Notes under the pieces: generated by a model
Databases searched by the model: none
Told to the model about the DNA's origin: nothing
What the model saw: only the letters and a program-made list of their open reading frames with translations
Part shown: in pieces, positions 1 to 64,000 of the stretch
How positions within the stretch are numbered: position 1 is the stretch's first letter
Layout of the letters: each line of letters begins with the position of its first letter
Position numbers and translations under genes: made by a program
Origin: Roseovarius sp. SCSIO 43702
GTDB lineage: Bacteria > Pseudomonadota > Alphaproteobacteria > Rhodobacterales > Rhodobacteraceae
Direction of reading: 5' to 3'
DNA length: 64,000 nucleotides
NCBI RefSeq assembly: GCF_019599045.1
Contig: NZ_CP080623.1
Location: 2,316,501 to 2,380,500, forward strand

Positions 1-1
1 G

Positions 2-85
2 CGCGTGAAGAACGGCGTGCTCGAAGTCGAGATGGGCCGCCCCGACGCGGAACGGCCGCGCAAGATCAAGGTCAAGGCAAGCTGA
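2..85 (+). CDS. Hsp20 family small heat-shock protein, C-terminal end only
   Basis: Only the last 27 codons are inside the window. They read through the KNGVL segment that closes the alpha-crystallin domain and end in KIKVKAS before TGA. The next two genes carry the same kind of ending (KQIKVKAA and KRIDVKSG), so this is the first of three tandem Hsp20 genes. Small heat-shock proteins are cytoplasmic holdases that bind unfolding proteins. The stop is 27 bases before the next start, which suggests co-transcription. Confidence 0.85.
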   Translation, partial: RVKNGVLEVEMGRPDAERPRKIKVKAS

Positions 86-112
86 CAGCATGCCGAGAAA
101 GGAGGAAAGACA

Positions 113-514
113 ATGGCAAACGAAGTGAAGAAAACCAGCGGCGACGTCGCCCGCACCGATGACCGGCAGAACGATCAGACCGGCCCGACCTTCCGTCCGG
201 CCACCGACATCTTCGAGAAGGATGACGTGGTGACGCTTGCTATCGACATGCCGGGCGTCGATCCGGGCAGCGTCGATGTTTCGGTCGAGAACCGCTCGCT
301 GACCGTGCGCGGCACGATCGACGCGCCCGCACCCGAAGGATATCGGCGCATCTATGCCGAATACGGTCCCGGTACGTTCGAGCGGGCGTTCAGCCTGCCC
401 GACACCATCGACGCGGATGGCATCGAGGCCAATCACAAGAACGGCGTGCTGACGCTGACCCTCAAGAAAAGCGAAGCCGCCAAACCCAAGCAGATCAAGG
501 TCAAGGCCGCGTGA
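113..514 (+). CDS. Hsp20/alpha-crystallin family small heat-shock protein
   Basis: A 133-residue cytoplasmic holdase. An N-terminal arm of about 30 residues is followed by an alpha-crystallin domain (about residues 30-125). The domain contains DMPGVDPGSVDVSVENRSLTV and the closing KNGVLTLTL motif. The start is an ATG after AAAGGAGGAAAGACA, a strong Shine-Dalgarno site. It is the second of three Hsp20 genes in a row and lies upstream of a Clp ATPase. That pairing is typical of heat-resistance cassettes, where the holdase keeps aggregates accessible to the disaggregase. No heat-shock promoter is visible between the tandem genes, so control probably lies to the left of the window. Confidence 0.93.
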   Translation: MANEVKKTSGDVARTDDRQNDQTGPTFRPATDIFEKDDVVTLAIDMPGVDPGSVDVSVENRSLTVRGTIDAPAPEGYRRIYAEYGPGTFERAFSLPDTIDADGIEANHKNGVLTLTLKKSEAAKPKQIKVKAA

Positions 515-553
515 CGCGGCCCCGACCGACCACAGCAAAGGAGGAAAAGAGCA

Positions 554-1033
554 ATGGCATTCAGTGATCTCATCCCCTGGGGCCGGGACCGGAACCAGGT
601 CTCCGACCGGCGCCGTGACGACGACAACCCGATGGTCTCGCTTCAACGCGACCTCAACCGCGTGTTCGAGGATTTCTGGGGCCGCTTCGACAGCCCCTTC
701 GGCAGCATGAGCACCGGCCCGCGCACCGACATCTCGGAGACCGACGATGCGATGCAGGTCGCGGTCGATCTGCCCGGCCTCGACGAGAAGGACATCGAAG
801 TCAACGTCACCGACGACATGCTGACCATCCGCGGCGAGCGCGAGGAGAAATCCGACAAGGACGGCTTCACGTCGCAATCGCGGCGCAGCTTCCACCGGAT
901 GATCCCGGTGCCGCCCGGCGTCGATGCGGACAAGGCCGAGGCCGAGTTCAAGCGCGGCGTGCTGACCGTGACGCTGCCCAAGACAGAAGAGGCCAAGGCC
1001 CGCGTCAAGCGCATCGACGTGAAATCCGGCTGA
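554..1033 (+). CDS. Hsp20/alpha-crystallin family small heat-shock protein
   Basis: A 159-residue small heat-shock protein whose longer N-terminus (about residues 1-50, PWGRDR then FEDFWGRFDSPFG) resembles class A rhizobial/alpha sHsps. The alpha-crystallin domain runs from about residue 55 to 150, with VDLPGLDEKDIEVNV and FKRGVLTVTLPK. The start follows AAAGGAGGAAAAGAGCA. It differs in length and N-terminus from the preceding Hsp20, so the two may form distinct oligomers, as class A/B pairs do. It is followed by a hairpin and then the Clp gene. Confidence 0.93.
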   Translation: MAFSDLIPWGRDRNQVSDRRRDDDNPMVSLQRDLNRVFEDFWGRFDSPFGSMSTGPRTDISETDDAMQVAVDLPGLDEKDIEVNVTDDMLTIRGEREEKSDKDGFTSQSRRSFHRMIPVPPGVDADKAEAEFKRGVLTVTLPKTEEAKARVKRIDVKSG

Positions 1034-1039
1034 CCCTGG

Positions 1040-1061
1040 TGCGGGCGTCTCCCGGCCCGCA
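1040..1061 (+). terminator. hairpin after the Hsp20 genes, possible partial terminator
   Basis: Inverted repeat TGCGGGC / GCCCGCA with an 8-base loop starts 7 bases after the Hsp20 stop. It is followed by a pyrimidine stretch (TCCTTTCCC) rather than a pure T run. It could attenuate read-through into the Clp gene or stabilise the Hsp20 mRNA 3' end. The Clp gene has its own strong ribosome-binding site about 70 bases downstream. Confidence 0.4.
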
Positions 1062-1146
1062 TCCTTTCCCACGGCGGGGAACCAAACCCGCCATTCATTT
1101 GTCAATTCCCCGAAAGCCCGACATCGCGTCAAGGAGGACCCAAATC

Positions 1147-3984
1147 ATGGCAAACGGTATCTGTGACATCTGCAAGCGCCGCCCGGCGACCTTCCGGGCG
1201 CAGGTCTCGGTCAATGGAGAGCGCCAGGTCATGGAGCTTTGCGACGAGGACTACCGCAAGCTGGCGCGTCAGCAGCGGCGGGCAAGCTCCCCGCTGGAAT
1301 CGCTTTTCGGCGGCGGGTCGCTCTTTGACGAGTTCTTCGGCGACAGCCCCCTTGGTGGCATGGGCCGCCGCCCGGGCGGCGACGCGGGCGAGACCACCCG
1401 CATTCCCGTCACCAGCGGTAGCCGCCGCGGGCGTGGCGGCACCAGCATCGCCGACCGCCTAAGCGAACAGGGCAACAAGCTCCTGCAGGAGGCCGCGCAG
1501 AAGGCGGGCGAGTTGGGCCGCGCCGAGGTGGATACCGAACATCTGCTGTTCGCGCTTTGTCACAGCGACGTGGTCAAGACGCTGCTGGAGCAGGTCAAGA
1601 TCGACGTGGACGACCTGCGCCGCCAGATCGACAAAGAAGCACCGCGCGGCGAGGCGTCGGGCGAGGGCGAGATCGGTGTCAGCCCGCGTCTGAAGGACGC
1701 GCTCAACCGCGCCTTCGTCGCCTCGAACGAGCTGGGTCATTCCTACGTGGGCCCCGAACACCTGCTGATCGGCCTCGCCGAGGAAGGTGAGGGCCTGGCC
1801 GCCGACATCCTGCGCAAGCTGGGCTTGACGCCGCAAGCGCTGCGCCAGCAGGTGACCCGCGTCGTCGGCCACGGCGCCGAGGAAGGCCGCGTGGAAAGCC
1901 CTTCGAACACGCCGGATCTCGACGAATTCTCGCGCGATCTGACCAAGCTCGCACGCGACGGCAAGCTCGATCCGGTGATCGGCCGGGCGCGCGAGATCGA
2001 GACCACGATCGAGGTGCTGGCCCGGCGCAAGAAGAACAACCCGGTGCTGATCGGCGAGCCGGGCGTCGGCAAGACCGCGATCATCGAGGGGCTGGCGCAG
2101 CGCATCGTCGCGGGCGAGGTGCCGGAAGCCTTGCGCGACAAGCGGCTGGTGGAGCTGAACATCAACTCCATGGTCGCCGGCTCCAAGTATCGCGGCGAGT
2201 TCGAGGAGCGCATCCAGAAGGTGTTGAAGGAGATCGAGGCCAACAAGGACGACCTCGTTCTCTTCATCGACGAGTTGCACACCATCATGGGCGCGGGCCA
2301 GGGCGGCGGCGAAGGCGGGCTCGATGTGGCCAACACCTTCAAGCCGGCTCTGGCGCGGGGCGAGCTGAACCTGATCGGCGCGACCACGCTCAACGAATAC
2401 CAGAAGCATATCGAGAAGGATGCCGCTCTCGAACGGCGGTTCCAGCCGGTCTATGTCGAGGAACCGAGCGTGGCGCAGACTATCATGATCCTGCGCGGCC
2501 TGCGCGACACGCTCGAATCGCACCACAAGGTCACGATCACCGACGAGGCCATCGTGGCCGCGGCGGAACTCAGCGACCGCTACGTCACGGGCCGCTTCAT
2601 GCCTGACAAGGCCATCGACCTGATCGATCAGGCCGCCGCGCGGGTCAAGATTTCCGCCACCGCGCGGCCCGTCGACGTGCAGGAACTGGAAGCCGAGGTG
2701 AAGCAGATCCAGCGCGAGCAGGATTACGCCGCCGCGCGCAAGCAATTCGATCGCGCCGGCGAGTTGAAGCAGGAGCTCGAGGAGAAGCAGGGCCAGCTCG
2801 ACGCGCTGCTCGAGACCTGGAAGCGCGACCGTGCCTCGGCCAGCGCCGAGGTCCGCACCGATCACATCGCGCAGATTGTCTCGAAGCTGACCGGCATCCC
2901 CGTGACCGATCTGACCACCGAGGAACGCGAGAAGCTGCTCAAGCTCGAGGACGAGCTGCACGAGCGCGTCATCGGCCAGGACGAGGCGATCAACTCGGTG
3001 GCCGACGCGGTGCGGCTGGCCCGCGCGGGCCTGCGCGAAGGCTCTGCCCCCACGGCGACCTTCCTGTTCCTCGGCCCCACCGGGGTCGGCAAGACGGAAC
3101 TGGCCAAGGCGCTGGCTGAAACCGTGTATGGCGACGAGGACGCGATGATCCGCATCGACATGTCGGAATACGGCGAACGCCACGCCGTCGCGCGGCTGGT
3201 GGGCGCGCCGCCGGGCTATGTCGGCTATGACGAGGGCGGGCAACTGACCGAACGGGTGCGGCGCCGACCCTATTCGGTGGTGCTGCTGGACGAGATCGAG
3301 AAGGCGCATGCGGATGTCTACAACATCCTCTTGCAGGTCTTCGACGATGGCCGCCTGACCGACGGCAAGGGGCGCGTGGTGGATTTCACCAACACGATCA
3401 TCATCGCCACCTCGAACCTCGGGTCGGACATCATCCAGCGCAACCTCAAGAAGCGCGGGACCAAGGAGTTCGACGAGGCCAAGCAGCGCGGTGAACTGAT
3501 GGAGGTGTTGCGCGGTCATTTCCGGCCCGAGTTCATCAACCGGATCGACGAGATCATCGTGTTCCATTCGCTCAACCGCTCGGAAATCCGGCGGATCGTG
3601 GGCCTGCAACTGGACCGTGTGGCGCGCACCGCGCTGACGCAGGGCGTGGAACTGGAGTTCGAAGACTCCGTCACCGATCATTTCGCCGCCGTGGGCTTCC
3701 AGCCCGAATACGGCGCTCGCGAATTGCGGCGCCTGATCCGGTCGGAACTGGAAACCGAGCTGGCCCGCGCCATGCTGGGCGGTTCGGTCGAGGATGGCGA
3801 CCGCGTGCGCGTCGCTTGGTCGGCGGACGATCAGAAGATCACCTTCGAGAAGCTCGAGACGGAAGCTCCGACAGAGGCCGACGATACATCCCAAGAGCCG
3901 AAGCGCGACGAGGACGAGAGCGGCGCGGACGAGGCCGGATCGGATGCGCCGGACGACGCCGAGGCGAAAGATGAGGAAGAGTGA
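1147..3984 (+). CDS. ClpG/ClpK-like AAA+ protein disaggregase
   Basis: 945 residues. Domains in order: a small N-terminal metal-ribbon-like segment with Cys6, Cys9 and Cys32; a linker rich in Gly and Phe; a Clp-N double repeat (about 110-250); AAA1 with GEPGVGKT at 303-310 and VLFIDE at 371-376; a short coiled-coil middle domain; AAA2 with GPTGVGKT at 643-650 and LLDE ending at 716; and an acidic tail of about 50 residues. The region after TSNLGSDIIQ in AAA2 lacks the (I/V)G(F/L) loop used to dock ClpP. That fits a stand-alone disaggregase (ClpB/ClpG type) rather than a protease subunit. Length and domain plan fit ClpG/ClpK of heat-resistance islands; ClpE is a less likely alternative. Start chosen at ATG 1147 behind AAGGAGGACC; an upstream in-frame start at 1039 has no such site. 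Confidence 0.85.
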   Translation: MANGICDICKRRPATFRAQVSVNGERQVMELCDEDYRKLARQQRRASSPLESLFGGGSLFDEFFGDSPLGGMGRRPGGDAGETTRIPVTSGSRRGRGGTSIADRLSEQGNKLLQEAAQKAGELGRAEVDTEHLLFALCHSDVVKTLLEQVKIDVDDLRRQIDKEAPRGEASGEGEIGVSPRLKDALNRAFVASNELGHSYVGPEHLLIGLAEEGEGLAADILRKLGLTPQALRQQVTRVVGHGAEEGRVESPSNTPDLDEFSRDLTKLARDGKLDPVIGRAREIETTIEVLARRKKNNPVLIGEPGVGKTAIIEGLAQRIVAGEVPEALRDKRLVELNINSMVAGSKYRGEFEERIQKVLKEIEANKDDLVLFIDELHTIMGAGQGGGEGGLDVANTFKPALARGELNLIGATTLNEYQKHIEKDAALERRFQPVYVEEPSVAQTIMILRGLRDTLESHHKVTITDEAIVAAAELSDRYVTGRFMPDKAIDLIDQAAARVKISATARPVDVQELEAEVKQIQREQDYAAARKQFDRAGELKQELEEKQGQLDALLETWKRDRASASAEVRTDHIAQIVSKLTGIPVTDLTTEEREKLLKLEDELHERVIGQDEAINSVADAVRLARAGLREGSAPTATFLFLGPTGVGKTELAKALAETVYGDEDAMIRIDMSEYGERHAVARLVGAPPGYVGYDEGGQLTERVRRRPYSVVLLDEIEKAHADVYNILLQVFDDGRLTDGKGRVVDFTNTIIIATSNLGSDIIQRNLKKRGTKEFDEAKQRGELMEVLRGHFRPEFINRIDEIIVFHSLNRSEIRRIVGLQLDRVARTALTQGVELEFEDSVTDHFAAVGFQPEYGARELRRLIRSELETELARAMLGGSVEDGDRVRVAWSADDQKITFEKLETEAPTEADDTSQEPKRDEDESGADEAGSDAPDDAEAKDEEE

Positions 3985-3998
3985 GAGAGGAACGGAAA

Positions 3999-4619
3999 AT
4001 GACCGATGTTACGAACAAGGTGGCGGGCTTCTGCTCGCTCAGCAAGAACTGGTGGGCCTTCGTCCTCAGGGGCATTCTGGCCCTCATCATCGCCGGACTG
4101 GCCTGGTTCCTGCCGGCCGAATCCGTGCTTGCCCTGACGCTCGTCTTCGGCGCCTTCGCCTTTGCCGATGGCGTGTTCGGGCTGATCGCGGCGGTGCGGC
4201 AGATGCGCGAGGGCGAACGCTGGGGCTGGCTATCGGTCAGCGGCGTGCTGGGCATCCTGACCGGCATCGTGGTGCTGGTCATGCCGTTCCTCGCGAGCTT
4301 CGTGCTCGCGGTGTTCCTGTGGGCCAGCATCGCCTTCTGGTCGATCTTCTCCGGCGCCCTCGAGATCGCCACCGCGATCCGGCTCCGCAAGGAGATCGAC
4401 GACGAGGTCTGGCTCGGGCTTGGCGGCCTGTTGTCCGTCGTGCTGGGTGCGCTGGTCCTGTGGTTCCTCTTCACCAGCCCGGCCACCGGCCTGCTTGCCC
4501 TTGGCTGGCTCCTGGCCCTCTACGCCGCGATTTTCGGCGTGACGATGATCCTTCTCGGGCTGAAACTCCGGCGCGCGAACGGTGACGAACCGGACGCCGG
4601 GCAGCCCGAGGCAAGCTGA
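3999..4619 (+). CDS. HdeD family (DUF308) membrane protein
   Basis: A 206-residue integral membrane protein with about six hydrophobic segments in hairpin pairs (for example FVLRGILALIIAGLAWFLP and GVLGILTGIVVLVMPFLAS), the layout of HdeD/DUF308. HdeD proteins are linked to acid and heat tolerance in enterobacteria, but their molecular action is not settled. The gene begins 14 bases after the Clp stop, and a GAGAGAGGAAC site precedes ATG 3999. It therefore sits in the same transcription unit, as in heat-resistance loci where hdeD accompanies clpK and hsp20. Confidence 0.85.
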   Translation: MTDVTNKVAGFCSLSKNWWAFVLRGILALIIAGLAWFLPAESVLALTLVFGAFAFADGVFGLIAAVRQMREGERWGWLSVSGVLGILTGIVVLVMPFLASFVLAVFLWASIAFWSIFSGALEIATAIRLRKEIDDEVWLGLGGLLSVVLGALVLWFLFTSPATGLLALGWLLALYAAIFGVTMILLGLKLRRANGDEPDAGQPEAS

Positions 4620-4634
4620 CGAAAGGAGGTTTCG

Positions 4635-5162
4635 ATGTTCGACAGACGTGGACATAACCGGCCCCCGTTCCGGCCCAGAATTCCGGGCACCGATCTGCGC
4701 GCGGCTGACGTGCCGGTCGCGATCATCTACCGGCCCGCGCGCGATCCGATGCAATCGGGGCCGCGCCCCCGCCACTGGATACTGGAGTTCGAGCCAGCCG
4801 CGCCCGCGTCGGTGGAGCCTCTCATGGGTTGGACAGCGACGCGTGACCCCTACCGACCGATCCGCCTCAGCTTTCCCGATTGTCAAAGCGCAATCGACTA
4901 TGCCGAGCGGAACGATTGGGACTACATCGTCCGCGACCGCACGGAGACCGCGACGCGCAGGCGGCCTGAACCGATCTTCGCGCGCGATATTCGCCTCGAG
5001 AATGCTCCCGTCCCCGCCCCCGCGGCGCGGAAGGACGACACCATCCCGGACGAGGTCGACCCCGTGATCCTCGCATCGCTCGAGTCGTTCCCCGCCTCGG
5101 ATCCGCCGGCATGGATCGGCGCGACACTGGGCGGTCGCGATACTCCCCCCGCGGGGGAATAA
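4635..5162 (+). CDS. NDUFS4-like (ETC complex I subunit) domain protein
   Basis: A 175-residue soluble protein. Residues about 20-95 match the NDUFS4/ETC_C1 family pattern: IYRPARDPMQSGPRPRHWILEF, then PLMGWTATRDP, then FPDCQSAIDYAERNDWDY. In respiration this fold is an accessory subunit of complex I. The tail carries SFPASDPPAW, a short motif I recognise from other small alphaproteobacterial proteins. This is therefore probably not the housekeeping accessory subunit but a stress-cassette paralogue, and a direct respiratory role is unproven. The start follows GAAAGGAGGTTTCG, 15 bases after the HdeD gene. Confidence 0.75.
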   Translation: MFDRRGHNRPPFRPRIPGTDLRAADVPVAIIYRPARDPMQSGPRPRHWILEFEPAAPASVEPLMGWTATRDPYRPIRLSFPDCQSAIDYAERNDWDYIVRDRTETATRRRPEPIFARDIRLENAPVPAPAARKDDTIPDEVDPVILASLESFPASDPPAWIGATLGGRDTPPAGE

Positions 5163-5186
5163 GCGTTCCGGCGGCGGCGCGAAGGC

Positions 5187-5714
5187 TCAGCGGGTGGTGG
5201 CGCTGCCGCGCTGCGCCATCGACATGACAACCAGCGCCGCCCCGTTGGCGATCAGTTCGATCCCCAGCACCCGCCCCAGGTTGGCCGCGAGGAAGGCCGG
5301 GATGCCCGTGAAGACCACGGCGCCCAGAAGCAGCGAGACCACTCCGGCCCCGATGACGACCGGAAACAGCGGATCGTGGCGCAGCGGCCTCGCGAACCAG
5401 AGCTTTGCCGCCCCCGAGAACAACAGCAGGAGCCCCAGCAGATTGCGCAGCAACGATCCTTCCGCAAAGGATCCGAAAAGCAGCAGCAGCCCCATGACGA
5501 GCGCAGCCGCCGCCCCGAGGCCGGTGCCGATCCTGACCTTGACCCCGGTCGACTGCCACGCGGAATAGCCCTGCAACAGCCCGACGATCAGAAGCGCCCA
5601 GCCGGCAAGGGTCGTGGCGGCGATCGAGGCCGAGAGCGGGTTGAGCACCGCCAGGATGCCAGCGATCACTGACAGCACGCCGACCAGCATCCGTGTCATC
5701 GAATTCTTCATCAT
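5187..5714 (-). CDS. HdeD family (DUF308) membrane protein
   Basis: A 175-residue protein with about six hydrophobic segments (MLVGVLSVIAGILAVL, ALVMGLLLLFGSFA, VVIGAGVVSLLLGAVVF and others). It is a second, divergent HdeD copy in the same stress region, convergent with the NDUFS4-like gene. Start chosen at ATG 5714, the first of two adjacent ATG codons and five bases after a GGAG site. A 48-residue upstream extension is open but polar and poorly supported. Function by family only: probable membrane stress protein. Confidence 0.82.
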   Translation of the reverse strand: MMKNSMTRMLVGVLSVIAGILAVLNPLSASIAATTLAGWALLIVGLLQGYSAWQSTGVKVRIGTGLGAAAALVMGLLLLFGSFAEGSLLRNLLGLLLLFSGAAKLWFARPLRHDPLFPVVIGAGVVSLLLGAVVFTGIPAFLAANLGRVLGIELIANGAALVVMSMAQRGSATTR

Positions 5715-5896
5715 GGGATCTCCGCTTCGGTGATTGTTTCCGACCCGGCCAAGGATCGCGCGATGGATGCAAGGCTGTCCAAGCCAAACCGGACCGTCAG
5801 CAGCGGTCCAAACGATCATCCTGCCAAGCTCGCATGAAATCAACCCTGAGAGGTTCATCGCCTGAAGCCGTGGCGCACACTTGTCGGACAGATCGC

Positions 5897-7180
5897 TCAG
5901 CCGAAAACCTTCAGGCGGGGCGAAACGGCCTTTTCGAACACGTCCGCGATCATGTGCTCCGTTCCCTTGACCGGCCCCAGGATGCGGAACTGGTGCTGCC
6001 GGTAAAGCCCCCTGTAGGCCGCGCGTGCCAGCCGCCCGTTGATCATCAGGTCATCACTGAACCCCGTCTTGAACTTCGCCACGCTCCCCCCTTCGGCCAA
6101 AGACAAAACCGTGCCCCTGTTGCGATACTCGAACGGCTCCGGCGCCGCACCGCCCAGCCAGGCCGGGATCGTGCGCGACAGGTGGGCAGCCTGTTCGCTC
6201 GCGGCCTGCGCAGTCGGCGGTGCGGGGCTCTCCTCGATCACCGCGCAATCGCCCAGGGCGAACACCGCCTCGGACGCCTTGCTCTGAAGGCTCCGACGGA
6301 CGAGCCATTGCCGTTTGTCATTCGTGGGCAGCGCCCCGATCCGGCTCGCGATCTCCGGTCCCACCGTGCCGGTGGTCCACACCGTGAGGTCCGAGGCGTG
6401 CGTCGCGCCGTCCTCGGTCTCTACCGCTCCGGGCGTCACCCGGCTCACCTGCGCGGCCGTCACGATCCGCACCCCCTGCCCTTCCAGCCGCTGACGGATG
6501 TTCGCGCGCACGTCATCGGCCATTCCCGGCATGATACCGTCCATCGCCTCGAGCATGGTCACGCGCACTTCGGGCAGATCCCGGCGCGGCGCGACGGTGT
6601 TGCATTGATGCCCCTCGACCAGGTGCGAGGCAAGCTCCACCCCCGTCGCTCCCGACCCGGCGATCACCACGTCGAAAGCCGCACTATCACCACGCGCCAC
6701 GCGCGCCAGCAGCCCGCGCGAAAGCGTCTTGAAAATCCGCCCCGCATCGACAAGATCATCGAGCCGGAACGCGTGCTCGGCCACGCCCTCGACCCCGAGA
6801 TCGGGCGTCACGCCACCCACTGCCAGCACGAGCGCCTGGAACCCGATCGATTCCGCCGGCGCGATCTCGTGGCCATCCTCGTCGCAGACGGGCGCGAGGC
6901 GGACCATCCGGGCGTCGGGCAGCACGTCGAGGAGCTCACCCTGGCGGAAGGCGAACCCCCATTGTTCGGCGAGCGTGGCGTAGGAAATCTCGTCGACCTG
7001 GCCCGGTCCGTGTCCCGCGGCCACCTCGTGCAGACGCGGCTTCCAGACATGGCAGGCGTGACGATCCACCAGCAGGACGTCCCGCCCCTGCCCCCGCGCC
7101 AATGCCGTGGCAAGCTCGAGCCCCCCGGCGCCGCCCCCGACAATCACGATCGAATGGGTTCTCAGACGCGCCGCGCTCAT
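5897..7180 (-). CDS. NAD(P)/FAD-dependent oxidoreductase, type II NADH dehydrogenase family
   Basis: 427 residues. An N-terminal FAD-binding Rossmann motif (IVIVGGGAGGLELA, about residues 11-24) and a second dinucleotide motif (VVIAGSGATGVELASHLVE) mark the two-dinucleotide-binding-domain flavoprotein family. Together with the overall length they point to NDH-2-like enzymes, which pass electrons from NADH to quinone without pumping protons. There is no obvious C-terminal transmembrane helix, so membrane association would be peripheral. It ends the stress-related stretch. An alternative is a sulfide:quinone-type or generic pyridine nucleotide-disulfide oxidoreductase, but the characteristic Cys residues are not seen. 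Confidence 0.82.
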   Translation of the reverse strand: MSAARLRTHSIVIVGGGAGGLELATALARGQGRDVLLVDRHACHVWKPRLHEVAAGHGPGQVDEISYATLAEQWGFAFRQGELLDVLPDARMVRLAPVCDEDGHEIAPAESIGFQALVLAVGGVTPDLGVEGVAEHAFRLDDLVDAGRIFKTLSRGLLARVARGDSAAFDVVIAGSGATGVELASHLVEGHQCNTVAPRRDLPEVRVTMLEAMDGIMPGMADDVRANIRQRLEGQGVRIVTAAQVSRVTPGAVETEDGATHASDLTVWTTGTVGPEIASRIGALPTNDKRQWLVRRSLQSKASEAVFALGDCAVIEESPAPPTAQAASEQAAHLSRTIPAWLGGAAPEPFEYRNRGTVLSLAEGGSVAKFKTGFSDDLMINGRLARAAYRGLYRQHQFRILGPVKGTEHMIADVFEKAVSPRLKVFG

Positions 7181-7293
7181 GTCTCACGGCCTCGGAACGT
7201 GACTGGGCGGGATGGGTCGGTCATGGGCGGCTCCTGTGGGACGTGACACTCACATCGCCAACGGAAACACCGCGCCAATCGTTCCGGGCACGC

Positions 7294-7324
7294 AAAAAGG
7301 AGCGCGGCCCGCGAAGGCCCGCGC
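7294..7324 (-). terminator. Rho-independent terminator for the binding-protein gene
   Basis: On the minus strand GCGCGGGCC and GGGCCGCGC form a 9-position stem with one mismatch, followed by CTCC and TTTTT. It lies 27 bases beyond the stop of the peptide-type binding protein and fits termination of that minus-strand unit. Confidence 0.6.
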
Positions 7325-7350
7325 CCCGATTCACCCGGCAGATGTGCGAC

Positions 7351-8949
7351 CTAGGTGAACCACCACCGCTCGATGCAGCGCTCACCGTCCATGTCCCAGT
7401 TCGACGCGAAGCTTTCGGGCAGACCCACCCGGTCGCGCGTCCCGAAGACATAGGAGGCAAACATCGGCGCGATGAGACCGCCATCGTCGCTCAGGATCTC
7501 CTGCATCTCGTAATACATTTCACGCCGCTTCTCGGTGTCGAGCTCGGCCCGCGCCTTGACGAGCAATTCGTCGAACCGTTCGTTCGACCACCGGGTCCCG
7601 TTCCACGGAACACCGCTCTTGTAGGCGGTGGCGAACATCAGGTCCTCGACCGGCCGCCCGCTCCAGTAGACGGCGACGAATGGCTTCACGTTCCATGTAT
7701 CGGTCCAGTAGCCATCGTTGGGCACCCTGACGGGCAGGATGTTGAGGCCGGTGCCCTTCGCGGAGTTCTGGTAGAGCGTGGCGGCATCCACCGCCCCGGC
7801 GAACGCCGCGTCCGAGGCGAGAAGCTCGATGTCCACGCTGTCATAACCGGCTTTCTTCAGATGATGCCGCGCCTTGTCGGGATCGTATTCGCGCTGCGGC
7901 ATCTCCTTGTTGAAGAACCGCTGACCCTGCCCGATCGGGTGGTCATTGCCCACGACGCCGTAGCCGAAGAGGATCTTGTCCACGAGTTCCTGCCGGTTGA
8001 TCGCGTATTTCAGCGCAAGCCGCAGGTCGCGATCCGTGAAGGGATCCTTCGTGACCATCATCTCGAACGTGTAATGCTGCGTGCCCGGCACCGAGTGGAC
8101 ATTGACGCCCTGCGCCTGCCTGATCCGCTCCACGGTCTTGAGGTCGAGCCTGTCGATGGCATCGAAATCGCCCGTCTGAAGCCCCGTCGTGCGCGCGTTG
8201 GTGTCGGTGACCGAAAGAAGCTCGGCCGAGTCGAAGAAGGCGCGATTCCCGAGATCCCAGTGGTTCTCGTTGCGCGACAGGTCGGCGCGCACGCCTGGTT
8301 CGAAATTGTCGAGCTTGTAGGCCCCGGCCCCGATCCCGGTGGTCCAGTCCACCGCGCCATCCTCGGACATGCCGATGGGAATGTGATAGTCGCTGAGCGT
8401 GAAGGGGAAATCAGCGTTCCCGCTTTCAAGCTCGAAGACCACCCGGCGGTCGCCATCGGCGCGGATGTCGGTGAGCGCGGCCAGCAGCGGCTTCGCCGCC
8501 GAGGTTGAATCCTCACCCCGGTGATGGTTGATCGAGGCAATCACGTCCTCGGGCAACACGTCCTTGCCATTGTGAAAGGTCGCACCCTCCCGCAGATCGA
8601 AAACCCACGTCGCGCCGTCGTCCGAGGCTTCCCAGCCTTCGGCGAGCCCCGGCTCGAGGCTCCCGTCGCGGCCCACCTCGGTCATGTAGCCGTGGAAGGT
8701 CTGCAGAAGGTTCACCATGTAGCCGTTCTCGGCGGTGCCGGGGTTCATCGTGTCGGTCGTCTGACCGTGCCCCTTGCCCAGGCGAAACGTGCCGCCGCGC
8801 TTGGGTGCGGCCGCATGGGCGCGGTCCGCGATGCCCGTCGCGGTCGCCGCCGCCATGCCCGTCGCCAAGAGCGACCGCATGAAGCTCCGACGGCTCATCC
8901 CGCCCGCCATGAAGCGCGCGCGCAGCTCGTTGATCTTCTCATCTTTCAT
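7351..8949 (-). CDS. Tat-exported ABC transporter substrate-binding protein (SBP_bac_5, oligopeptide type)
   Basis: 532 residues. It starts MKDEKINE and has a twin-arginine signal (MSRRSFMRSLLATG with Ala-rich core, cleavage near RAHAA), so it is exported folded to the periplasm. The mature part has the DppA/OppA family pattern (GTAENGYMV, LAEGWEASDDGATWVFDLREG, and a closing NWDMDGERCIERWW). Family substrates are di/oligopeptides, opines or other cationic compounds. No permease or ATPase gene is adjacent, so partner components must lie elsewhere. It follows the amidinotransferase-family gene by 43 bases, which suggests a shared nitrogen-rich substrate. Start at ATG 8949 after GGGAGAACGAAC. 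Confidence 0.87.
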   Translation of the reverse strand: MKDEKINELRARFMAGGMSRRSFMRSLLATGMAAATATGIADRAHAAAPKRGGTFRLGKGHGQTTDTMNPGTAENGYMVNLLQTFHGYMTEVGRDGSLEPGLAEGWEASDDGATWVFDLREGATFHNGKDVLPEDVIASINHHRGEDSTSAAKPLLAALTDIRADGDRRVVFELESGNADFPFTLSDYHIPIGMSEDGAVDWTTGIGAGAYKLDNFEPGVRADLSRNENHWDLGNRAFFDSAELLSVTDTNARTTGLQTGDFDAIDRLDLKTVERIRQAQGVNVHSVPGTQHYTFEMMVTKDPFTDRDLRLALKYAINRQELVDKILFGYGVVGNDHPIGQGQRFFNKEMPQREYDPDKARHHLKKAGYDSVDIELLASDAAFAGAVDAATLYQNSAKGTGLNILPVRVPNDGYWTDTWNVKPFVAVYWSGRPVEDLMFATAYKSGVPWNGTRWSNERFDELLVKARAELDTEKRREMYYEMQEILSDDGGLIAPMFASYVFGTRDRVGLPESFASNWDMDGERCIERWWFT

Positions 8950-8992
8950 GTTCGTTCTCCCTGTTTCTTCTTGGTTGTCGTCCGTCGGGGTC

Positions 8993-9934
8993 CTACCCCG
9001 CGTCACGGCGCAGCGATTGCGCCATGCAGTGAATGCCGCCGCCCATCATCGTGAACATGTCCATCTCGGGGTCGTAGACCCTGAACCCGTTGGTCCGAAG
9101 CTTCGCGATCAGGTCCGTGCTCGCCGCCGGAGCCAGCACCCGGTCATTGCCGAGCGACATCACGTTGCAGCCAAGCGCCATCGTGTCGCGGAATCCCACG
9201 GGGATGATCTCGACCCCCTTGGAGCGCAGCCAGTCCGTCACATGATCAGGCGTCGTCTCAAGGCAGACTGCAGCACATTTCGGTGCGATCATGCAGACCA
9301 TCAGGTCGATATGGACGTAGTAGGGATCGATGTAGGCGTAATGCACCTCCCACCCCTCGCGCTCGACCCAGGCGCCGATCTGGCGGGCCGAGACTTCCTC
9401 GCAGCGCAGGCCGGTATAGCCGATCAGCACCGCGCCCGGCTCGATGATGTGGAAATCTCCACCTTCGAAATTCCCGGCGCTCACCATGTCGTAGACCGGG
9501 ATGCCAGCGCCGAGATAGAAGCGGAGCGCCGCCGAATACTCGCCGCGCCGCCGTGGGTTCGCCATCTGCGTGATGACCGCGCCCCAGGGCGTCATGAAGC
9601 TCGAGTCGCGCGCATAGACGCCGTAGCGCAGATGCTCGTCCGCCGGCAGCGTATGGATCCGAACGCCCGCCTCCTCGTAGGCGTCGCACATCTCGCGATA
9701 CTGCCGGACGGCGGCCTGGTGATCCCACGCGCGCCCCGTCTGCGCCGTTTCGCGATAGATTGAGCTGAAGGCCACGTTGTCCATGTGTCCGAAGGTCTCC
9801 ACCGGGCCCAGAAGCACATCGCGAAGAAGACCGTATTCGCTGTCGATGCCCCAGTCGGCCAGCGGCGCGGTGCCACCTTCCTCCTTGCGGGCGCGGAGCG
9901 GCGTATCTGCGGAAATGGTCTTGTCCTTCGGCAT
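8993..9934 (-). CDS. amidinotransferase / dimethylargininase-family guanidino-modifying enzyme
   Basis: 313 residues in the pentein fold family (arginine deiminase, dimethylarginine hydrolase, glycine amidinotransferase). Visible active-site elements are FEGGDFHI (acidic pair), YVHID (HxD catalytic His) and GGGIHCMAQS with the nucleophilic Cys near the C-terminus. Such enzymes hydrolyse or transfer amidino groups of arginine-like substrates through a Cys-amidino intermediate. The precise reaction cannot be read from the sequence. Start placed at ATG 9934. Its partner gene is an exported binding protein, and a LysR regulator is divergent, so a guanidino compound is the likely inducer and substrate (inference). 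Confidence 0.8.
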   Translation of the reverse strand: MPKDKTISADTPLRARKEEGGTAPLADWGIDSEYGLLRDVLLGPVETFGHMDNVAFSSIYRETAQTGRAWDHQAAVRQYREMCDAYEEAGVRIHTLPADEHLRYGVYARDSSFMTPWGAVITQMANPRRRGEYSAALRFYLGAGIPVYDMVSAGNFEGGDFHIIEPGAVLIGYTGLRCEEVSARQIGAWVEREGWEVHYAYIDPYYVHIDLMVCMIAPKCAAVCLETTPDHVTDWLRSKGVEIIPVGFRDTMALGCNVMSLGNDRVLAPAASTDLIAKLRTNGFRVYDPEMDMFTMMGGGIHCMAQSLRRDAG

Positions 9935-9996
9935 GGCGGCGATCCCTCTGATCGGTTGGCAGGTGTCGCTCGATCGTATCAGCAAGGAAATCTTGT

Positions 9997-10020
9997 TCAT
10001 AACGAGTAATTCTGTTGTGA
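9997..10020. promoter_or_regulatory. LysR-type operator candidate in the divergent intergenic region
   Basis: Arms TCATAAC and GTTGTGA are separated by 10 bases and agree at 6 of 7 pairs. The stretch lies 31-54 bases before the LysR start and on the promoter side of the divergent amidinotransferase gene. An AT-rich interrupted palindrome in this place is where a LysR protein usually binds for autoregulation and divergent activation. The site is inferred from position and symmetry only. Confidence 0.45.
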
Positions 10021-10050
10021 TTGGCGAGTTCACTTCATGAAGGACGCAGG

Positions 10051-10962
10051 ATGATGAAGATCGGCGACACCTGGGTTTCGCTCAACGCTCTTCAGTCGTT
10101 CGAGGCGGCAGCCCGGCACCAGCACATGGCCCGCGCCGCTGAAGAGCTGGGTGTCACGCAAAGCGCGGTCAGCCATCAGGTCCGCGCGCTCGAGACGGCG
10201 CTTGCCCTCCCTCTTTTCGACAGGCGGGGGCGCCGGATCATCCTCAATCCCTCGGGCGAGCGCCTGCTGCGCGCCATCCAGTCGGGGTTCGACGAAATCG
10301 CCACCACGGCGCTTTCGCTCACCGCAGATGCATTCTCGGGCACGCTGTCGATCGCGGTGCCGGTCTCGCTTACCGTGGAATGGCTCGGGCCCAAGCTGGC
10401 CGAGTTTCTCAAGCGTTTTCCCAACCTGTCGCTTCGGTGCAGCTATACCGAACGGACGATGACGGTCCTGCCATCCGAGATCGACCTCGCCATCGTGTTC
10501 GCCGCCCACAGCTTTCCGGGGCACCGTGTCACACCCTTCATCCGCACCGAGATATTCCCCGTCTGCGCGCCCGACCTGGCGCGCGATGCGCTGCCGCTCG
10601 ATCCCGCGATTCTTCGGCGGGCGACGATCATACACGAGGACGACGGCGCGCTCTGGTCGCGCTGGTTCGCAAGCCGTGGTCTCGAACAGGTCCGGCCCGC
10701 CCGTGACATCCATGCAGGGTCGTATCATGACGCCGTGGCCCTGGCGCGCGAGGGCGTGGGTTTCGCCCTGTCGGACTGGTTCCTGGGCGGGCGCGCGCTC
10801 GGCTCCGGCGGTCTGGTTCAGGCCTTCGGGCCGGACGTGATGGATTACCACGGATATTACATCATCACCCGTGGCGCCCAGGAACCCGACAGCGCGGCGA
10901 GCGCGCTTGCAGCCTGGCTCACGCGGGCCGCGGCGCAGGAAACGCTCGCGACAAAAGGCTAG
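10051..10962 (+). CDS. LysR family transcriptional regulator, GcvA-like
   Basis: 303 residues. The winged helix-turn-helix is at about residues 8-65 (LNALQSFEAAARHQHMARAAEELGV followed by TQSAVSHQVRALE), typical of the GcvA branch. The rest is a type 2 periplasmic-binding-like effector domain. The start is the first of two adjacent ATG codons after GAAGGACGCAGG. It is divergent from the amidinotransferase/binding-protein pair, which it probably controls. It ends 15 bases from the convergent TonB gene. Confidence 0.9.
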   Translation: MMKIGDTWVSLNALQSFEAAARHQHMARAAEELGVTQSAVSHQVRALETALALPLFDRRGRRIILNPSGERLLRAIQSGFDEIATTALSLTADAFSGTLSIAVPVSLTVEWLGPKLAEFLKRFPNLSLRCSYTERTMTVLPSEIDLAIVFAAHSFPGHRVTPFIRTEIFPVCAPDLARDALPLDPAILRRATIIHEDDGALWSRWFASRGLEQVRPARDIHAGSYHDAVALAREGVGFALSDWFLGGRALGSGGLVQAFGPDVMDYHGYYIITRGAQEPDSAASALAAWLTRAAAQETLATKG

Positions 10963-10977
10963 GGCGTCCGGTTCGGT

Positions 10978-11862
10978 TCAACCGCGCTGGAACGCGATGG
11001 GCAGGTTGAAGGAGTAGCTCGGTTGCGTCAGGCCGTTCGGCGCAGCCGGATAGCGGGTGCGGCGCACCGCGTCGACGGCCGCCCGGTCGAGCGCCGCATC
11101 GCCCGACGACTGCGTGACGCTGACCCCCAGAAGCCGGCCTTGGCGCGACACGGTGATGCGCAGTTTCGTGGTGCCCGAGGCGGCCGCGCCGCGCGGATAG
11201 CGCTTGCGCCGTTCCACCCCGTGACGGATCGCCCCGCCCCACTGCGCCATCAGCGTCTGGCGTTGCGATTGCGACAGGACCGGCGCCGAGGCGGTCTGTG
11301 CCGTCCCGCTGCCCGCCCCGTTGTTGCGCCCCGAGGAGGTCTGCGCATTGGTGGCCGTCCGCGCGCGCGTAACGGTGCTTTCATCGTTGCGATCGGGCTT
11401 GGCCCTGCCGGGCCCCGACTCCGGTGCCGCGACGCGCCTTTCGGGCCGGGCCTCGGGGCGCAGCGAGGTCAGCGGCGCATGCGAGAGCGGCCGCGCGATG
11501 CTTTCGGTGTCCGTCATCGGCGCATCATCGGCTTCAGCCGGTGCATCGGTCAGCGCGGGCGCGGCGGGACGCGTGGGCGACTTCTCCGGCGCCGGGTGCG
11601 ACGGGATGCTGACCTCCAGATCATCGGCTTGCGGCATCGCGGGCGGCTCGACCATCGCGACCGTGGCGGCCACGTCCGGCGGCGCGCTCCACCTCTCGAC
11701 CAGCGCGCCCACCTGCCCCGTCGCGGCGGCAAGTGTCACGGCCGCTTCGCCCGCGTCGCCCGCGGGTGGCGTGCCCGCCCCGGCACCGGCGTGCCACGCC
11801 CAGGCCCCGAGATGCGCGGCCACGGCGAGGCCTCCGAATGTCATGATCTCCGCGGCACGCAT
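10978..11862 (-). CDS. TonB family energy-transducing protein
   Basis: 294 residues. A single N-terminal hydrophobic segment (GGLAVAAHLGAWAWHA) anchors it in the inner membrane. A long Pro/Ala/charged linker crosses the periplasm. The C-terminal 80 residues form a TonB-C domain (TKLRITVSRQGRLLGVSVTQSSGDAALDRAAVDAVRR shortened: key elements ITVSRQG, ALDRAAVDAV and the YSFNLPI ending). It is the last gene of the cobalamin operon; its ATG overlaps the upstream ExbD stop by one base (TGATG). It would couple proton motive force to the BtuB-like receptor encoded upstream. Confidence 0.88.
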   Translation of the reverse strand: MRAAEIMTFGGLAVAAHLGAWAWHAGAGAGTPPAGDAGEAAVTLAAATGQVGALVERWSAPPDVAATVAMVEPPAMPQADDLEVSIPSHPAPEKSPTRPAAPALTDAPAEADDAPMTDTESIARPLSHAPLTSLRPEARPERRVAAPESGPGRAKPDRNDESTVTRARTATNAQTSSGRNNGAGSGTAQTASAPVLSQSQRQTLMAQWGGAIRHGVERRKRYPRGAAASGTTKLRITVSRQGRLLGVSVTQSSGDAALDRAAVDAVRRTRYPAAPNGLTQPSYSFNLPIAFQRG

Positions 11863-12245
11863 CACTCGGCCCTCGTCACAAGGTGCAGATCGTCGTAGCC
11901 GAGCGCCCCGAGCCGTGCAAGCACACGCGCGAGCGTGGCGGCTGGCAGCCCGCCATCGACCGCGAGCGTGAGCCCGCCCTCGCCGGCCCCCGGACCGCCC
12001 AGCGTATCCCACACCGCCTCGTCCCGCGCCTGCGCGAGCGCCAGTTGCCCGTCCCGCGCGATGTAGAGAACCCGCTCGCCCTCCGCGGCGCCGTCGGAAC
12101 TGGCCTCGGGTGGCGTCACGTCGAAGGGTGGCGGCGCGGCGATCTGCGCGCTCATCAGGAAGAAGATCAGCAGCAGGAAGACAACGTTGATCATCGGGAG
12201 CGCCGGTTCCGACGCCTTCCTGGCCCTGGGAAGCGAGAAATCCAT
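11862..12245 (-). CDS. ExbD/TolR family biopolymer transport protein
   Basis: 127 residues with one N-terminal transmembrane helix (LPMINVVFLLLIFFLMSAQ region) and a periplasmic domain. The helix of ExbD proteins normally carries the proton-relaying Asp. Here the corresponding stretch reads MINVVFLLL, so an Asn stands where the other ExbD of this operon has LIDVVFLLL. That substitution suggests this copy may be a non-proton-conducting partner (inference). Located between the second ExbD and TonB, with a one-base overlap to TonB. Confidence 0.85.
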   Translation of the reverse strand: MDFSLPRARKASEPALPMINVVFLLLIFFLMSAQIAAPPPFDVTPPEASSDGAAEGERVLYIARDGQLALAQARDEAVWDTLGGPGAGEGGLTLAVDGGLPAATLARVLARLGALGYDDLHLVTRAE

Positions 12246-12250
12246 ATCTT

Positions 12251-12628
12251 CTACTCCGCCAGCACGAGATTGACGAAACCCGCCGCCGCGAGCCTTTCGA
12301 TGACCCGCGTCAGACGCTGCACATCGGCCCCGTCCTCGGGGCGCAGGACGATGATGTCCTCGGGCGTCTCGGTAAGATCGACGATCGCCGCGACGAGCTT
12401 TGCCTCTGCCTGCTCCACGCCGTTGAGACGCAGCCCGTCCGGCAAGACGGTCACGAGCCGAGGCGGCCCCGCGTAATCACCCGCTCCACCGCCCCCGGCC
12501 AGCGGCAACGCCATGTCACGCCCGAACTGGGCGGCCAGCATGAAGAAGACAAGCAGCAGGAACACCACGTCGATAAGCGGTGTGAGACCGGGACGCCGGC
12601 GCGGGCGGTATGCGGCGAAGATGAACAT
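12251..12628 (-). CDS. ExbD/TolR family biopolymer transport protein
   Basis: 125 residues with one transmembrane helix containing LTPLIDVVFLLLVFFM. The Asp in that helix is the conserved proton-pathway residue of ExbD. The C-terminal domain is periplasmic. Its start overlaps the ExbB stop by one base (TGATG), and it lies 5 bases ahead of the second ExbD. Together with ExbB and TonB it forms the motor that energises outer-membrane uptake, here dedicated to the cobalamin receptor by gene order. Confidence 0.9.
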   Translation of the reverse strand: MFIFAAYRPRRRPGLTPLIDVVFLLLVFFMLAAQFGRDMALPLAGGGGAGDYAGPPRLVTVLPDGLRLNGVEQAEAKLVAAIVDLTETPEDIIVLRPEDGADVQRLTRVIERLAAAGFVNLVLAE

Positions 12629-13275
12629 CAGGCCGTGTCACCCGGCTCCGCGAGATCGGGGGCGGTGAAGATGCGGGTGGCCGCGTCCTCCATGTCGGCC
12701 TGCGCACGATCGATCACGCTTTCGAACCAGCTCAGCGCGATGGAGGCGGGGATCGCCACGGCCATCCCCGCCGCCGTGGTCAGCAGCGCCTCCCAGATGC
12801 CGCCGGCCAGGATCGCGGGATCCGCGCGGTTGCCGCTTTCCTGCAAGGCCTGGAAGGCATCGATCATTCCCAGAACGGTGCCGAGAAGCCCAACCAGCGG
12901 CGCAATCGTCGCGATCAGTTCGAGCGCCCGCAGGCCGCTGCGCGCCTCGCCCAGGATCGCCTTCGCCTCGCGCGTTGTCTCCTCCCGCGCGGCCGGTTCC
13001 GGCAGGCGTCCGCTCCTCCGGTTCCGCATCGCCGCACCGGCCAGACGCGCCCGGAGGCCGCGCCGGCCCTCGAGCGTCGCCACGGCCTCGTCCCGGCGCC
13101 CGGCCTGCCAGAGATCGACAGCCCGCGCCGTCGCCTGCCCGGCCCAGGCCCCGCTCCGCAAGAGGCGCCAGGTCTTCCACAGGATGAGCGCGAGCGTCAC
13201 CACCGAAAGCACCGCGATCAGCCAGAGCGCCGGGCCACCCCGTTGCAGGAATTCCAGAAGTCCCGTCATGTCCAT
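12628..13275 (-). CDS. ExbB/TolQ/MotA family proton channel protein
   Basis: 215 residues with three transmembrane helices. The first is near residues 15-35 (LWLIAVLSVVTLALILW). The other two include IAPLVGLLGTVLGMIDAF, the family hallmark, and TTAAGMAVAIPASIALSW. ExbB surrounds the ExbD helices and builds the ion-driven motor for TonB. Start at ATG 13275, which has a GGGGAG site nine bases upstream. An alternative ATG two codons later would give an ATGA overlap with the CbiZ stop. The much longer open frame upstream is an antisense-type artefact over CbiZ. Confidence 0.88.
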   Translation of the reverse strand: MDMTGLLEFLQRGGPALWLIAVLSVVTLALILWKTWRLLRSGAWAGQATARAVDLWQAGRRDEAVATLEGRRGLRARLAGAAMRNRRSGRLPEPAAREETTREAKAILGEARSGLRALELIATIAPLVGLLGTVLGMIDAFQALQESGNRADPAILAGGIWEALLTTAAGMAVAIPASIALSWFESVIDRAQADMEDAATRIFTAPDLAEPGDTA

Positions 13276-13967
13276 CGCGATCCGCTCCCCGTCTGCTTCC
13301 CCGCGGCCTCGCCGACCCGAGGCACCGGGCGCATCCTCGCCATCCAGTCGCGCGCACCGCCCAGCACGGCCTCGTGGACCGCGCGGCCCACCGCTTCCCC
13401 GATCTCGGTATGGAGCCCGGCATAGGCCAACTCGCCCTCGGGTGCCGCGACGGCCACGCAATCGGTGCCGGTCCCGGTCGCCCGGCCCGCCGCCAGCGGC
13501 AGATCGGCCTCCATCACGGCGGCGGTCCGTGCTTCGACCGCGATGCTCATCGCTTCGAGACGCGCCGCGTCGGTGAGCCCCTGATCGAGGCGCAGCGCCA
13601 CGTTGATCGTTCCCCAGTCGGTGCCGGTCCGGTCTTCCCGGCATCCGACCCGCTCGGCGTTCGACAGGCCCACCGTCGCCACCACGTCGGCGCGGGCCGC
13701 GCCGACCGTGGCGCTGGCCGTTCGGTAGCGGCGGACGTCGCGCGACGTGAGAAACGCCACCGCATCGGTGGCCGCCCGCGCCTCGAGCTCGGACGCGAAC
13801 CAGCGCGTCACGTCGAGATCGAGCGGCAGGTCGGCATTGCGCACCTCGCGCCACAGGATCCGCCGCGCCTGCACCGCGCCGGGTCGGTTGATGGCCCAGC
13901 TCAGCACGCGCATCTCCTGCCCGAGATCGAATTCCAGCCACGGCCGGTCAAGCGTGACGCCCTTCAT
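13266..13967 (-). CDS. cbiZ: adenosylcobinamide amidohydrolase, CbiZ family
   Basis: 233 residues. The central part shows the CbiZ pattern: AFLTSRDVRRY, ATVGLSNAERVG, TINVALRLDQGLTDAA, EARTAAVMEAD and TGTGTDCVAVAA. CbiZ hydrolyses the aminopropanol side chain of adenosylcobinamide, giving adenosylcobyric acid, which re-enters cobalamin synthesis. This is a salvage route for imported incomplete corrinoids, probably in the cytoplasm. It overlaps the upstream ABC ATPase by ATGA and the downstream ExbB by ten bases, so it is translationally coupled inside the B12 uptake operon. Confidence 0.85.
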   Translation of the reverse strand: MKGVTLDRPWLEFDLGQEMRVLSWAINRPGAVQARRILWREVRNADLPLDLDVTRWFASELEARAATDAVAFLTSRDVRRYRTASATVGAARADVVATVGLSNAERVGCREDRTGTDWGTINVALRLDQGLTDAARLEAMSIAVEARTAAVMEADLPLAAGRATGTGTDCVAVAAPEGELAYAGLHTEIGEAVGRAVHEAVLGGARDWMARMRPVPRVGEAAGKQTGSGSRWT

Positions 13968-14722
13968 CGGATGACCTCCAGCGGTTGATAGACAGGCCCG
14001 GATTCGGTGCGCTCATACCACGCGGTGATCCCGAACACCTGCGCAAGGCGTTCCGGCGTCATGACTTCGCCCGGTGGCCCGTCTGACACCAGCGCCCCGT
14101 CGTTGAGCAGGAGAAGCCGCGTGCAGTGGCGCACCGCCAGCCCCAGGTCATGCAGCGACACGAGCGTCGAGCGGCCCCGCGCCGCAAGCTCGGCGAAGAT
14201 CTCCATGGTCGCGATCTGATGCGCGGGATCAAGCCCCGCGATGGGTTCATCCGCCATCAGGAGCGGCGTGTCCTGCGCAAGCGCACGCGCGATCAGGACC
14301 CGTGCCTGCTCGCCCCCCGAAAGCTCGGTGGCGGGCCGGTCGCGCAGATCGTTCAGTTCCATCCGTGCCATCGCGTCATTCACCGCCGCGCGGTCGGCAT
14401 CGCGCGGTCTCTGTCCCGACGGAAGATGCGGCAGGCGGCCCAGCGTGACCACCGTCTCGACCGTCACGGGCCAGGCGATCTCGCGCGCCTGCGGCATCCA
14501 GGCCACCGCGCGGGCGCGGGCGCGCGCATTCAGAACGGCGAGCGAGCTTTGCCCCTCATGACCCAGAAGCCCGAGCGCCGCGCGCATCAAGGTGGTCTTG
14601 CCCGCGCCGTTCGGCCCCACAAGGCCCACCAGTTCGCCCTCGCCGACGCGGAAACTCACGTCGCGCAACACGGCGCGTCCGCCGCGCGTCAGGCCAAGCC
14701 GCTCGAGGGTCAGAAGGCTCAT
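13964..14722 (-). CDS. btuD: cobalamin/corrinoid ABC transporter ATP-binding protein
   Basis: 252 residues. Walker A GPNGAGKTT (about residue 35), Q-loop in WMPQAREIAWP, signature LSGGEQAR, Walker B LLMADEP and switch His in SLHDLG are all intact. It belongs to the iron-siderophore/B12 (FecE/BtuD) branch. The partner permease lies directly upstream with an ATGA overlap. The assignment to cobalamin rests on the riboswitch and CbiZ in the same operon; sequence alone would also allow heme or siderophore. Confidence 0.88.
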   Translation of the reverse strand: MSLLTLERLGLTRGGRAVLRDVSFRVGEGELVGLVGPNGAGKTTLMRAALGLLGHEGQSSLAVLNARARARAVAWMPQAREIAWPVTVETVVTLGRLPHLPSGQRPRDADRAAVNDAMARMELNDLRDRPATELSGGEQARVLIARALAQDTPLLMADEPIAGLDPAHQIATMEIFAELAARGRSTLVSLHDLGLAVRHCTRLLLLNDGALVSDGPPGEVMTPERLAQVFGITAWYERTESGPVYQPLEVIR

Positions 14723-15702
14723 ATCCGCGCCCTCCGCGTCTTCACGACGAGATGAAGGAAAAGCGGCGCACCTATGATCGCGGTCAACACCCCGAGCTTC
14801 AGGTCGCGATCGGGCAGGACCACCCTGACCGCGATATCCGCCGCAAGCAGCATCGCCGCACCGCCCAGCGCCGAGGCCCACAGAAGCCGCGAGGGCCGTG
14901 CCCCGACGAGCGGCCGAAGCATGTGCGGCACCACCAGCCCCACGAAGCCGATCGCCCCCGCGACCGCGGTGCCCGCGCCCACCACGCAGGCCGTCCCGGC
15001 AATCAGCATGAGCCGCATCCGGCCCAGACGCACGCCCATGGCCTCCGCCGCGTCCTCACCCAGCGTGAGCGCGTCGAGGCCGCGCCCCAACCCCGCCAGG
15101 AGCGCGAAACCGATCGCCATGAAGGGCAGCACGATCCAGACATGCGTCATCGAACGATCGGCCAGCGACCCCATCATCCAGAAGACGATCTCGCTTGCCG
15201 CGAAGGGATTGGGCGAAAGGTTGAGCACAAGCGACGTGAGGGCGCCTGCAAGCGCTGAAATGGCGATCCCCGCCAATATGAGGGTCAGTGACGTGCCGCG
15301 CGGACCCGCCAGCGCGAGAATGAGCAGCACCCCCGCCAACGCCCCCGTCAGCGCGGCCAGCGGCAGGCCGAATGTCAAGCTCGCCGCCAGGCCCGTCTGC
15401 AACGCCAGGACCGCGCCGAAAGCCGCCGATCCCGAGATGCCGATAAGTCCCGGTTCGGCAAGGGGATTGCGCAGGTAGCCCTGCATCGCCGCGCCCGCCA
15501 TGCCAAGGCTCGCCCCGATCAGGACCGCCAGGATCGCGCGCGGCAGGCGGATCTCCCGCATGATGAGCGGCAGCGGCCCGTCGCCCTGGCCCAGAAGCGC
15601 GCGCAGCCCCGCCACGGCATCCGCGCCCGCGGGGCCGATCAGCAGCGAGCCACCGAAAAGGACGGCCACCAGCGCCACGAGAGCGACCGACACCCGGCTC
15701 AT
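14719..15702 (-). CDS. btuC: cobalamin/corrinoid ABC transporter permease, FecCD/BtuC family
   Basis: 327 residues, very hydrophobic, about ten transmembrane helices. The family motifs LPRAILAVLIGASLGMAGAAMQG and GFVGLVVPHMLRPLVG (the ATPase-coupling loop) are present. Start at ATG 15702 in an ATGA overlap with the binding-protein gene. It forms the inner-membrane channel with the next-encoded ATPase. Confidence 0.9.
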   Translation of the reverse strand: MSRVSVALVALVAVLFGGSLLIGPAGADAVAGLRALLGQGDGPLPLIMREIRLPRAILAVLIGASLGMAGAAMQGYLRNPLAEPGLIGISGSAAFGAVLALQTGLAASLTFGLPLAALTGALAGVLLILALAGPRGTSLTLILAGIAISALAGALTSLVLNLSPNPFAASEIVFWMMGSLADRSMTHVWIVLPFMAIGFALLAGLGRGLDALTLGEDAAEAMGVRLGRMRLMLIAGTACVVGAGTAVAGAIGFVGLVVPHMLRPLVGARPSRLLWASALGGAAMLLAADIAVRVVLPDRDLKLGVLTAIIGAPLFLHLVVKTRRARI

Positions 15703-16559
15703 TCCCGCTCTCCCGTCTCGCGCAGCAGCGCGCGCCGGACCTCGGCGAGTTCCTCGATCGCGCGCAGCACGAATGGCGTTCCGCACACCCAGTCGCCATC
15801 GGTCATGGCCGCCGCCCCGGTATCCTCGCGCATCCGCTGCACTACCGGGTGATTGAGGATGTCCTCGGACCGCGAGGCGCCGGGATACTTCCGCGAGGTG
15901 ATGACGATATCGGGCTGCAGCGTCGCCAGCACCTCGAGCGGCATCCGCGCGCCCGAGGCATAGCCCGCCCGCACGGCCGCATTCTCGAACCCCGCGGCCT
16001 CGAGAACGTCCCCGGCCAGCGTCTGCCCTCCCAGCGTGTAGCCGTTGGCGTAGTAGAGCACGGCCTCGGGCCTCGGTCCCTCGGTCGCGCGCAGGAGAGC
16101 GAGCCGCGCCTCGAAATCGGCGATCAGCGTTTCCGCCGCGTCCTCGCGCCCCAGTGCCGCGCCCATCTGCCGGATGCGTTCCGGCACCTCGTCGAGGGCC
16201 TGCGCGGTCTTGAATATCTCGACCCTGACGCCGAGGCGGCGCAGCATGTCGACCGTGGCGGCATTCGTATATTGCCCCGCCAGCACGAGATCGGGCCGCA
16301 TGAGATAGATTTCCTCGGCCAGCCCGTGATTGACGCGGTAGGCCCGCGCCTCCTCGACCATGGGCGAGACGAGCGGGTCATGCGCGATATCCGACACCGA
16401 CAGAAGCTGTCCCTCGCCCGCCAGCATCATCGCAAGCTGATCGGTGCAGAGGTTCATCGACACGACACGCTCCGGCGGCGCATCGGATTGCGCCGCCTGC
16501 GCCGCGCCGATCGCGAGGATCAGCGCGGCGACCTGGGTTATGATGTCAGAAGGACGCAC
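15699..16559 (-). CDS. btuF: cobalamin/corrinoid periplasmic binding protein, BtuF-like
   Basis: About 286 residues. A signal peptide (DIITQVAALILAIGAAQA) is followed by a helical-backbone binding protein fold: RVVSMNLCTDQL, RPDLVLAGQYTN, LGVRVEIF and LQPDIVITSRKYPG. Start proposed at GTG 16559, which overlaps the receptor stop by 14 bases and gives a normal signal peptide. An ATG at 16601 is possible but would put a Pro-rich stretch before it. The protein would pass corrinoids from BtuB to the BtuC/D-like transporter. Confidence 0.82.
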   Translation of the reverse strand: MRPSDIITQVAALILAIGAAQAAQSDAPPERVVSMNLCTDQLAMMLAGEGQLLSVSDIAHDPLVSPMVEEARAYRVNHGLAEEIYLMRPDLVLAGQYTNAATVDMLRRLGVRVEIFKTAQALDEVPERIRQMGAALGREDAAETLIADFEARLALLRATEGPRPEAVLYYANGYTLGGQTLAGDVLEAAGFENAAVRAGYASGARMPLEVLATLQPDIVITSRKYPGASRSEDILNHPVVQRMREDTGAAAMTDGDWVCGTPFVLRAIEELAEVRRALLRETGERE

Positions 16560-18402
16560 GCAGCCCCACGAAGGCGGTGCGGCCGGGTTGATTGAACCCA
16601 CCCGCCGTCTCGTAATCCTCGTTAAAGAGGTTCTCGACGCGCAAATAGGCCTGGGCGCGGTCCGTGACCTCGTATGTCATGCCCACGCCCACCAGCGTGT
16701 AGTCGCCAACCTTGTGGCCCGCCGGTGCAAAGGGCGACGGCTCCACGTCCGCGACCCGGCGGAGGTCGATTTCGGCGCTGAACCGCGTGGTGAAATCGTT
16801 CCGCAGCCCGAGGACCAGATCGTGCTTGGGCGTCCGCGTCAGGCGCGCGCCGTTCGTTTCGGCATCGGTATAGGTGTAGTTGCCGTAGACCGTCGCGGTG
16901 TCCGTCAGCCCGTATTCCCCGGCCAGTTCAATCCCCTTGGCCGTCGTGGTGCCGGGGATCTGGTTGTAGCAGCCCGGAAACGGGTTGCCGCACGCGGTCG
17001 AGGCGCCGTCGAAATCTATCAGGTCGTCGATCTCGGTATAGAACAGCGTCGCTTCCACGAACCCCAGGTCGCCGAAGGTCTTTTCGACGCCCAGTTCGAA
17101 GCTGCGGCTTTCCTCCGGGCGCAGCGTGGCCACGCCGTATTGCCCGAAGCGCTCGTAGAGCGAGGGAGCGCGATAGCCGGTGCCGATGAGCGCGCGAATC
17201 GCGAGGTCATCGGCCGGGCGCCAGATCGCCGCGATACGGCCCGTCGTCTTGCCGCCGAAGGACGAATTGTCGTCGTGACGCAGCGCCGCCGAGATGTCGA
17301 AATCCGGCGTCACCTGGTGCAGAAGCTCGACATTGACGGCGGTGTTGTCCTCCGATCCCCGCGCCGCGGGGCTGGCGAAGGGCGACGTTCCGGGGGCCGT
17401 GGCATAGCTCTCCTCGGTGTATTCCACGCCACCGTTCAGCGTGGTCCGCGCCCCGAGCTCCGCGCTCAGGAGATACGCCAGCGTCTTGCGCTCGCCGTCA
17501 AAGGCAATGGTGAACGGGCTTTGCGGATCGTCCCGGTCGATCTCGTAATGCGCGTAGCTGAGCGTGTGGGTCACCGGTCCCGTTTCGAACTCCGCGAAGA
17601 CGCGCGCTCCGATCTCCTCGCTCGAGATCAGGCCGGCGCTGTCGGTGCGCGACAGGTCGTATTCGGTATCGCCGTTGCGATAGAAGGCCGTCGCGCCCAG
17701 CTTGAGACTGTCCGAAACCGCGTAATCACCGTAAAGCACGACCATGTCCTGATCGAACCCGTCCTTCTCGGTGTCGCTCGACCGGTTGGAAATCCCGTCG
17801 GATTCGGTATGCGCATAGGTGAAGGCCAGTTGCCCGCGTTCGGTCTTGTGGCCAAGGTTGAGCGCGCCCTGGTAGGTTTCGTTGCTGCCCGCCTCGGTCA
17901 GGACCTCGCCCGAGAAGCCCAGTTTCTCGGGGCGATAGCTCGTCACGTCGATGAGCCCCGCGATGGCTTCCGAGCCGTAGAGCGCCGATTGCGACCCCTT
18001 CAGCACCTCGATCCGGTCCACGCTGAGGGGCGTGAGGCCGCCGAAGTTGAACTGGTTCTGCGTGCCCGAGGGGTCTGCCACGTCGATCCCGTTGTAACGC
18101 ACGCTGACATAGCGCGCCGGAAGCCCGCGCACCTGCACCGTCGAAAGCGCGCCGAGCCCACCGTTCGACGTGGCGCTCACCCCCGGCAGCCGCGTGAGCC
18201 GCTGGATGACCGTGGTGTCGCGGCGGCTCAGGTTCTCGTCCTCGATCACCTCGACCGAGGCGCCGCTGCGCCCGGCCTCCACCGGGGTCAGGCTTCCCGA
18301 CACGATGATCGTGTCGAGATCGAAAGCCTCCTGCGCCGTTGCCGCCTGAACGAGGGTGAGTGCCGATGTGCCCATGAGGGCCGCGATGGTGAAACGCGTC
18401 AT
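16546..18402 (-). CDS. btuB: TonB-dependent outer-membrane cobalamin receptor, BtuB-like
   Basis: 618 residues. A signal peptide (MTRFTIAALMGTSALTLVQA) is followed by a TonB box region (FDLDTIIVSGS), a plug domain (about 45-160: TTVIQRLTRLPGV, VQVRGLPARYVSVRYNGIDV, EVLKGSQSALYGSEAIAG) and a beta-barrel ending in Phe (VGLRASF), as required for outer-membrane insertion. Start at ATG 18402 after GGAAAGGAAGACGGG. It is the first gene behind the cobalamin riboswitch, which identifies the substrate class. Family members are small for this kind, about 600 residues, as here. Confidence 0.93.
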   Translation of the reverse strand: MTRFTIAALMGTSALTLVQAATAQEAFDLDTIIVSGSLTPVEAGRSGASVEVIEDENLSRRDTTVIQRLTRLPGVSATSNGGLGALSTVQVRGLPARYVSVRYNGIDVADPSGTQNQFNFGGLTPLSVDRIEVLKGSQSALYGSEAIAGLIDVTSYRPEKLGFSGEVLTEAGSNETYQGALNLGHKTERGQLAFTYAHTESDGISNRSSDTEKDGFDQDMVVLYGDYAVSDSLKLGATAFYRNGDTEYDLSRTDSAGLISSEEIGARVFAEFETGPVTHTLSYAHYEIDRDDPQSPFTIAFDGERKTLAYLLSAELGARTTLNGGVEYTEESYATAPGTSPFASPAARGSEDNTAVNVELLHQVTPDFDISAALRHDDNSSFGGKTTGRIAAIWRPADDLAIRALIGTGYRAPSLYERFGQYGVATLRPEESRSFELGVEKTFGDLGFVEATLFYTEIDDLIDFDGASTACGNPFPGCYNQIPGTTTAKGIELAGEYGLTDTATVYGNYTYTDAETNGARLTRTPKHDLVLGLRNDFTTRFSAEIDLRRVADVEPSPFAPAGHKVGDYTLVGVGMTYEVTDRAQAYLRVENLFNEDYETAGGFNQPGRTAFVGLRASF

Positions 18403-18544
18403 GTCCCGTCTTCCTTTCCCGCCGCCGTTCTTCGGGCGACCGAGCCGTGTGAATGTCTGCGGAAAGGATGAATGGCCCCCGCAGACGGTGCGAATGCCAC
18501 CACTACGGAAAGGTCCGTTGCCCATGACGCGCCCCGCGCCCGGA

Positions 18545-18730
18545 CAGGGTGATCACCTCGGCAGGTCTCCTGACTTGCGGGTCGACGCTTGGCCGGGTCT
18601 TCCCACCGCGCCCTATCGCGCGGCAGTGACATGGTCCGGCTTCGCTCACCGCCTACAGTTGCGGGGGCAGTCGCGGAATTGGCCACCGGATCGGCGCCGC
18701 ACCGCGTTCCCTATTACCCGGACATATGCG
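18545..18730 (-). promoter_or_regulatory. cobalamin riboswitch
   Basis: Read on the minus strand, the conserved blocks appear in order: TAATAGGGAACGCGGTG, then GACTGCCCCCGCAACTGTAGG, then the segment with CACTG, and finally the B12 box AGTCAGGAGACCTGCC at 18575-18560. These are the hallmark elements of the adenosylcobalamin aptamer. It lies about 145 bases before the BtuB-like receptor start and should shut the whole nine-gene operon when cobalamin is plentiful. Edges are approximate. Confidence 0.95.
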
Positions 18731-18794
18731 CCCGGACCGAAGCACCCCGGCTTTAGCGCGAGTCGGATCGCGTGGGAAGGGGGAAAGTCGATGG

Positions 18795-18838
18795 GTTGCG
18801 CGGCGATCTCGGAAAGATGCCGCGCAACACCGGGCGGA
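18795..18838 (-). terminator. terminator-like hairpin of the aminotransferase gene
   Basis: A perfect 10-base stem GTTGCGCGGC / GCCGCGCAAC begins directly at the stop codon of the class III aminotransferase (minus strand). It is followed by CCATCGACTTTCCCCC. The stem is strong but the T run is short. It would insulate the aminotransferase from the cobalamin operon leader that starts just downstream on the same strand. Confidence 0.5.
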
Positions 18839-20212
18839 TCAGCCCAGAACGGCCTCGACCGCGCGCACCGTTGCGGCGACCACGCGGTCCGCCTCGTCCT
18901 TCGTCAGGCAGAAGGGCGGCGCGAAGCCCAGGATGTCCCCCTGTGGCATGGCCCGCGCGATCACCTGGTCCTGCTCGAGCAGCTTCGCGGCGATCTGCGG
19001 CCCGATCTTCTGCGCGGGATCGAAGAACACGCGGTCGCCCTTGTCCTTCACGAACTCGACGGCGGCCAGCATCCCCTCCCCGCGAACGTCTCCCACATGG
19101 GCATGATCGCCAAGCGCGCGCTGCATCTCGGTGTTGAGATAGGTGCCCACCTCGCCCGCGTTCGCGACGAGATTCAATTCGTCGATGAGCCTGAGGTTCG
19201 CCACGCCCGCCGCCGCCCCGATGGGATGCGCCGAATAGGTCCAGCCGTGGCCGATGGGCCCGTTATCGTCCGTGCCCTGTTCCAGCACCTTCCAGACCTT
19301 GTCGCCCACGATCGACCCCGAAAGCGGCGCATAGGCCGAGGTGAGACCCTTGGCGATGGTGATGATGTCGGGCGCGATGCCGTAGTGATCCGACCCCATC
19401 ATCGTGCCCAGTCGTCCGAAACCGGTGACGACCTCGTCGACGATGAGCAGGATATCGTGTTTCTTGAGGACCGACTGGATCGCGGCCCAGTAACCCTCGG
19501 GCGGCGGCACGATACCCCCGGTGCCCAGCACCGGCTCGCCGATGAAGGCGCCGATGGTGTCGGCACCTTCGCGCTCGATCAGCGCCTCGAGTTCGTTCAC
19601 GCAATGCGCCACGAACTCCTCCTCGGTCTGGTCGAGATCGTCACGGCGGAAGTAATAGGGCGCCTCGGTGTGGATCACCTGTTCGACCGGCAGGTCGAAT
19701 TTCTTGTGGAAAAGCTCCAGTCCCGTCAGCGACCCGGTCACGAGTCCCGATCCGTGATAGCCGCGCCAGCGCGAGATGATCTTCTTCTTCTCCGGCCGGC
19801 CGAGGATGTTGTTGTAATACCAGACCAGCTTGACATTCGTCTCGTTCGCGTCCGAGCCGCCAAGGCCGAAATAGACCTTCGACATGCCCTTGGGCGCGCG
19901 GTCGAGGATCATTTTCGCAAGCGTGATCGACGCCTCCGTGCCATGTCCCACATAGGAGTGGTAATAGGCCAGCTCGCGCGCCTGCGCCGCGATGGCATCG
20001 GCGATCTCCTCGCGGCCATAGCCCACGTTGACGCAATAGAGACCGGCAAAGGCGTCAAGGAATTTCGTGCCGTCGCGATCCTCGATATGCGACCCGCTCG
20101 CGGTGCGGATCACCCTCGCGGGGCTTTCGCCACGGGCGTGCTGGGCCAGGTGTGTCGAGGGGTGAAAGAACGCCTCGCGGTCCCATTGTTCCAGTTGATC
20201 GTTCCTGAGCAT
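18839..20212 (-). CDS. class III (omega) aminotransferase
   Basis: 457 residues, PLP-dependent fold type I. Seen: LDAFAGLYCVNVGYG near the N-terminus, FGLGGSDANETNVKL, RWRGYHG, DEVVTGFGRLG and the Schiff-base Lys in TIAKGLTSAYAPLS. The family transaminates omega-amino compounds such as putrescine, beta-alanine or taurine with pyruvate or another keto acceptor; the donor here cannot be read. Start at ATG 20212 after GGGAGGGACGTGGC. It is divergent from an FAD amine oxidoreductase, which fits a shared amine-degrading role. Confidence 0.88.
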   Translation of the reverse strand: MLRNDQLEQWDREAFFHPSTHLAQHARGESPARVIRTASGSHIEDRDGTKFLDAFAGLYCVNVGYGREEIADAIAAQARELAYYHSYVGHGTEASITLAKMILDRAPKGMSKVYFGLGGSDANETNVKLVWYYNNILGRPEKKKIISRWRGYHGSGLVTGSLTGLELFHKKFDLPVEQVIHTEAPYYFRRDDLDQTEEEFVAHCVNELEALIEREGADTIGAFIGEPVLGTGGIVPPPEGYWAAIQSVLKKHDILLIVDEVVTGFGRLGTMMGSDHYGIAPDIITIAKGLTSAYAPLSGSIVGDKVWKVLEQGTDDNGPIGHGWTYSAHPIGAAAGVANLRLIDELNLVANAGEVGTYLNTEMQRALGDHAHVGDVRGEGMLAAVEFVKDKGDRVFFDPAQKIGPQIAAKLLEQDQVIARAMPQGDILGFAPPFCLTKDEADRVVAATVRAVEAVLG

Positions 20213-20295
20213 GCCACGTCCCTCCCTGTGACCGAGAATACCGCGTCAGCCGTAGCGGATTGCACGCGCCCCTTCCACCCCCCTTGCGGCCTCTC

Positions 20296-20316
20296 GCGCG
20301 GTGTTGCCAACCGCGC
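20296..20316. promoter_or_regulatory. inverted repeat between divergent amine-catabolism genes
   Basis: GCGCGGT and ACCGCGC arms with a 7-base spacer lie in the 150-base gap between the aminotransferase and the DadA-like gene. Perfect symmetry in a divergent promoter region suggests an operator, but GC-rich palindromes are common in this genome, so the support is weak. Confidence 0.28.
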
Positions 20317-20362
20317 GCGGCGCTTCTAGCGTGCGCCGAACCACCCACCTTGCGAGGCCCCC

Positions 20363-21688
20363 ATGAACGCCGAGACCCCTCCCCGATCCATCTGGCTGCC
20401 GGACTGGTCGGGCGCGCCCTACTGGCACGAGGACGCGCCACCCGAAGAGGCGACGACCGCCTCGCCTCCCGCATCCGTCGACGTGCTCATCGTCGGGTCG
20501 GGCTATACCGGGCTCAACGCCGCGATCGAAACGGCGGGCGGCGGGCGCGACACGCTGGTGCTCGACAAGGACGCGCCGGGGTTCGGATGCAGCACCCGCA
20601 ACGGCGGCCAGATCGGTCACAGCATCAAGCCCGATCTCGAGACGCTCACCCGCCGCCACGGCGCCGCCCGCGCCGACGCGATCATGGGCGAAAGCCGCAC
20701 CGCGCTCGACTGGATCGAGGAGCGGATCGACACGCTCGGCATCGATTGCGACTTCAGCCGCGTTGGCCGATTCCACGCCGCCCACTCCGCCGACAGCTAC
20801 GAGGCTCTCGCTCGCGGCGCCGAACGCCTCACCAAGGCCCGCGGTGCCGAGGTCGAAGTCGTCCCGCGCGCCGAGCAGCGCCGCGAACTGGGCACCGACG
20901 CCTATCACGGCGGCGTGGTCTATCCGCGCGACGCGGGCCTCCACCCCGCGAAATACCATCTCGGCCTTCTTGCCGCCGCGCGCGCCGCAGGCGCCCGGGT
21001 GATCGGCCATTGCGCCGTCACGGGCCTTGAACGCACCGAAGGCGGCTACTCGGTCGCCACCGAACAAGGCACCGTCACGGCACGCGAGGTCATCGTCGCG
21101 ACGAACGGCTATACCGGCCCGGTGACGCCCTGGCTGCGGCGGCGGGTCATTCCGATCGGCTCCTACATCATCGCGACCGAGGAGCTGCCGGCGGAACTCA
21201 TGGACCGCCTTTTCCCCACCGACCGCGTGATCAGCGACACGCGCAAGGTCGTCTACTACTACCGCCCCTCGCCCGACCGCCGGCGCGTCCTGTTCGGCGG
21301 ACGCGTCTCGGCATCCGAGACCGACCCCGCCATCAGCGGCCCACGCCTGCACGAGGACATGTGCGCGCTCTTCCCCGAACTGCGCGATACGCGCATCTCG
21401 CACTCGTGGCTGGGGCATGTTGCCTATACGTTCGACGAGCTGATGCATGTGGGTCAACGTGACGGCGTTCACTACGCGATGGGCTATTGCGGGACCGGCG
21501 TGTCGATGGCCTCCTACCTCGGGATGCGCATGGGCCAGAAAGTGCTGGGCGCGCCCGAAGGCCGCACCGCCTTCGACGACCTGCCTTTCCCCACGCGGCC
21601 CTTCTATACCGGCAACCCGTGGTTTCTTCCGCCCATGGTGGCGTGGTATCGCTGGCGCGACCGGATGCAACAGAACCGCAAGGCGTAA
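20363..21688 (+). CDS. FAD-dependent amine/amino-acid oxidoreductase (DAO family, PuuB/DadA-like)
   Basis: 441 residues. FAD-binding motif VLIVGSGYTGLNAAIE at about 38-53, then GFGCSTRNGGQIG, the cofactor-proximal segment of gamma-glutamylputrescine oxidase-type proteins. WSGAPYWHEDAPP precedes the Rossmann domain, as in the PuuB group. The end of the protein holds GYCGTGVSMASYLG, the second FAD-contacting region. Reaction expected: oxidation of a primary or secondary amine to an aldehyde or imine. Stop codon overlaps an ATG (TAATG) near the next gene start, so both are co-translated. Confidence 0.85.
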   Translation: MNAETPPRSIWLPDWSGAPYWHEDAPPEEATTASPPASVDVLIVGSGYTGLNAAIETAGGGRDTLVLDKDAPGFGCSTRNGGQIGHSIKPDLETLTRRHGAARADAIMGESRTALDWIEERIDTLGIDCDFSRVGRFHAAHSADSYEALARGAERLTKARGAEVEVVPRAEQRRELGTDAYHGGVVYPRDAGLHPAKYHLGLLAAARAAGARVIGHCAVTGLERTEGGYSVATEQGTVTAREVIVATNGYTGPVTPWLRRRVIPIGSYIIATEELPAELMDRLFPTDRVISDTRKVVYYYRPSPDRRRVLFGGRVSASETDPAISGPRLHEDMCALFPELRDTRISHSWLGHVAYTFDELMHVGQRDGVHYAMGYCGTGVSMASYLGMRMGQKVLGAPEGRTAFDDLPFPTRPFYTGNPWFLPPMVAWYRWRDRMQQNRKA

Positions 21689-21699
21689 TGGAGAGCCGC

Positions 21700-22800
21700 A
21701 TGAAACTCACCAGGATCGAGACGTTCACCAACGAGTTCGTGGGCTTCGTGCGCGTCACGACCGAGGATGGCGCGCGCGGTTGGGGGCAGGTTTCGACCTA
21801 TCACTCCGACATCACCTGCCAGGTCCTCCACCGGCAGGTGGCGCCCTGGGTGCTGGGCCAGGACACCGATGATCTCGACAACCTTCTGGATATCGTGACC
21901 GAACGCGAGCACAAGTTCCCGGGCTCCTATCTACGACGCGCCATGGGCGGGCTCGACACCGCCGTCTGGGACATGCGCGGCAAGCAGGCGGGCAAGCCGG
22001 TGGTCGAGCTGCTGGGTGGCACGCCCGGTCCGCTGCGCGCCTATGCCTCCTCGATGAAGCGCGACATCACCCCCGAGCAGGAGGTCGCGCGCATGCAGCG
22101 GCTGCGCGACGCGCATGGCTTCGACGCCTTCAAGGTGCGCGCGGGCGCCGAGGTCGGCCGCGACCGCGACGAATGGCCCGGCCGCACCGAGGAGATCATC
22201 CCCGCCATGCGCAAGGGCATGGGCGACGACGCCGCGCTCCTCATCGACGCCAACAGCTGCTATTCGCCCCCGCGTGCCATCGAGGTCGGCCGGATGCTCG
22301 AGGACAACGGCTTCTCGCATTTCGAGGAACCCTGCCCCTACTGGGAACTCGAGCAGACCAAGGAAGTGACCGATGCGCTCTCGATCGACGTGACGGGCGG
22401 CGAGCAGGATTGCGACCTGCCCACATGGCGGCGGATGATCGACATGCGCGCGGTGGACATCGTGCAGCCCGACATCCTCTACCTGGGCGGCATCTGCCGC
22501 ACCCTGCGCGTGGCCCGCATGGCCGAGGCGGCGGGTCTCCCGGTAACGCCCCACTGTGCCAACCTGTCTCTGGTGACGCTCTTCACCATGCATCTCCTGC
22601 GGGCGCTGCCGAATGCGGGGAAATACCTGGAGTTCTCCATCGAGGGCGCCGATTACTACCCGTGGCAACAGGGCCTTTTCACCCACGATCCCTACGTCAT
22701 CGAGGACGGGCAGGCCCGCGTTTCGGACGCACCGGGCTGGGGAATCGAGGTCGCGCCCGACTGGCTCTCGCGGGCGCATTACCAGGCAAGCGCACTCTGA
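21700..22800 (+). CDS. enolase superfamily protein (mandelate racemase / muconate lactonizing type)
   Basis: 366 residues. N-terminal capping domain (MKLTRIETFTNEFVGFVRV) and a modified TIM barrel with metal ligands visible as Asp in LLIDANSCY, Glu in FEEPCPYWE and Glu in VTGGEQDCD. Candidate catalytic groups are Lys in FDAFKVRAG and His in VTPHCANLS. Superfamily members abstract a proton next to a carboxylate, for racemisation, dehydration or cycloisomerisation. Start at ATG 21700 after GGAGAG; an ATG at 21688 that overlaps the previous stop is an alternative. Its position after an amine oxidase suggests an epimerase or dehydratase step in the same catabolic route. Confidence 0.82.
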   Translation: MKLTRIETFTNEFVGFVRVTTEDGARGWGQVSTYHSDITCQVLHRQVAPWVLGQDTDDLDNLLDIVTEREHKFPGSYLRRAMGGLDTAVWDMRGKQAGKPVVELLGGTPGPLRAYASSMKRDITPEQEVARMQRLRDAHGFDAFKVRAGAEVGRDRDEWPGRTEEIIPAMRKGMGDDAALLIDANSCYSPPRAIEVGRMLEDNGFSHFEEPCPYWELEQTKEVTDALSIDVTGGEQDCDLPTWRRMIDMRAVDIVQPDILYLGGICRTLRVARMAEAAGLPVTPHCANLSLVTLFTMHLLRALPNAGKYLEFSIEGADYYPWQQGLFTHDPYVIEDGQARVSDAPGWGIEVAPDWLSRAHYQASAL

Positions 22801-22807
22801 CCGGACC

Positions 22808-24082
22808 CTAGATGCTTTTCCAGACCTGGTTGGCCACGAACGCCGCGCGGTAGAGCGGCGTCATCACGGGCGCGAGCCTGTCGCGCTCGGGCTCGGTGAC
22901 GGGAAGCGGCAGGCTCTCCTCGTCGGCGCCGGTCAGCAGTTCCGCCATCGCCTGCCCGAAGACGGTCCCCGTGGTGATGCCGCGTCCGTTATATCCGATC
23001 GGCGCATAAAGCCCTTCGTCCAGCCGCAGGATGCGCGGCAGGTGATCGGGCGTCATCGCGATCTGGCCGTGCCACGCGGTCTCGAACGCCACCTCGCCCA
23101 GGTCGGGGAAGAGCCGTGCCAGCTTGCGCTTCGCCCATCGGCGCGAGAGCCCGGCCCGCGACGATCCGACGACCTCGCCCATCGAGCCGATGATCATCCG
23201 TCCTTCGGCATCGCGGCGCAGCGAGAACATGATCGTGCCCGTATCCCAAAGCCCCTGCCCGGCCGGCAGGATATCGGCAGCGCGTGCGCCCAGCGGCTCG
23301 GTCGCGACCTGAAGGAACGGGATCCGCGTCAGGCATTGCGACAGGCCGGGCCAAAGCTCATCGGTATAGGCGTTCGTCCCCAGCACGACATGGCGCGCAC
23401 GAACCGTGCCGCCTTCCGTCGTCACGTGCCACAGCCCCGCCTCGCGGTGCAGACCCGTGGCGCGCAGGCCGGTGGCGATCCGCGCGCCCGCCCCCCGCGC
23501 GGCCCGCGCGAGGCCGCGGGCATAGCCCATGGGCTGAACCGTGCCCGCCCGATGATCCAGAAGCCCCCCGTGAAACGTCCGCGATCCGGTGAGCCGCGCC
23601 ACCTCGTCGCGGTCCAGAAGATCGACCGGCGCCCCGAGGCGCTGCCATTCGGCATGGCGTCCCTCGAGGTCGCGCAACCCGCGCGGCGCATGGGCCGCGT
23701 GGATCGTGCCGTTCCGGGTCGGGCTGCACCGGATCTGGTGGCGCTCGATCAGCGAGAACACGTAATCGGGCGCCGCGCTGAACCGCTCCACGAAACGCGG
23801 CCCGTAGGTATCGCCCAGGATCGCGCGCACCTTGGCGGGCGGCAACCAAGCGGCGGCATTGACGAGCCCCACGTTCCGGCCGGACCCGCCATGGCCCACC
23901 TCCTCGGCCTCGATGACCTGAACCTCCAGCCCTGCCTCGGCGGCGTGAAGGGCGGTCGAAAGGCCCGTGTATCCCCCGCCCACGACCGCGAGATCCACGA
24001 CCCCATCGCGGATCTCCTCGGGCGCGATCTCGTTTTCCTGCGCGGTCTCCTGCCAAAGCGAAATCGGCATGTCCGGGGCCAT
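22808..24082 (-). CDS. FAD-dependent amine/amino-acid oxidoreductase (DAO family)
   Basis: 424 residues. FAD motif LAVVGGGYTGLSTALHAAE near residues 30-48, GHGGSGRNVGLVNAAAWL, and a late YNGRGITTGTVFGQAMAELL segment that contacts FAD. It is a paralogue, not a duplicate, of the oxidoreductase at 20363-21688. It faces the enolase-family gene convergently with only 7 bases between stops. Start at ATG 24082 after CAGGAGGCGAGCG. Expected role is oxidation of a D-amino acid or N-substituted glycine, with substrate unknown. Confidence 0.85.
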   Translation of the reverse strand: MAPDMPISLWQETAQENEIAPEEIRDGVVDLAVVGGGYTGLSTALHAAEAGLEVQVIEAEEVGHGGSGRNVGLVNAAAWLPPAKVRAILGDTYGPRFVERFSAAPDYVFSLIERHQIRCSPTRNGTIHAAHAPRGLRDLEGRHAEWQRLGAPVDLLDRDEVARLTGSRTFHGGLLDHRAGTVQPMGYARGLARAARGAGARIATGLRATGLHREAGLWHVTTEGGTVRARHVVLGTNAYTDELWPGLSQCLTRIPFLQVATEPLGARAADILPAGQGLWDTGTIMFSLRRDAEGRMIIGSMGEVVGSSRAGLSRRWAKRKLARLFPDLGEVAFETAWHGQIAMTPDHLPRILRLDEGLYAPIGYNGRGITTGTVFGQAMAELLTGADEESLPLPVTEPERDRLAPVMTPLYRAAFVANQVWKSI

Positions 24083-24215
24083 CGCTCGCCTCCTGCTGCG
24101 GTGGTGTCCTGTGGGCACGAAAGGCATTCAAACCTCTCGCGAAACGCATTAGTGATGGAGCAGATGCGCCGGGCTGTCCATGGTCCATCGCGCCGCAGAC
24201 CCACGGAAGGACACC

Positions 24216-24617
24216 ATGCCGGATCTGAAGATGACCGCCGCCGAGATGGTCGCCGACGCCCGCACCCGGATCGAGGAAATCGACACCGACACGCTTCTCG
24301 CCCGGCTCGGTGATCCCGACCTCGTCATCGTCGATATCCGCGACGTTCGCGAAAGGGCGCGGACGGGCTTCATCCCCGGCAGCGTCCACGCGCCGCGCGG
24401 GATGCTGGAATTCTGGGTCGACCCCGACAGCCCCTACCACCGTGAGGTCTTCGCACAGGAAGGCAAACGCTACGTCCTCCACTGCGCCTCCGGCTGGCGC
24501 TCGGCGCTGGCGGCCGATACGCTGCGCATGATGGGCTTCGAGGTGTCGCACCTGCGCGACGGGTTCACCGACTGGGTCGCCCGGGGCGGGCCGGTCGAGA
24601 TGCCGAAGGACGGCTGA
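24216..24617 (+). CDS. single-domain rhodanese-like protein
   Basis: 133 residues. A rhodanese fold at about 25-125 with VIVDIRDVRERARTGFIPGSVHAPRG and the active-site loop VLHCASGWRSA, whose Cys would carry the persulfide. Such proteins move sulfane sulfur or act on thiosulfate, or serve as sensors. Start at ATG 24216 after GGAAGGACACC. It is divergent from the amine oxidoreductase and upstream of DUF805 genes, and no sulfur pathway genes are nearby. Confidence 0.88.
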   Translation: MPDLKMTAAEMVADARTRIEEIDTDTLLARLGDPDLVIVDIRDVRERARTGFIPGSVHAPRGMLEFWVDPDSPYHREVFAQEGKRYVLHCASGWRSALAADTLRMMGFEVSHLRDGFTDWVARGGPVEMPKDG

Positions 24618-24662
24618 CAGGGGCGCCGCCTTCGCGGAACCGCAACGATGAAAGATCGGACG

Positions 24663-25124
24663 ATGGGATTCAAGGAAGCGCTCGACACCTGCCTGCGTCG
24701 GAAATACGCCACCTTCCAGGGCCGCGCGGCGCGGTCGGAATACTGGGTCTTCTACCTCTTTCAGGTCGCCGGCATCGCGCTTTTCGGCAGCCTCGCCTAT
24801 TACACCTTCTATGCCAACCCATCGACACTCGTCCTCGATTTCGGGAACTGGCCGGTGCTCACCTGGCTGACGCTGGCGCCGCTCGTCCTTTTCATCCTCG
24901 CCACGCTGCTTCCGGCGATTTCCGTGACCGTGCGGCGGCTGCATGACCGCAATCTCTCGGGGTGGTGGTATCTGGTCTACATCATCACCGGCGCGATCCC
25001 GTTCATCGAGCGGATCGCGGTTCTGGTCTTCTTCTTCGTCACCGTCATGAAGGGCACCGAGGGCGAGAACAAGTATGGCCCCGACCCGCTTGCCGGGCCG
25101 AACACGGCGGATGTCTTCGCGTAA
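24663..25124 (+). CDS. DUF805 family membrane protein (copy 1)
   Basis: About 153 residues with four hydrophobic segments. Family signatures: ATFQGRAARSEYWVFYLF, SVTVRRLHDRNLSGWWYL and the ending GENKYGPDP. Function of DUF805 is unknown; proteins are inner-membrane. Start chosen at ATG 24663 because the second copy also begins MGFKEA. An upstream in-frame ATG at 24648 is possible. Confidence 0.85.
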   Translation: MGFKEALDTCLRRKYATFQGRAARSEYWVFYLFQVAGIALFGSLAYYTFYANPSTLVLDFGNWPVLTWLTLAPLVLFILATLLPAISVTVRRLHDRNLSGWWYLVYIITGAIPFIERIAVLVFFFVTVMKGTEGENKYGPDPLAGPNTADVFA

Positions 25125-25169
25125 TCCTGCCGGGCCGAATTCGGCGATCCTCGGGGCGTTCACAAAAGC

Positions 25170-25196
25170 TTGAACGTGTCTGCGCGCTCGCATAAC
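25170..25196 (+). promoter_or_regulatory. possible promoter before the second DUF805 gene
   Basis: TTGAAC and CATAAC are separated by 15 bases, inside the 108-base gap between the two DUF805 genes. The spacing is short of the ideal 16-18, so this is a weak prediction. It would drive the second DUF805 gene and the MoxR operon that follows closely. Confidence 0.28.
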
Positions 25197-25232
25197 GTGG
25201 CGAAAGCCAAATTGCATTAGAGGGACAAGGCT

Positions 25233-25682
25233 ATGGGATTTAAGGAAGCGGTTCGTACCGTATTGAAAGAGAAATACGCGACATTCCAGGGGCGCGCGCC
25301 CAGATCGGAATTCTGGTGGTTCATGCTCTTCGTGACGCTGGTCGGCATCGTGCTGATCGGCCTCGCCTTCGCGTTCGGCGGTGGCCGGATGATGGAAGGC
25401 GGCGAGCCGTCGGCACTCTCGATGATCTTCTTCGGGCTCTACGGCATCTTCTACCTCGCCGTCCTGATCCCCAGCATCGCGGTATCGGTGCGCCGGCTGC
25501 ATGACCGCAACATGTCGGGCTGGTGGTATCTCGGCATGATCGTGGCAAGTTTCATTCCCTTCGTGGGGTTCATCGCCTCGATCGCGTTCCTCGTGATCAT
25601 GTGCCTCAAGGGGACGGATGGCGAGAACAAGTATGGTCCCGACCCGCTGCGCGGCGCGGCCAACGCCGAAGTTTTCTCGTAA
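25233..25682 (+). CDS. DUF805 family membrane protein (copy 2)
   Basis: 149 residues with the same plan as copy 1: MGFKEAVRTV, ATFQGRAPRSEFWWFMLF, SVRRLHDRNMSGWWYL and GENKYGPDPLRGAANAEVFS. Copies 1 and 2 arose by tandem duplication but have diverged in the transmembrane segments. A GAGGGACAAGGCT site precedes the ATG. Only four bases separate its stop from the DUF4129 gene, so copy 2 is probably the first gene of the MoxR operon. Confidence 0.87.
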   Translation: MGFKEAVRTVLKEKYATFQGRAPRSEFWWFMLFVTLVGIVLIGLAFAFGGGRMMEGGEPSALSMIFFGLYGIFYLAVLIPSIAVSVRRLHDRNMSGWWYLGMIVASFIPFVGFIASIAFLVIMCLKGTDGENKYGPDPLRGAANAEVFS

Positions 25683-25686
25683 CCTC

Positions 25687-26448
25687 ATGGCGCGATGGCG
25701 CGCTCTCGGCCCCGCACTCCTGTTGTGCGGGGCCTTCCTGTCTGTGGTGCCTCCCGGCGCCGCAGCCGCTCAGGATGGCCAGCCCCCCATATCGACGGTG
25801 GCGCCACCCCGCGACGGGGCAGAAGATTACCTCTCGGCCGCCCGTGACAGCCGGGTCGAGACGGAGCTGCGCTATGCCGACCGGATCGACCCCGATCTCC
25901 TGACCGACGAGAACCCCGAGATCGAACCCGCCGCGCCGCCGCGCTCTGCCCCCAGCCTTCGCATCGAGGGCGGTTTCGGCGTGTTCCTGATGATCGCGCT
26001 CGTGACGATCCTGCTTTTCCTCTGGCTCCGCTTCGGCGGCTCCGGCGCACTTCTCTCGGCCACGCCCAGGGAAAGCGACGGCGCACAGGAAGCGCCCGAG
26101 GCGTGGAAGATCGGCTCGGACGAGACCGCGATGGACGGCCGCAGCCTGCTTGACCGGATCCGCGCGATGCCGGACCGGCGCGAGGCGCTCGTCCACCTTC
26201 TTCGCCACGCGCTTCTCGCCGCCGGTGACGAGGCCCAGGTGCGCTTCGCGCGCTCCGACACCGAGCGCGAGGCCTTCGCCCGCCTCCCCGAGGGATGGCG
26301 CCACCGGGACCTCCTGCGCCTGCTGCTGCGGGCAGCCGAACTCGCGCATTACGGCGGGCGGCCGGTCTCCGAGGAGGCCTTCGAGAACGCCCTGCAACAG
26401 GGTGCGGCCATTCTCGGGCCACGGCGCGGAGGCGCGGCGCATGGGTGA
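25687..26448 (+). CDS. DUF4129 domain membrane protein of the MoxR cluster
   Basis: 253 residues. A signal-like N-terminus (LGPALLLCGAFLSVVPPGAAAAQ), a periplasmic stretch, one transmembrane helix (GVFLMIALVTILLFLWLRF) and a cytoplasmic C-terminal DUF4129 region with ALVHLLRHALLAAG, RFARSDTEREAFARLPEGWRHRDLL shortened key elements, and LRAAELAHYGGRPVSEEAF. DUF4129 proteins commonly sit beside MoxR and DUF58 genes and may act in assembling membrane or extracellular complexes. Overlaps the next gene by 8 bases. Confidence 0.8.
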   Translation: MARWRALGPALLLCGAFLSVVPPGAAAAQDGQPPISTVAPPRDGAEDYLSAARDSRVETELRYADRIDPDLLTDENPEIEPAAPPRSAPSLRIEGGFGVFLMIALVTILLFLWLRFGGSGALLSATPRESDGAQEAPEAWKIGSDETAMDGRSLLDRIRAMPDRREALVHLLRHALLAAGDEAQVRFARSDTEREAFARLPEGWRHRDLLRLLLRAAELAHYGGRPVSEEAFENALQQGAAILGPRRGGAAHG

Positions 26449-27725
26449 CAAGACACCTCTCATCATCGTGGGCGCGCTCATCGTGCTCGGCCTCGCAGGG
26501 CTTCTCCTGCTGGGTGGCGGCGACGGCGGTCGGCGCATCGACCGGTCGCTGATCGGCGTCCACGGTCTCGGCATCGTCGCGCGCGCCGACGGCATCGAGA
26601 CGCGGCAGTCCCATCCCCGCCTGTCGCCCCATATCCGCGATCTCTCGATCCGGGTCTTCGCGCTCTACGACACCGACCTCACGCGCTACGAATCCGAGCC
26701 CGAAACCCGGCGCGATCTTCTCTACCAGGAAACCCAGAAATCCATCGCGCTGGGCGATCTCCAGACGAAGCTCGCCGAACTCCCAACGATCCTGCTTCTG
26801 CCGAAATGGACCTCGGGGATGTTCGAACTGGAGCTCGCCCACGACATCCTGCTCATTCCCGACGCCTCGATGCGCCGGCTCCTGGACCAGATCGGCCTGC
26901 CCGGTCTCGAAGTCACCCGCGCGGGGCCGAACTTCGACGTGCTCTCCGATGGGCGCCACGGAATGGCGCTCTTCCACGCGCAGACCTTCGCCCGCGCCTC
27001 CCTGCCCGCGAATTGCCGCGCCGAGGTCGCGGATGGTCCGCGTGTTCTCGTCGCCGCCTGCGATCTGGGGGACAGCCCCTACGAGACATGGATCGTCTCG
27101 GACCCGGACCTGATGAACAATCACGGCCTCGCCAATGGCGACAACCGCGCCGCCGCGCTGGCGCTGCTGCGCGCGAGGCTCGATGGCGACGCGCGGCCCG
27201 TCTACCTCGATACCAGCCCCGATCTTCTCACGGCCTACGAGGAAACCGATGCCGAACGCCAGGACTACGAGCGCTCGCCCTCCGATCTCGGCCGGTTCTT
27301 CGCCTATCCGTTCAACGTCCTCTGGGCGATGCTCTTCATCGTGCTCGGCGTTCTCTACTGGCGCGGCGCGCGCCGCTTCGGCCCCATCGCTGAGCTTGCC
27401 GACCAGGGGCGCGAGATGTCGCGCACCGCGGCCATCGCGGCCAAGGGCCGGCTTCTGCGCCTGTCGGGCAATGACGGGCAACTGGTCGCCGATTTCGTGC
27501 GGAACCAGCTACAGGATCTCACGCAACAGACCTTCGGCCCCGATCTCGGCCAGGCGGGGCAGAAGCGCTTCTTCGCCCATCTCGCCCGGCAGGACCCCGT
27601 GCTCGCGCGCGATTTCGAGGACACCGCCCACGGCCTCATCACGAACGCGGCCACCCTGCCCCGCGCCGACCTCTACCGCCAGCTTGGCCATTACAAAACT
27701 CTCTTGGAAAAAGTTGTGACTGCTC

Positions 27726-28681
<956 letters not shown>

Positions 28682-28682
<1 letters not shown>

Positions 28683-29995
28683 TGCGGCCGTCGCGTCGCC
28701 TCATTGCCTGCGTTCTCGCGCTCGCGGCGATGACCGTCATCCTCATGGTGGTCATGCGCGAGGCAAGCGGCGCGCTCATGCTGATCTGGGGTGGGCTGTT
28801 GCTGGCCGCCCTCGTCGATCTCGCCCTTTCCGTCTCGAGCCGGAGCCTCACCCTCGAGGCGAGCCTGCCCGAACACGGGTTCAACGGCATGACGGCCCCG
28901 CTCACGGGCGCGGTGTCGCGCTCGGGCGGCGCGCTTCCGTCGCCCGTCGAGATGCGCCTCACCCTTGATGCCGGTCTCTCGGCGGACGAGACGATCACGC
29001 TCGCCCCCGGCGCCGGCGACACGACCGTTCCCTTCGAAATCCCCCTCGGGATGAGCCGGCGCGGCGCACAGACGCTCCGCACGATCGCGCTGCGCTACAT
29101 GTCCCGCTTCGGCCTTTTCGAGATCCTGCCGCGCTGGAACGTGGACCTGACCATCACCGTTCTGCCCGACATCCAGCCGGTCCTCTCGGGCGACATACAG
29201 ACCCAGCTTCTGCCGCTCATGGACGGGCTCAAGGTCACGACCCTGCGCGGAGAAGGTTCGGAATTCCATCAGTTGCGCGACTTCACCCCCGGCATGGACC
29301 CCCGCTCGATCGACTGGAAACGCTCGGCACGGATGAACACGCTCGTCGCGCGCGAGACCCGGGCGGAACGCAACCACCAGATCATGATCTGCATCGACCA
29401 CGGGCACCTCATGGCACAACGTGTGGGCACCCTGTCGAAGCTCGATCACGCGATCAACGCGGCGCTGGCGATGACCTGGGCGGGGGTGCTCGGCGGCGAC
29501 AACGTGGGGTTCTACACCTTCGGTGCGCGCCCCGGCCAGATGATCGCGCCACGCGGTGGCCGCACCGCCTTCGCGCGCATCCGCGCCACCTGCGCCGAGC
29601 TCGAGGAGAGCCTCTCCGAAACAAACCACACGCTCGCCATGACGCATCTGAACGGTGCGCTCTCGCGGCGCTCGCTCGTGATCGTCTTCTCGGATTTCGT
29701 CGACACCACCACCGCCGAGCTGCTGATCGAGAACATGGCGGTGATGACGCGCCAGCACCTCGTCCTCTACGTCGCGATGCGCGACCGTGCCATCGAGGAT
29801 CTCGCCCGGCCCGACACGCTCAGCATGGACGCGATCTCGCGCGCGATCTCGGCCACGCATATCCGGCAGGAGCGCGCGCAGGTACTCGACCGGCTGCGGC
29901 GCCTCGGCGTTCTCTGTCTCGACACCGACCCCGAAACGCTCACGCCCGACCTCGTGTCGCGCTACATGGACATCAAGCTTCAGGGACTCATATGA
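28682..29995 (+). CDS. DUF58 domain protein, MoxR partner
   Basis: 437 residues. Two N-terminal transmembrane helices (LIACVLALAAMTVILMVVM and ALMLIWGGLLLAALVDLAL), then a domain with the DUF58 core GEGSEFHQLRDFTPGMDPRSIDWKRS and a VWA-like fold (MICIDHG, LVIVFSDFVDT). The Asp-x-Gly-like and FSDF positions hint at a metal-ion-dependent adhesion site. The start shares one base with the moxR stop (TGATG). Expected to bind MoxR at the membrane. Confidence 0.9.
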
Positions 29996-31020
29996 CCGCA
30001 GAGGCACGGATCACACCGGGCGACGACGCCATCCGCTCGACCCGCTTCCGCAAGGAGCGCGAGGCCGGCTGGAAGAAGCTCGACGCGCTCGTCACGCAGG
30101 CCGAGAAGCGCGGCGTGCAGGGCATGAGCTACGAGGACACGCTCGCCCTCGCCTCGCTCTACCGGCAGGCGATGAATTCGCTCAGCGTGGCGCGGGCCAT
30201 CTCGATGGACCGCGCGCTGCTGGCCTATCTCGAGGCGCTCTGCGCGCGCGCCTACCTCGTGGTCTACGCCCCGCAGGAAAGCGTGACGGGCGTTCTGGGA
30301 CGGCTCTTCACCCATGGCATCCCGCAGGCCGTGCGCCGCTGCGGCACCGCGCTTTTCATCGGGTTTCTCGCGATGATCCTCGGCGCCTTCACCGGCTACA
30401 TGCTCTACCTGCAGGATCCCGCGTGGTTCTTCACCTTCGTGCCGGGCGAGCTCGCGGACGGCCGCACCCCCTCGGCCTCGACCAGCTACCTGCGCAGCAC
30501 GCTGTTCGACGACGACCGGCATTCGGGCGAATCCCTGGGCGTCTTCGCCTCGTTCCTCTTCTCGCACAACACCCAGGTCGCGATCCTGACCTTCACGCTC
30601 GGCATCTTCGTCACGCTCCCGTCCTTCATCCTCACCTATTACAACGGCCTGATCCTCGGCGCCTTTTTCGCCATGTTCGCGCAGGCGGGCCTCGGCTACG
30701 AGCTTTTCGGCTGGCTCTCGATCCACGGCGTGACCGAGCTTTCGGCGATCTGCGTGGCCTGCGCGGGTGGCGCGCAACTGGGCCTCGCGGTGCTGCTGCC
30801 GGGCAACCGCACACGCCGGGCCGCGCTCCGCGAACGCGGGCGTGACGCGGTGAAGCTGATGGTGCTCGCGGGGCTCATGCTGATCGTCGCGGCCTTCGTC
30901 GAGGGGTTCCTCCGACAGACCGTGCAATCGACCGAGCTTCGCCTCGCCATCGGCTGGGGTCTCGGACTCGGCTGGATCGCCTGGCTGCTCCTCTCGGGAC
31001 GCGAGGAGACCGCGCGATGA
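29992..31020 (+). CDS. SpoIIM-family (stage II sporulation protein M-like) membrane protein
   Basis: 342 residues. A soluble N-terminal part (about 1-110) precedes five or six transmembrane helices. SpoIIM features are FTLGIFVTLPSFILTYYNGLILGAF and the HGVTEL motif. In non-sporulating bacteria this family travels with MoxR/DUF58/RDD genes and its role is unknown. It overlaps both neighbours by ATGA. Confidence 0.88.
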   Translation: MTAEARITPGDDAIRSTRFRKEREAGWKKLDALVTQAEKRGVQGMSYEDTLALASLYRQAMNSLSVARAISMDRALLAYLEALCARAYLVVYAPQESVTGVLGRLFTHGIPQAVRRCGTALFIGFLAMILGAFTGYMLYLQDPAWFFTFVPGELADGRTPSASTSYLRSTLFDDDRHSGESLGVFASFLFSHNTQVAILTFTLGIFVTLPSFILTYYNGLILGAFFAMFAQAGLGYELFGWLSIHGVTELSAICVACAGGAQLGLAVLLPGNRTRRAALRERGRDAVKLMVLAGLMLIVAAFVEGFLRQTVQSTELRLAIGWGLGLGWIAWLLLSGREETAR

Positions 31021-31937
31021 CGACCACCACGGTCAACCGCAACCTCGGCATCCGGCGGCTCGAGAACTACCTGCCGCCAGAAGGCGTGCCCATCGCCTTC
31101 GACATCGCGGGGCTCGGCGCGCGCCTCGGGGCCCAGATCCTCGACATCGTGATCACGTTCGGCTCGGTCCTCGTGCTGCTCTGGGTGCTCATCTGGATCA
31201 ACATCCTGTCCTGGAGCGCCTTCGCCACGCTGTTCATCCTGCTCATCTTCTTCGTCCGTATCCCCTACTACATCCTCGCCGAACTGGTCTGGAACGGGCG
31301 CACCCTCGGAAAGCGCATGGTCAAGATCCGCGTGATCAGCGCCGACGGCACGCGGCTCAGCCCCTACCAGGTCACCGCGCGCAACCTGATGAAGGAGATC
31401 GAGGTTTTCACGCCCATATCCATGCTCCTGGGCGCCGGGAATTTTCACTGGATCGTGTCCGTGCTCATCTTCCTGTGGTCATTCGGCGTGCTCTTCGTGC
31501 CGCTCTTCAACAAGCGGCGGCAGCGGCTGGGCGACATGATCGCGGGCACCGTCGTCGTCGATCAGCCCAAGACCGTGCTTCTGCCCGACCTCACCCAGGC
31601 CAACCTCAAGCGCAGCACCGGCGCGCGCTTCGTCTTCGATCCCAGCCATCTCGGCATCTACGGCCGTTACGAGCTTCAGGTGCTCGAACAGATCCTGCGC
31701 GACCCGCCGAAGACGATCGAAGCGCGCGAGCGCGTGGCCGAGGTCGTGGCCACCATCCTGCGCAAGATCGACTATCCCGAACGGGTCGCGCGCACCGAGG
31801 AATGGGAATTCCTGCACGAGTTCTATACCCAGCAGCGTGAATTCCTCGAAAGCCGCCACCTCTTTGGCGACAGCCGCGAGAACAAGTTCCACGACAAGGC
31901 GCCGACGCCGGAGCGGAATGGCGGAAAATCCGGCTGA
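31017..31937 (+). CDS. RDD family membrane protein
   Basis: 306 residues. RDD domain at about 20-200: DIAGLGARLGAQILDIVI (the Arg/Asp pair of the first helix), WNGRTLGKRMVKIRVISADG, and RRQRLGDMIAGTVVVDQP. The C-terminal 110 residues are soluble and helical. Last gene of the operon, overlapping SpoIIM by ATGA. RDD proteins are thought to be channels or transport-related, but here the function is open. Confidence 0.9.
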   Translation: MTTTTVNRNLGIRRLENYLPPEGVPIAFDIAGLGARLGAQILDIVITFGSVLVLLWVLIWINILSWSAFATLFILLIFFVRIPYYILAELVWNGRTLGKRMVKIRVISADGTRLSPYQVTARNLMKEIEVFTPISMLLGAGNFHWIVSVLIFLWSFGVLFVPLFNKRRQRLGDMIAGTVVVDQPKTVLLPDLTQANLKRSTGARFVFDPSHLGIYGRYELQVLEQILRDPPKTIEARERVAEVVATILRKIDYPERVARTEEWEFLHEFYTQQREFLESRHLFGDSRENKFHDKAPTPERNGGKSG

Positions 31938-32033
31938 CATGTCGCAGATTCCGATAGACTTGGACGGGGATCGTGCCTACGCCTGCCCGGTGTGACCGGT
32001 CGCGCCGCGCCCGGCCCAGCCAGGGAGACTGCC

Positions 32034-33407
32034 ATGTTCCTTTCGGTTTTCGACATGTTCAAGGTGGGCGTCGGCCCTTCATCGTCGCACACGATGGGGC
32101 CGATGGTGGCCGCCGCGCGCTTCCTCGACAAGATGCGCGCCGCGCCCTTCGCCCCCCACGGGGTCAAGGGCACGCTCCACGGAAGCCTCGCCTTCACGGG
32201 CGTCGGCCACGCCACCGACCGCGCCACGATCCTCGGTCTCGCCGGTTTCAGGCCCGAAACCTACGACGCCGGGAAGGCCGAGGAGACGCTCGCGCAGATC
32301 CACGACACGCATACCATCCGGCCCGATGGCCTGCCCGAGCTGAAATTCCATCCCAAGGACGATCTCGTCTTCGATTTCGGGCCCAACCTGCCGGGTCACG
32401 CCAACGGCATGGTGCTGATGGCCACCGACGCGCAGGGCGACGTGATCCTGCAGGAAACATATTACTCCATCGGCGGCGGTTTCGTGCTGACCGGGGACGA
32501 ACTTGCCCAGGGCCGCGACACCGATGACGGCGCACCCGTCCCCTACCCGTTCAAATCCGCGGCCGAGATGCTCGAGATGGCCGAGAGCTCGGGCAAATCC
32601 ATCGCCGAGATGAAGCGCGCGAACGAGATCTCGCGCGGCGGGGCCGAGAACCTGAAATCCGGCGTCGCACGTATCTGGCAGGTGATGAACGACTGCATCG
32701 ACCGTGGCCTCGCCACCGAGGGCGAATTGCCCGGCGGCCTCATGGTCAAGCGCCGCGCCAAGGGCATCCACGACGCGCTCCTGGCCGAGCGGGGGACCAA
32801 TCTCAATGCCCCCCACAAGATCAACGACTGGATGAGCGTCTATGCCATGGCCGTGAACGAGGAGAATGCCGCCGGCGGCCAGGTCGTGACCGCGCCCACC
32901 AACGGCGCGGCGGGAGTCGTTCCGGCCGTGATCCGCTACTGGCTCGACCATGTGCCGGGCGCGTCCGCCGAGCGCGTGGACGAATTCCTGCTGACCGCCG
33001 CCGCCATCGGCGGCCTCGTGAAGTTCAACGCCTCGATCTCTGGGGCCGAAGCAGGCTGCCAGGCCGAGGTCGGCAGCGCCGCGGCCATGGGCGCGGCGGG
33101 GCTCGCCGCCGTGCTGGGCGGCACGCCCGCCCAGATCGAGAACGCCGCCGAGATCGCGCTCGAGCATCATCTCGGGATGACCTGCGATCCGGTGAAAGGC
33201 TTGGTTCAGGTGCCCTGCATCGAGCGCAACGGCCTCGGCGCGATCAAGGCGGTGAGCGCGGCCTCCCTTGCCCTTCGGGGCGATGGCACGCATCTCGTCC
33301 CGCTCGACGCCTGCATCGAGACCATGCGCCAGACCGGCGAGGACATGAGCGAGAAATACAAGGAAACCTCGCTTGGCGGCCTCGCCGTCAACGTCCCCAA
33401 CTGCTGA
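32034..33407 (+). CDS. sdaA: L-serine ammonia-lyase, iron-sulfur type
   Basis: 457 residues, single-chain form. The beta domain at the N-terminus carries [13 protein letters not shown]. The alpha domain holds the Cys ligands of the [4Fe-4S] cluster in [11 protein letters not shown] and [18 protein letters not shown]. It deaminates L-serine to pyruvate and ammonia in the cytoplasm. Start at ATG 32034 after CAGGGAGACTGCC. It shares one base (TGATG) with the following exporter gene, so the two are coupled. Confidence 0.95.
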
Positions 33408-34339
33408 TGACCCGGCCCGCTCTTCCGGCCATCTCGGCGGGAAACACGACGCTCGGCATCGTCTTCATGATCGGCTTCTCGGTCCTGGCACCCGTCATGG
33501 ACACGGCGGCCAAGCTTATCGGCGACGGGCTCGCCGTGGGCCAGGTCGCCGCGACCCGCTTCGTGTTCCAGGCGGCGATCCTCCTGCCGATCGCCTGGGC
33601 GGCGGGCTGGCTTCACCGGCCGCGCAGGGGAGAAATCCGGCTCCACCTCGCCCGCGCGCTCCTGCTGCTGATGGCCACCTCTCTCTTCTTCTTCTCGCTG
33701 CGCTACATGCCGGTGGCCGAGGCCATCTCGATCTTCTTCGTGGAACCCTTCATCCTCACCCTGCTCGGCGCGTGGCTCCTGTCCGAACCCATCGGCCCGC
33801 GCCGCTATGTCGCCTGCGCCATCGGCTTCGCGGGCGCGCTTCTCATCATCCGGCCCACGTTTCACGACGTGGGTGTGGTGGCTTTCCTGCCGCTCGGCAC
33901 GGCCTGCCTCTTCGCGCTCTACATGATCCTCACCCGCCGCATGGCCACGACCATGAACCCGATCACCCTTCAGGCCTACACGGGCCTTGCCGCGCTCGTC
34001 ATCGCGATGCCGATCCTCACCGTGATGGACGGCTCGGGCGTGGCCGAGCTCGACCCCTCCTGGCCGACGCAACGCGAGATCCTTCTGCTCTGCACGGTCG
34101 GCCTCGTCGCCACGCTGAGCCATGTCTGCATCAGTTTCGCGCTCTCCTTCGCCCCGGCCTCGACCATCGCGCCGCTGCAATATCTCGAGATCGTCTCGGC
34201 CACGCTCCTCGGCTTCTGGATCTTCGGAGAGCTGCCCGATGCGATCACGTGGCTCGGGATCACCCTCATCGTGGGATCGGGGCTCTTCGTGTTCCTGCGC
34301 GAACGTCACCTCGAACGGCGCCCGCCCCCGCCGCCCTGA
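33407..34339 (+). CDS. EamA/DMT family transporter
   Basis: 310 residues with ten hydrophobic helices in two EamA repeats (TLGIVFMIGFSVLAPVMDT shortened; ALLLLMATSLFFFSLRYMPVAEA; LQYLEIVSATLLGFWIFGELP). The RhaT-like pattern suggests export of metabolites such as amino acids. Co-translation with the serine deaminase hints at relief of serine or a related amino acid, by inference. Its stop abuts the convergent thiamine gene with no gap. Confidence 0.88.
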   Translation: MTRPALPAISAGNTTLGIVFMIGFSVLAPVMDTAAKLIGDGLAVGQVAATRFVFQAAILLPIAWAAGWLHRPRRGEIRLHLARALLLLMATSLFFFSLRYMPVAEAISIFFVEPFILTLLGAWLLSEPIGPRRYVACAIGFAGALLIIRPTFHDVGVVAFLPLGTACLFALYMILTRRMATTMNPITLQAYTGLAALVIAMPILTVMDGSGVAELDPSWPTQREILLLCTVGLVATLSHVCISFALSFAPASTIAPLQYLEIVSATLLGFWIFGELPDAITWLGITLIVGSGLFVFLRERHLERRPPPPP

Positions 34340-35005
34340 TCACCAGCGCGCCGCGCTCCGGCCGAGCGAGGCGACAACCCCGTCGAGGCAATCGCTCGGC
34401 AGGCTGAGCAGCATCTTGGGCGCCGTGAACCCCAGTTGGATCGCCCCCGTCGCCCGGTTCGACGTGCCGATCATCCCGTCGGGCGCGAAGTTCAGACCGT
34501 CGATCGGCCATTCCAGCCCCTCCGACACCCCCTCGACCGCGCCCATCGGGAAAAGCGAGACCGTCACGCCCCGCGCGAGGTCCAGCGCGAAATTCGGCGG
34601 CGACAGCAGGACAAGGCTATCCTCGCTCGTCAACACGGCCCGCTTGCCCGGATACCGCACCAGGGTGTTGCATGCCGCGAGCTGATGATCCAGCCGCTTG
34701 CCCAGGAACCCCACCCCGATGACGAGCGGCGCCTCGATGTTGCGCAGTGCCTTGTCGAAATCGGTGCTGTCCTGTTCGGCGATCCGATGCACCCGCTCTC
34801 CGGGGATGCGGGCGCGCGCTTCGTTCGAGAGGCTGTCGAGATCGCCGATCACCGCCTCGGGAACGACTCCCGCCGCAAGTGCCGCATCCGCACCGCTGTC
34901 CGCGGCCACCACCCTCGGGGCGTGGCGCAGCGCGGCGCGCAGGCCGCTTTCCGCGACGCTGCCGCCCCCGACAAGCGTGATCGGTTCGTTTCCGTGAACA
35001 ATCAT
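34340..35005 (-). CDS. thiN: thiamine pyrophosphokinase
   Basis: 221 residues. Visible: VVAADSGADAALAAGVVPEAVIGDLDSL, the GDLDS substrate loop, and QDSTDFDKAL, all typical of TPK, which converts thiamine and ATP to thiamine diphosphate and AMP. The C-terminal part has the thiamine-binding pattern WPIDGLNFAPDGMIGTSN. Cytoplasmic. Start at ATG 35005 after GGGGAAAGTAG. No other thiamine gene or TPP riboswitch is nearby. Confidence 0.92.
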   Translation of the reverse strand: MIVHGNEPITLVGGGSVAESGLRAALRHAPRVVAADSGADAALAAGVVPEAVIGDLDSLSNEARARIPGERVHRIAEQDSTDFDKALRNIEAPLVIGVGFLGKRLDHQLAACNTLVRYPGKRAVLTSEDSLVLLSPPNFALDLARGVTVSLFPMGAVEGVSEGLEWPIDGLNFAPDGMIGTSNRATGAIQLGFTAPKMLLSLPSDCLDGVVASLGRSAARW

Positions 35006-35123
35006 CTACTTTCCCCGCGATTACCCCGGCTTTACGAAACAGATCACAAATTCGTCACGAAATGATACGCTCGTCTTCTCAGATTCGGGCCTCTTTTGAC
35101 GGGTCCACCATGGTAAACACGCC

Positions 35124-35141
35124 TTGTGTGGGCAAACACAA
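35124..35141 (+). promoter_or_regulatory. short inverted repeat in the leader of the acidic protein gene
   Basis: TTGTGT and ACACAA, spaced by GGGCAA, end 12 bases before the ATG. The hairpin would sit next to the ribosome-binding region, which is itself weak (GCGAGC). A repressor site or translational hairpin are both possible. Confidence 0.3.
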
Positions 35142-35153
35142 AGCGAGCATCTT

Positions 35154-37301
<2,148 letters not shown>

Positions 37302-37332
37302 CACCGGGGGCCCTGCCCCGTTCCTGCGGAAA

Positions 37333-37358
37333 ATCCCCGGTCCACACCGGGGATTTTT
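37333..37358 (+). terminator. Rho-independent terminator of the acidic protein gene
   Basis: A 9-base stem ATCCCCGGT / ACCGGGGAT with a CCAC loop is followed by TTTT, 31 bases after the stop. It separates the protein gene from the tmRNA promoter. Confidence 0.85.
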
Positions 37359-37372
37359 CCTGTCCGCCCCCT

Positions 37373-37400
37373 TTGCAAGCGGCCTGATCGGCCCTATATT
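37373..37400 (+). promoter_or_regulatory. sigma-70 type promoter of ssrA
   Basis: TTGCAA (-35) and TATATT (-10) are spaced by 16 bases, just before the acceptor part of the tmRNA gene. A transcription start near 37407 is expected. Confidence 0.65.
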
Positions 37401-37406
37401 CCAAGT

Positions 37407-37735
37407 GTTCTGCAAGGGACTATGGACATAAACGCGCTCGTAATAAGCGGATCGGACCCGGGGGCGGTACCCGGCGGCTCCACCAAATACCCTCGTTGGG
37501 GGATCACGGGGCCGAAACAGGATCGACGAACGTCTAAAGGGGTTAGCTTTGTCCCGGTGAGATACCACCGTTATCGGTTCATCAAAGCATAATTGCCAAC
37601 GACAATCGTGCTCCGGTTGCTCTGGCTGCGTAAGCAGTTCGAGGAATCGAAACTTTAAGCCCTTGCCTCTAGCAAGGTAAGGCGGGGTTCGCAGGCACCT
37701 GGCAACAGAAGCCTGCACTTTCCATTTCTGCCCGG
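37407..37735 (+). ncRNA. ssrA: transfer-messenger RNA, circularly permuted two-piece form
   Basis: The 3' tRNA half comes first and ends CGGCTCC-A-CCA at 37485. After a short intervening loop the 5' half starts GGGGCCG at 37508. The two pair into a 7-bp acceptor stem with a G-U wobble at the third pair, the alanine identity element. The coding piece holds the tag frame at 37595-37633 and stem-loops such as GCAGGC/GCCTGC. The precursor is cut into an acceptor RNA and a coding RNA. The gene order is typical of alphaproteobacteria. tmRNA with SmpB rescues stalled ribosomes. Ends are approximate. Confidence 0.95.
37595..37633 (+). other. tmRNA tag reading frame
   Basis: GCC is the resume codon and TAA the stop. 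The frame reads ANDNRAPVALAA. The terminal Leu-Ala-Ala is the ClpXP degradation signal and the AND start is the SspB contact region. SspB is encoded at 40011-40505. Confidence 0.95.
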
Positions 37736-37847
37736 ACATTGACACATCGCCCGCCGAGGCGCATTCTTGCCGCATGGGGCCACACGCGACTGCCCCGTGA
37801 GGCCCAGGCCCAAAGTCGCATCCACTGTCGTTTCCAGAGGATGTGCC

Positions 37848-38660
37848 ATGCCTGCGCCCGATGAAATCACCGTATCCTGCCTCGACCGCCTGATCGGCAC
37901 GCCCGATTGCCCCGAGATCGTCGATCTCTCGCTCGACGAGGATGTCGCCGCGGACCCTTTCCTCATCCCCGGCGCATGGCGTCACGATCACCGCGATCTT
38001 CCCGGCCTCGCCCGCCGTCTCGACGGGGGCCGCGCCGTCATCGTTTGCCAGAAGGGCCGGAAGCTGAGCCAGGGCGGCGCGGCGTGGCTCGCCTCGGAAG
38101 GCATCGAGGCTTCCTTCCTGCAGGGCGGCAACCACGGCTGGCGCGACGGCGACGGGACGATGCGCATTCCCCTCGCCGAGCTGCCCGACCCTGCGAGCCC
38201 GACCCTATGGGTCACACGCCACCGGCCCCGGATCGACCGCATCGCCTGTCCCTGGCTCGTCCGGCGGTTCATCGACCGGCGCGCGCGTTTCCTCTTCGTG
38301 GCACCCGCCGAGGTGGCCGACGTCGCCGACCGCTTCCGCGCCATTCCCTTCGACGTGGACGGTGCCCGCTACACCCATCGCGGCGCGGAGTGCACCTTCG
38401 ACGCCCTTCTCGCGGATTTCGCCCTGACTTCCGCCCCGCTCGCCCGTCTCGCGACGGTCATTCGCGGCGCCGACACCGATCGGCACGAGTTGCACCCGGC
38501 GGCCGCGGGGCTGCTGGCCCTTTCGGTCGGCCTCTCGCGCCTTCACCGCGGCGATCAGGCGCAGCTCGCGGCGGGCCTTCCGCTCTACGACGCGCTCTAT
38601 CGCTGGGCGCGCGACGGCGCGAACGAGACGCATGACTGCCACGAACGGTCAAGGGGCTGA
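37848..38660 (+). CDS. rhodanese-ChrB fusion, chromate-resistance associated
   Basis: 270 residues. The first about 105 residues form a degenerate rhodanese domain (VIVCQKGRKLSQGGAAWL, with the Cys in VCQKG). The second part matches the ChrB C-terminal domain (LWVTRHRPRIDRIACPWLVRRFID; RGAECTFDALLADF; LHPAAAGLLALSVGLSR). ChrB proteins regulate or aid chromate export. The start follows CCAGAGGATGTGCC. It lies 3 bases before the ChrA gene. Confidence 0.85.
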   Translation: MPAPDEITVSCLDRLIGTPDCPEIVDLSLDEDVAADPFLIPGAWRHDHRDLPGLARRLDGGRAVIVCQKGRKLSQGGAAWLASEGIEASFLQGGNHGWRDGDGTMRIPLAELPDPASPTLWVTRHRPRIDRIACPWLVRRFIDRRARFLFVAPAEVADVADRFRAIPFDVDGARYTHRGAECTFDALLADFALTSAPLARLATVIRGADTDRHELHPAAAGLLALSVGLSRLHRGDQAQLAAGLPLYDALYRWARDGANETHDCHERSRG

Positions 38661-38663
38661 GCG

Positions 38664-39905
38664 ATGGCCCCCACATATCCCGACCTCTTCAGCTGCTTCG
38701 CGCGCATCGGGCTGCTGTCCTTCGGCGGCCCGGCCGCGCAGATCGCGCTCATGCATGACGAGCTGGTCGCGCGCCGCGGCTGGCTCTCCGAGGATCGCTT
38801 CCTCGGCGCGCTCTCCTTCTGCATGCTCTTGCCCGGCCCCGAAGCGATGCAGCTTGCGACCTACGCGGGCTGGCGTCTGCGCGGGGTACCGGGCGGGCTG
38901 CTGGCGGGGCTGCTCTTCGTGCTGCCGGGCGCTGCGGTCATCCTCCTTCTGGCGGGCGCCTACGCGGCCTATGCCGATCTCGCCTGGGTGCAGGCGGCGT
39001 TCCTGGGGGTGAAGGCCGCCGTCGTGGCCATCGTCCTGCGCGCGCTCTGGGGCCTTTCGCGCAAGGCCCTGCGCGGCCCGCTCCACTGGGGGCTGGCGGC
39101 GGCCGCCTTCGTCGCCATGTATGTGCTCGCGGTGCCCTTCCCGCTCGTTATCCTGGGTGCGGGCCTCGCCGGCGCGATTCTCGGGCCACGGGGCGATCCG
39201 GCCCCGCACGCGCATCATCCCGGCCATCGGCACCTCTGGCGCCTCCTGCCGGTCTTCGGCGCGCTCTGGGCGGCGCCGCTCGCCCTGGCCCATGCCAGCG
39301 GGGCGGAGTTCCTGACCGACATCGGCCTCTTCTTCTCGAAACTTGCCGTCGTGACATTCGGCGGGGCCTACGCCGTCCTGGCCTACATGACCGAGGTCGT
39401 GGTCGAGACGCATGGCTGGATCACCACCGACCAGATGATCGACGCGCTGGGCCTGGCCGAGACGACGCCCGGCCCGCTCATCCTCGTGACCGAATTCGTG
39501 GGCCTCCTCGCGGGCTTCGCACAGGGCGGCTGGCCGCTTGCCCTCCTGGCCGGGGCGATGACGCTCTGGGTGACATTCCTGCCCTGCTTCCTCTGGATTT
39601 TCGCGGGCGCGCCCTATGTCGACTGGCTTCTGGGCAGGCCCCGCCTGCGCGGCGCGCTGAGCGGGGTGTCGGCGGCGGTGGTGGGGGTGACCCTGAACCT
39701 CGCGCTCTGGTTCGCGTTTCACGTGCTCTTCGCCGCCACGCACCGCACGCCATGGGGGGCCTGGCCCGATCTTGCGACCTTCGAGCCTCTCGCGGCAGCC
39801 CTCCTGCTGGTCTCGGCGGCGGCGCTGCTCGTCCTGCGCTGGGCGATCCCGGCCACGCTCGCGGTGGCATCGCTCCTTGCGCTGGGCGTCTTCGCCCTTG
39901 GCTGA
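38664..39905 (+). CDS. chrA: chromate transporter family protein, two-domain ChrA
   Basis: 413 residues with two homologous CHR halves. Half one has GLLSFGGPAAQIALMHDELV and LLPGPEAMQLATY. Half two has LAVVTFGGAYAVLAYMTEVV and TTPGPLILVTEFVG. The GGP and PGP motifs are those of CHR proton/anion antiporters that expel chromate (sulfate is an alternative anion). About ten transmembrane segments. It forms a pair with the rhodanese-ChrB gene. Confidence 0.92.
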   Translation: MAPTYPDLFSCFARIGLLSFGGPAAQIALMHDELVARRGWLSEDRFLGALSFCMLLPGPEAMQLATYAGWRLRGVPGGLLAGLLFVLPGAAVILLLAGAYAAYADLAWVQAAFLGVKAAVVAIVLRALWGLSRKALRGPLHWGLAAAAFVAMYVLAVPFPLVILGAGLAGAILGPRGDPAPHAHHPGHRHLWRLLPVFGALWAAPLALAHASGAEFLTDIGLFFSKLAVVTFGGAYAVLAYMTEVVVETHGWITTDQMIDALGLAETTPGPLILVTEFVGLLAGFAQGGWPLALLAGAMTLWVTFLPCFLWIFAGAPYVDWLLGRPRLRGALSGVSAAVVGVTLNLALWFAFHVLFAATHRTPWGAWPDLATFEPLAAALLLVSAAALLVLRWAIPATLAVASLLALGVFALG

Positions 39906-40010
39906 CCGGAGAACCATCGCGCAGCGCGATTTCGGGGTCTTTCACTTTCGTCCGAATCCCGTATTGTGGAGCGAGGAACTGCGGCCTGCGGGCGATCGGG
40001 AGAGGCAAGG

Positions 40011-40505
40011 ATGCCGCGCATCATCGACTACGGAAAGCTGATGCACGCCGCCATGCGGCGCCTGATCCAGACCGTCTTGACCGATGTGCAGGACAACGGC
40101 CTGCCCGGCGCGCATCATTTCTTCATCACCTTCGACACGACCCATCCCGACGCGCGGCTCGCCGATTGGCTGCGCGAACGCTACCCCTCGGACATGACCG
40201 TGGTGATGCAGCACTGGTTCGACAATCTCGAGGTGGGCGAGGACGGCTTCGGCATCACGCTCAATTTCGGCGACGCGCCCGAGCGCCTTTTCATCCCCTA
40301 CGACGCGATCCAGACCTTCGTCGATCCATCCGTCGAGTTCGGCCTGCGCTTCGAGCAGCAGGAGGATGACGACGAGGAGGATCCGTTCGAAGGTCTCGAC
40401 CTCGACGAGCTTGATGACGACGACCACGCCCCGGACCCAGCCCCGCACGAGGATCGCGAACGGCGCGAGGCCGAGGTGGTCAGCCTCGACAAGTTCAGGA
40501 AATAG
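40011..40505 (+). CDS. sspB: SspB, ClpXP adaptor for ssrA-tagged proteins
   Basis: 164 residues. Substrate-binding domain at about 1-120 (DYGKLMHAAMRRLIQTVL, HHFFITFDT, MTVVMQHWFDNLEVG, FGITLNFGD). A flexible acidic linker follows. The tail EVVSLDKFRK is the ClpX-binding peptide of alpha-type SspB. It tethers ssrA-tagged peptides to ClpXP. The start follows GGAGAGGCAAGG. It sits 2.3 kb from ssrA itself. Confidence 0.93.
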   Translation: MPRIIDYGKLMHAAMRRLIQTVLTDVQDNGLPGAHHFFITFDTTHPDARLADWLRERYPSDMTVVMQHWFDNLEVGEDGFGITLNFGDAPERLFIPYDAIQTFVDPSVEFGLRFEQQEDDDEEDPFEGLDLDELDDDDHAPDPAPHEDRERREAEVVSLDKFRK

Positions 40506-40548
40506 CACCGCGCCGCTGGCACCCCCGTCCCGCGCAGTCCGGGTGACG

Positions 40549-40576
40549 TTGATCTTTCCGCCGCAGCCGTTATGAC
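40549..40576 (+). promoter_or_regulatory. possible fumC promoter
   Basis: TTGATC and TATGAC with 16 bases between lie 35 bases before the fumC start. Fair match, unproven. Confidence 0.33.
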
Positions 40577-40610
40577 GGGCGCGAACCGATCACCACCAGG
40601 AGCGCTCCGA

Positions 40611-42002
<1,392 letters not shown>

Positions 42003-42302
42003 GCCGCGCCCTGCCGCAGCCAGCGGTCGGGCGCCGCACGCTTCGGGGCAGGACACCCGGCAGGCGGGGGCGCGTGGGCACCCCCGGCATCCGGGCCGGG
42101 GCGGCGCGCGGCGCCCGACGCGTCAGCCCCTTCGACCCGCCGCAGACTCCTCTTCCCGGTCCCTCGCCCCTCTTGGGCCGTCCCGTCACCCGCCACCACG
42201 CCCAAAAGCGGCTTGCCACGCGGCGCGGTGCGGGCGCATGGTCACCAGACCGCGCTGGATCGCCGATCCGTTCCGCGCGAATCCGCACGTGATGAGCCCC
42301 CG
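42003..42302. other. 300-base gap between fumC and the DUF4169 gene
   Basis: No convincing gene. Open frames on both strands are Arg/Pro-rich translations of GC-rich DNA, including one of 97 codons that overlaps the fumC stop by ATGA. No terminator with a T run was found. Confidence 0.6.
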
Positions 42303-42482
42303 ATGAGTACGACGCCCATCAATCTCAACAAGGTCCGCAAGGCCCGCACGCGCGCCGAGAAGAAGGCGCGCGCCGACGAGAACTCGGTGAAGTTCGGGCG
42401 CAGCAAGGCGCAGAAATCCCTCAATCGCGCCCGCGCCGAGAAAGAGGCGCGCGATCACGCGGACCGGAAGCGGGACCGGTGA
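42303..42482 (+). CDS. DUF4169 family small basic protein
   Basis: 59 residues, strongly basic: INLNKVRKARTRAEKKARADEN, then VKFGRSKAQK. This pattern is DUF4169, a small conserved alphaproteobacterial family of unknown function, perhaps nucleic-acid binding. Its stop overlaps the GTG start of the next gene (GTGA), a stable pairing in this group. Confidence 0.85.
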   Translation: MSTTPINLNKVRKARTRAEKKARADENSVKFGRSKAQKSLNRARAEKEARDHADRKRDR

Positions 42483-42730
42483 GCGCCCGGCCCCAGAAAC
42501 ACTCGCTCACGCTGCGCGGGCATCGCACCAGCGTCTCGCTCGAACCGGATTTCTGGCGCGCCTTCCGCGACATCGCCCGAGCGCGCGGCATACCGCTCAA
42601 CGAACTTGCCGCCGAGATCGACGCGGCGCGAACCGCCGGCGACGCGCCCGAGATGGGCCTCGCCTCGGCCATCCGCGTCCACGTGCTTGCCCATTTCCGC
42701 GCGCTGGCCGAGGGGCGCGAGACCGGCTGA
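42479..42730 (+). CDS. ribbon-helix-helix domain protein (RHH_4)
   Basis: 83 residues. HSLTLRGHRTSVSLEPDFWRAFRDIARARG fits the beta-strand/helix/helix of RHH_4, shown here in key parts: TLRGHRTSVSL and FWRAFRDIAR. Likely a small DNA-binding regulator. Start is GTG 42479 coupled to the DUF4169 gene. Confidence 0.82.
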   Translation: MSARPQKHSLTLRGHRTSVSLEPDFWRAFRDIARARGIPLNELAAEIDAARTAGDAPEMGLASAIRVHVLAHFRALAEGRETG

Positions 42731-42851
42731 TCCCCCGCCGATACGACCGCGATTCGCCCGGCAGCCTCCCACGCGACAGCCTCTCCGACACACCCCGTCC
42801 CCGTCAACTTCACCGGCCCCGCGCGACCCTCCGCCCGCGACCCCGCGCGCA

Positions 42852-43643
42852 TCACGCCTCCCCCCGCATCGGCCCGGGCGGTGGATCGGGACCGCGCGCA
42901 CGCTCCCCCTCGCCCTCGCCCGACGCATCCCGCGCCCCGGACCCGTCCACGCGGACGCGGTTCCGCCCGGCCGATTTCGCCCGGTAGAGCGCCAGGTCGG
43001 CGCGGTGCAATGCGGCGTCGATCGCCTCCCCGCCCGACACCTCGGCGACACCGAAGCTGGCCGTGAGCCGGATGGCGCGTCCCTCGACCAGGAAACGGTG
43101 CTCGGCGACCGCGCCGCGCAACCGCTCGGCGATGGCTTCCGCCTCGGCCAGCCTCCGCGCCTGCAACAGGATCACGAACTCCTCCCCGCCGAAACGCGCC
43201 ACGATGTCGCCCGCGCGACAGGTGCGTTGCAGGCACCGCGCGAATTGCGAAAGCGCCGCATCCCCCGCCTTGTGCCCGTATCGGTCGTTCACCTGCTTGA
43301 AATGGTCGATATCCACCGCCACGACCATCAACGGCCAATCGCGCTCCTCCGACACCGCGCGATAGAACCGCCGGCGCGAGGCGCTCCCGGTCAGCGTGTC
43401 GTGATCGACCGCGTGAGAGAGCTGCTGCCTCAGCCGGTGATTGGCCAGAAGGCCTATCCCGGCGAGATAGGCGATGGGCAGCAGCAGGCAGACCATGATC
43501 ACCGCGTTCGCGACGAAAACCCGTGCCCACGCGTCGCGCGGGAGAAGCGCGAACTGGATCGCATCGGCCGCCACCATACCCACGAGGGTCGCGCCGATGG
43601 CAAACCCCCTGACCTGCGCGGGTGTCTCGAGCCGCAACTGCAT
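42852..43643 (-). CDS. membrane-bound diguanylate cyclase (GGDEF)
   Basis: 263 residues. Two N-terminal transmembrane helices (GFAIGATLVGMVAADAIQFAL and VFVANAVIMVCLLLPIAYLAGIG, parts shown). A GGDEF domain covers about 85-235: HDTLTGSASRRRF, VDIDHFKQVNDRYGHKAGD, active site ARFGGEEFVILL. GGEEF is an active variant. No RxxD inhibitory site is obvious four residues before it. It makes cyclic di-GMP from GTP. Start at ATG 43643 after CGGAGGGACGG. The C-tail of about 30 residues is Gly/Pro-rich. Confidence 0.9.
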   Translation of the reverse strand: MQLRLETPAQVRGFAIGATLVGMVAADAIQFALLPRDAWARVFVANAVIMVCLLLPIAYLAGIGLLANHRLRQQLSHAVDHDTLTGSASRRRFYRAVSEERDWPLMVVAVDIDHFKQVNDRYGHKAGDAALSQFARCLQRTCRAGDIVARFGGEEFVILLQARRLAEAEAIAERLRGAVAEHRFLVEGRAIRLTASFGVAEVSGGEAIDAALHRADLALYRAKSAGRNRVRVDGSGARDASGEGEGERARGPDPPPGPMRGEA

Positions 43644-43712
43644 CCGTCCCTCCGGAACGATTCGCACCGACGATAGCGCGCAGGGATTAAGACGGGGTTT
43701 CGTGATCCCGGC

Positions 43713-43741
43713 TTGGCCTGCCCGTCCGTCCCCCCTATAAG
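43713..43741 (+). promoter_or_regulatory. promoter of the hisB operon
   Basis: TTGGCC and TATAAG with an ideal 17-base spacer, about 29 bases before the hisB start. It lies between divergent hisB and the diguanylate cyclase. Confidence 0.55.
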
Positions 43742-43769
43742 GACCGCGCACATCACCGAGAGGTCGCCC

Positions 43770-44357
43770 ATGCGCCGCGCCACGATCACCCGCAAGACCG
43801 CCGAGACCGACATCACCGTCGAGCTCGCGCTCGACGGCACCGGAAACTACGACAACGAGACCGGCGTCGGCTTCTTCGACCACATGCTCGACCAGCTCGC
43901 GCGCCACGCGCTTTTCGACCTGCGCATCCGCTGCGAGGGCGACCGGCATATCGACGATCACCACACGGTCGAGGACGTGGGCATCGCGCTCGGGCAGGCG
44001 CTGACCGAGGCGCTCGGCGACAAGCGCGGCATCCGGCGCTACGGCGCGTGCCTGCTGCCGATGGACGACGCGCTGGTGCGCGTGGCGCTCGATCTCTCGG
44101 CGCGGCCCTACCTTGCGTGGCACATGGACCTTCCCACCGACCGCATCGGCAGCTTCGACACCGAGCTCGTGCGCGAATTCTTCCAGGCTTTCGTCACCCA
44201 TGGCGGCATCACGCTCCACCTCGACGCCCTGCGCGGGATCAACAGTCACCACATGGCCGAAGCCGCGTTCAAGTCGCTCGCGCGGGCCCTGCGCGACGCG
44301 GTCGAGACCGATCCGCGCAAGTCCGACGCGATCCCCTCCACCAAGGGCGCGCTCTGA
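43770..44357 (+). CDS. hisB: imidazoleglycerol-phosphate dehydratase
   Basis: 195 residues, monofunctional form. Metal-binding motifs [32 protein letters not shown] and [20 protein letters not shown] are intact. Sixth step of histidine synthesis. Start at ATG 43770 after GAGAGGTCGCCC. It leads hisH by 4 bases. Confidence 0.97.
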
Positions 44358-44361
44358 GCCC

Positions 44362-45000
44362 ATGACCACCGTTCTCGTCGACTACAGCGCCGGCAACCTG
44401 CATTCCGCGGAAAAGGCGTTCCAGCGCATGGCGCGCGAGGTGGATGCGGGCGAGGTGATCGTGACCTCCGACCCCGACATCGTGCGCCGGGCCGAGCGGA
44501 TCGTGCTTCCCGGAGACGGCGCCTTTCCCGCCTGCCGGGCGGCTCTCTTCGACCTGAGCGGCCTTTTCGAGGCCATCGAGGAGCGCGTCATCCGTGACGG
44601 CCGGCCCTTCATGGGAATCTGCATCGGGATGCAGATGCTCGCCACGCGCGGGCTGGAACATCGGCAGACGGCGGGCTTCGACTGGATCGCGGGCACCGTC
44701 GGTCCGATCACGCCATCGGACGACCGGCTCAAGGTGCCGCATATGGGCTGGAACGACCTCGTCATCGACCATCCCCACCCGGTGCTCGCGGGCGTCGCCA
44801 CGGGCCAGCACGCCTATTTCGTCCATTCCTACCACTTCACGGTCGATGACCCGGGCCACCGCCTTGCCCATGTCGACTACGCGGGCGACATCACCACGGT
44901 CGTGGGGCGCGACAACATCGTCGGCACGCAGTTCCACCCCGAGAAGAGCCAGGCCACGGGCCTTGCCATCATCGCGAACTTCCTGGACTGGAGTCCATGA
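44362..45000 (+). CDS. hisH: imidazole glycerol phosphate synthase, glutamine amidotransferase subunit
   Basis: 212 residues, class I amidotransferase. Nucleophile Cys in [11 protein letters not shown]. His and Glu of the triad in [10 protein letters not shown]. Start [11 protein letters not shown]. It provides ammonia to HisF, which is encoded 3 kb downstream. Its stop overlaps the glutaminase start by ATGA. Confidence 0.97.
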
Positions 45001-45941
45001 CCCCGCCGGACGACGCCACGCTCCAGGCCATACTCGACCGTATCGCCCTCGAGGCGCGGGAGGACCCGGACAAGGGCCGCGTGGCCGACTACATCCCCGA
45101 GCTCGCCGCCATCGACCCCGATCAGTTCGCGATCGCCGTGGCCCGCCCCGGCCATCCGACCCTGATCGCGGGCGACGCGGCCACGCCCTTCTCGATCCAG
45201 TCCGTGTCGAAGGTCTTCACCCTCGCCATCGCGCTCGGGCTGCGCGGCGATCGCCTCTGGGAGCGGGTCGGGCGCGAACCCTCCGGGCAGGCCTTCGACA
45301 GTGTCATCCTGCTCGAGCTGGAAAGGGGCCGGCCCCGCAACCCGTTCATCAACGCGGGCGCGATCGTCACCACCGACGCCGTGCTCTCCGGCACCCACGA
45401 GCCGCGCGGCGCCCTTGCCGCGATCCTGAGCTTCGTGCGCGATGCCGCGGGCGACGAGAAGATCCACATCAACGACTCCGTCGCCGCATCCGAGATCGCG
45501 ACGGGCCACCGCAACTTCGCCCTTGCGCATTACCTCCTGTCCCACGGGAACCTGGAGAATCCGCCCCACGAGACGCTGGGCACCTATTTCCACCAATGCG
45601 CCATCGAGATGACCTGCCGGCAGCTTGCCAACGCGGGCCTCTTCCTGACCGGCTGCGACGATGCGCCGGGGCTCGTCTCGCCGGGCCGCATCCGGCGGAT
45701 CAACGCGCTGATGATGACCTGCGGGCATTATGACGGCTCGGGCGACTACGCCTATCGCGTCGGCCTGCCGGGCAAGAGCGGCGTCGGCGGTGGCATCCTC
45801 ACCATCGTGCCGGACAAGGCGTCGGTCGCGGTCTGGGCACCGGGGCTGAACCGCTACGGCAATTCCAAGCTCGGGACCGAGGCGATGCAACGCCTCTCGG
45901 ACCTGACCGGCTGGTCGGTCTTCGGCACCGCGCCCGACTGA
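44997..45941 (+). CDS. glsA: glutaminase (serine-dependent, GlsA family)
   Basis: 314 residues in the beta-lactamase-like fold. SxxK motif in [17 protein letters not shown], then [17 protein letters not shown] and [18 protein letters not shown]. It hydrolyses glutamine to glutamate and ammonia. Coupled to hisH by ATGA overlap. Placement of a free glutaminase directly behind a glutamine amidotransferase is notable, although HisH makes its own ammonia. Confidence 0.95.
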
Positions 45942-45950
45942 TCCGCATGG

Positions 45951-45981
45951 AAAAAGGCGCACACCGCGACCGGCATGCGCC
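45951..45981 (-). terminator. Rho-independent terminator of the DUF2147 gene
   Basis: On the minus strand GGCGCA and TGCGCC enclose a second CCG/CGG stem and are followed by TTTTT. It lies 48 bases beyond the DUF2147 stop. Convergent glsA ends 10 bases away. Confidence 0.8.
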
Positions 45982-46028
45982 CCCTCGTCCTTCAGGGATT
46001 CATCCGTTCCGCGGATGCACCCTCTCGC

Positions 46029-46421
46029 CTACTTGACCTTCTTCCACGTCCCGCCGTCACGGCAGATCCCGAGCACGCAGCCCTTCACCTTGAGCGTGTT
46101 GCCCGACATCTGAAGCCGCGACGCGTAGGTCTTGCCGCGATCCGGCGAATAGACCTTGCCCGAATAGGCGCCGCCGCCCTCCGCCTTGGTCTGCGAGATG
46201 ATCTGGCGCCCCACGTTGTCGCTCTTGATCTCCTTGCCATTCGGGCCGTAGGCCTTGATCAGCGTGCCGCAAAGCGCGCCGCCGCAGGGCTTCACATGGA
46301 TGAGCCCCGAATTGCCGTTGTCGTCCTTCGCGGTCCGCCAATAGCCTTCGAGCGGATCCGCCGCCCAGGCGATCCCCGCGCTCATCACCAGCGCAACCGC
46401 CGCCATACCGATACGTTTCAT
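46029..46421 (-). CDS. DUF2147 family exported protein
   Basis: 130 residues. Signal peptide MKRIGMAAVALVMSAGIAWA, then the DUF2147 pattern DPLEGYWRTAKDDNGNSG, VKPCGGALCGTLI and GKVYSPDRGKTYASRL. Four Cys in pairs could form disulfides. Probably a small periplasmic beta-barrel of unknown role. Start at ATG 46421 after GGGAGGAGACGAG. It lies inside the split his locus in the opposite direction. Confidence 0.9.
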   Translation of the reverse strand: MKRIGMAAVALVMSAGIAWAADPLEGYWRTAKDDNGNSGLIHVKPCGGALCGTLIKAYGPNGKEIKSDNVGRQIISQTKAEGGGAYSGKVYSPDRGKTYASRLQMSGNTLKVKGCVLGICRDGGTWKKVK

Positions 46422-46558
46422 CTCGTCTCCTCCCTGAGATTGCGCACCGAGCATGACCCGTGCCGCCGCATCAGATCAACACTGACGTAGGGTCGCGTTG
46501 CATTCGTCCCGCCCGCGTGGCACATCCCGGCCCACCCCTGCCCCACGGAGCCGCGCGC

Positions 46559-47281
46559 ATGATCCTCTACCCCGCCATCGACCTCAAGGACGGCCAGGCC
46601 GTGCGCCTCCTGCGCGGCGAGATGGACGCCGCCACCGTCTTCAACGACGACCCCGCGGCCCAGGCGGCCGAGTTCGTGGCGGCGGGCTGCGAATGGCTGC
46701 ATCTCGTGGATCTGAACGGCGCCTTCGCTGGCGAGCCGGTGAACGCCGCGGCGGTCGAGGCGATCCTCGCGCGCTGCGACGTGCCCGCGCAACTCGGCGG
46801 CGGCATTCGCGACATGGCCACGATCGAACGCTGGCTCTCGAAAGGTCTCGCGCGGGTGATCCTCGGAACCGTCGCGGTCGAGAACCCCGCCCTCGTGCGC
46901 GAGGCCGCCCGCGCCTTTCCCGGTCAGGTGGCCGTGGGCATCGACGCCCGCGACGGGCGCGTGGCCACGAAGGGCTGGGCCGAGGAAACCGATGTCATGG
47001 TCACCGACCTCGCCAGGTCCTTCGAGGACGCGGGCGTCGCGGCGATCATCTATACCGACATCGACCGCGACGGCGCCATGCAGGGCCCCAATATCGAGGC
47101 GACGGCGGCGCTCGCCCGCGCGGTCTCGATCCCGGTGATCGCCTCGGGTGGCGTCTCCTCGCTCGCCGACCTCATCGCCCTGCGCGATTGCGGCGCGCCG
47201 CTCGACGGCGCGATCTCCGGCCGCGCGCTCTATGACGGCGCGCTCGACCTGCGCGCGGCGCTCGACGCTCTTTCGAGCTAG
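46559..47281 (+). CDS. hisA: phosphoribosylformimino-5-aminoimidazole carboxamide ribotide isomerase
   Basis: 240 residues, TIM barrel. Catalytic Asp in [18 protein letters not shown] and in [16 protein letters not shown]. Also LGGGIRDM and [13 protein letters not shown]. Fourth step of histidine synthesis. Start at ATG 46559; the ribosome site (CACGGAG) is 8 bases upstream. Separate from hisB-hisH by the DUF2147 gene. Confidence 0.96.
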
Positions 47282-47317
47282 GCGGGCGCGCGCCGGTCGG
47301 GCCGACGCGCCGCCGCG

Positions 47318-47773
47318 TCAGCCCTTCGCGGCCTTGGCGGTCAGCGCCTCCAGCGCCTCGCGCATCTGCCCCAGGTATTCGGCATCGTCCGAAATCCCCT
47401 CGGCATCGTCGAGCATCTCGCCCGGCTCCTCGTAGGCCAGCCAGACCTGCCCGTCGCCATCGCGATAGACAAGCACCTTCATCGGCAGGTAAAGCCCCGC
47501 GAGCGGATCGTCCTGCATCGCCAGCGTCCCGATCTTCGGATTTCCGAAGATGAGAACCTGCGACGGCGCGATATACATGCCCGCCTCCTCGGCACCCGTG
47601 GCGTGATCGACGCGGGCAAAGACCGTGGCCCCCGCGCCCTCGACGGCAAGCTCCAGCGCGTCCATCACCTTGTCCACATCGCCTTCGGCCTTGACCCGCA
47701 CGATGTCGTCGGCGCCGGCCCAGGCGCCGGTGGCAAGAAATCCGGCGGCGACCGCGGCAAGAATTCGTTTCAT
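47318..47773 (-). CDS. DUF302 family exported protein
   Basis: 151 residues. Signal peptide [19 protein letters not shown], then the DUF302 pattern [22 protein letters not shown] and [35 protein letters not shown] (parts). Role unknown; family members appear in sulfur and redox contexts. Start at ATG 47773 after ACGGAGAAAGAAG. Opposite to the his genes. Confidence 0.9.
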
Positions 47774-47986
47774 CTTCTTTCTCCGTTCCTGATCCGTGCA
47801 GCCGGCACAAGGCCCCCCCGGGAGCCGCGCCGCCCGCACCCTTCCTCCGCAACGCGGCGGCCCCGCGCCGGGTTTCCCGAAAAAGCGCGAGGCGGGCATT
47901 TCCTGCCGCACCGCGCCATCACCCTCTGGCATGTGGGCGCAAATGACCATAAACAACCGCCTGGAACCCGATCTGGTGGCACGTTC

Positions 47987-48751
47987 ATGCTCAAGACCCG
48001 CATCATCCCTTGCCTCGACGTGGCCGATGGCCGCGTCGTGAAGGGCGTGAACTTCGTCGACCTGCGCGACGCGGGCGATCCGGTCGATGCCGCGCGCGCC
48101 TACGACGCGGCGGGCGCGGACGAGCTGTGCTTCCTCGACATCCACGCCACGCACGAGAATCGCGGCACGATGTTCGACGTGGTGCGCCGCACGGCCGAGG
48201 AATGCTACATCCCGCTCACCGTGGGCGGCGGCGTCCGCACGCCTTCGGATGTGCGCAACCTGCTCCTCGCAGGCGCCGACAAGGTCAGCTTCAACTCCGC
48301 CGCCGTGGCCGACCCCGACGTGGTGCGCGCGGCCTCCGATCTCTTCGGAAGCCAGTGCATCGTCGTGGCCATCGACGCCAAGACCGTGGCGCCCGACCGC
48401 TGGGAGATCTTCACCCATGGCGGCCGCCGCGCCACCGGCATCGACGCCGTCGAGTTCGCCCGCACCGTCGCGGCGAAGGGGGCGGGCGAAATCCTGCTCA
48501 CCTCGATGGACCGCGACGGCACGCGCGCGGGCTTCAACCTGCCGCTCACCCGCGCCATCGTCGATGCGGTCGACATCCCCGTCATCGCCTCGGGCGGCGT
48601 GGGCACGCTCGACCATCTGGTCGCGGGCGTGCTCGAAGGCGGCGCCTCAGCGGTGCTCGCCGCGTCGATCTTCCATTTCGGCGACCATACCATCGCCGAG
48701 GCCAAGGCCCACATGGCCGCCGCCGGCATTCCCGTGAGGTTGGGCGCATGA
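47987..48751 (+). CDS. hisF: imidazole glycerol phosphate synthase, cyclase subunit
   Basis: 254 residues, TIM barrel. Catalytic Asp in [15 protein letters not shown] and in [15 protein letters not shown]. Also [11 protein letters not shown] and [14 protein letters not shown]. It uses ammonia from HisH. Ribosome site before ATG 47987 is weak. Overlaps hisE by ATGA. Confidence 0.97.
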
Positions 48752-49059
48752 CACTCGACGAACTCGATCGCATCGTCGCCGCCCGCGCCGGCGCCTCGCC
48801 CGAGGAAAGCTGGACCGCGCAACTCCTGGCGAAGGGCCCCGAGAAGGCCGCCGAGAAATTCGGCGAGGAAGCGGTCGAGGCCATCATCGAGGCGGTGAAG
48901 GGCGATCGCGCACGCCTCGCCTCCGAGGCCGCGGACGTGCTCTTTCACCTTCTCGTCATGCTGCGCGCCCGCGGCGTGACGCTGGCCGAGGTCATGGCCG
49001 AACTCGACGCCCGCCAGCAGAAATCAGGACTTCAGGAAAAGGCCGAGCGACCCGAATGA
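48748..49059 (+). CDS. hisE: phosphoribosyl-ATP diphosphatase
   Basis: 103 residues, all-alpha MazG-like fold. [17 protein letters not shown] and [15 protein letters not shown] carry the acidic metal ligands. Second step of histidine synthesis. Overlaps both neighbours by ATGA. Confidence 0.95.
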
Positions 49060-49346
49060 TCCGTCACATCGTCTTCTTCTCCGCCCGCGACCGCGCCGAT
49101 CTCGACGCCATCCACGAGGGGCTCATGACGCTCTCGCGCATCCCCCACGCGCGCCATTTCGAACTTGGCCGCAACCTCCAGGCCGACACGATCAGCGAAA
49201 CGCACGTCGATATCGTCGTCTATGCCGAGTTCGAGGACGAGGAGGCGCTCGCCGCCTACAAGGCGCACCCGCTCTATGCCGAGGCCATCCGCCTCGTCCG
49301 TCCCCTGCGCGAGACCCGCATCGCGGCCGATTTCCACGCCACCTGA
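49056..49346 (+). CDS. Dabb (stress-responsive alpha/beta barrel) domain protein
   Basis: 96 residues. [26 protein letters not shown], and [25 protein letters not shown] show a dimeric ferredoxin-like barrel. No catalytic residue can be assigned. It is coupled to hisE by ATGA and closes the his unit. Confidence 0.8.
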
Positions 49347-49393
49347 CCGCCTTTCCCGGGCCGTAGACGCGGGAAAATCCGCCCGCCACGGGC

Positions 49394-49867
49394 TCACAGC
49401 TTCGACGAGATGATCCCCGTGGCGAAACCGCCCATGCGCAACTCGCCGAAGAGGCGCTGGTACTCGATCTTGGGACAGCGGTTCATCACCACGTCCACCC
49501 CGCGCGCCCGCGCCCGCTCCGCCGCGGCCTCGTTCACCACGCCGATCTGCATCCAGATCGTCTCGAGCGCCGGAAAGGCCGCAAGCGCCTCGTCGACGAT
49601 CGGGCCCACATGCTCGGAGCGGCGGAAGATATCGACCATGTCCACCTCGGCGCGGATATCCGACAGGCTCGCGTGAACCTCGCGCCCGAAAAGCTCCGAT
49701 CCGGCGTGACCCGGGTTGACCGGGAAGATTTCGTACCCCTTGAGGGCAAGGTATCGCGCGACGTAATAGCTCGGCCGCACCGGGTTGGCCGAGACGCCGA
49801 CCACGGCGATCCGGAGCGTTCGTTCCAGGATCGCCTTCAACCAGGCATCGTCATAGCGCTCGTCCAT
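49394..49867 (-). CDS. CoA-binding domain protein (YccU-like)
   Basis: 157 residues, one Rossmann CoA-binding domain. IAVVGVSANPVRPSYYVARYL, FPVNPGHAGSELFG, and VVMNRCPKIEY. The family resembles the N-terminal part of succinyl-CoA synthetase alpha but lacks the catalytic domain. Function unknown. Start at ATG 49867 after GGGAGAGGCC. Its stop lies 47 bases from the convergent Dabb gene. Confidence 0.9.
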   Translation of the reverse strand: MDERYDDAWLKAILERTLRIAVVGVSANPVRPSYYVARYLALKGYEIFPVNPGHAGSELFGREVHASLSDIRAEVDMVDIFRRSEHVGPIVDEALAAFPALETIWMQIGVVNEAAAERARARGVDVVMNRCPKIEYQRLFGELRMGGFATGIISSKL

Positions 49868-49934
49868 GGCCTCTCCCCGTTTTCCGCCGCCCGTCTCCGC
49901 GCGGGATCTTTGGCAGAAAATTCGCCTTTGCCCA

Positions 49935-49964
49935 GAAAAAAGCGCCCAAGGAAACCTTGGGCGC
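49935..49964 (-). terminator. strong Rho-independent terminator
   Basis: On the minus strand GCGCCCAAGG / CCTTGGGCGC (10 perfect pairs, 3-base loop) is followed by TTTTTT. It closes transcription coming from the right, either from the zinc-ribbon gene or from a separate small RNA. Confidence 0.9.
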
Positions 49965-50112
49965 AGTCACGGAACGAGGGACAGTGAAGGAAACACAGGC
50001 GTTCCGGGCCTGCGTTTCTGATCTATATGTAAGGTTGAGAGCCTACATAAAAAGACCCTGTCACCTGTCTGTGAAGATTCCGTAAAACCCCGCAGGCAGA
50101 TTTCATAAGTCA
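49935..50112 (-). ncRNA. candidate small RNA in the intergenic region
   Basis: The minus strand between the zinc-ribbon gene and the terminator above has lower GC than its surroundings. It contains an 8-base stem-loop (ACGCAGGC / GCCTGTGT, one G-U pair) ahead of the terminator and an ATGTA..TACAT symmetry. There is no open frame of note. It may be an independent sRNA or a long 3' UTR. No convincing promoter was found. Confidence 0.3.
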
Positions 50113-50120
50113 TTGACAAG

Positions 50121-50432
50121 TCAATCGAAAATATCCTCGATCTCGTCCCAGACCTCGTCCAGAGCCTTCGAGATCATGCGCATCGGCGAAAACTTGCGCA
50201 TCCTGCGTCCCCGCTTCCGGTGACAGGGCGCCGGTTTCGGGCGCGACGGCTTCGGCGCGGCACGCGCGGGCGCCGCGCGGCGCGGCGTCTCGGGCCTGCG
50301 CACCGGCATCGCCTTCATTTCATGAAGCGGCGCCCCGCAGGCCGCGCAGCTCAACTCGTGCCGCCCGGCCTCGGTCATGACCAACGCCGCGCGGGTGCCA
50401 CAGTAACAACAGGTCGCGATCTTCGATGCCAT
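50121..50432 (-). CDS. small zinc-ribbon protein of unknown function
   Basis: 103 residues. A CxxC...CxxC zinc ribbon at about 8-34 ([10 protein letters not shown] and [13 protein letters not shown]). It is followed by a basic Arg/Pro/Ala-rich linker and an acidic helix at the end ([14 protein letters not shown]). The stop codon lies in a 12-base palindrome (TTGAC-AA-GTCAA). It follows the RlmB gene closely on the same strand. Confidence 0.75.
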
Positions 50433-50444
50433 GCCTTGCCCGGT

Positions 50445-51227
50445 TCACCTCTCCAGAGAGGCATATAGGGCAACCGCCGCCGCATTTGAGACGTTGAGCG
50501 AGCCGAAAGCGCCGAAAAACGGGATTTTGACCAATCTGTCGCAGGTCTCGCGCGTCTTCTGGCGCAATCCCGGCCCCTCCGCCCCGAGGACCAGCGCGAC
50601 CGGCCTGTCCCGCATCCCCTCGAGGGCGGTCTCGACCGTCGCCTCGGCCTCCCCGTCGAGTCCCAGGGCCAGGAATCCCATCGCCTGCACCTCCGCGATC
50701 GCCTCGGCCAGGTTGCGCACCCGCAGGTAGGGCTGGCGCTCGAGCGCGCCGCTCGCCGTCTTGGCCAGCGCGCCGGTCTCGGGCGCGGAATGGTGCCGTG
50801 GCGCGATCACGGCGCGGGCCCCGAACACCTCGGCCGACCGCAGGATCGCCCCGACGTTATGCGGGTCCGTCACCCGGTCGAGCATCAGGAGCCTGGGCGC
50901 GCCCGGCCCGTCGCGCAGGCACACATCGGCAAGGCTGCCCCAGTCGAGCGGCCTGACCTCGAGCGCCGCCCCCTGGTGCACCGAGTTCGGATCGAGCGGC
51001 GCGGGAAACCGGCGCGGATCGGCGATCTCGGGCGCGATCCCGGCCGCCTCGATGGCCTCGGCCAGCTTGTCGGCGGCGTTCTTCGTCACGACAAGGCGCA
51101 GCTTCTCGCGCCGCGGATTGCCCAGCGCGTCGCGCACCGCATGCAGCCCGAAAAGCCACACGGTCTCGTCCCCCGCCGCGCGTTTCGCCTGCTCTTTCTC
51201 GATCACCCAGCGGGGTTTCTTCGCCAT
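50445..51227 (-). CDS. rlmB: 23S rRNA (guanosine-2'-O-)-methyltransferase, RlmB type (SPOUT)
   Basis: 260 residues. An N-terminal substrate-binding domain and a SpoU catalytic domain with motif 1 [22 protein letters not shown], motif 2 [11 protein letters not shown] and motif 3 [21 protein letters not shown] (parts). It is expected to methylate the ribose of G2251 in 23S rRNA using SAM. Start at ATG 51227 after GGGAGGGCCGGAGC. Divergent from a tRNA gene. Confidence 0.92.
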
Positions 51228-51295
51228 GCTCCGGCCCTCCCTCGACGCCGTCCCTCCTTGCGGTCCCGCGCCCCGTTTCGCAAGCCATTTTCCTA

Positions 51296-51323
51296 TTGAC
51301 CCCCGAGGGTCTCGACGGTAATC
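51296..51323 (+). promoter_or_regulatory. promoter of the tRNA gene
   Basis: TTGACC followed after 16 bases by GTAATC, 35 bases before the tRNA 5' end. It is a reasonable sigma-70 site for a stable RNA gene, though the -10 is imperfect. Confidence 0.4.
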
Positions 51324-51357
51324 ACCCGCCACGTCCGGTGCAGCGCACGGGGCGCGT

Positions 51358-51441
51358 GGGCGACAGGCCGCAAGGTGTGGCAGGGGACTGTAACTCCCTC
51401 GCGGAGACGCACGCTTGGTTCGATTCCAAGGTCGCCCACCA
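51358..51441 (+). tRNA. tRNA-Tyr (GTA)
   Basis: 84 bases with encoded CCA. Acceptor GGGCGAC / GTCGCCC pairs perfectly. The anticodon loop CTGTAAC gives GTA. The long class II variable arm has a GCG/CGC stem. The T arm CTTGG-TTCGATT-CCAAG is normal. The D arm is unusual: position 8 reads A instead of T, and the base expected to be A14 reads C. Confidence 0.85.
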
Positions 51442-51580
51442 ACCGCTTTTCCAAGGGAAATGCGGACCGACGGTCCAAACAGCACAAGCGACAGTGGTTT
51501 CCCGTGAAAACCACGAGAGCGAACGGCCCCTGCAACCACGACCTCCGGCCCGGCTCAGCCCCCTTGCGGGAAGATCCCGC

Positions 51581-52885
51581 CTACCACCCCGCGAATTCCG
51601 CGAGCTTCGCGTCGTCCACCCGGCCCTCCGCCGCATCGCGGATCGCCTGCCCGATGATCTCGACGCCCTCGCGCGCCTCCGCCTCGCTCAGCGTCAGGGG
51701 CGGCGTCAGTTCGAGCACGTTCGACGACATGCCCACATAGTAGAAGACCGCCCCGAGCTCCCAGGCGCGATAGACCGTCTTGCGCGCCAGGTTCGCCGCC
51801 GGCGTCTTCTGCGCATCCTCGATCAGCTCGACACCGATGGCGAGGCCGCGGCCCCGCACGTCGCCGATCCGGTCGAGGTCGAGCGCGCGCAGCCCCTCCA
51901 TCATCGCCGCGCCCACGTCGCGCGCATGATCGGCCAGCGCCTCCCGTCGCATCGTGTCGAGAACCGCCTTCGCCGCGCTGGCACAGACCGGGTTGCCATG
52001 CAGCGTCTGCATCGAGAAGGATTGCGCGAAATCCAGCACCCGCGCCGGTCCCACCACCGCCGAGACGGGAAGACCGCCGCCCAGCCCCTTGCCGAACACC
52101 ACGAGGTCGGGCGCGATCCCTTCATGCTCGAAGCAATGCATCATGCCGGTCCGCGCAAGGCCCACCTTCACCTCGTCGCAGACCGTGAGGATGCCGAACT
52201 CCGCGCAAAGCGCGGCCAGCTTCCGCAGGAACCCCTCGGGCGGCACGATGAGGCCACCATCCGCCTGGATCGGCTCGATGAAGAAGGCGGCCACCTCGCG
52301 ACCGGGCACCTCGCCCTCGAGCAGGGCGCGGACATGCGCCAGGATCGCCTCCCCGGTCGCGTCGCCCTCGTAGGGACGATAGGGATCGGGATAGGGCACC
52401 AGCGTCAGGCCCGCCGATTTCGTCACGCCCTCCTGCGCGGAATGACCCGAGATCTCCATCGAGCCCTGCGTGCCGCCGTGATAGGCGCCGTGAAATGCCA
52501 TGATCCGCTCGCGCCCCGTGGCGGCCCGCACCGCGCGCATCGCGGTCTCGTTCGCGTCCGACCCCGAATGACCGAGCCAGACCCGCCGCTCGCCCTCTCC
52601 CGGCGTGATCTCGAGCAGCGTCTCGGCCAGCGCCACGGCCGGCGCGTTCGTCGTCGACAGAAGCGTCGCCCCGGCCTGCGAGGACAACGCGCCCGCCACC
52701 GCCTCCCGGATCGCCGGATGCGCGTAGCCAAGGCTCGCCGCGCCCCACCCCGCCGAGAGGTCCAGAAGGCGCCGCCCGCCCTCCTCGATCAGGTGCGCCC
52801 CCTCCCCGCCGACAAGCGCCACCGGAAAGAACCGCAGCTTCTCCAGCCCCGAGATGACGGCCCGGTCCCGATCATAGAGCGCCAT
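51581..52885 (-). CDS. class III aminotransferase
   Basis: 434 residues, PLP fold type I. LSAGWGAASLGYAHPAI, GHSGSDANETAMRAVRAATG, FHGAYHGG, CDEVKVGLARTG and Schiff-base Lys in VFGKGLGGGLPVSAVVG. Related to GabT, ornithine and dialkylglycine enzymes. Last gene of the Liv-type transport operon, two bases after the cysteine hydrolase. Donor substrate not known; it could process the amine freed by the upstream hydrolases. Confidence 0.88.
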   Translation of the reverse strand: MALYDRDRAVISGLEKLRFFPVALVGGEGAHLIEEGGRRLLDLSAGWGAASLGYAHPAIREAVAGALSSQAGATLLSTTNAPAVALAETLLEITPGEGERRVWLGHSGSDANETAMRAVRAATGRERIMAFHGAYHGGTQGSMEISGHSAQEGVTKSAGLTLVPYPDPYRPYEGDATGEAILAHVRALLEGEVPGREVAAFFIEPIQADGGLIVPPEGFLRKLAALCAEFGILTVCDEVKVGLARTGMMHCFEHEGIAPDLVVFGKGLGGGLPVSAVVGPARVLDFAQSFSMQTLHGNPVCASAAKAVLDTMRREALADHARDVGAAMMEGLRALDLDRIGDVRGRGLAIGVELIEDAQKTPAANLARKTVYRAWELGAVFYYVGMSSNVLELTPPLTLSEAEAREGVEIIGQAIRDAAEGRVDDAKLAEFAGW

Positions 52886-52887
52886 GG

Positions 52888-53526
52888 TCACGCGTCCTTC
52901 AATTCCCGGATCAACTCGTCGCTCGTCATCTGCCGGCAATAGCCCCTGATCGTTCGCAGCGAGTTGTCGTGCCGCTCCTGGCTGTAGGTGAGGCACGCAT
53001 CCGTGACCTGCGTGACGAGATAGCCCAGGTCGCAGGCATCGCGGATCGCGCTTTCGACGCACTGGTCGGTGATGAGCCCGCTGATGATCACCTGCTTCAC
53101 CCCGAGATTGCGCAGGATGTAGTCGATATGGGTCGAGACGAAGACCGAGGACGAGGATTTCGGCAGGACGATCTCGTCGCCCTCCGGCGCGATCTGGTCG
53201 ATGACCTTGCCGTCCCACGATCCTTTCGGCACGTTGAACCCGGTGATCTTGTAGTCGAGGCTCCGGTCGCGCCCGTCGAGCGTCAGGCTCTCGATGCAGG
53301 TATACATCACCTCCACGCCCGCCTCGCGACAGGCCGCCTGGATGCGCTGCATCGCCGGGATCACGTCGCCCTCCAGCCGCTCGAAATACCACTCGTAGTC
53401 CTTGAACTCCTCCGGGCTCATGTCCTTGAACTCGGCCCCCTCGCGGTGGGCGCTGAAATTCTGGACATCCACGAAAAGAAGCGCGGCCTCGGACGGGTTG
53501 ATGGGCACATCGCGGGTCAGTTTCAT
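52888..53526 (-). CDS. cysteine hydrolase, isochorismatase-like family
   Basis: 212 residues. Catalytic triad candidates: Asp in LLFVDVQNFSAH, Lys in IVLPKSSSSVF and Cys in LITDQCVESAIRDA. The family cleaves amides such as carbamoyl-sarcosine, nicotinamide, ureides or biuret. Cytoplasmic. Overlaps the N-formylglutamate-type gene by ATGA, so the two hydrolases are produced together. Confidence 0.88.
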   Translation of the reverse strand: MKLTRDVPINPSEAALLFVDVQNFSAHREGAEFKDMSPEEFKDYEWYFERLEGDVIPAMQRIQAACREAGVEVMYTCIESLTLDGRDRSLDYKITGFNVPKGSWDGKVIDQIAPEGDEIVLPKSSSSVFVSTHIDYILRNLGVKQVIISGLITDQCVESAIRDACDLGYLVTQVTDACLTYSQERHDNSLRTIRGYCRQMTSDELIRELKDA

Positions 53527-54290
53527 GTCTGCGTCTCCATGACTTCGGTGATGATCCGGGCAAGGCGGTCCGCCCAGAGGGCCTCGCCCTCCTCGTCCGC
53601 GATCAGGTCGTTGCGTATCTCGATCAGGCTGTGCGCGACACCCCGCGCCTCGCCGTGACGCGGCACGAACCAGTCCGAGGCATCCTCGATCTGGTAGGGC
53701 TCGTTGAGCCCGATGGTCAGGTCCGGCGCCAGCGCCCGCAGCGCCTCGGCGAGGGCGGGCGAGGTCGTCGAGTCATGCCGGAAGAGGAAGCCCACGTCCC
53801 AGGCCCGCGCCTCGCCCGCCCAGACCGGGGTGAAGCTGTGGATCGCGAAGGCCGCCTTGCGGGGCGCGGCCTCGAACAGGCGCTCCACCTCGGCGTGAAA
53901 GGGACGGAAGATCTCGGTCTCGCGCGCGGACCGCGCCGCGGCGTCGAGGCTCCGGTTGCCCGGCACCGCCACCCCGTCGCTCATCTCGGGCATCGCGTCG
54001 GGCGCCTCGGGCGGGCGGTTGCAGTCGATGACGAGGCGGCTGTAGGGCTGGATCACCAGCGGTGCCCCCAGGGCGTCGGCCAGCCGACGCGCCACGCCCG
54101 CCGCGCCGATATCCCAGCCGACATGCTTGTCGATATCGCCGGGACACAGGCCCAGGTCGCCCAGCGCGCGCGGAATCTCCTGCCCCCCGTGCTCGCAGAT
54201 CAGCAGGACAGCGGACCGGCTGTCGCCGTTCACCGTCTCGAACGGGGCCGGATCCTCCGGCCCCAGAAGCGTTGCCTTCAGCTTGCCCAC
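53523..54290 (-). CDS. N-formylglutamate amidohydrolase family protein
   Basis: 255 residues. Family segments LLICEHGGQEIP, DKHVGWDIGAAGVARRLAD, YSRLVIDCNRPP and FAIHSFTPVW hold likely zinc ligands (His/Glu). HutG-type enzymes deformylate N-formylglutamate, but no histidine-degradation genes are here. A different N-acylated amino acid is therefore plausible. Start is GTG 54290. Confidence 0.85.
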   Translation of the reverse strand: MGKLKATLLGPEDPAPFETVNGDSRSAVLLICEHGGQEIPRALGDLGLCPGDIDKHVGWDIGAAGVARRLADALGAPLVIQPYSRLVIDCNRPPEAPDAMPEMSDGVAVPGNRSLDAAARSARETEIFRPFHAEVERLFEAAPRKAAFAIHSFTPVWAGEARAWDVGFLFRHDSTTSPALAEALRALAPDLTIGLNEPYQIEDASDWFVPRHGEARGVAHSLIEIRNDLIADEEGEALWADRLARIITEVMETQT

Positions 54291-54300
54291 GCCTGCCCCC

Positions 54301-55194
54301 TCACACCTTCACCGCGCCCAGGACGCGCGACGGGATCAGCCCGTTGGGCCGGATGAGCAGGATCAGCACCACGAGGCCCAGCCCGATCGGATCGCGGAAT
54401 TCCTGCATCTCCTGCGGCAGGAACGCCGCCAGGTAGACCTCGATGAACCCGAGGGCAAAGCCCCCCGCCACCGCGCCCCGCAGGCTTCCGAGCCCGCCCA
54501 GGATCGCGGCGATGAACGCCTTGAGAACCGGCGTGAACCCCATCAGCGGATCGACCGAGGCGCGCTGGCTCACCCAGAGCACCGCGGCCACGCCCGCCAG
54601 CAGACCGGAGAGCGCGAAGGCCCCCGCGATCACCGTGTTGGCCCGGATCCCCATGAGACGCGCCACCGCGAAATCCTCGGCCGCCGCGCGCATCGCGATG
54701 CCGGTCTTCTGCTTGTTCATGAACCGGTCGAGAAAGATCAGCATGACCACCGTCGCCACGATCGCCACGATCTTGTTCACCCCGATGACGAAGCCGCCCA
54801 CCCGCACGCTGTCCGACAGGAAATCGGGCAGGAGCACGGCCTGCGAACGCGCCGAAATGAGGTTCTGGAAAAGCACCTGGAGGATCATCGCCACCGCGAA
54901 GGAGGTGATGAGCATCGTCGCCCCCGACGCGTTGCGCACGGGCCGGAAGGCGATCCGCTCCATCGCCACCGCCGCCACCATCGCGGCGAGGATCGCCAGG
55001 GGCACCGACACCGCGAAGGGAAGCCCCGCCGCGCCCGCATACATCAGCGTGTAGCCCGAGATCGTCATCAGCTCGCCATGGGCGAAGTTGATGAGCCCCA
55101 TGATCGAGAAGACCACCGCGAGGCCCAGCGCGAGAAGCGCGTAGGTGCCGCCCAGCGCCAGCGCGTTCGTCGTCTGCTGCAAGAATAGATCCAT
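54301..55194 (-). CDS. branched-chain/polar amino-acid ABC permease, LivH type
   Basis: 297 residues, about eight transmembrane helices. ALGGTYALLALGLAVVFSIMGLINFAHGE is the LivH opening (key part GLINFAHGE). Also AAAEDFAVARLMGI, the coupling loop. Start at ATG 55194, overlapping the LivF stop by one base. With LivMG, LivF and the binding protein it forms a complete HAAT importer. Confidence 0.92.
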   Translation of the reverse strand: MDLFLQQTTNALALGGTYALLALGLAVVFSIMGLINFAHGELMTISGYTLMYAGAAGLPFAVSVPLAILAAMVAAVAMERIAFRPVRNASGATMLITSFAVAMILQVLFQNLISARSQAVLLPDFLSDSVRVGGFVIGVNKIVAIVATVVMLIFLDRFMNKQKTGIAMRAAAEDFAVARLMGIRANTVIAGAFALSGLLAGVAAVLWVSQRASVDPLMGFTPVLKAFIAAILGGLGSLRGAVAGGFALGFIEVYLAAFLPQEMQEFRDPIGLGLVVLILLIRPNGLIPSRVLGAVKV

Positions 55195-55907
55195 CACTCC
55201 GCTCCCAGATAGGCCGCCTGCAAATCGTCGGCAGCGGCCAGCTCCCGCGCCGTTCCCCGCGCGGTGATCTTGCCTCCCGACAGGACATAGCCGCGATCCG
55301 CGACCTCGAGCGCCATGCTCACGTTCTGCTCCACCACCACGAGCGTCACGCCCTGCTCGCGCAGGCGCGCGATCAGCTCGAAGACCTGGCTCACGATCTT
55401 CGGCGCAAGGCCCAGCGACGGCTCGTCCAGCAGCAGAAGCCGCGGCCCGCTCATCAGCGCGCGCCCCACGGCCAGCATCTGCTGTTGTCCACCCGAGAGC
55501 GTGCCGGCGAATTGCGTGCGCCGCTCCTTGAGGATGGGGAAAAGCTCGTAGACCCGCTCCCACGCCGCCGCCACCTGGTCCCGCTCGGTGATGCCATAGG
55601 CGCCCATCCGCAGGTTCTCCTCGACCGTCAGCGTGCCGAAGACGCGGCGCCCCTCGGGCGACAGGGTCATGCCCATCGGCGCGAAGCGCTCGGGCGCGTG
55701 GTGGGTGATGTCCTCGCCGTCGAAGACGACCCGCCCTGCCGCGACCGGGACGAGGCCCACCAGTGCGTTGAGCGTCGAGGACTTCCCGGCGCCGTTGGCG
55801 CCGAGAAGCGTGACGATCTCGCCCTCCTCGATCTCGAAATCTATCCCGCGCACCGCTTCCACGGCGCCATAGCGGACTTCCAGACCTGAAACCGAGAGAA
55901 GCGACAT
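55194..55907 (-). CDS. branched-chain/polar amino-acid ABC ATPase, LivF type
   Basis: 237 residues. Walker A LLGANGAGKSST, signature LSGGQQQMLAVGRAL, Walker B LLLLDEPSLGLAP, switch His absent from the usual place and replaced by Gln/Asn in VVVEQNVS, as is normal for LivF. Start at ATG 55907 after GAGGAAAGGGCG. Follows the binding protein gene by 13 bases. Confidence 0.93.
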   Translation of the reverse strand: MSLLSVSGLEVRYGAVEAVRGIDFEIEEGEIVTLLGANGAGKSSTLNALVGLVPVAAGRVVFDGEDITHHAPERFAPMGMTLSPEGRRVFGTLTVEENLRMGAYGITERDQVAAAWERVYELFPILKERRTQFAGTLSGGQQQMLAVGRALMSGPRLLLLDEPSLGLAPKIVSQVFELIARLREQGVTLVVVEQNVSMALEVADRGYVLSGGKITARGTARELAAADDLQAAYLGAE

Positions 55908-55920
55908 CGCCCTTTCCTCC

Positions 55921-57075
55921 TCACTGCATCCGCGGCGCGGGGATGAGATCGGGATCGGGCGTGGGCTGGGCCACCAGCTCGCGCTCCCCATCCTTGACCC
56001 GGATGATCGAGACCTGCCGCACCGGCATTCCGTTTGTGCCCTTGTAGGTTATCAGCCCCGTGGCACCCTGCACGTTCTCGAGTTCTGCCATGGCGTCGCG
56101 GATATCCTTGGGATCGGTCGATCCTTCGGCCGCGAGAACCGCCGCCTCGATCACCTTGATGAGGTCATAGCCCACCGCGCTGTAGATCGTTTCGGGCGCT
56201 TCACCGTATTTGGCCTCATAGGCCTGATCGAACGCCTCCAGCGCACTGCCCGGTGTTGCGTGACCCGCCGTGGTGAAGACGACACCCTCTCCCACATCGC
56301 CCAGCGAAAAGGTCGTCGGGCTGTCGATCCCGTCGGACCCGATGATCTGGCTCTCCACGCCCGCCGCGCGCAGCGCCTTCAGCAACGAGGGGAAATCCGG
56401 CTCGTAGGCCGAGGTCATGACCACATCGGGTTGCGGGTCCTGCGACGCGATCGTGGTGGCGATGGCCGAAAAATCCTGCTGGCCGATCGTGTTCGTGGAA
56501 CGTCCCACGACCTCGCCGCCGAGCTTCTCGAAGACATCCGCGAAATAGAGCGGCATGGTCGTGTATTGCGTGTCGGGCGAATAGACGATCCACGCCGTTT
56601 CGTAGCCTTGCTCGCGTGCCCATTCGGCCGAAACCGTGGCCTGCACGTTGTCGCCGGGGAAGTTCGAGAACATGAACTCTCCACCCACTTCGGGCAGCGT
56701 CGGAGACGACGCCACCGTCGAAATCGCAGGGATGCCCGCGCTGCTGACCACTCCGACTGCGGCAAGCGACGGATCGGAGTCACCCGGCAGCACGATCACC
56801 GACACGCCAGCATCGGCCAACTCCTGCGCCGCGATCGAGGTCTGCGCCGCGTCCGAGCGCACGTCCTTTTCGATCAGTTCGATCTTGGTCGTGCCGCCGA
56901 TACCGCCGGCCTCGTTGATCTCTTCGACGGCGAGTTTCATGCCCTTCATCGTCGGCGCATCGGCATAGGCAAGCGATCCTGTTTGCGCAGTGGCGGTGCC
57001 GATCTGCAATGTCTCGGCCACCGCCGGCAGCGCCATGGCCGCCGCAAGGCCGGTTGAAATGATCAGATGTTTCAT
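55921..57075 (-). CDS. branched-chain/polar amino-acid ABC binding protein (Peripla_BP_6)
   Basis: 384 residues. Signal peptide MKHLIISTGLAAAMALPAVA, mature protein begins ETLQIGTATAQTGSLAYADA. Type I binding fold: VIVLPGDSDPSLAAVGVVSSAGIPAI and FSNFPGDNVQATVSAEWAREQG (parts). Acts in the periplasm as the capture component for the adjacent LivH/LivMG/LivF importer. Ligand not deducible; the HAAT family takes amino acids, amides and urea. Confidence 0.9.
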   Translation of the reverse strand: MKHLIISTGLAAAMALPAVAETLQIGTATAQTGSLAYADAPTMKGMKLAVEEINEAGGIGGTTKIELIEKDVRSDAAQTSIAAQELADAGVSVIVLPGDSDPSLAAVGVVSSAGIPAISTVASSPTLPEVGGEFMFSNFPGDNVQATVSAEWAREQGYETAWIVYSPDTQYTTMPLYFADVFEKLGGEVVGRSTNTIGQQDFSAIATTIASQDPQPDVVMTSAYEPDFPSLLKALRAAGVESQIIGSDGIDSPTTFSLGDVGEGVVFTTAGHATPGSALEAFDQAYEAKYGEAPETIYSAVGYDLIKVIEAAVLAAEGSTDPKDIRDAMAELENVQGATGLITYKGTNGMPVRQVSIIRVKDGERELVAQPTPDPDLIPAPRMQ

Positions 57076-57118
57076 CGTCTTTCTCCCTTGTTGAATGCTG
57101 TTGTGGTTGCGTTGTCGT

Positions 57119-58903
57119 TCACTGGTCCCTGCCCGGCCCCAGGTAGGCTTCGATCACCGCCGGGTTCCGGCGTATCTCGGCGGGCGTGCCCTCGGCGATC
57201 AGGTGGCCCTCGTTCAGCACCGCGATCCGGTCGCAAAGCTGGTTGATGAGATGCAGGTCGTGATCCACCAGCAGGATGCCGATCCCGAAATCCCGCGTCA
57301 GTCCGCGCAACTGCTCCATCAGCGCGGCGGTCTCCTCGGCGTTCATGCCCGCCGCCGGCTCGTCGAGGAACAGGATCGACGGCTCGCAGGCCAGGGCACG
57401 GGCGATCTCGACCCGGCGCTGGTCCCCGTAGGACAGCGTGCCCGCATCCTCCGCCGCCTTCGCCTCGAGGCCCATCCGCGCGATCGCCGACTGCGCGCGC
57501 GCCTGCGCATCGCGCCCGCCCTTCGTCGAGAGCGCCGCCACCAGCACGTTCTGGTAGACGCTGAGCGTCGAGAACAGCCGGATGTTCTGGAATGTCCGCG
57601 CGATCCCGCGATCCGCGACCTGCGGCGAGCTCAGCCCGGTCAGGTCCTCGCCCCCGCGCCGCACCCGCCCCTCCGAGGGCGTCAGGATGCCCGAGAGCAT
57701 GTTGAGATAGGTGGTCTTGCCCGACCCGTTCGGCCCGATGAGCCCGACGATCTCGCCCGGCTCGATCGAAAGCGACACGTCGTCGACCGCCGTCAGCCCG
57801 CCGAACCGCATCGTAAGGTTCTCCGCGACGAGGCGGCTCTCCTCCTCGACCTCGCGCTCCGAGGGCGGCGCGGCGGCGGTGTCGGGCGTCCTGGGAAACA
57901 GGCGCTCTTCCCATTCCTTCAGCCCGGCCAGCCCGTCTGCCTTGCGGAACATCGCGATGAGGATGATGAGACCGATCCCGATCTGCGCCGTGCCGAGGAC
58001 CGGCGGCATCTCGAGGCCGCCGATGCTGAACCCGCTTTCCAGCCGCCGCAGAAGCTCGGTGACGAGCGTGATGACCACCGCGCCGGTGACGGCCCCCGTG
58101 ACCGTGCTCATGCCGCCCACGATAAGCATCGCCAGAAGCAGGAAGGTATCGGCGAAATAGAACTTCTTCGCGCTGAACGCGCCCAGGAAATGCGCGATGA
58201 GCGCCCCGGCCAACGCCATCACCGCCGCGCTCAGCACCCAGGCGATCAGCCGCTCGCGCCGGATGCGCACGCCGACCGCCCCGGCCGAGATCGCGTCCTC
58301 CCGCCCCGCCCGCAGCCGCAGGCCCGAGACCGAATCGCGGTAGAGCCGCGCCACGATCAGAGCGAGGATACATCCGATCGCGGCGGTCCAGAGCCCGGTC
58401 TCGCGCGGCACGCCGAAGAAGGATTGCGCGCCCCGCGTCACGTCGCGCCAGCCGATGATGACCCCGTGCACGATGATCAGAAGACCCAGCGTCGCGATCA
58501 CCGCCGCCGACCCCTCGAGCCGCCCGATCGCCAGCCCGATGACCAGCGCCACCAGCGCGGTGAACACCACCGCCACCGCCGTCGCCGACACGAGGTCGAG
58601 CTGCGTGGTGGCCAGCCACTCCGGCAGCTTGGGCAGCGTCGCGGTCTTGAGCGGCACCGGCAGCGTCAGGATCGACGCCGCATAGGCCCCGATCCCCATG
58701 AACGCCACGTGCCCGAAGCTCAGGATGCCGCTGTTGCCGGTATAGATCCCGATGCCCACGACGCCGATGAGCGATATGAAGAAGACCGTGAGGATGCGCT
58801 CCGTCGCCACGCCCATCGCCTGCGCGAGGAACACCGCCGCCACCGTCAGGACGACGATGGCCAGAACCGATGCCAGGATGTGCAGACGTGGCGAAACGAT
58901 CAT
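57119..58903 (-). CDS. LivM-LivG fusion: ABC permease joined to ATPase
   Basis: 594 residues. Residues 1-330 are a LivM permease with about nine helices (GVVGIGIYTGNSGILSFGHVAFMGIGAYAA, in part; coupling loop AGREDAISAGAVGV). Residues 360-594 are a LivG ATPase with LIGPNGSGKTTYLNML, GIARTFQNIRLF, LSYGDQRRVEIARAL and LFLDEPAAGMN. Separate genes are the norm, although such fusions do occur. Start at ATG 58903 after GGGAGGGGGCGCTC. First gene of the seven-gene operon. Confidence 0.92.
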   Translation of the reverse strand: MIVSPRLHILASVLAIVVLTVAAVFLAQAMGVATERILTVFFISLIGVVGIGIYTGNSGILSFGHVAFMGIGAYAASILTLPVPLKTATLPKLPEWLATTQLDLVSATAVAVVFTALVALVIGLAIGRLEGSAAVIATLGLLIIVHGVIIGWRDVTRGAQSFFGVPRETGLWTAAIGCILALIVARLYRDSVSGLRLRAGREDAISAGAVGVRIRRERLIAWVLSAAVMALAGALIAHFLGAFSAKKFYFADTFLLLAMLIVGGMSTVTGAVTGAVVITLVTELLRRLESGFSIGGLEMPPVLGTAQIGIGLIILIAMFRKADGLAGLKEWEERLFPRTPDTAAAPPSEREVEEESRLVAENLTMRFGGLTAVDDVSLSIEPGEIVGLIGPNGSGKTTYLNMLSGILTPSEGRVRRGGEDLTGLSSPQVADRGIARTFQNIRLFSTLSVYQNVLVAALSTKGGRDAQARAQSAIARMGLEAKAAEDAGTLSYGDQRRVEIARALACEPSILFLDEPAAGMNAEETAALMEQLRGLTRDFGIGILLVDHDLHLINQLCDRIAVLNEGHLIAEGTPAEIRRNPAVIEAYLGPGRDQ

Positions 58904-58929
58904 GAGCGCCCCCTCCCGATGACACCCCC

Positions 58930-59000
58930 AAGCTTTGATATATTTTTTCCATAGTCAATCTTTTTCATTTTCTTGATAGATTATTTTCTTATACTCGGGG
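58930..59000. promoter_or_regulatory. AT-rich divergent control region
   Basis: A roughly 70-base AT-rich patch lies between livMG and the rpiR-type gene in otherwise very GC-rich DNA. It has a weak direct repeat beginning ATAG at 58951 and 58976 (about 11 of 15 positions) and a TATACT hexamer at 58990 that could be a -10 for the plus-strand genes. It is the expected binding site of the adjacent regulator. Confidence 0.5.
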
Positions 59001-59019
59001 TCGTAACCGGGGGGCGATC

Positions 59020-59874
59020 ATGCAGGTTCTCGAACGTATCGCGGCCATCGAGCCCGACCTGACGGCGGCCGAGCGCAAGCTGCGCACCGCGCTCATGGCC
59101 GACTACCCGTTCGCGGGGCTCGAACCGATTCAGTCGCTCGCCGAGCGGACGCGGACCTCCTCGCCCACCATTTCGCGTTTCGTCACCAAGCTCGGATTCG
59201 GCGGCTACCAGGAGTTCCAGCGCCACCTCATAGAGGAGCTGAAGGAGGGCAACCGCTCGCCGCTCGACCTGCATGAGCGCGACCGGCAGGTGCAGGGCGA
59301 ATTCCTCGACGATTTCGTGGCCCGCGCCGGCGAGATCGTGCGCGCCTCCACGGCGGCCACGACCCACGCGCAATTCGCCCGCATGACCGACATGCTGGCC
59401 GATCCCAAGCGCGCGGTCCACGTGATCGGCGGGCGAATCAGCGACGCCATCGCGCTCTATCTCTCGCGCCACCTCCGCCAGATGCGCCGCGACGTGTTCC
59501 ACCTTCCCTCGGACCCCGAGATCTGGCCCGAATACCTGCTTCGGATGCGCCCCCGCGACATACTCTTCATCGTCGATTTCCGCCGCTACCAGCCAAGCCT
59601 CGCCGAACTGGCCGAGCGCGCCGCCGACGGGCGCGGCGCCCAGGTATTCCTCATGACCGACAAGTGGCTCTCGCCCGTTTCGCGCCATGCGCGCGAGGTG
59701 GTCGCGGTGCCCATCGACAGCGGCACGGTCTGGGACAGCTACTCGGGCGCCCTCACCCTCGTCGAGGCGATGGTGACGCGCATCGCCGAAGAGACATGGG
59801 ACGACACCCGCAAGCGCATCAAGTCATGGGACGCCATGCGCCTCGACACCAAGGAGACCCCGAATGATCCGTGA
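59020..59874 (+). CDS. MurR/RpiR family transcriptional regulator
   Basis: 284 residues. HTH_6 at about 1-77 (LAERTRTSSPTISRFVTKLGFGGYQEFQRHL, in part) and a SIS sugar/phosphate-binding domain at about 120-260 (VHVIGGRISDAIALYLSRHL; DILFIVDFRRY). SIS domains usually sense phosphorylated metabolites. That fits a pathway that contains a kinase. Overlaps the next gene by 11 bases. Confidence 0.93.
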   Translation: MQVLERIAAIEPDLTAAERKLRTALMADYPFAGLEPIQSLAERTRTSSPTISRFVTKLGFGGYQEFQRHLIEELKEGNRSPLDLHERDRQVQGEFLDDFVARAGEIVRASTAATTHAQFARMTDMLADPKRAVHVIGGRISDAIALYLSRHLRQMRRDVFHLPSDPEIWPEYLLRMRPRDILFIVDFRRYQPSLAELAERAADGRGAQVFLMTDKWLSPVSRHAREVVAVPIDSGTVWDSYSGALTLVEAMVTRIAEETWDDTRKRIKSWDAMRLDTKETPNDP

Positions 59875-61177
59875 TCCGCTGATTTTCGCCGCCACGTCCG
59901 ACCTCGCCGGCAAGATGCGCGGCAAGGCGTTCCCGGCCTCGCAACTCGAAAAGCGGCTCGAGCGCGGCATCGGCTGGGTGCCCACCAACGCGCTCATTAC
60001 CTGTTTCGACACCATCGCGGAATCGCCCTTCGGCTCGCTCGGGGATCTCGCGATCATGCCCGACCGCGACGCCTCCTACGAGATCGACTTCGAGGACGGC
60101 ACCCCGCCCGAGCGGTTCATCCTGGGCGACATCACCACGCCCGAGGGCGCGCCGTGGCTGGGCTGCACGCGCGGCGCGCTGCGCTCGGCGCTGGACCGTC
60201 TCCACCGGGTCACCGGGCTCACGCTGAACGCCGCCTTCGAGCATGAATTCCAGCTTCGGACGGACACCCCCGCCATGGGTGAGGCATTCACGCTCCAGGG
60301 CCTCTCCCGCCGCCGCGCCATGGGCGAGGCGCTCGTCGCGGCCATGGCACAGGCGGGCCTGGGCGAGGACACGTTCCTCAAGGAATACGGCGCCGAGCAG
60401 TTCGAGGTGACGGTGAAACCCGCCCCCGGCCTCGCCTCGGCCGACATCGCCGCGGTCCTGCGCGAGCTCATCCACTTCACCGCCCGTCGCCATGGCGAGA
60501 AGGCGACGCTCTCGCCCATCCTCGACCCCGCGGGCGTCGGCAACGGCGTGCATATCCACATGAGCTTCCTCGACGAATCGGGCGCCCCCGCCACCCATGA
60601 CGGGAACGGCCCCTGCGGCATGACCGAGATCACCGGACAGTTCATCGCGGGCATTCTCGCGCATCTCGACGCGATCATCGCCTTCGCCGCGCCCTCGGCC
60701 ATCTCCTACACCCGCCTCACCCCGCATCGCTGGAGCGCGGCCTTCAACAACCTCGGCTTCCGCGACCGCGAGGCGGCGGTGCGCATCTGCCCGGTGCAGG
60801 GCACCGACCCGGCCAGCATCGCGCGCCAGTACAATTTCGAGTTCCGCGCCGCCGACGCCACCGCCTCCCCGCATCTCGTGCTCGCGGCCGTGGTCCATGC
60901 GGGCTGCCAGGGGATCGAGGACGCGCTGCCCATGCCCGAGGCCACCGAGGAGGATCTCTCGCTTCTTTCCGAGAACGCGCTGGCCGAACGCGGGCTCGGG
61001 GCGCTGCCCTCCGACCTCGCGACCGCGCTCGACCGGCTCGAGGCCAGCGACACGGTGCGCGGCTGGTTCGCGGACGGTCTCGTCGATGTCTACCTCGCCC
61101 ACAAGCGCGGCGAGCTGGACCACGCGATGAGCCTTGACGAGGAGGCCCGCCTCGCGGCCTATGCCACCGTCTACTGA
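59864..61177 (+). CDS. glutamine synthetase family ligase (PuuA/GlnA3-like)
   Basis: 437 residues. GS catalytic features: EHEFQLR and EQFEVTVKP (metal Glu), GVGNGVHIHMSF (the His of HxH), SYTRLTPHRWSAAFNN and NFEFRAADATASPHL. It lacks adenylylation-type features and sits in a catabolic operon. It is therefore more likely a gamma-glutamylating ligase of an amine than biosynthetic glutamine synthetase. Coupled with the regulator gene. Confidence 0.88.
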   Translation: MIRDPLIFAATSDLAGKMRGKAFPASQLEKRLERGIGWVPTNALITCFDTIAESPFGSLGDLAIMPDRDASYEIDFEDGTPPERFILGDITTPEGAPWLGCTRGALRSALDRLHRVTGLTLNAAFEHEFQLRTDTPAMGEAFTLQGLSRRRAMGEALVAAMAQAGLGEDTFLKEYGAEQFEVTVKPAPGLASADIAAVLRELIHFTARRHGEKATLSPILDPAGVGNGVHIHMSFLDESGAPATHDGNGPCGMTEITGQFIAGILAHLDAIIAFAAPSAISYTRLTPHRWSAAFNNLGFRDREAAVRICPVQGTDPASIARQYNFEFRAADATASPHLVLAAVVHAGCQGIEDALPMPEATEEDLSLLSENALAERGLGALPSDLATALDRLEASDTVRGWFADGLVDVYLAHKRGELDHAMSLDEEARLAAYATVY

Positions 61178-61200
61178 CCCGCGCGATGCGAGAGGATTCG

Positions 61201-64000
61201 ATGATCGACTTTGACGCCACGCCCCCCGCGCTGTCCCTCGACGCGCTCGCCGACCTGGCGCAGCGGCATTTCGGGCTCTCGGGCGCGCTCACGCCCCTCG
61301 CCTCCGAGCGCGACCAGAACGCGCGCCTCGACACCGGCTCGGCCTCCTACGTGGTCAAGCTCGCCAACGCCGCCGAGGATCCCGCGCATCTCGAGATGCA
61401 GAACGCGGCGCTCGCGCATATCGAGGCATGCGGCATCACCGGCACGCCGCGCCTCGTGCCCACCCTCTCGGGCGCACCGATGGAAACCGTGTCGCACGAG
61501 GGGGCAAGCCACGCGCTCCGTGTCGTCACCTGGCTCTCCGGTCCGCTGCTCAGCGGCGCCCCCCGCAGCACGCCGCAACTGCGCAGCCTCGGCGCCTTCA
61601 TGGGCCGCCTCACCCGCGCGCTCCAGGGCTTCGGTCACAAGGCGGCGCACCGCCCCGACTTCGTGTGGTCGCTCGATCACGTCGCGCGCCTGCGCCCCTG
61701 GGCCGACGAGATCGCGGAGGCCGCCGACCGCGCCCGCGTCATCGCCCTCTTCGACCGCTACGAGGATCAGGTCGCCCCGCGCCTGCCCGCCCTGCGCGCC
61801 TCGGTCCTCCATCAGGACGCCAACGACAACAACGTGATCGTGGACGCGGACGATCCCGACCGCGTGACCGGCCTCATAGATTTCGGCGACATGGCCTTCG
61901 GTCGCACCGTGAACGAGCTCGCGATCACGCTGGCCTATGCCCTTCTCGACGCCGAAGACCTCTACACCGCGATGCGCGCCGTGATCGAGGGCTACGTGGC
62001 CGAGTTCCCCCTCACCGCCCCCGAGGCCGACGTGCTCTTCGATCTCATGCGGATGCGGCTCGTGGCCAGCGTCTGCATCTCCTCGCACCAGATCAAGGCG
62101 CATCCCGGGAACGACTACCTGCTCGTCTCGCAGAAACCCGCCTTCGCGCTGCTGGACAGGCTGGACCGGATTGACCCCGCCTTCATGACCGCGCTCTGCC
62201 GCAAGGCGGCGGGCCACGACGCGGTGCCGACCGCCCCCGCGATCCGGGCCGATCTCGCGGCGCGCCCCCCGGCTCCCCTCTGCCCGCCCTCGCTCAGGCG
62301 CGCGGCGCGCATGGCGCTCCTGATGGATGGCACCTATCCCGACATGCCCGCCTACTCCGACCGCGCCTTCGACGACTGGCTTGGCACCCACCGCCCCGAG
62401 TCGCTGCCCGACAACGTCCCCTTCTACGGCATGGGCCCCTATGGCGAGGTGCGCAGCGTCTACACGTCCGAGCAATTCGCCGACGCGGCCTCGCCCGAGC
62501 GGCGCACGCGGCACATGGGGATCGACGTCTTCGGCCCGGCGGGCACCCCCGTCCTTGCGCCGCTCGACGGCCGCGTCCGGCGCGCCACCTACAACGCCGA
62601 CCCGCTCGACTACGGCAATCTCCTGATCCTCGAACACGAAACCGCCGACGGCCTGCCCTTCTTCACCCTCTACGGCCACCTCGCCGGCGAGGGGCTGGCA
62701 ACCGAGGGCGCGACCGTCCGCGCCGGCGACACGATCGCGCGGTTCGGCGACTGGCACGAGAACGGCGGCTGGTCGCCGCACCTGCATTTCCAGGTCATGT
62801 CGACCATGCTCTCGCAATCCGACAACTTCTTCGGCGTGGGCCATGACAGCCATTGGGACATCTGGTCGGACATCTGCCTCGACCCGCTCCCGCTCCTCGG
62901 TCTCACGCCCGAAACCTTCACCGTCGATCCCAACCCGCCCGAGGCGCTGATGCGCCGCCGCGCCGATCACCTCAGCCCCGCGCTCTCGGTCTCCTACCGC
63001 AACAAGCTCAAGATCGTGCGCGGCCGCGGCCCCTGGCTCATCGACCACACCGGGCGGCACTTCCTCGACGCGGTGAACAACATCACCCATGTCGGCCACT
63101 GTCACCCGCATGTGGTGAACGCGCTCGCCGCGCAGGCCGCGACGCTCAACACCAACACCCGCTACCTGGGCGAGCCGATCCTCGACTATTCCGAACGCCT
63201 CGCCGCCAGGCTCCCCGAGGGGCTCGACACGCTCTTCTTCGTCAATTCCGGCTCCGAGGCGAACGAGCTTGCGCTGCGCATCGCGCGCACGGCGCTGGGG
63301 CGCAAGAACACCGTCGTGCTCGACTGGGCCTATCACGGCAACACCGGCGGCATGGTCGATGTCTCGCCTTACAAGTTCAAGCGCAAAGGCGGCTTCCCCA
63401 AGCCCGATTTCGTCGAGATCGCGGAGTTCCCCGACGCCTATCGCGGCACCCATCGCGGCATGACCCAGGAGACGGCGACCGCCTATGCCGCGGACGTGGC
63501 GCGCTGTCTCGACGACATCGAGGCCGCCACCGGCTCGGGCGCGGCGAGCTTCATCGCCGAATCGGTGTCCGGCGTGGGCGGCCAGGTCTTCTACCCGCCG
63601 GGCTATCTCGAGGCCGCCTACGCGCATGTGCGCGCCCGCGGCGGCGTCTGCATCGCCGACGAGGTGCAATGCGGCTTCGGACGCATGGGCGATGCCTTCT
63701 GGGCCTTCGAGACACAGGGCGTCACCCCCGATATCGTCGTGATGGGCAAACCCATCGGCAACGGCCACCCGCTCGCCGCCGTGGCGACGACACGCGCGCT
63801 GGCCGAGAAGTTCCGCACCGGCATGGAATATTTCAACTCCTTCGGCGGCAATCCCGTCTCGATGGCCGTGGGCATGGCCGTGCTCGACGTGATCGAGAGC
63901 GAAGACCTCCAGGCCCGCGCCAGGGCCACCGGCGATCACCTCATGGCGTGCTTCCGTGACCTCGCCACGCGGCACCCGCTCATCGGTGACGTGCGCGGGC
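61201..64000 (+). CDS. three-domain protein: APH-type kinase, M23 metallopeptidase, class III PLP phospholyase (partial)
   Basis: 933 codons are visible, with no stop before the window edge. Residues about 10-320 form an aminoglycoside-phosphotransferase-like kinase ([10 protein letters not shown] with His204, Asp206; DFGD at 227). Residues about 430-560 form an M23 peptidase with all zinc motifs: HxxxD (438-442), His493 in YGHL, and HLH at 527-529. Residues about 590 on form a class III PLP enzyme with [28 protein letters not shown] and Lys850 in [11 protein letters not shown]. The last domain resembles human ETNPPL/PHYKPL phospholyases, and the kinase resembles hydroxylysine kinase. No signal peptide, so the protein is cytoplasmic. 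Start at ATG 61201 after GCGAGAGGATTCG; an in-frame ATG at 61186 is possible. Confidence 0.88.

Follow-up and report, generated by a model that had tools for sequence, protein, structure and literature searches.

Gene cluster in the window

The window analysed was a 64,000-nucleotide stretch of the genome of Roseovarius sp. SCSIO 43702 (3.6 Mb, one contig), read on the forward strand. Close to its end, an RpiR/SIS regulator gene (59020–59874, forward strand; Pfam) is followed by a glutamine-synthetase-like (gamma-glutamyl ligase-like; GS-like) gene (59864–61177, forward strand), which matched Pfam Gln-synt_C and scored 243.7 bits with the NCBIfam GGputSyn model, under its cut-off of 650. Next comes a gene encoding a kinase, an M23 peptidase, and a phospholyase in one polypeptide (61201–64000, forward strand; alternative ATG at 61186), referred to below as the fusion, which runs 224 nt past the window. 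The RpiR and GS-like genes overlap by 11 nt and the GS-like stop codon lies 23 nt ahead of ATG 61201, so the three genes look like one operon.

On the reverse strand, the cluster continues with an apparently fused LivM-LivG branched-chain-type ABC permease/ATPase (57119–58903), recognised by eye and annotated as 'ATP-binding protein/permease' in its P. seriniphilus counterpart, and an ABC substrate-binding protein of the Liv/amide type (55921–57075; PDB matches 4gnr, 3td9, and the HAAT-family 4nqr). A LivF-like ATPase (55194–55991, reverse strand), whose true start is probably inside the frame, and a LivH-like permease (54301–55188, reverse strand) were both assigned by eye and from the P. seriniphilus annotation. 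Further along the same strand are an N-formylglutamate-amidohydrolase-like (FGase) gene (53523–54290; Pfam PF05013), an isochorismatase-like cysteine hydrolase (52888–53526; Pfam PF00857; nearest solved structures 3kl2 and RutB), and a class III PLP enzyme (51581–52888). The last was assigned by PDB comparison to the alpha-amino-epsilon-caprolactam / amino acid amide racemase type, its nearest solved relatives being 5m46 (alpha-amino-epsilon-caprolactam racemase, 540 bits) and 6gio (amino acid amide racemase, 475 bits); no other kind of enzyme scored above 277 bits. Its best NCBIfam models, all under cut-off, bear aminotransferase names.

The same set was found in one relative (L006), except that its flank yielded no racemase-type gene, and all nine cluster genes occurred, rearranged, in three others (L033, L035, L037). 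In P. seriniphilus the cluster is on a plasmid and its gene order is different again. Across an order sample of 292 genomes, the GS-like gene was present in 33 and the fusion in 53 (E ≤ 1e-150); 21 had both, with 6.0 expected (hypergeometric 5e-10, uncorrected for kinship). The two genes were less than 10 kb apart in 10 of these 21 genomes and on different contigs in 11, and 12 of the 33 GS-like genomes gave no fusion match at E ≤ 1e-150; the cluster therefore does not need the fusion. Twenty of the 32 other GS-like loci were fetched. FGase and isochorismatase genes were present in all 20, and RpiR and Liv-like transporter genes in 18 (exceptions L161 and L175). FmdA was identified by Pfam scan in L162 and by eye in L169 and L170. 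Where the fetched loci contained a fusion, it belonged to a second clade with 37–41% identity to that of the window and stood in varied positions.

Fusion gene and its domains

The frame is open from ATG 61186 to the window end, and 224 more bases complete a protein of 1012 codons counted from that ATG (L005:11186-14224). ATG 61201 is favoured as the start because a ribosome-site-like GAGAGGA (61190–61196) lies four bases upstream. The alignment starts of homologues did not settle the matter: among the best 80 of 264, they fell at residue 5–6 in 31, earlier in 20, and later in 29. Residue numbers are counted here from ATG 61186; subtracting 5 gives those of the first-pass annotation, which counted from ATG 61201. 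The opposite strand is also open for 934 codons (61171–63975), which was attributed to high-GC codon usage.

The earlier report of three domains in one frame was confirmed, each scoring above its Pfam gathering threshold: an APH-type kinase domain (61225–62220, forward strand, residues 14–345; PF01636, 85.1 bits vs 23.2), an M23 zinc hydrolase domain (62509–62802, forward strand, residues 442–539; Peptidase_M23 PF01551, 63.8 vs 28.7), and a class III PLP domain of the phosphoethanolamine phospho-lyase type (63004–64000, forward strand, residues 607–1012, with its end beyond the window; Aminotran_3, 217.3 vs 30.5).

The kinase domain carries the HxDxxxxN and DFGD motifs, with K58, D211, N216, and D232 in 79/79 alignment rows that have letters there. 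Across the best 80 loci and the query, H209 was the one marked kinase or PLP residue that varied among the rows containing it (77 H, 2 Y); the PLP lysine K855 (codon 63748–63750, forward strand; K850 in the earlier numbering) was K in 81/81 rows. The 6ef6 aminopropanol kinase was the sole PDB sequence match of the kinase domain at E ≤ 0.01; hydroxylysine kinase was absent from the list of kinase relatives, which excludes nothing. A fold search with the whole-protein model says little about the kinase and M23 regions; a separate model was made of the kinase domain. The nearest solved relatives of the PLP domain were human ETNPPL (6tor) and the Arthrobacter phospholyase A1RDF1 (5g4i), and both topped the sequence and fold rankings, above every aminotransferase listed. 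Human ETNPPL scored 443 bits against the window domain and 334 bits against a PLP domain from a protein lacking M23. By its closest solved relatives, the domain is a predicted phospho-lyase of the ETNPPL/PHYKPL type, placed through ETNPPL and A1RDF1.

The M23 domain contains H443, D447, H498, H532, and H534, which we take to be the HxxxD, catalytic His, and HxH of M23 enzymes (HLH, residues 532–534, 62779–62787, forward strand; 527–529 in the earlier numbering). The first reading, that every metal motif is intact, thus held. The best PDB sequence matches of the domain were M23 peptidases (9gy1, zoocin A, DipM, LytM).

A catalogued family and its spread

The full protein scored above the cut-off of NCBIfam NF004799 (PRK06148; 1188 vs 1128 bits) and matched it nearly end to end; the 937 residues inside the window scored 1081.7 bits by themselves, under that cut-off. 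For NF004800 (PRK06149), the cut-off was not reached (705.3 vs 973 bits). PRK06148, a 'hypothetical protein' of 1015 aa, shows the three domains in identical order, with no architectural difference. Relatives were encoded in 264 genome-contig stretches, and this number together with the near end-to-end family match indicates that the fusion is not a product of chance. Full-length matches were found in 13/385 genomes of a class sample, own genome counted; with the 264 stretches and the 53/292 genomes of the order sample, the layout is not a rare one, and it is not new. A description of the combination as unusual would need correcting on these numbers. The architecture is already known as an NCBI family, and what the analysis adds is its context and predicted function.

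Where annotated, the plasmid records examined call the PRK06148 protein an 'aminotransferase class III-fold' enzyme. The gene also occurs in a Pelagibacteraceae genome (L080, 7161–9972), where its neighbours encode a nucleoside hydrolase, an Indigoidine_A-family protein, and a PfkB kinase (Pfam), and in two MAGs labelled as Asgard archaeal (L065, L069), with a beta-keto acid cleavage enzyme near it in L065 (Pfam). On rhizobial plasmids (Sinorhizobium, Pararhizobium, Phyllobacterium), it is flanked on one side by an Lrp/AsnC regulator gene and on the other by the gene of an amino-acid ABC binding protein. A literature search, thin in its coverage of subscription journals, returned no recognised study devoted to PRK06148; a Mycoplasma secretome study mentions the family once (PMC8249566).

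Zinc site and domain combinations

Among the 80 best loci and the query, the five M23 residues were lost only in two Albidovulum MAGs (L061, L063); L073 ends ahead of the domain. Both MAGs encode a full-length fusion in which H498, H532, and H534 are gone and the YK pair of the phospholyase (729–730) is retained. All five residues were present in 122 of 129 distinct middle-domain proteins among those listed, which is no population frequency, since PRK06149 rows were sought deliberately and the set consists of the matches listed. This set, from which 16 repeats were removed, includes the window protein and the near-identical pair L021/L027. By record titles, intact sites span Alpha- and Gammaproteobacteria, Burkholderiales, and Gemmatimonadota and Asgard MAGs. 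The seven proteins with a lost site are L061, L063, and five PRK06149 proteins (Sinorhizobium, Pararhizobium, Rhodococcus, and two Streptomyces plasmids).

PRK06149 (NF004800, 'aminotransferase', 972 aa) has the same layout as the window protein, but both the M23 site residues and the YK pair of the PLP domain are lost in 5/5 of its members, whereas the window protein keeps the M23 site. Routine loss of zinc residues, which the first-pass annotation had set against its own reading, was thus not seen in PRK06148 and was seen in its sister subfamily. On S. meliloti pSymB (L249, 10004–17186), an intact-M23 PRK06148 gene lies about 1.2 kb from a dead-site PRK06149 gene with one binding-protein gene between them, and the latter is 30 nt downstream of hutC on the same strand. 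The S. meliloti PRK06149 query matched 0/385 genomes of the class sample at E ≤ 1e-150, and an empty result at this limit does not show absence. Because natural intact and lost sites lie so close together in Sinorhizobium meliloti, a laboratory organism, a metabolic amidase role of M23 can be put directly to the test.

Lyases without M23 were found in 18 genomes, fused to the kinase in 6 and with an adjacent APH gene in 12, so that a kinase was paired with the lyase in 18/18 genomes examined, again matches listed and not a population frequency. Kinase and lyase therefore form the common core and M23 is the variable part. The Roseovarius genome itself is among these 12: in addition to the fusion, it has an APH kinase gene next to a phospholyase-type gene that lacks M23 (L213, 9106–12011; C1:3108500-3128400). 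An M23-lyase without a kinase occurred in three genomes (L146–L148), each of which also has a full-length copy. Four loci (L051, L073, L167, L168) that end at a contig or locus edge were left out of the architecture counts, and L149–L154 repeat the L099–L113 genomes. Bacterial kinase/lyase fusions were reportedly mentioned by Veiga-da-Cunha in 2012.

PLP-domain trees were built with 67 and 52 rows and rooted at midpoint; the outgroup row of the 67-row tree is on a very long branch. In these trees, a well supported branch (100/99 in the 52-row tree) separates all sampled M23-less proteins from the rest, and PRK06149 falls on a branch of its own (100/100). The intact-M23 label needs three changes on these trees, which, being midpoint-rooted, give no direction for the change (gain vs loss). 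The YK pair was present in 122/122 intact-site proteins and 3/3 kinase-less M23-lyases, and in 0/18 M23-less genomes and 0/5 PRK06149 proteins. Co-variation of YK with an intact M23 site was nevertheless rejected: YK is retained in L061 and L063 although their M23 site is dead, and human ETNPPL has SPYKF without M23. Nor was it significant, with only 2 independent pairs on supported branches.

Predicted function and alternatives

Activity of the kinase and phospho-lyase on an amino alcohol, the first of the earlier functional proposals, is probable. The support is indirect and comes from sequence relatives, namely ETNPPL and A1RDF1 for the lyase and 6ef6 for the kinase, and from the kinase-lyase pairing where M23 is missing. 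For the whole protein, the preferred reading (probability about 0.4) is a cytoplasmic catabolic enzyme that degrades an amide-linked amino alcohol, with M23 as the amidase on the same substrate. A cytoplasmic location is inferred from the ATP-using kinase. The neighbouring ABC transporter would import an amino alcohol in amide linkage, possibly to a gamma-glutamyl or aminoacyl group. The M23 domain would act as a small-molecule amidase freeing the amino alcohol, the kinase domain would phosphorylate the hydroxyl of the latter, and the PLP domain would release phosphate and ammonia by elimination, leaving an aldehyde. Because the cluster is a parallel to the ethanolamine gamma-glutamylation (eto) operon described below, with amide-type enzymes where eto has dehydrogenases, amides of amino alcohols, gamma-glutamyl amides included, are the most economical choice of substrate class, and M23 would be the amidase. 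That M23 may free the amino alcohol from a conjugate, as proposed earlier, also fits the conservation of the site and the amide-rich neighbourhood. A wall-peptidase fold serving as a cytoplasmic amidase inside one polypeptide, which as a whole would convert an amide-bound amino alcohol to aldehyde, ammonia, phosphate, and the freed acid, is put forward tentatively.

Against the amide reading, the cluster does not need the fusion, its frames in the window showed neither a gamma-glutamyl amino alcohol dehydrogenase nor an aldehyde dehydrogenase, other lineages show other neighbours, both on the rhizobial plasmids and in the Pelagibacteraceae genome, and the zinc site or the kinase can be missing, as in PRK06149 and the three kinase-less genomes. 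In humans, HYKK and PHYKPL convert 5-hydroxylysine through 5-phosphohydroxylysine to 2-aminoadipate semialdehyde. The substrate of the fusion could likewise be a vicinal amino alcohol that resembles an amino acid, 5-hydroxylysine for example, released from peptides by M23 and passed along the same two steps. The rhizobial Lrp/AsnC regulator and amino-acid binding protein favour this, as do a family-3 amino-acid binding protein adjoining the gene in Paraburkholderia (L058) and a reference whose title names a hydroxylysine kinase and a phosphohydroxylysine lyase. The window transporter is, however, of the Liv/amide type, and no lysine-pathway gene was seen in the window cluster, which leaves this substrate unlikely.

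The M23 domain might instead be a spacer that separates the kinase from the lyase and has a structural or regulatory role, its zinc site kept for stability. The middle domain is retained after loss of the site in PRK06149 (5/5) and in the two Albidovulum MAGs, and in 6 genomes the kinase-lyase fusion exists without it; but besides the three ligand residues, H498 and H532 are kept in 122/129 distinct proteins among those listed, and a spacer is about as doubtful as hydroxylysine. Class III folds are mostly aminotransferases, and several plasmid records annotate the PLP protein so. Transamination of the kinase product, in place of elimination, is nonetheless improbable given the ranking of the solved phospholyases above every aminotransferase listed. 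A muropeptide source for the amino alcohol, as first suggested, found no support: cleavage of cytoplasmic peptidoglycan fragments for wall recycling would suit the several solved M23 relatives that are wall peptidases and the MurR/RpiR annotation of the P. seriniphilus regulator, but the kinase and lyase relatives indicate amino alcohols, and wall recycling was rejected as highly implausible, with no such gene annotated in the P. seriniphilus cluster and none seen in the window cluster. Overall, the observation was confirmed and its first interpretation partly supported.

With the amide reading, PRK06148, catalogued yet unexplained from a Pelagibacteraceae genome to soil rhizobia, gains a testable predicted function. 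Should M23 prove to be a metabolic amidase in this protein, an enzyme class known mainly from cell walls would also be used in small-molecule catabolism. If true, the reading would give bacteria one more pathway for amino alcohols, in addition to ethanolamine ammonia-lyase and the gamma-glutamyl/dehydrogenase operon.

Comparison with known systems

The solved phospholyases ETNPPL (6tor) and A1RDF1 (5g4i) have chains of 499 and 446 residues, with no space for a kinase or M23, unlike the window protein. In the microcompartment system of 6ef6, a phosphotransferase for an amino alcohol stands beside an aminotransferase-like enzyme, like the pair in the fusion. The accessible parts of two papers describe this 1-amino-2-propanol kinase and its neighbouring aminotransferase-like enzyme and leave the pathway open (PMC6620236, PMC4207490); in them the enzymes are encoded by separate genes in a shell-protein locus, with no M23 named, whereas the window has a single fused protein.

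The eto operon has as its core RpiR, a formylglutamate-amidohydrolase-family enzyme, and a GS-like ligase, according to the accessible parts of two papers (PMC10132767, PMC6529630), and in Phaeobacter MED193 and Chromohalobacter these occur together, as they do in the window cluster. Similar operons were found in a relative (L233) with FGase, DctP, GS, and aldehyde dehydrogenase (Pfam) and RpiR (BLAST), and in L232, L235, L239, and L241 (BLAST and by eye). The Roseovarius genome has a separate eto-type set (L229; C1:2953000-2972900, about 8900–15200) with RpiR, FGase, a TRAP-type DctP, and a GS-like gene; the window RpiR, FGase, and GS-like proteins are 35, 42, and 28% identical to it. The TRAP transporter (EtoX) and two dehydrogenases of eto were not seen in the frames of window 51.3–64 kb and 6 kb downstream (frames without a Pfam scan by eye), nor was a gamma-glutamyl amino alcohol dehydrogenase or aldehyde dehydrogenase among the window-cluster frames. 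Their absence and the separate set led to the rejection of a plain eto operon. The window cluster has an ABC transporter, an isochorismatase, a racemase-type enzyme, and the fusion instead, and is a set parallel to eto, with another transporter and with amide-type enzymes replacing the dehydrogenases.
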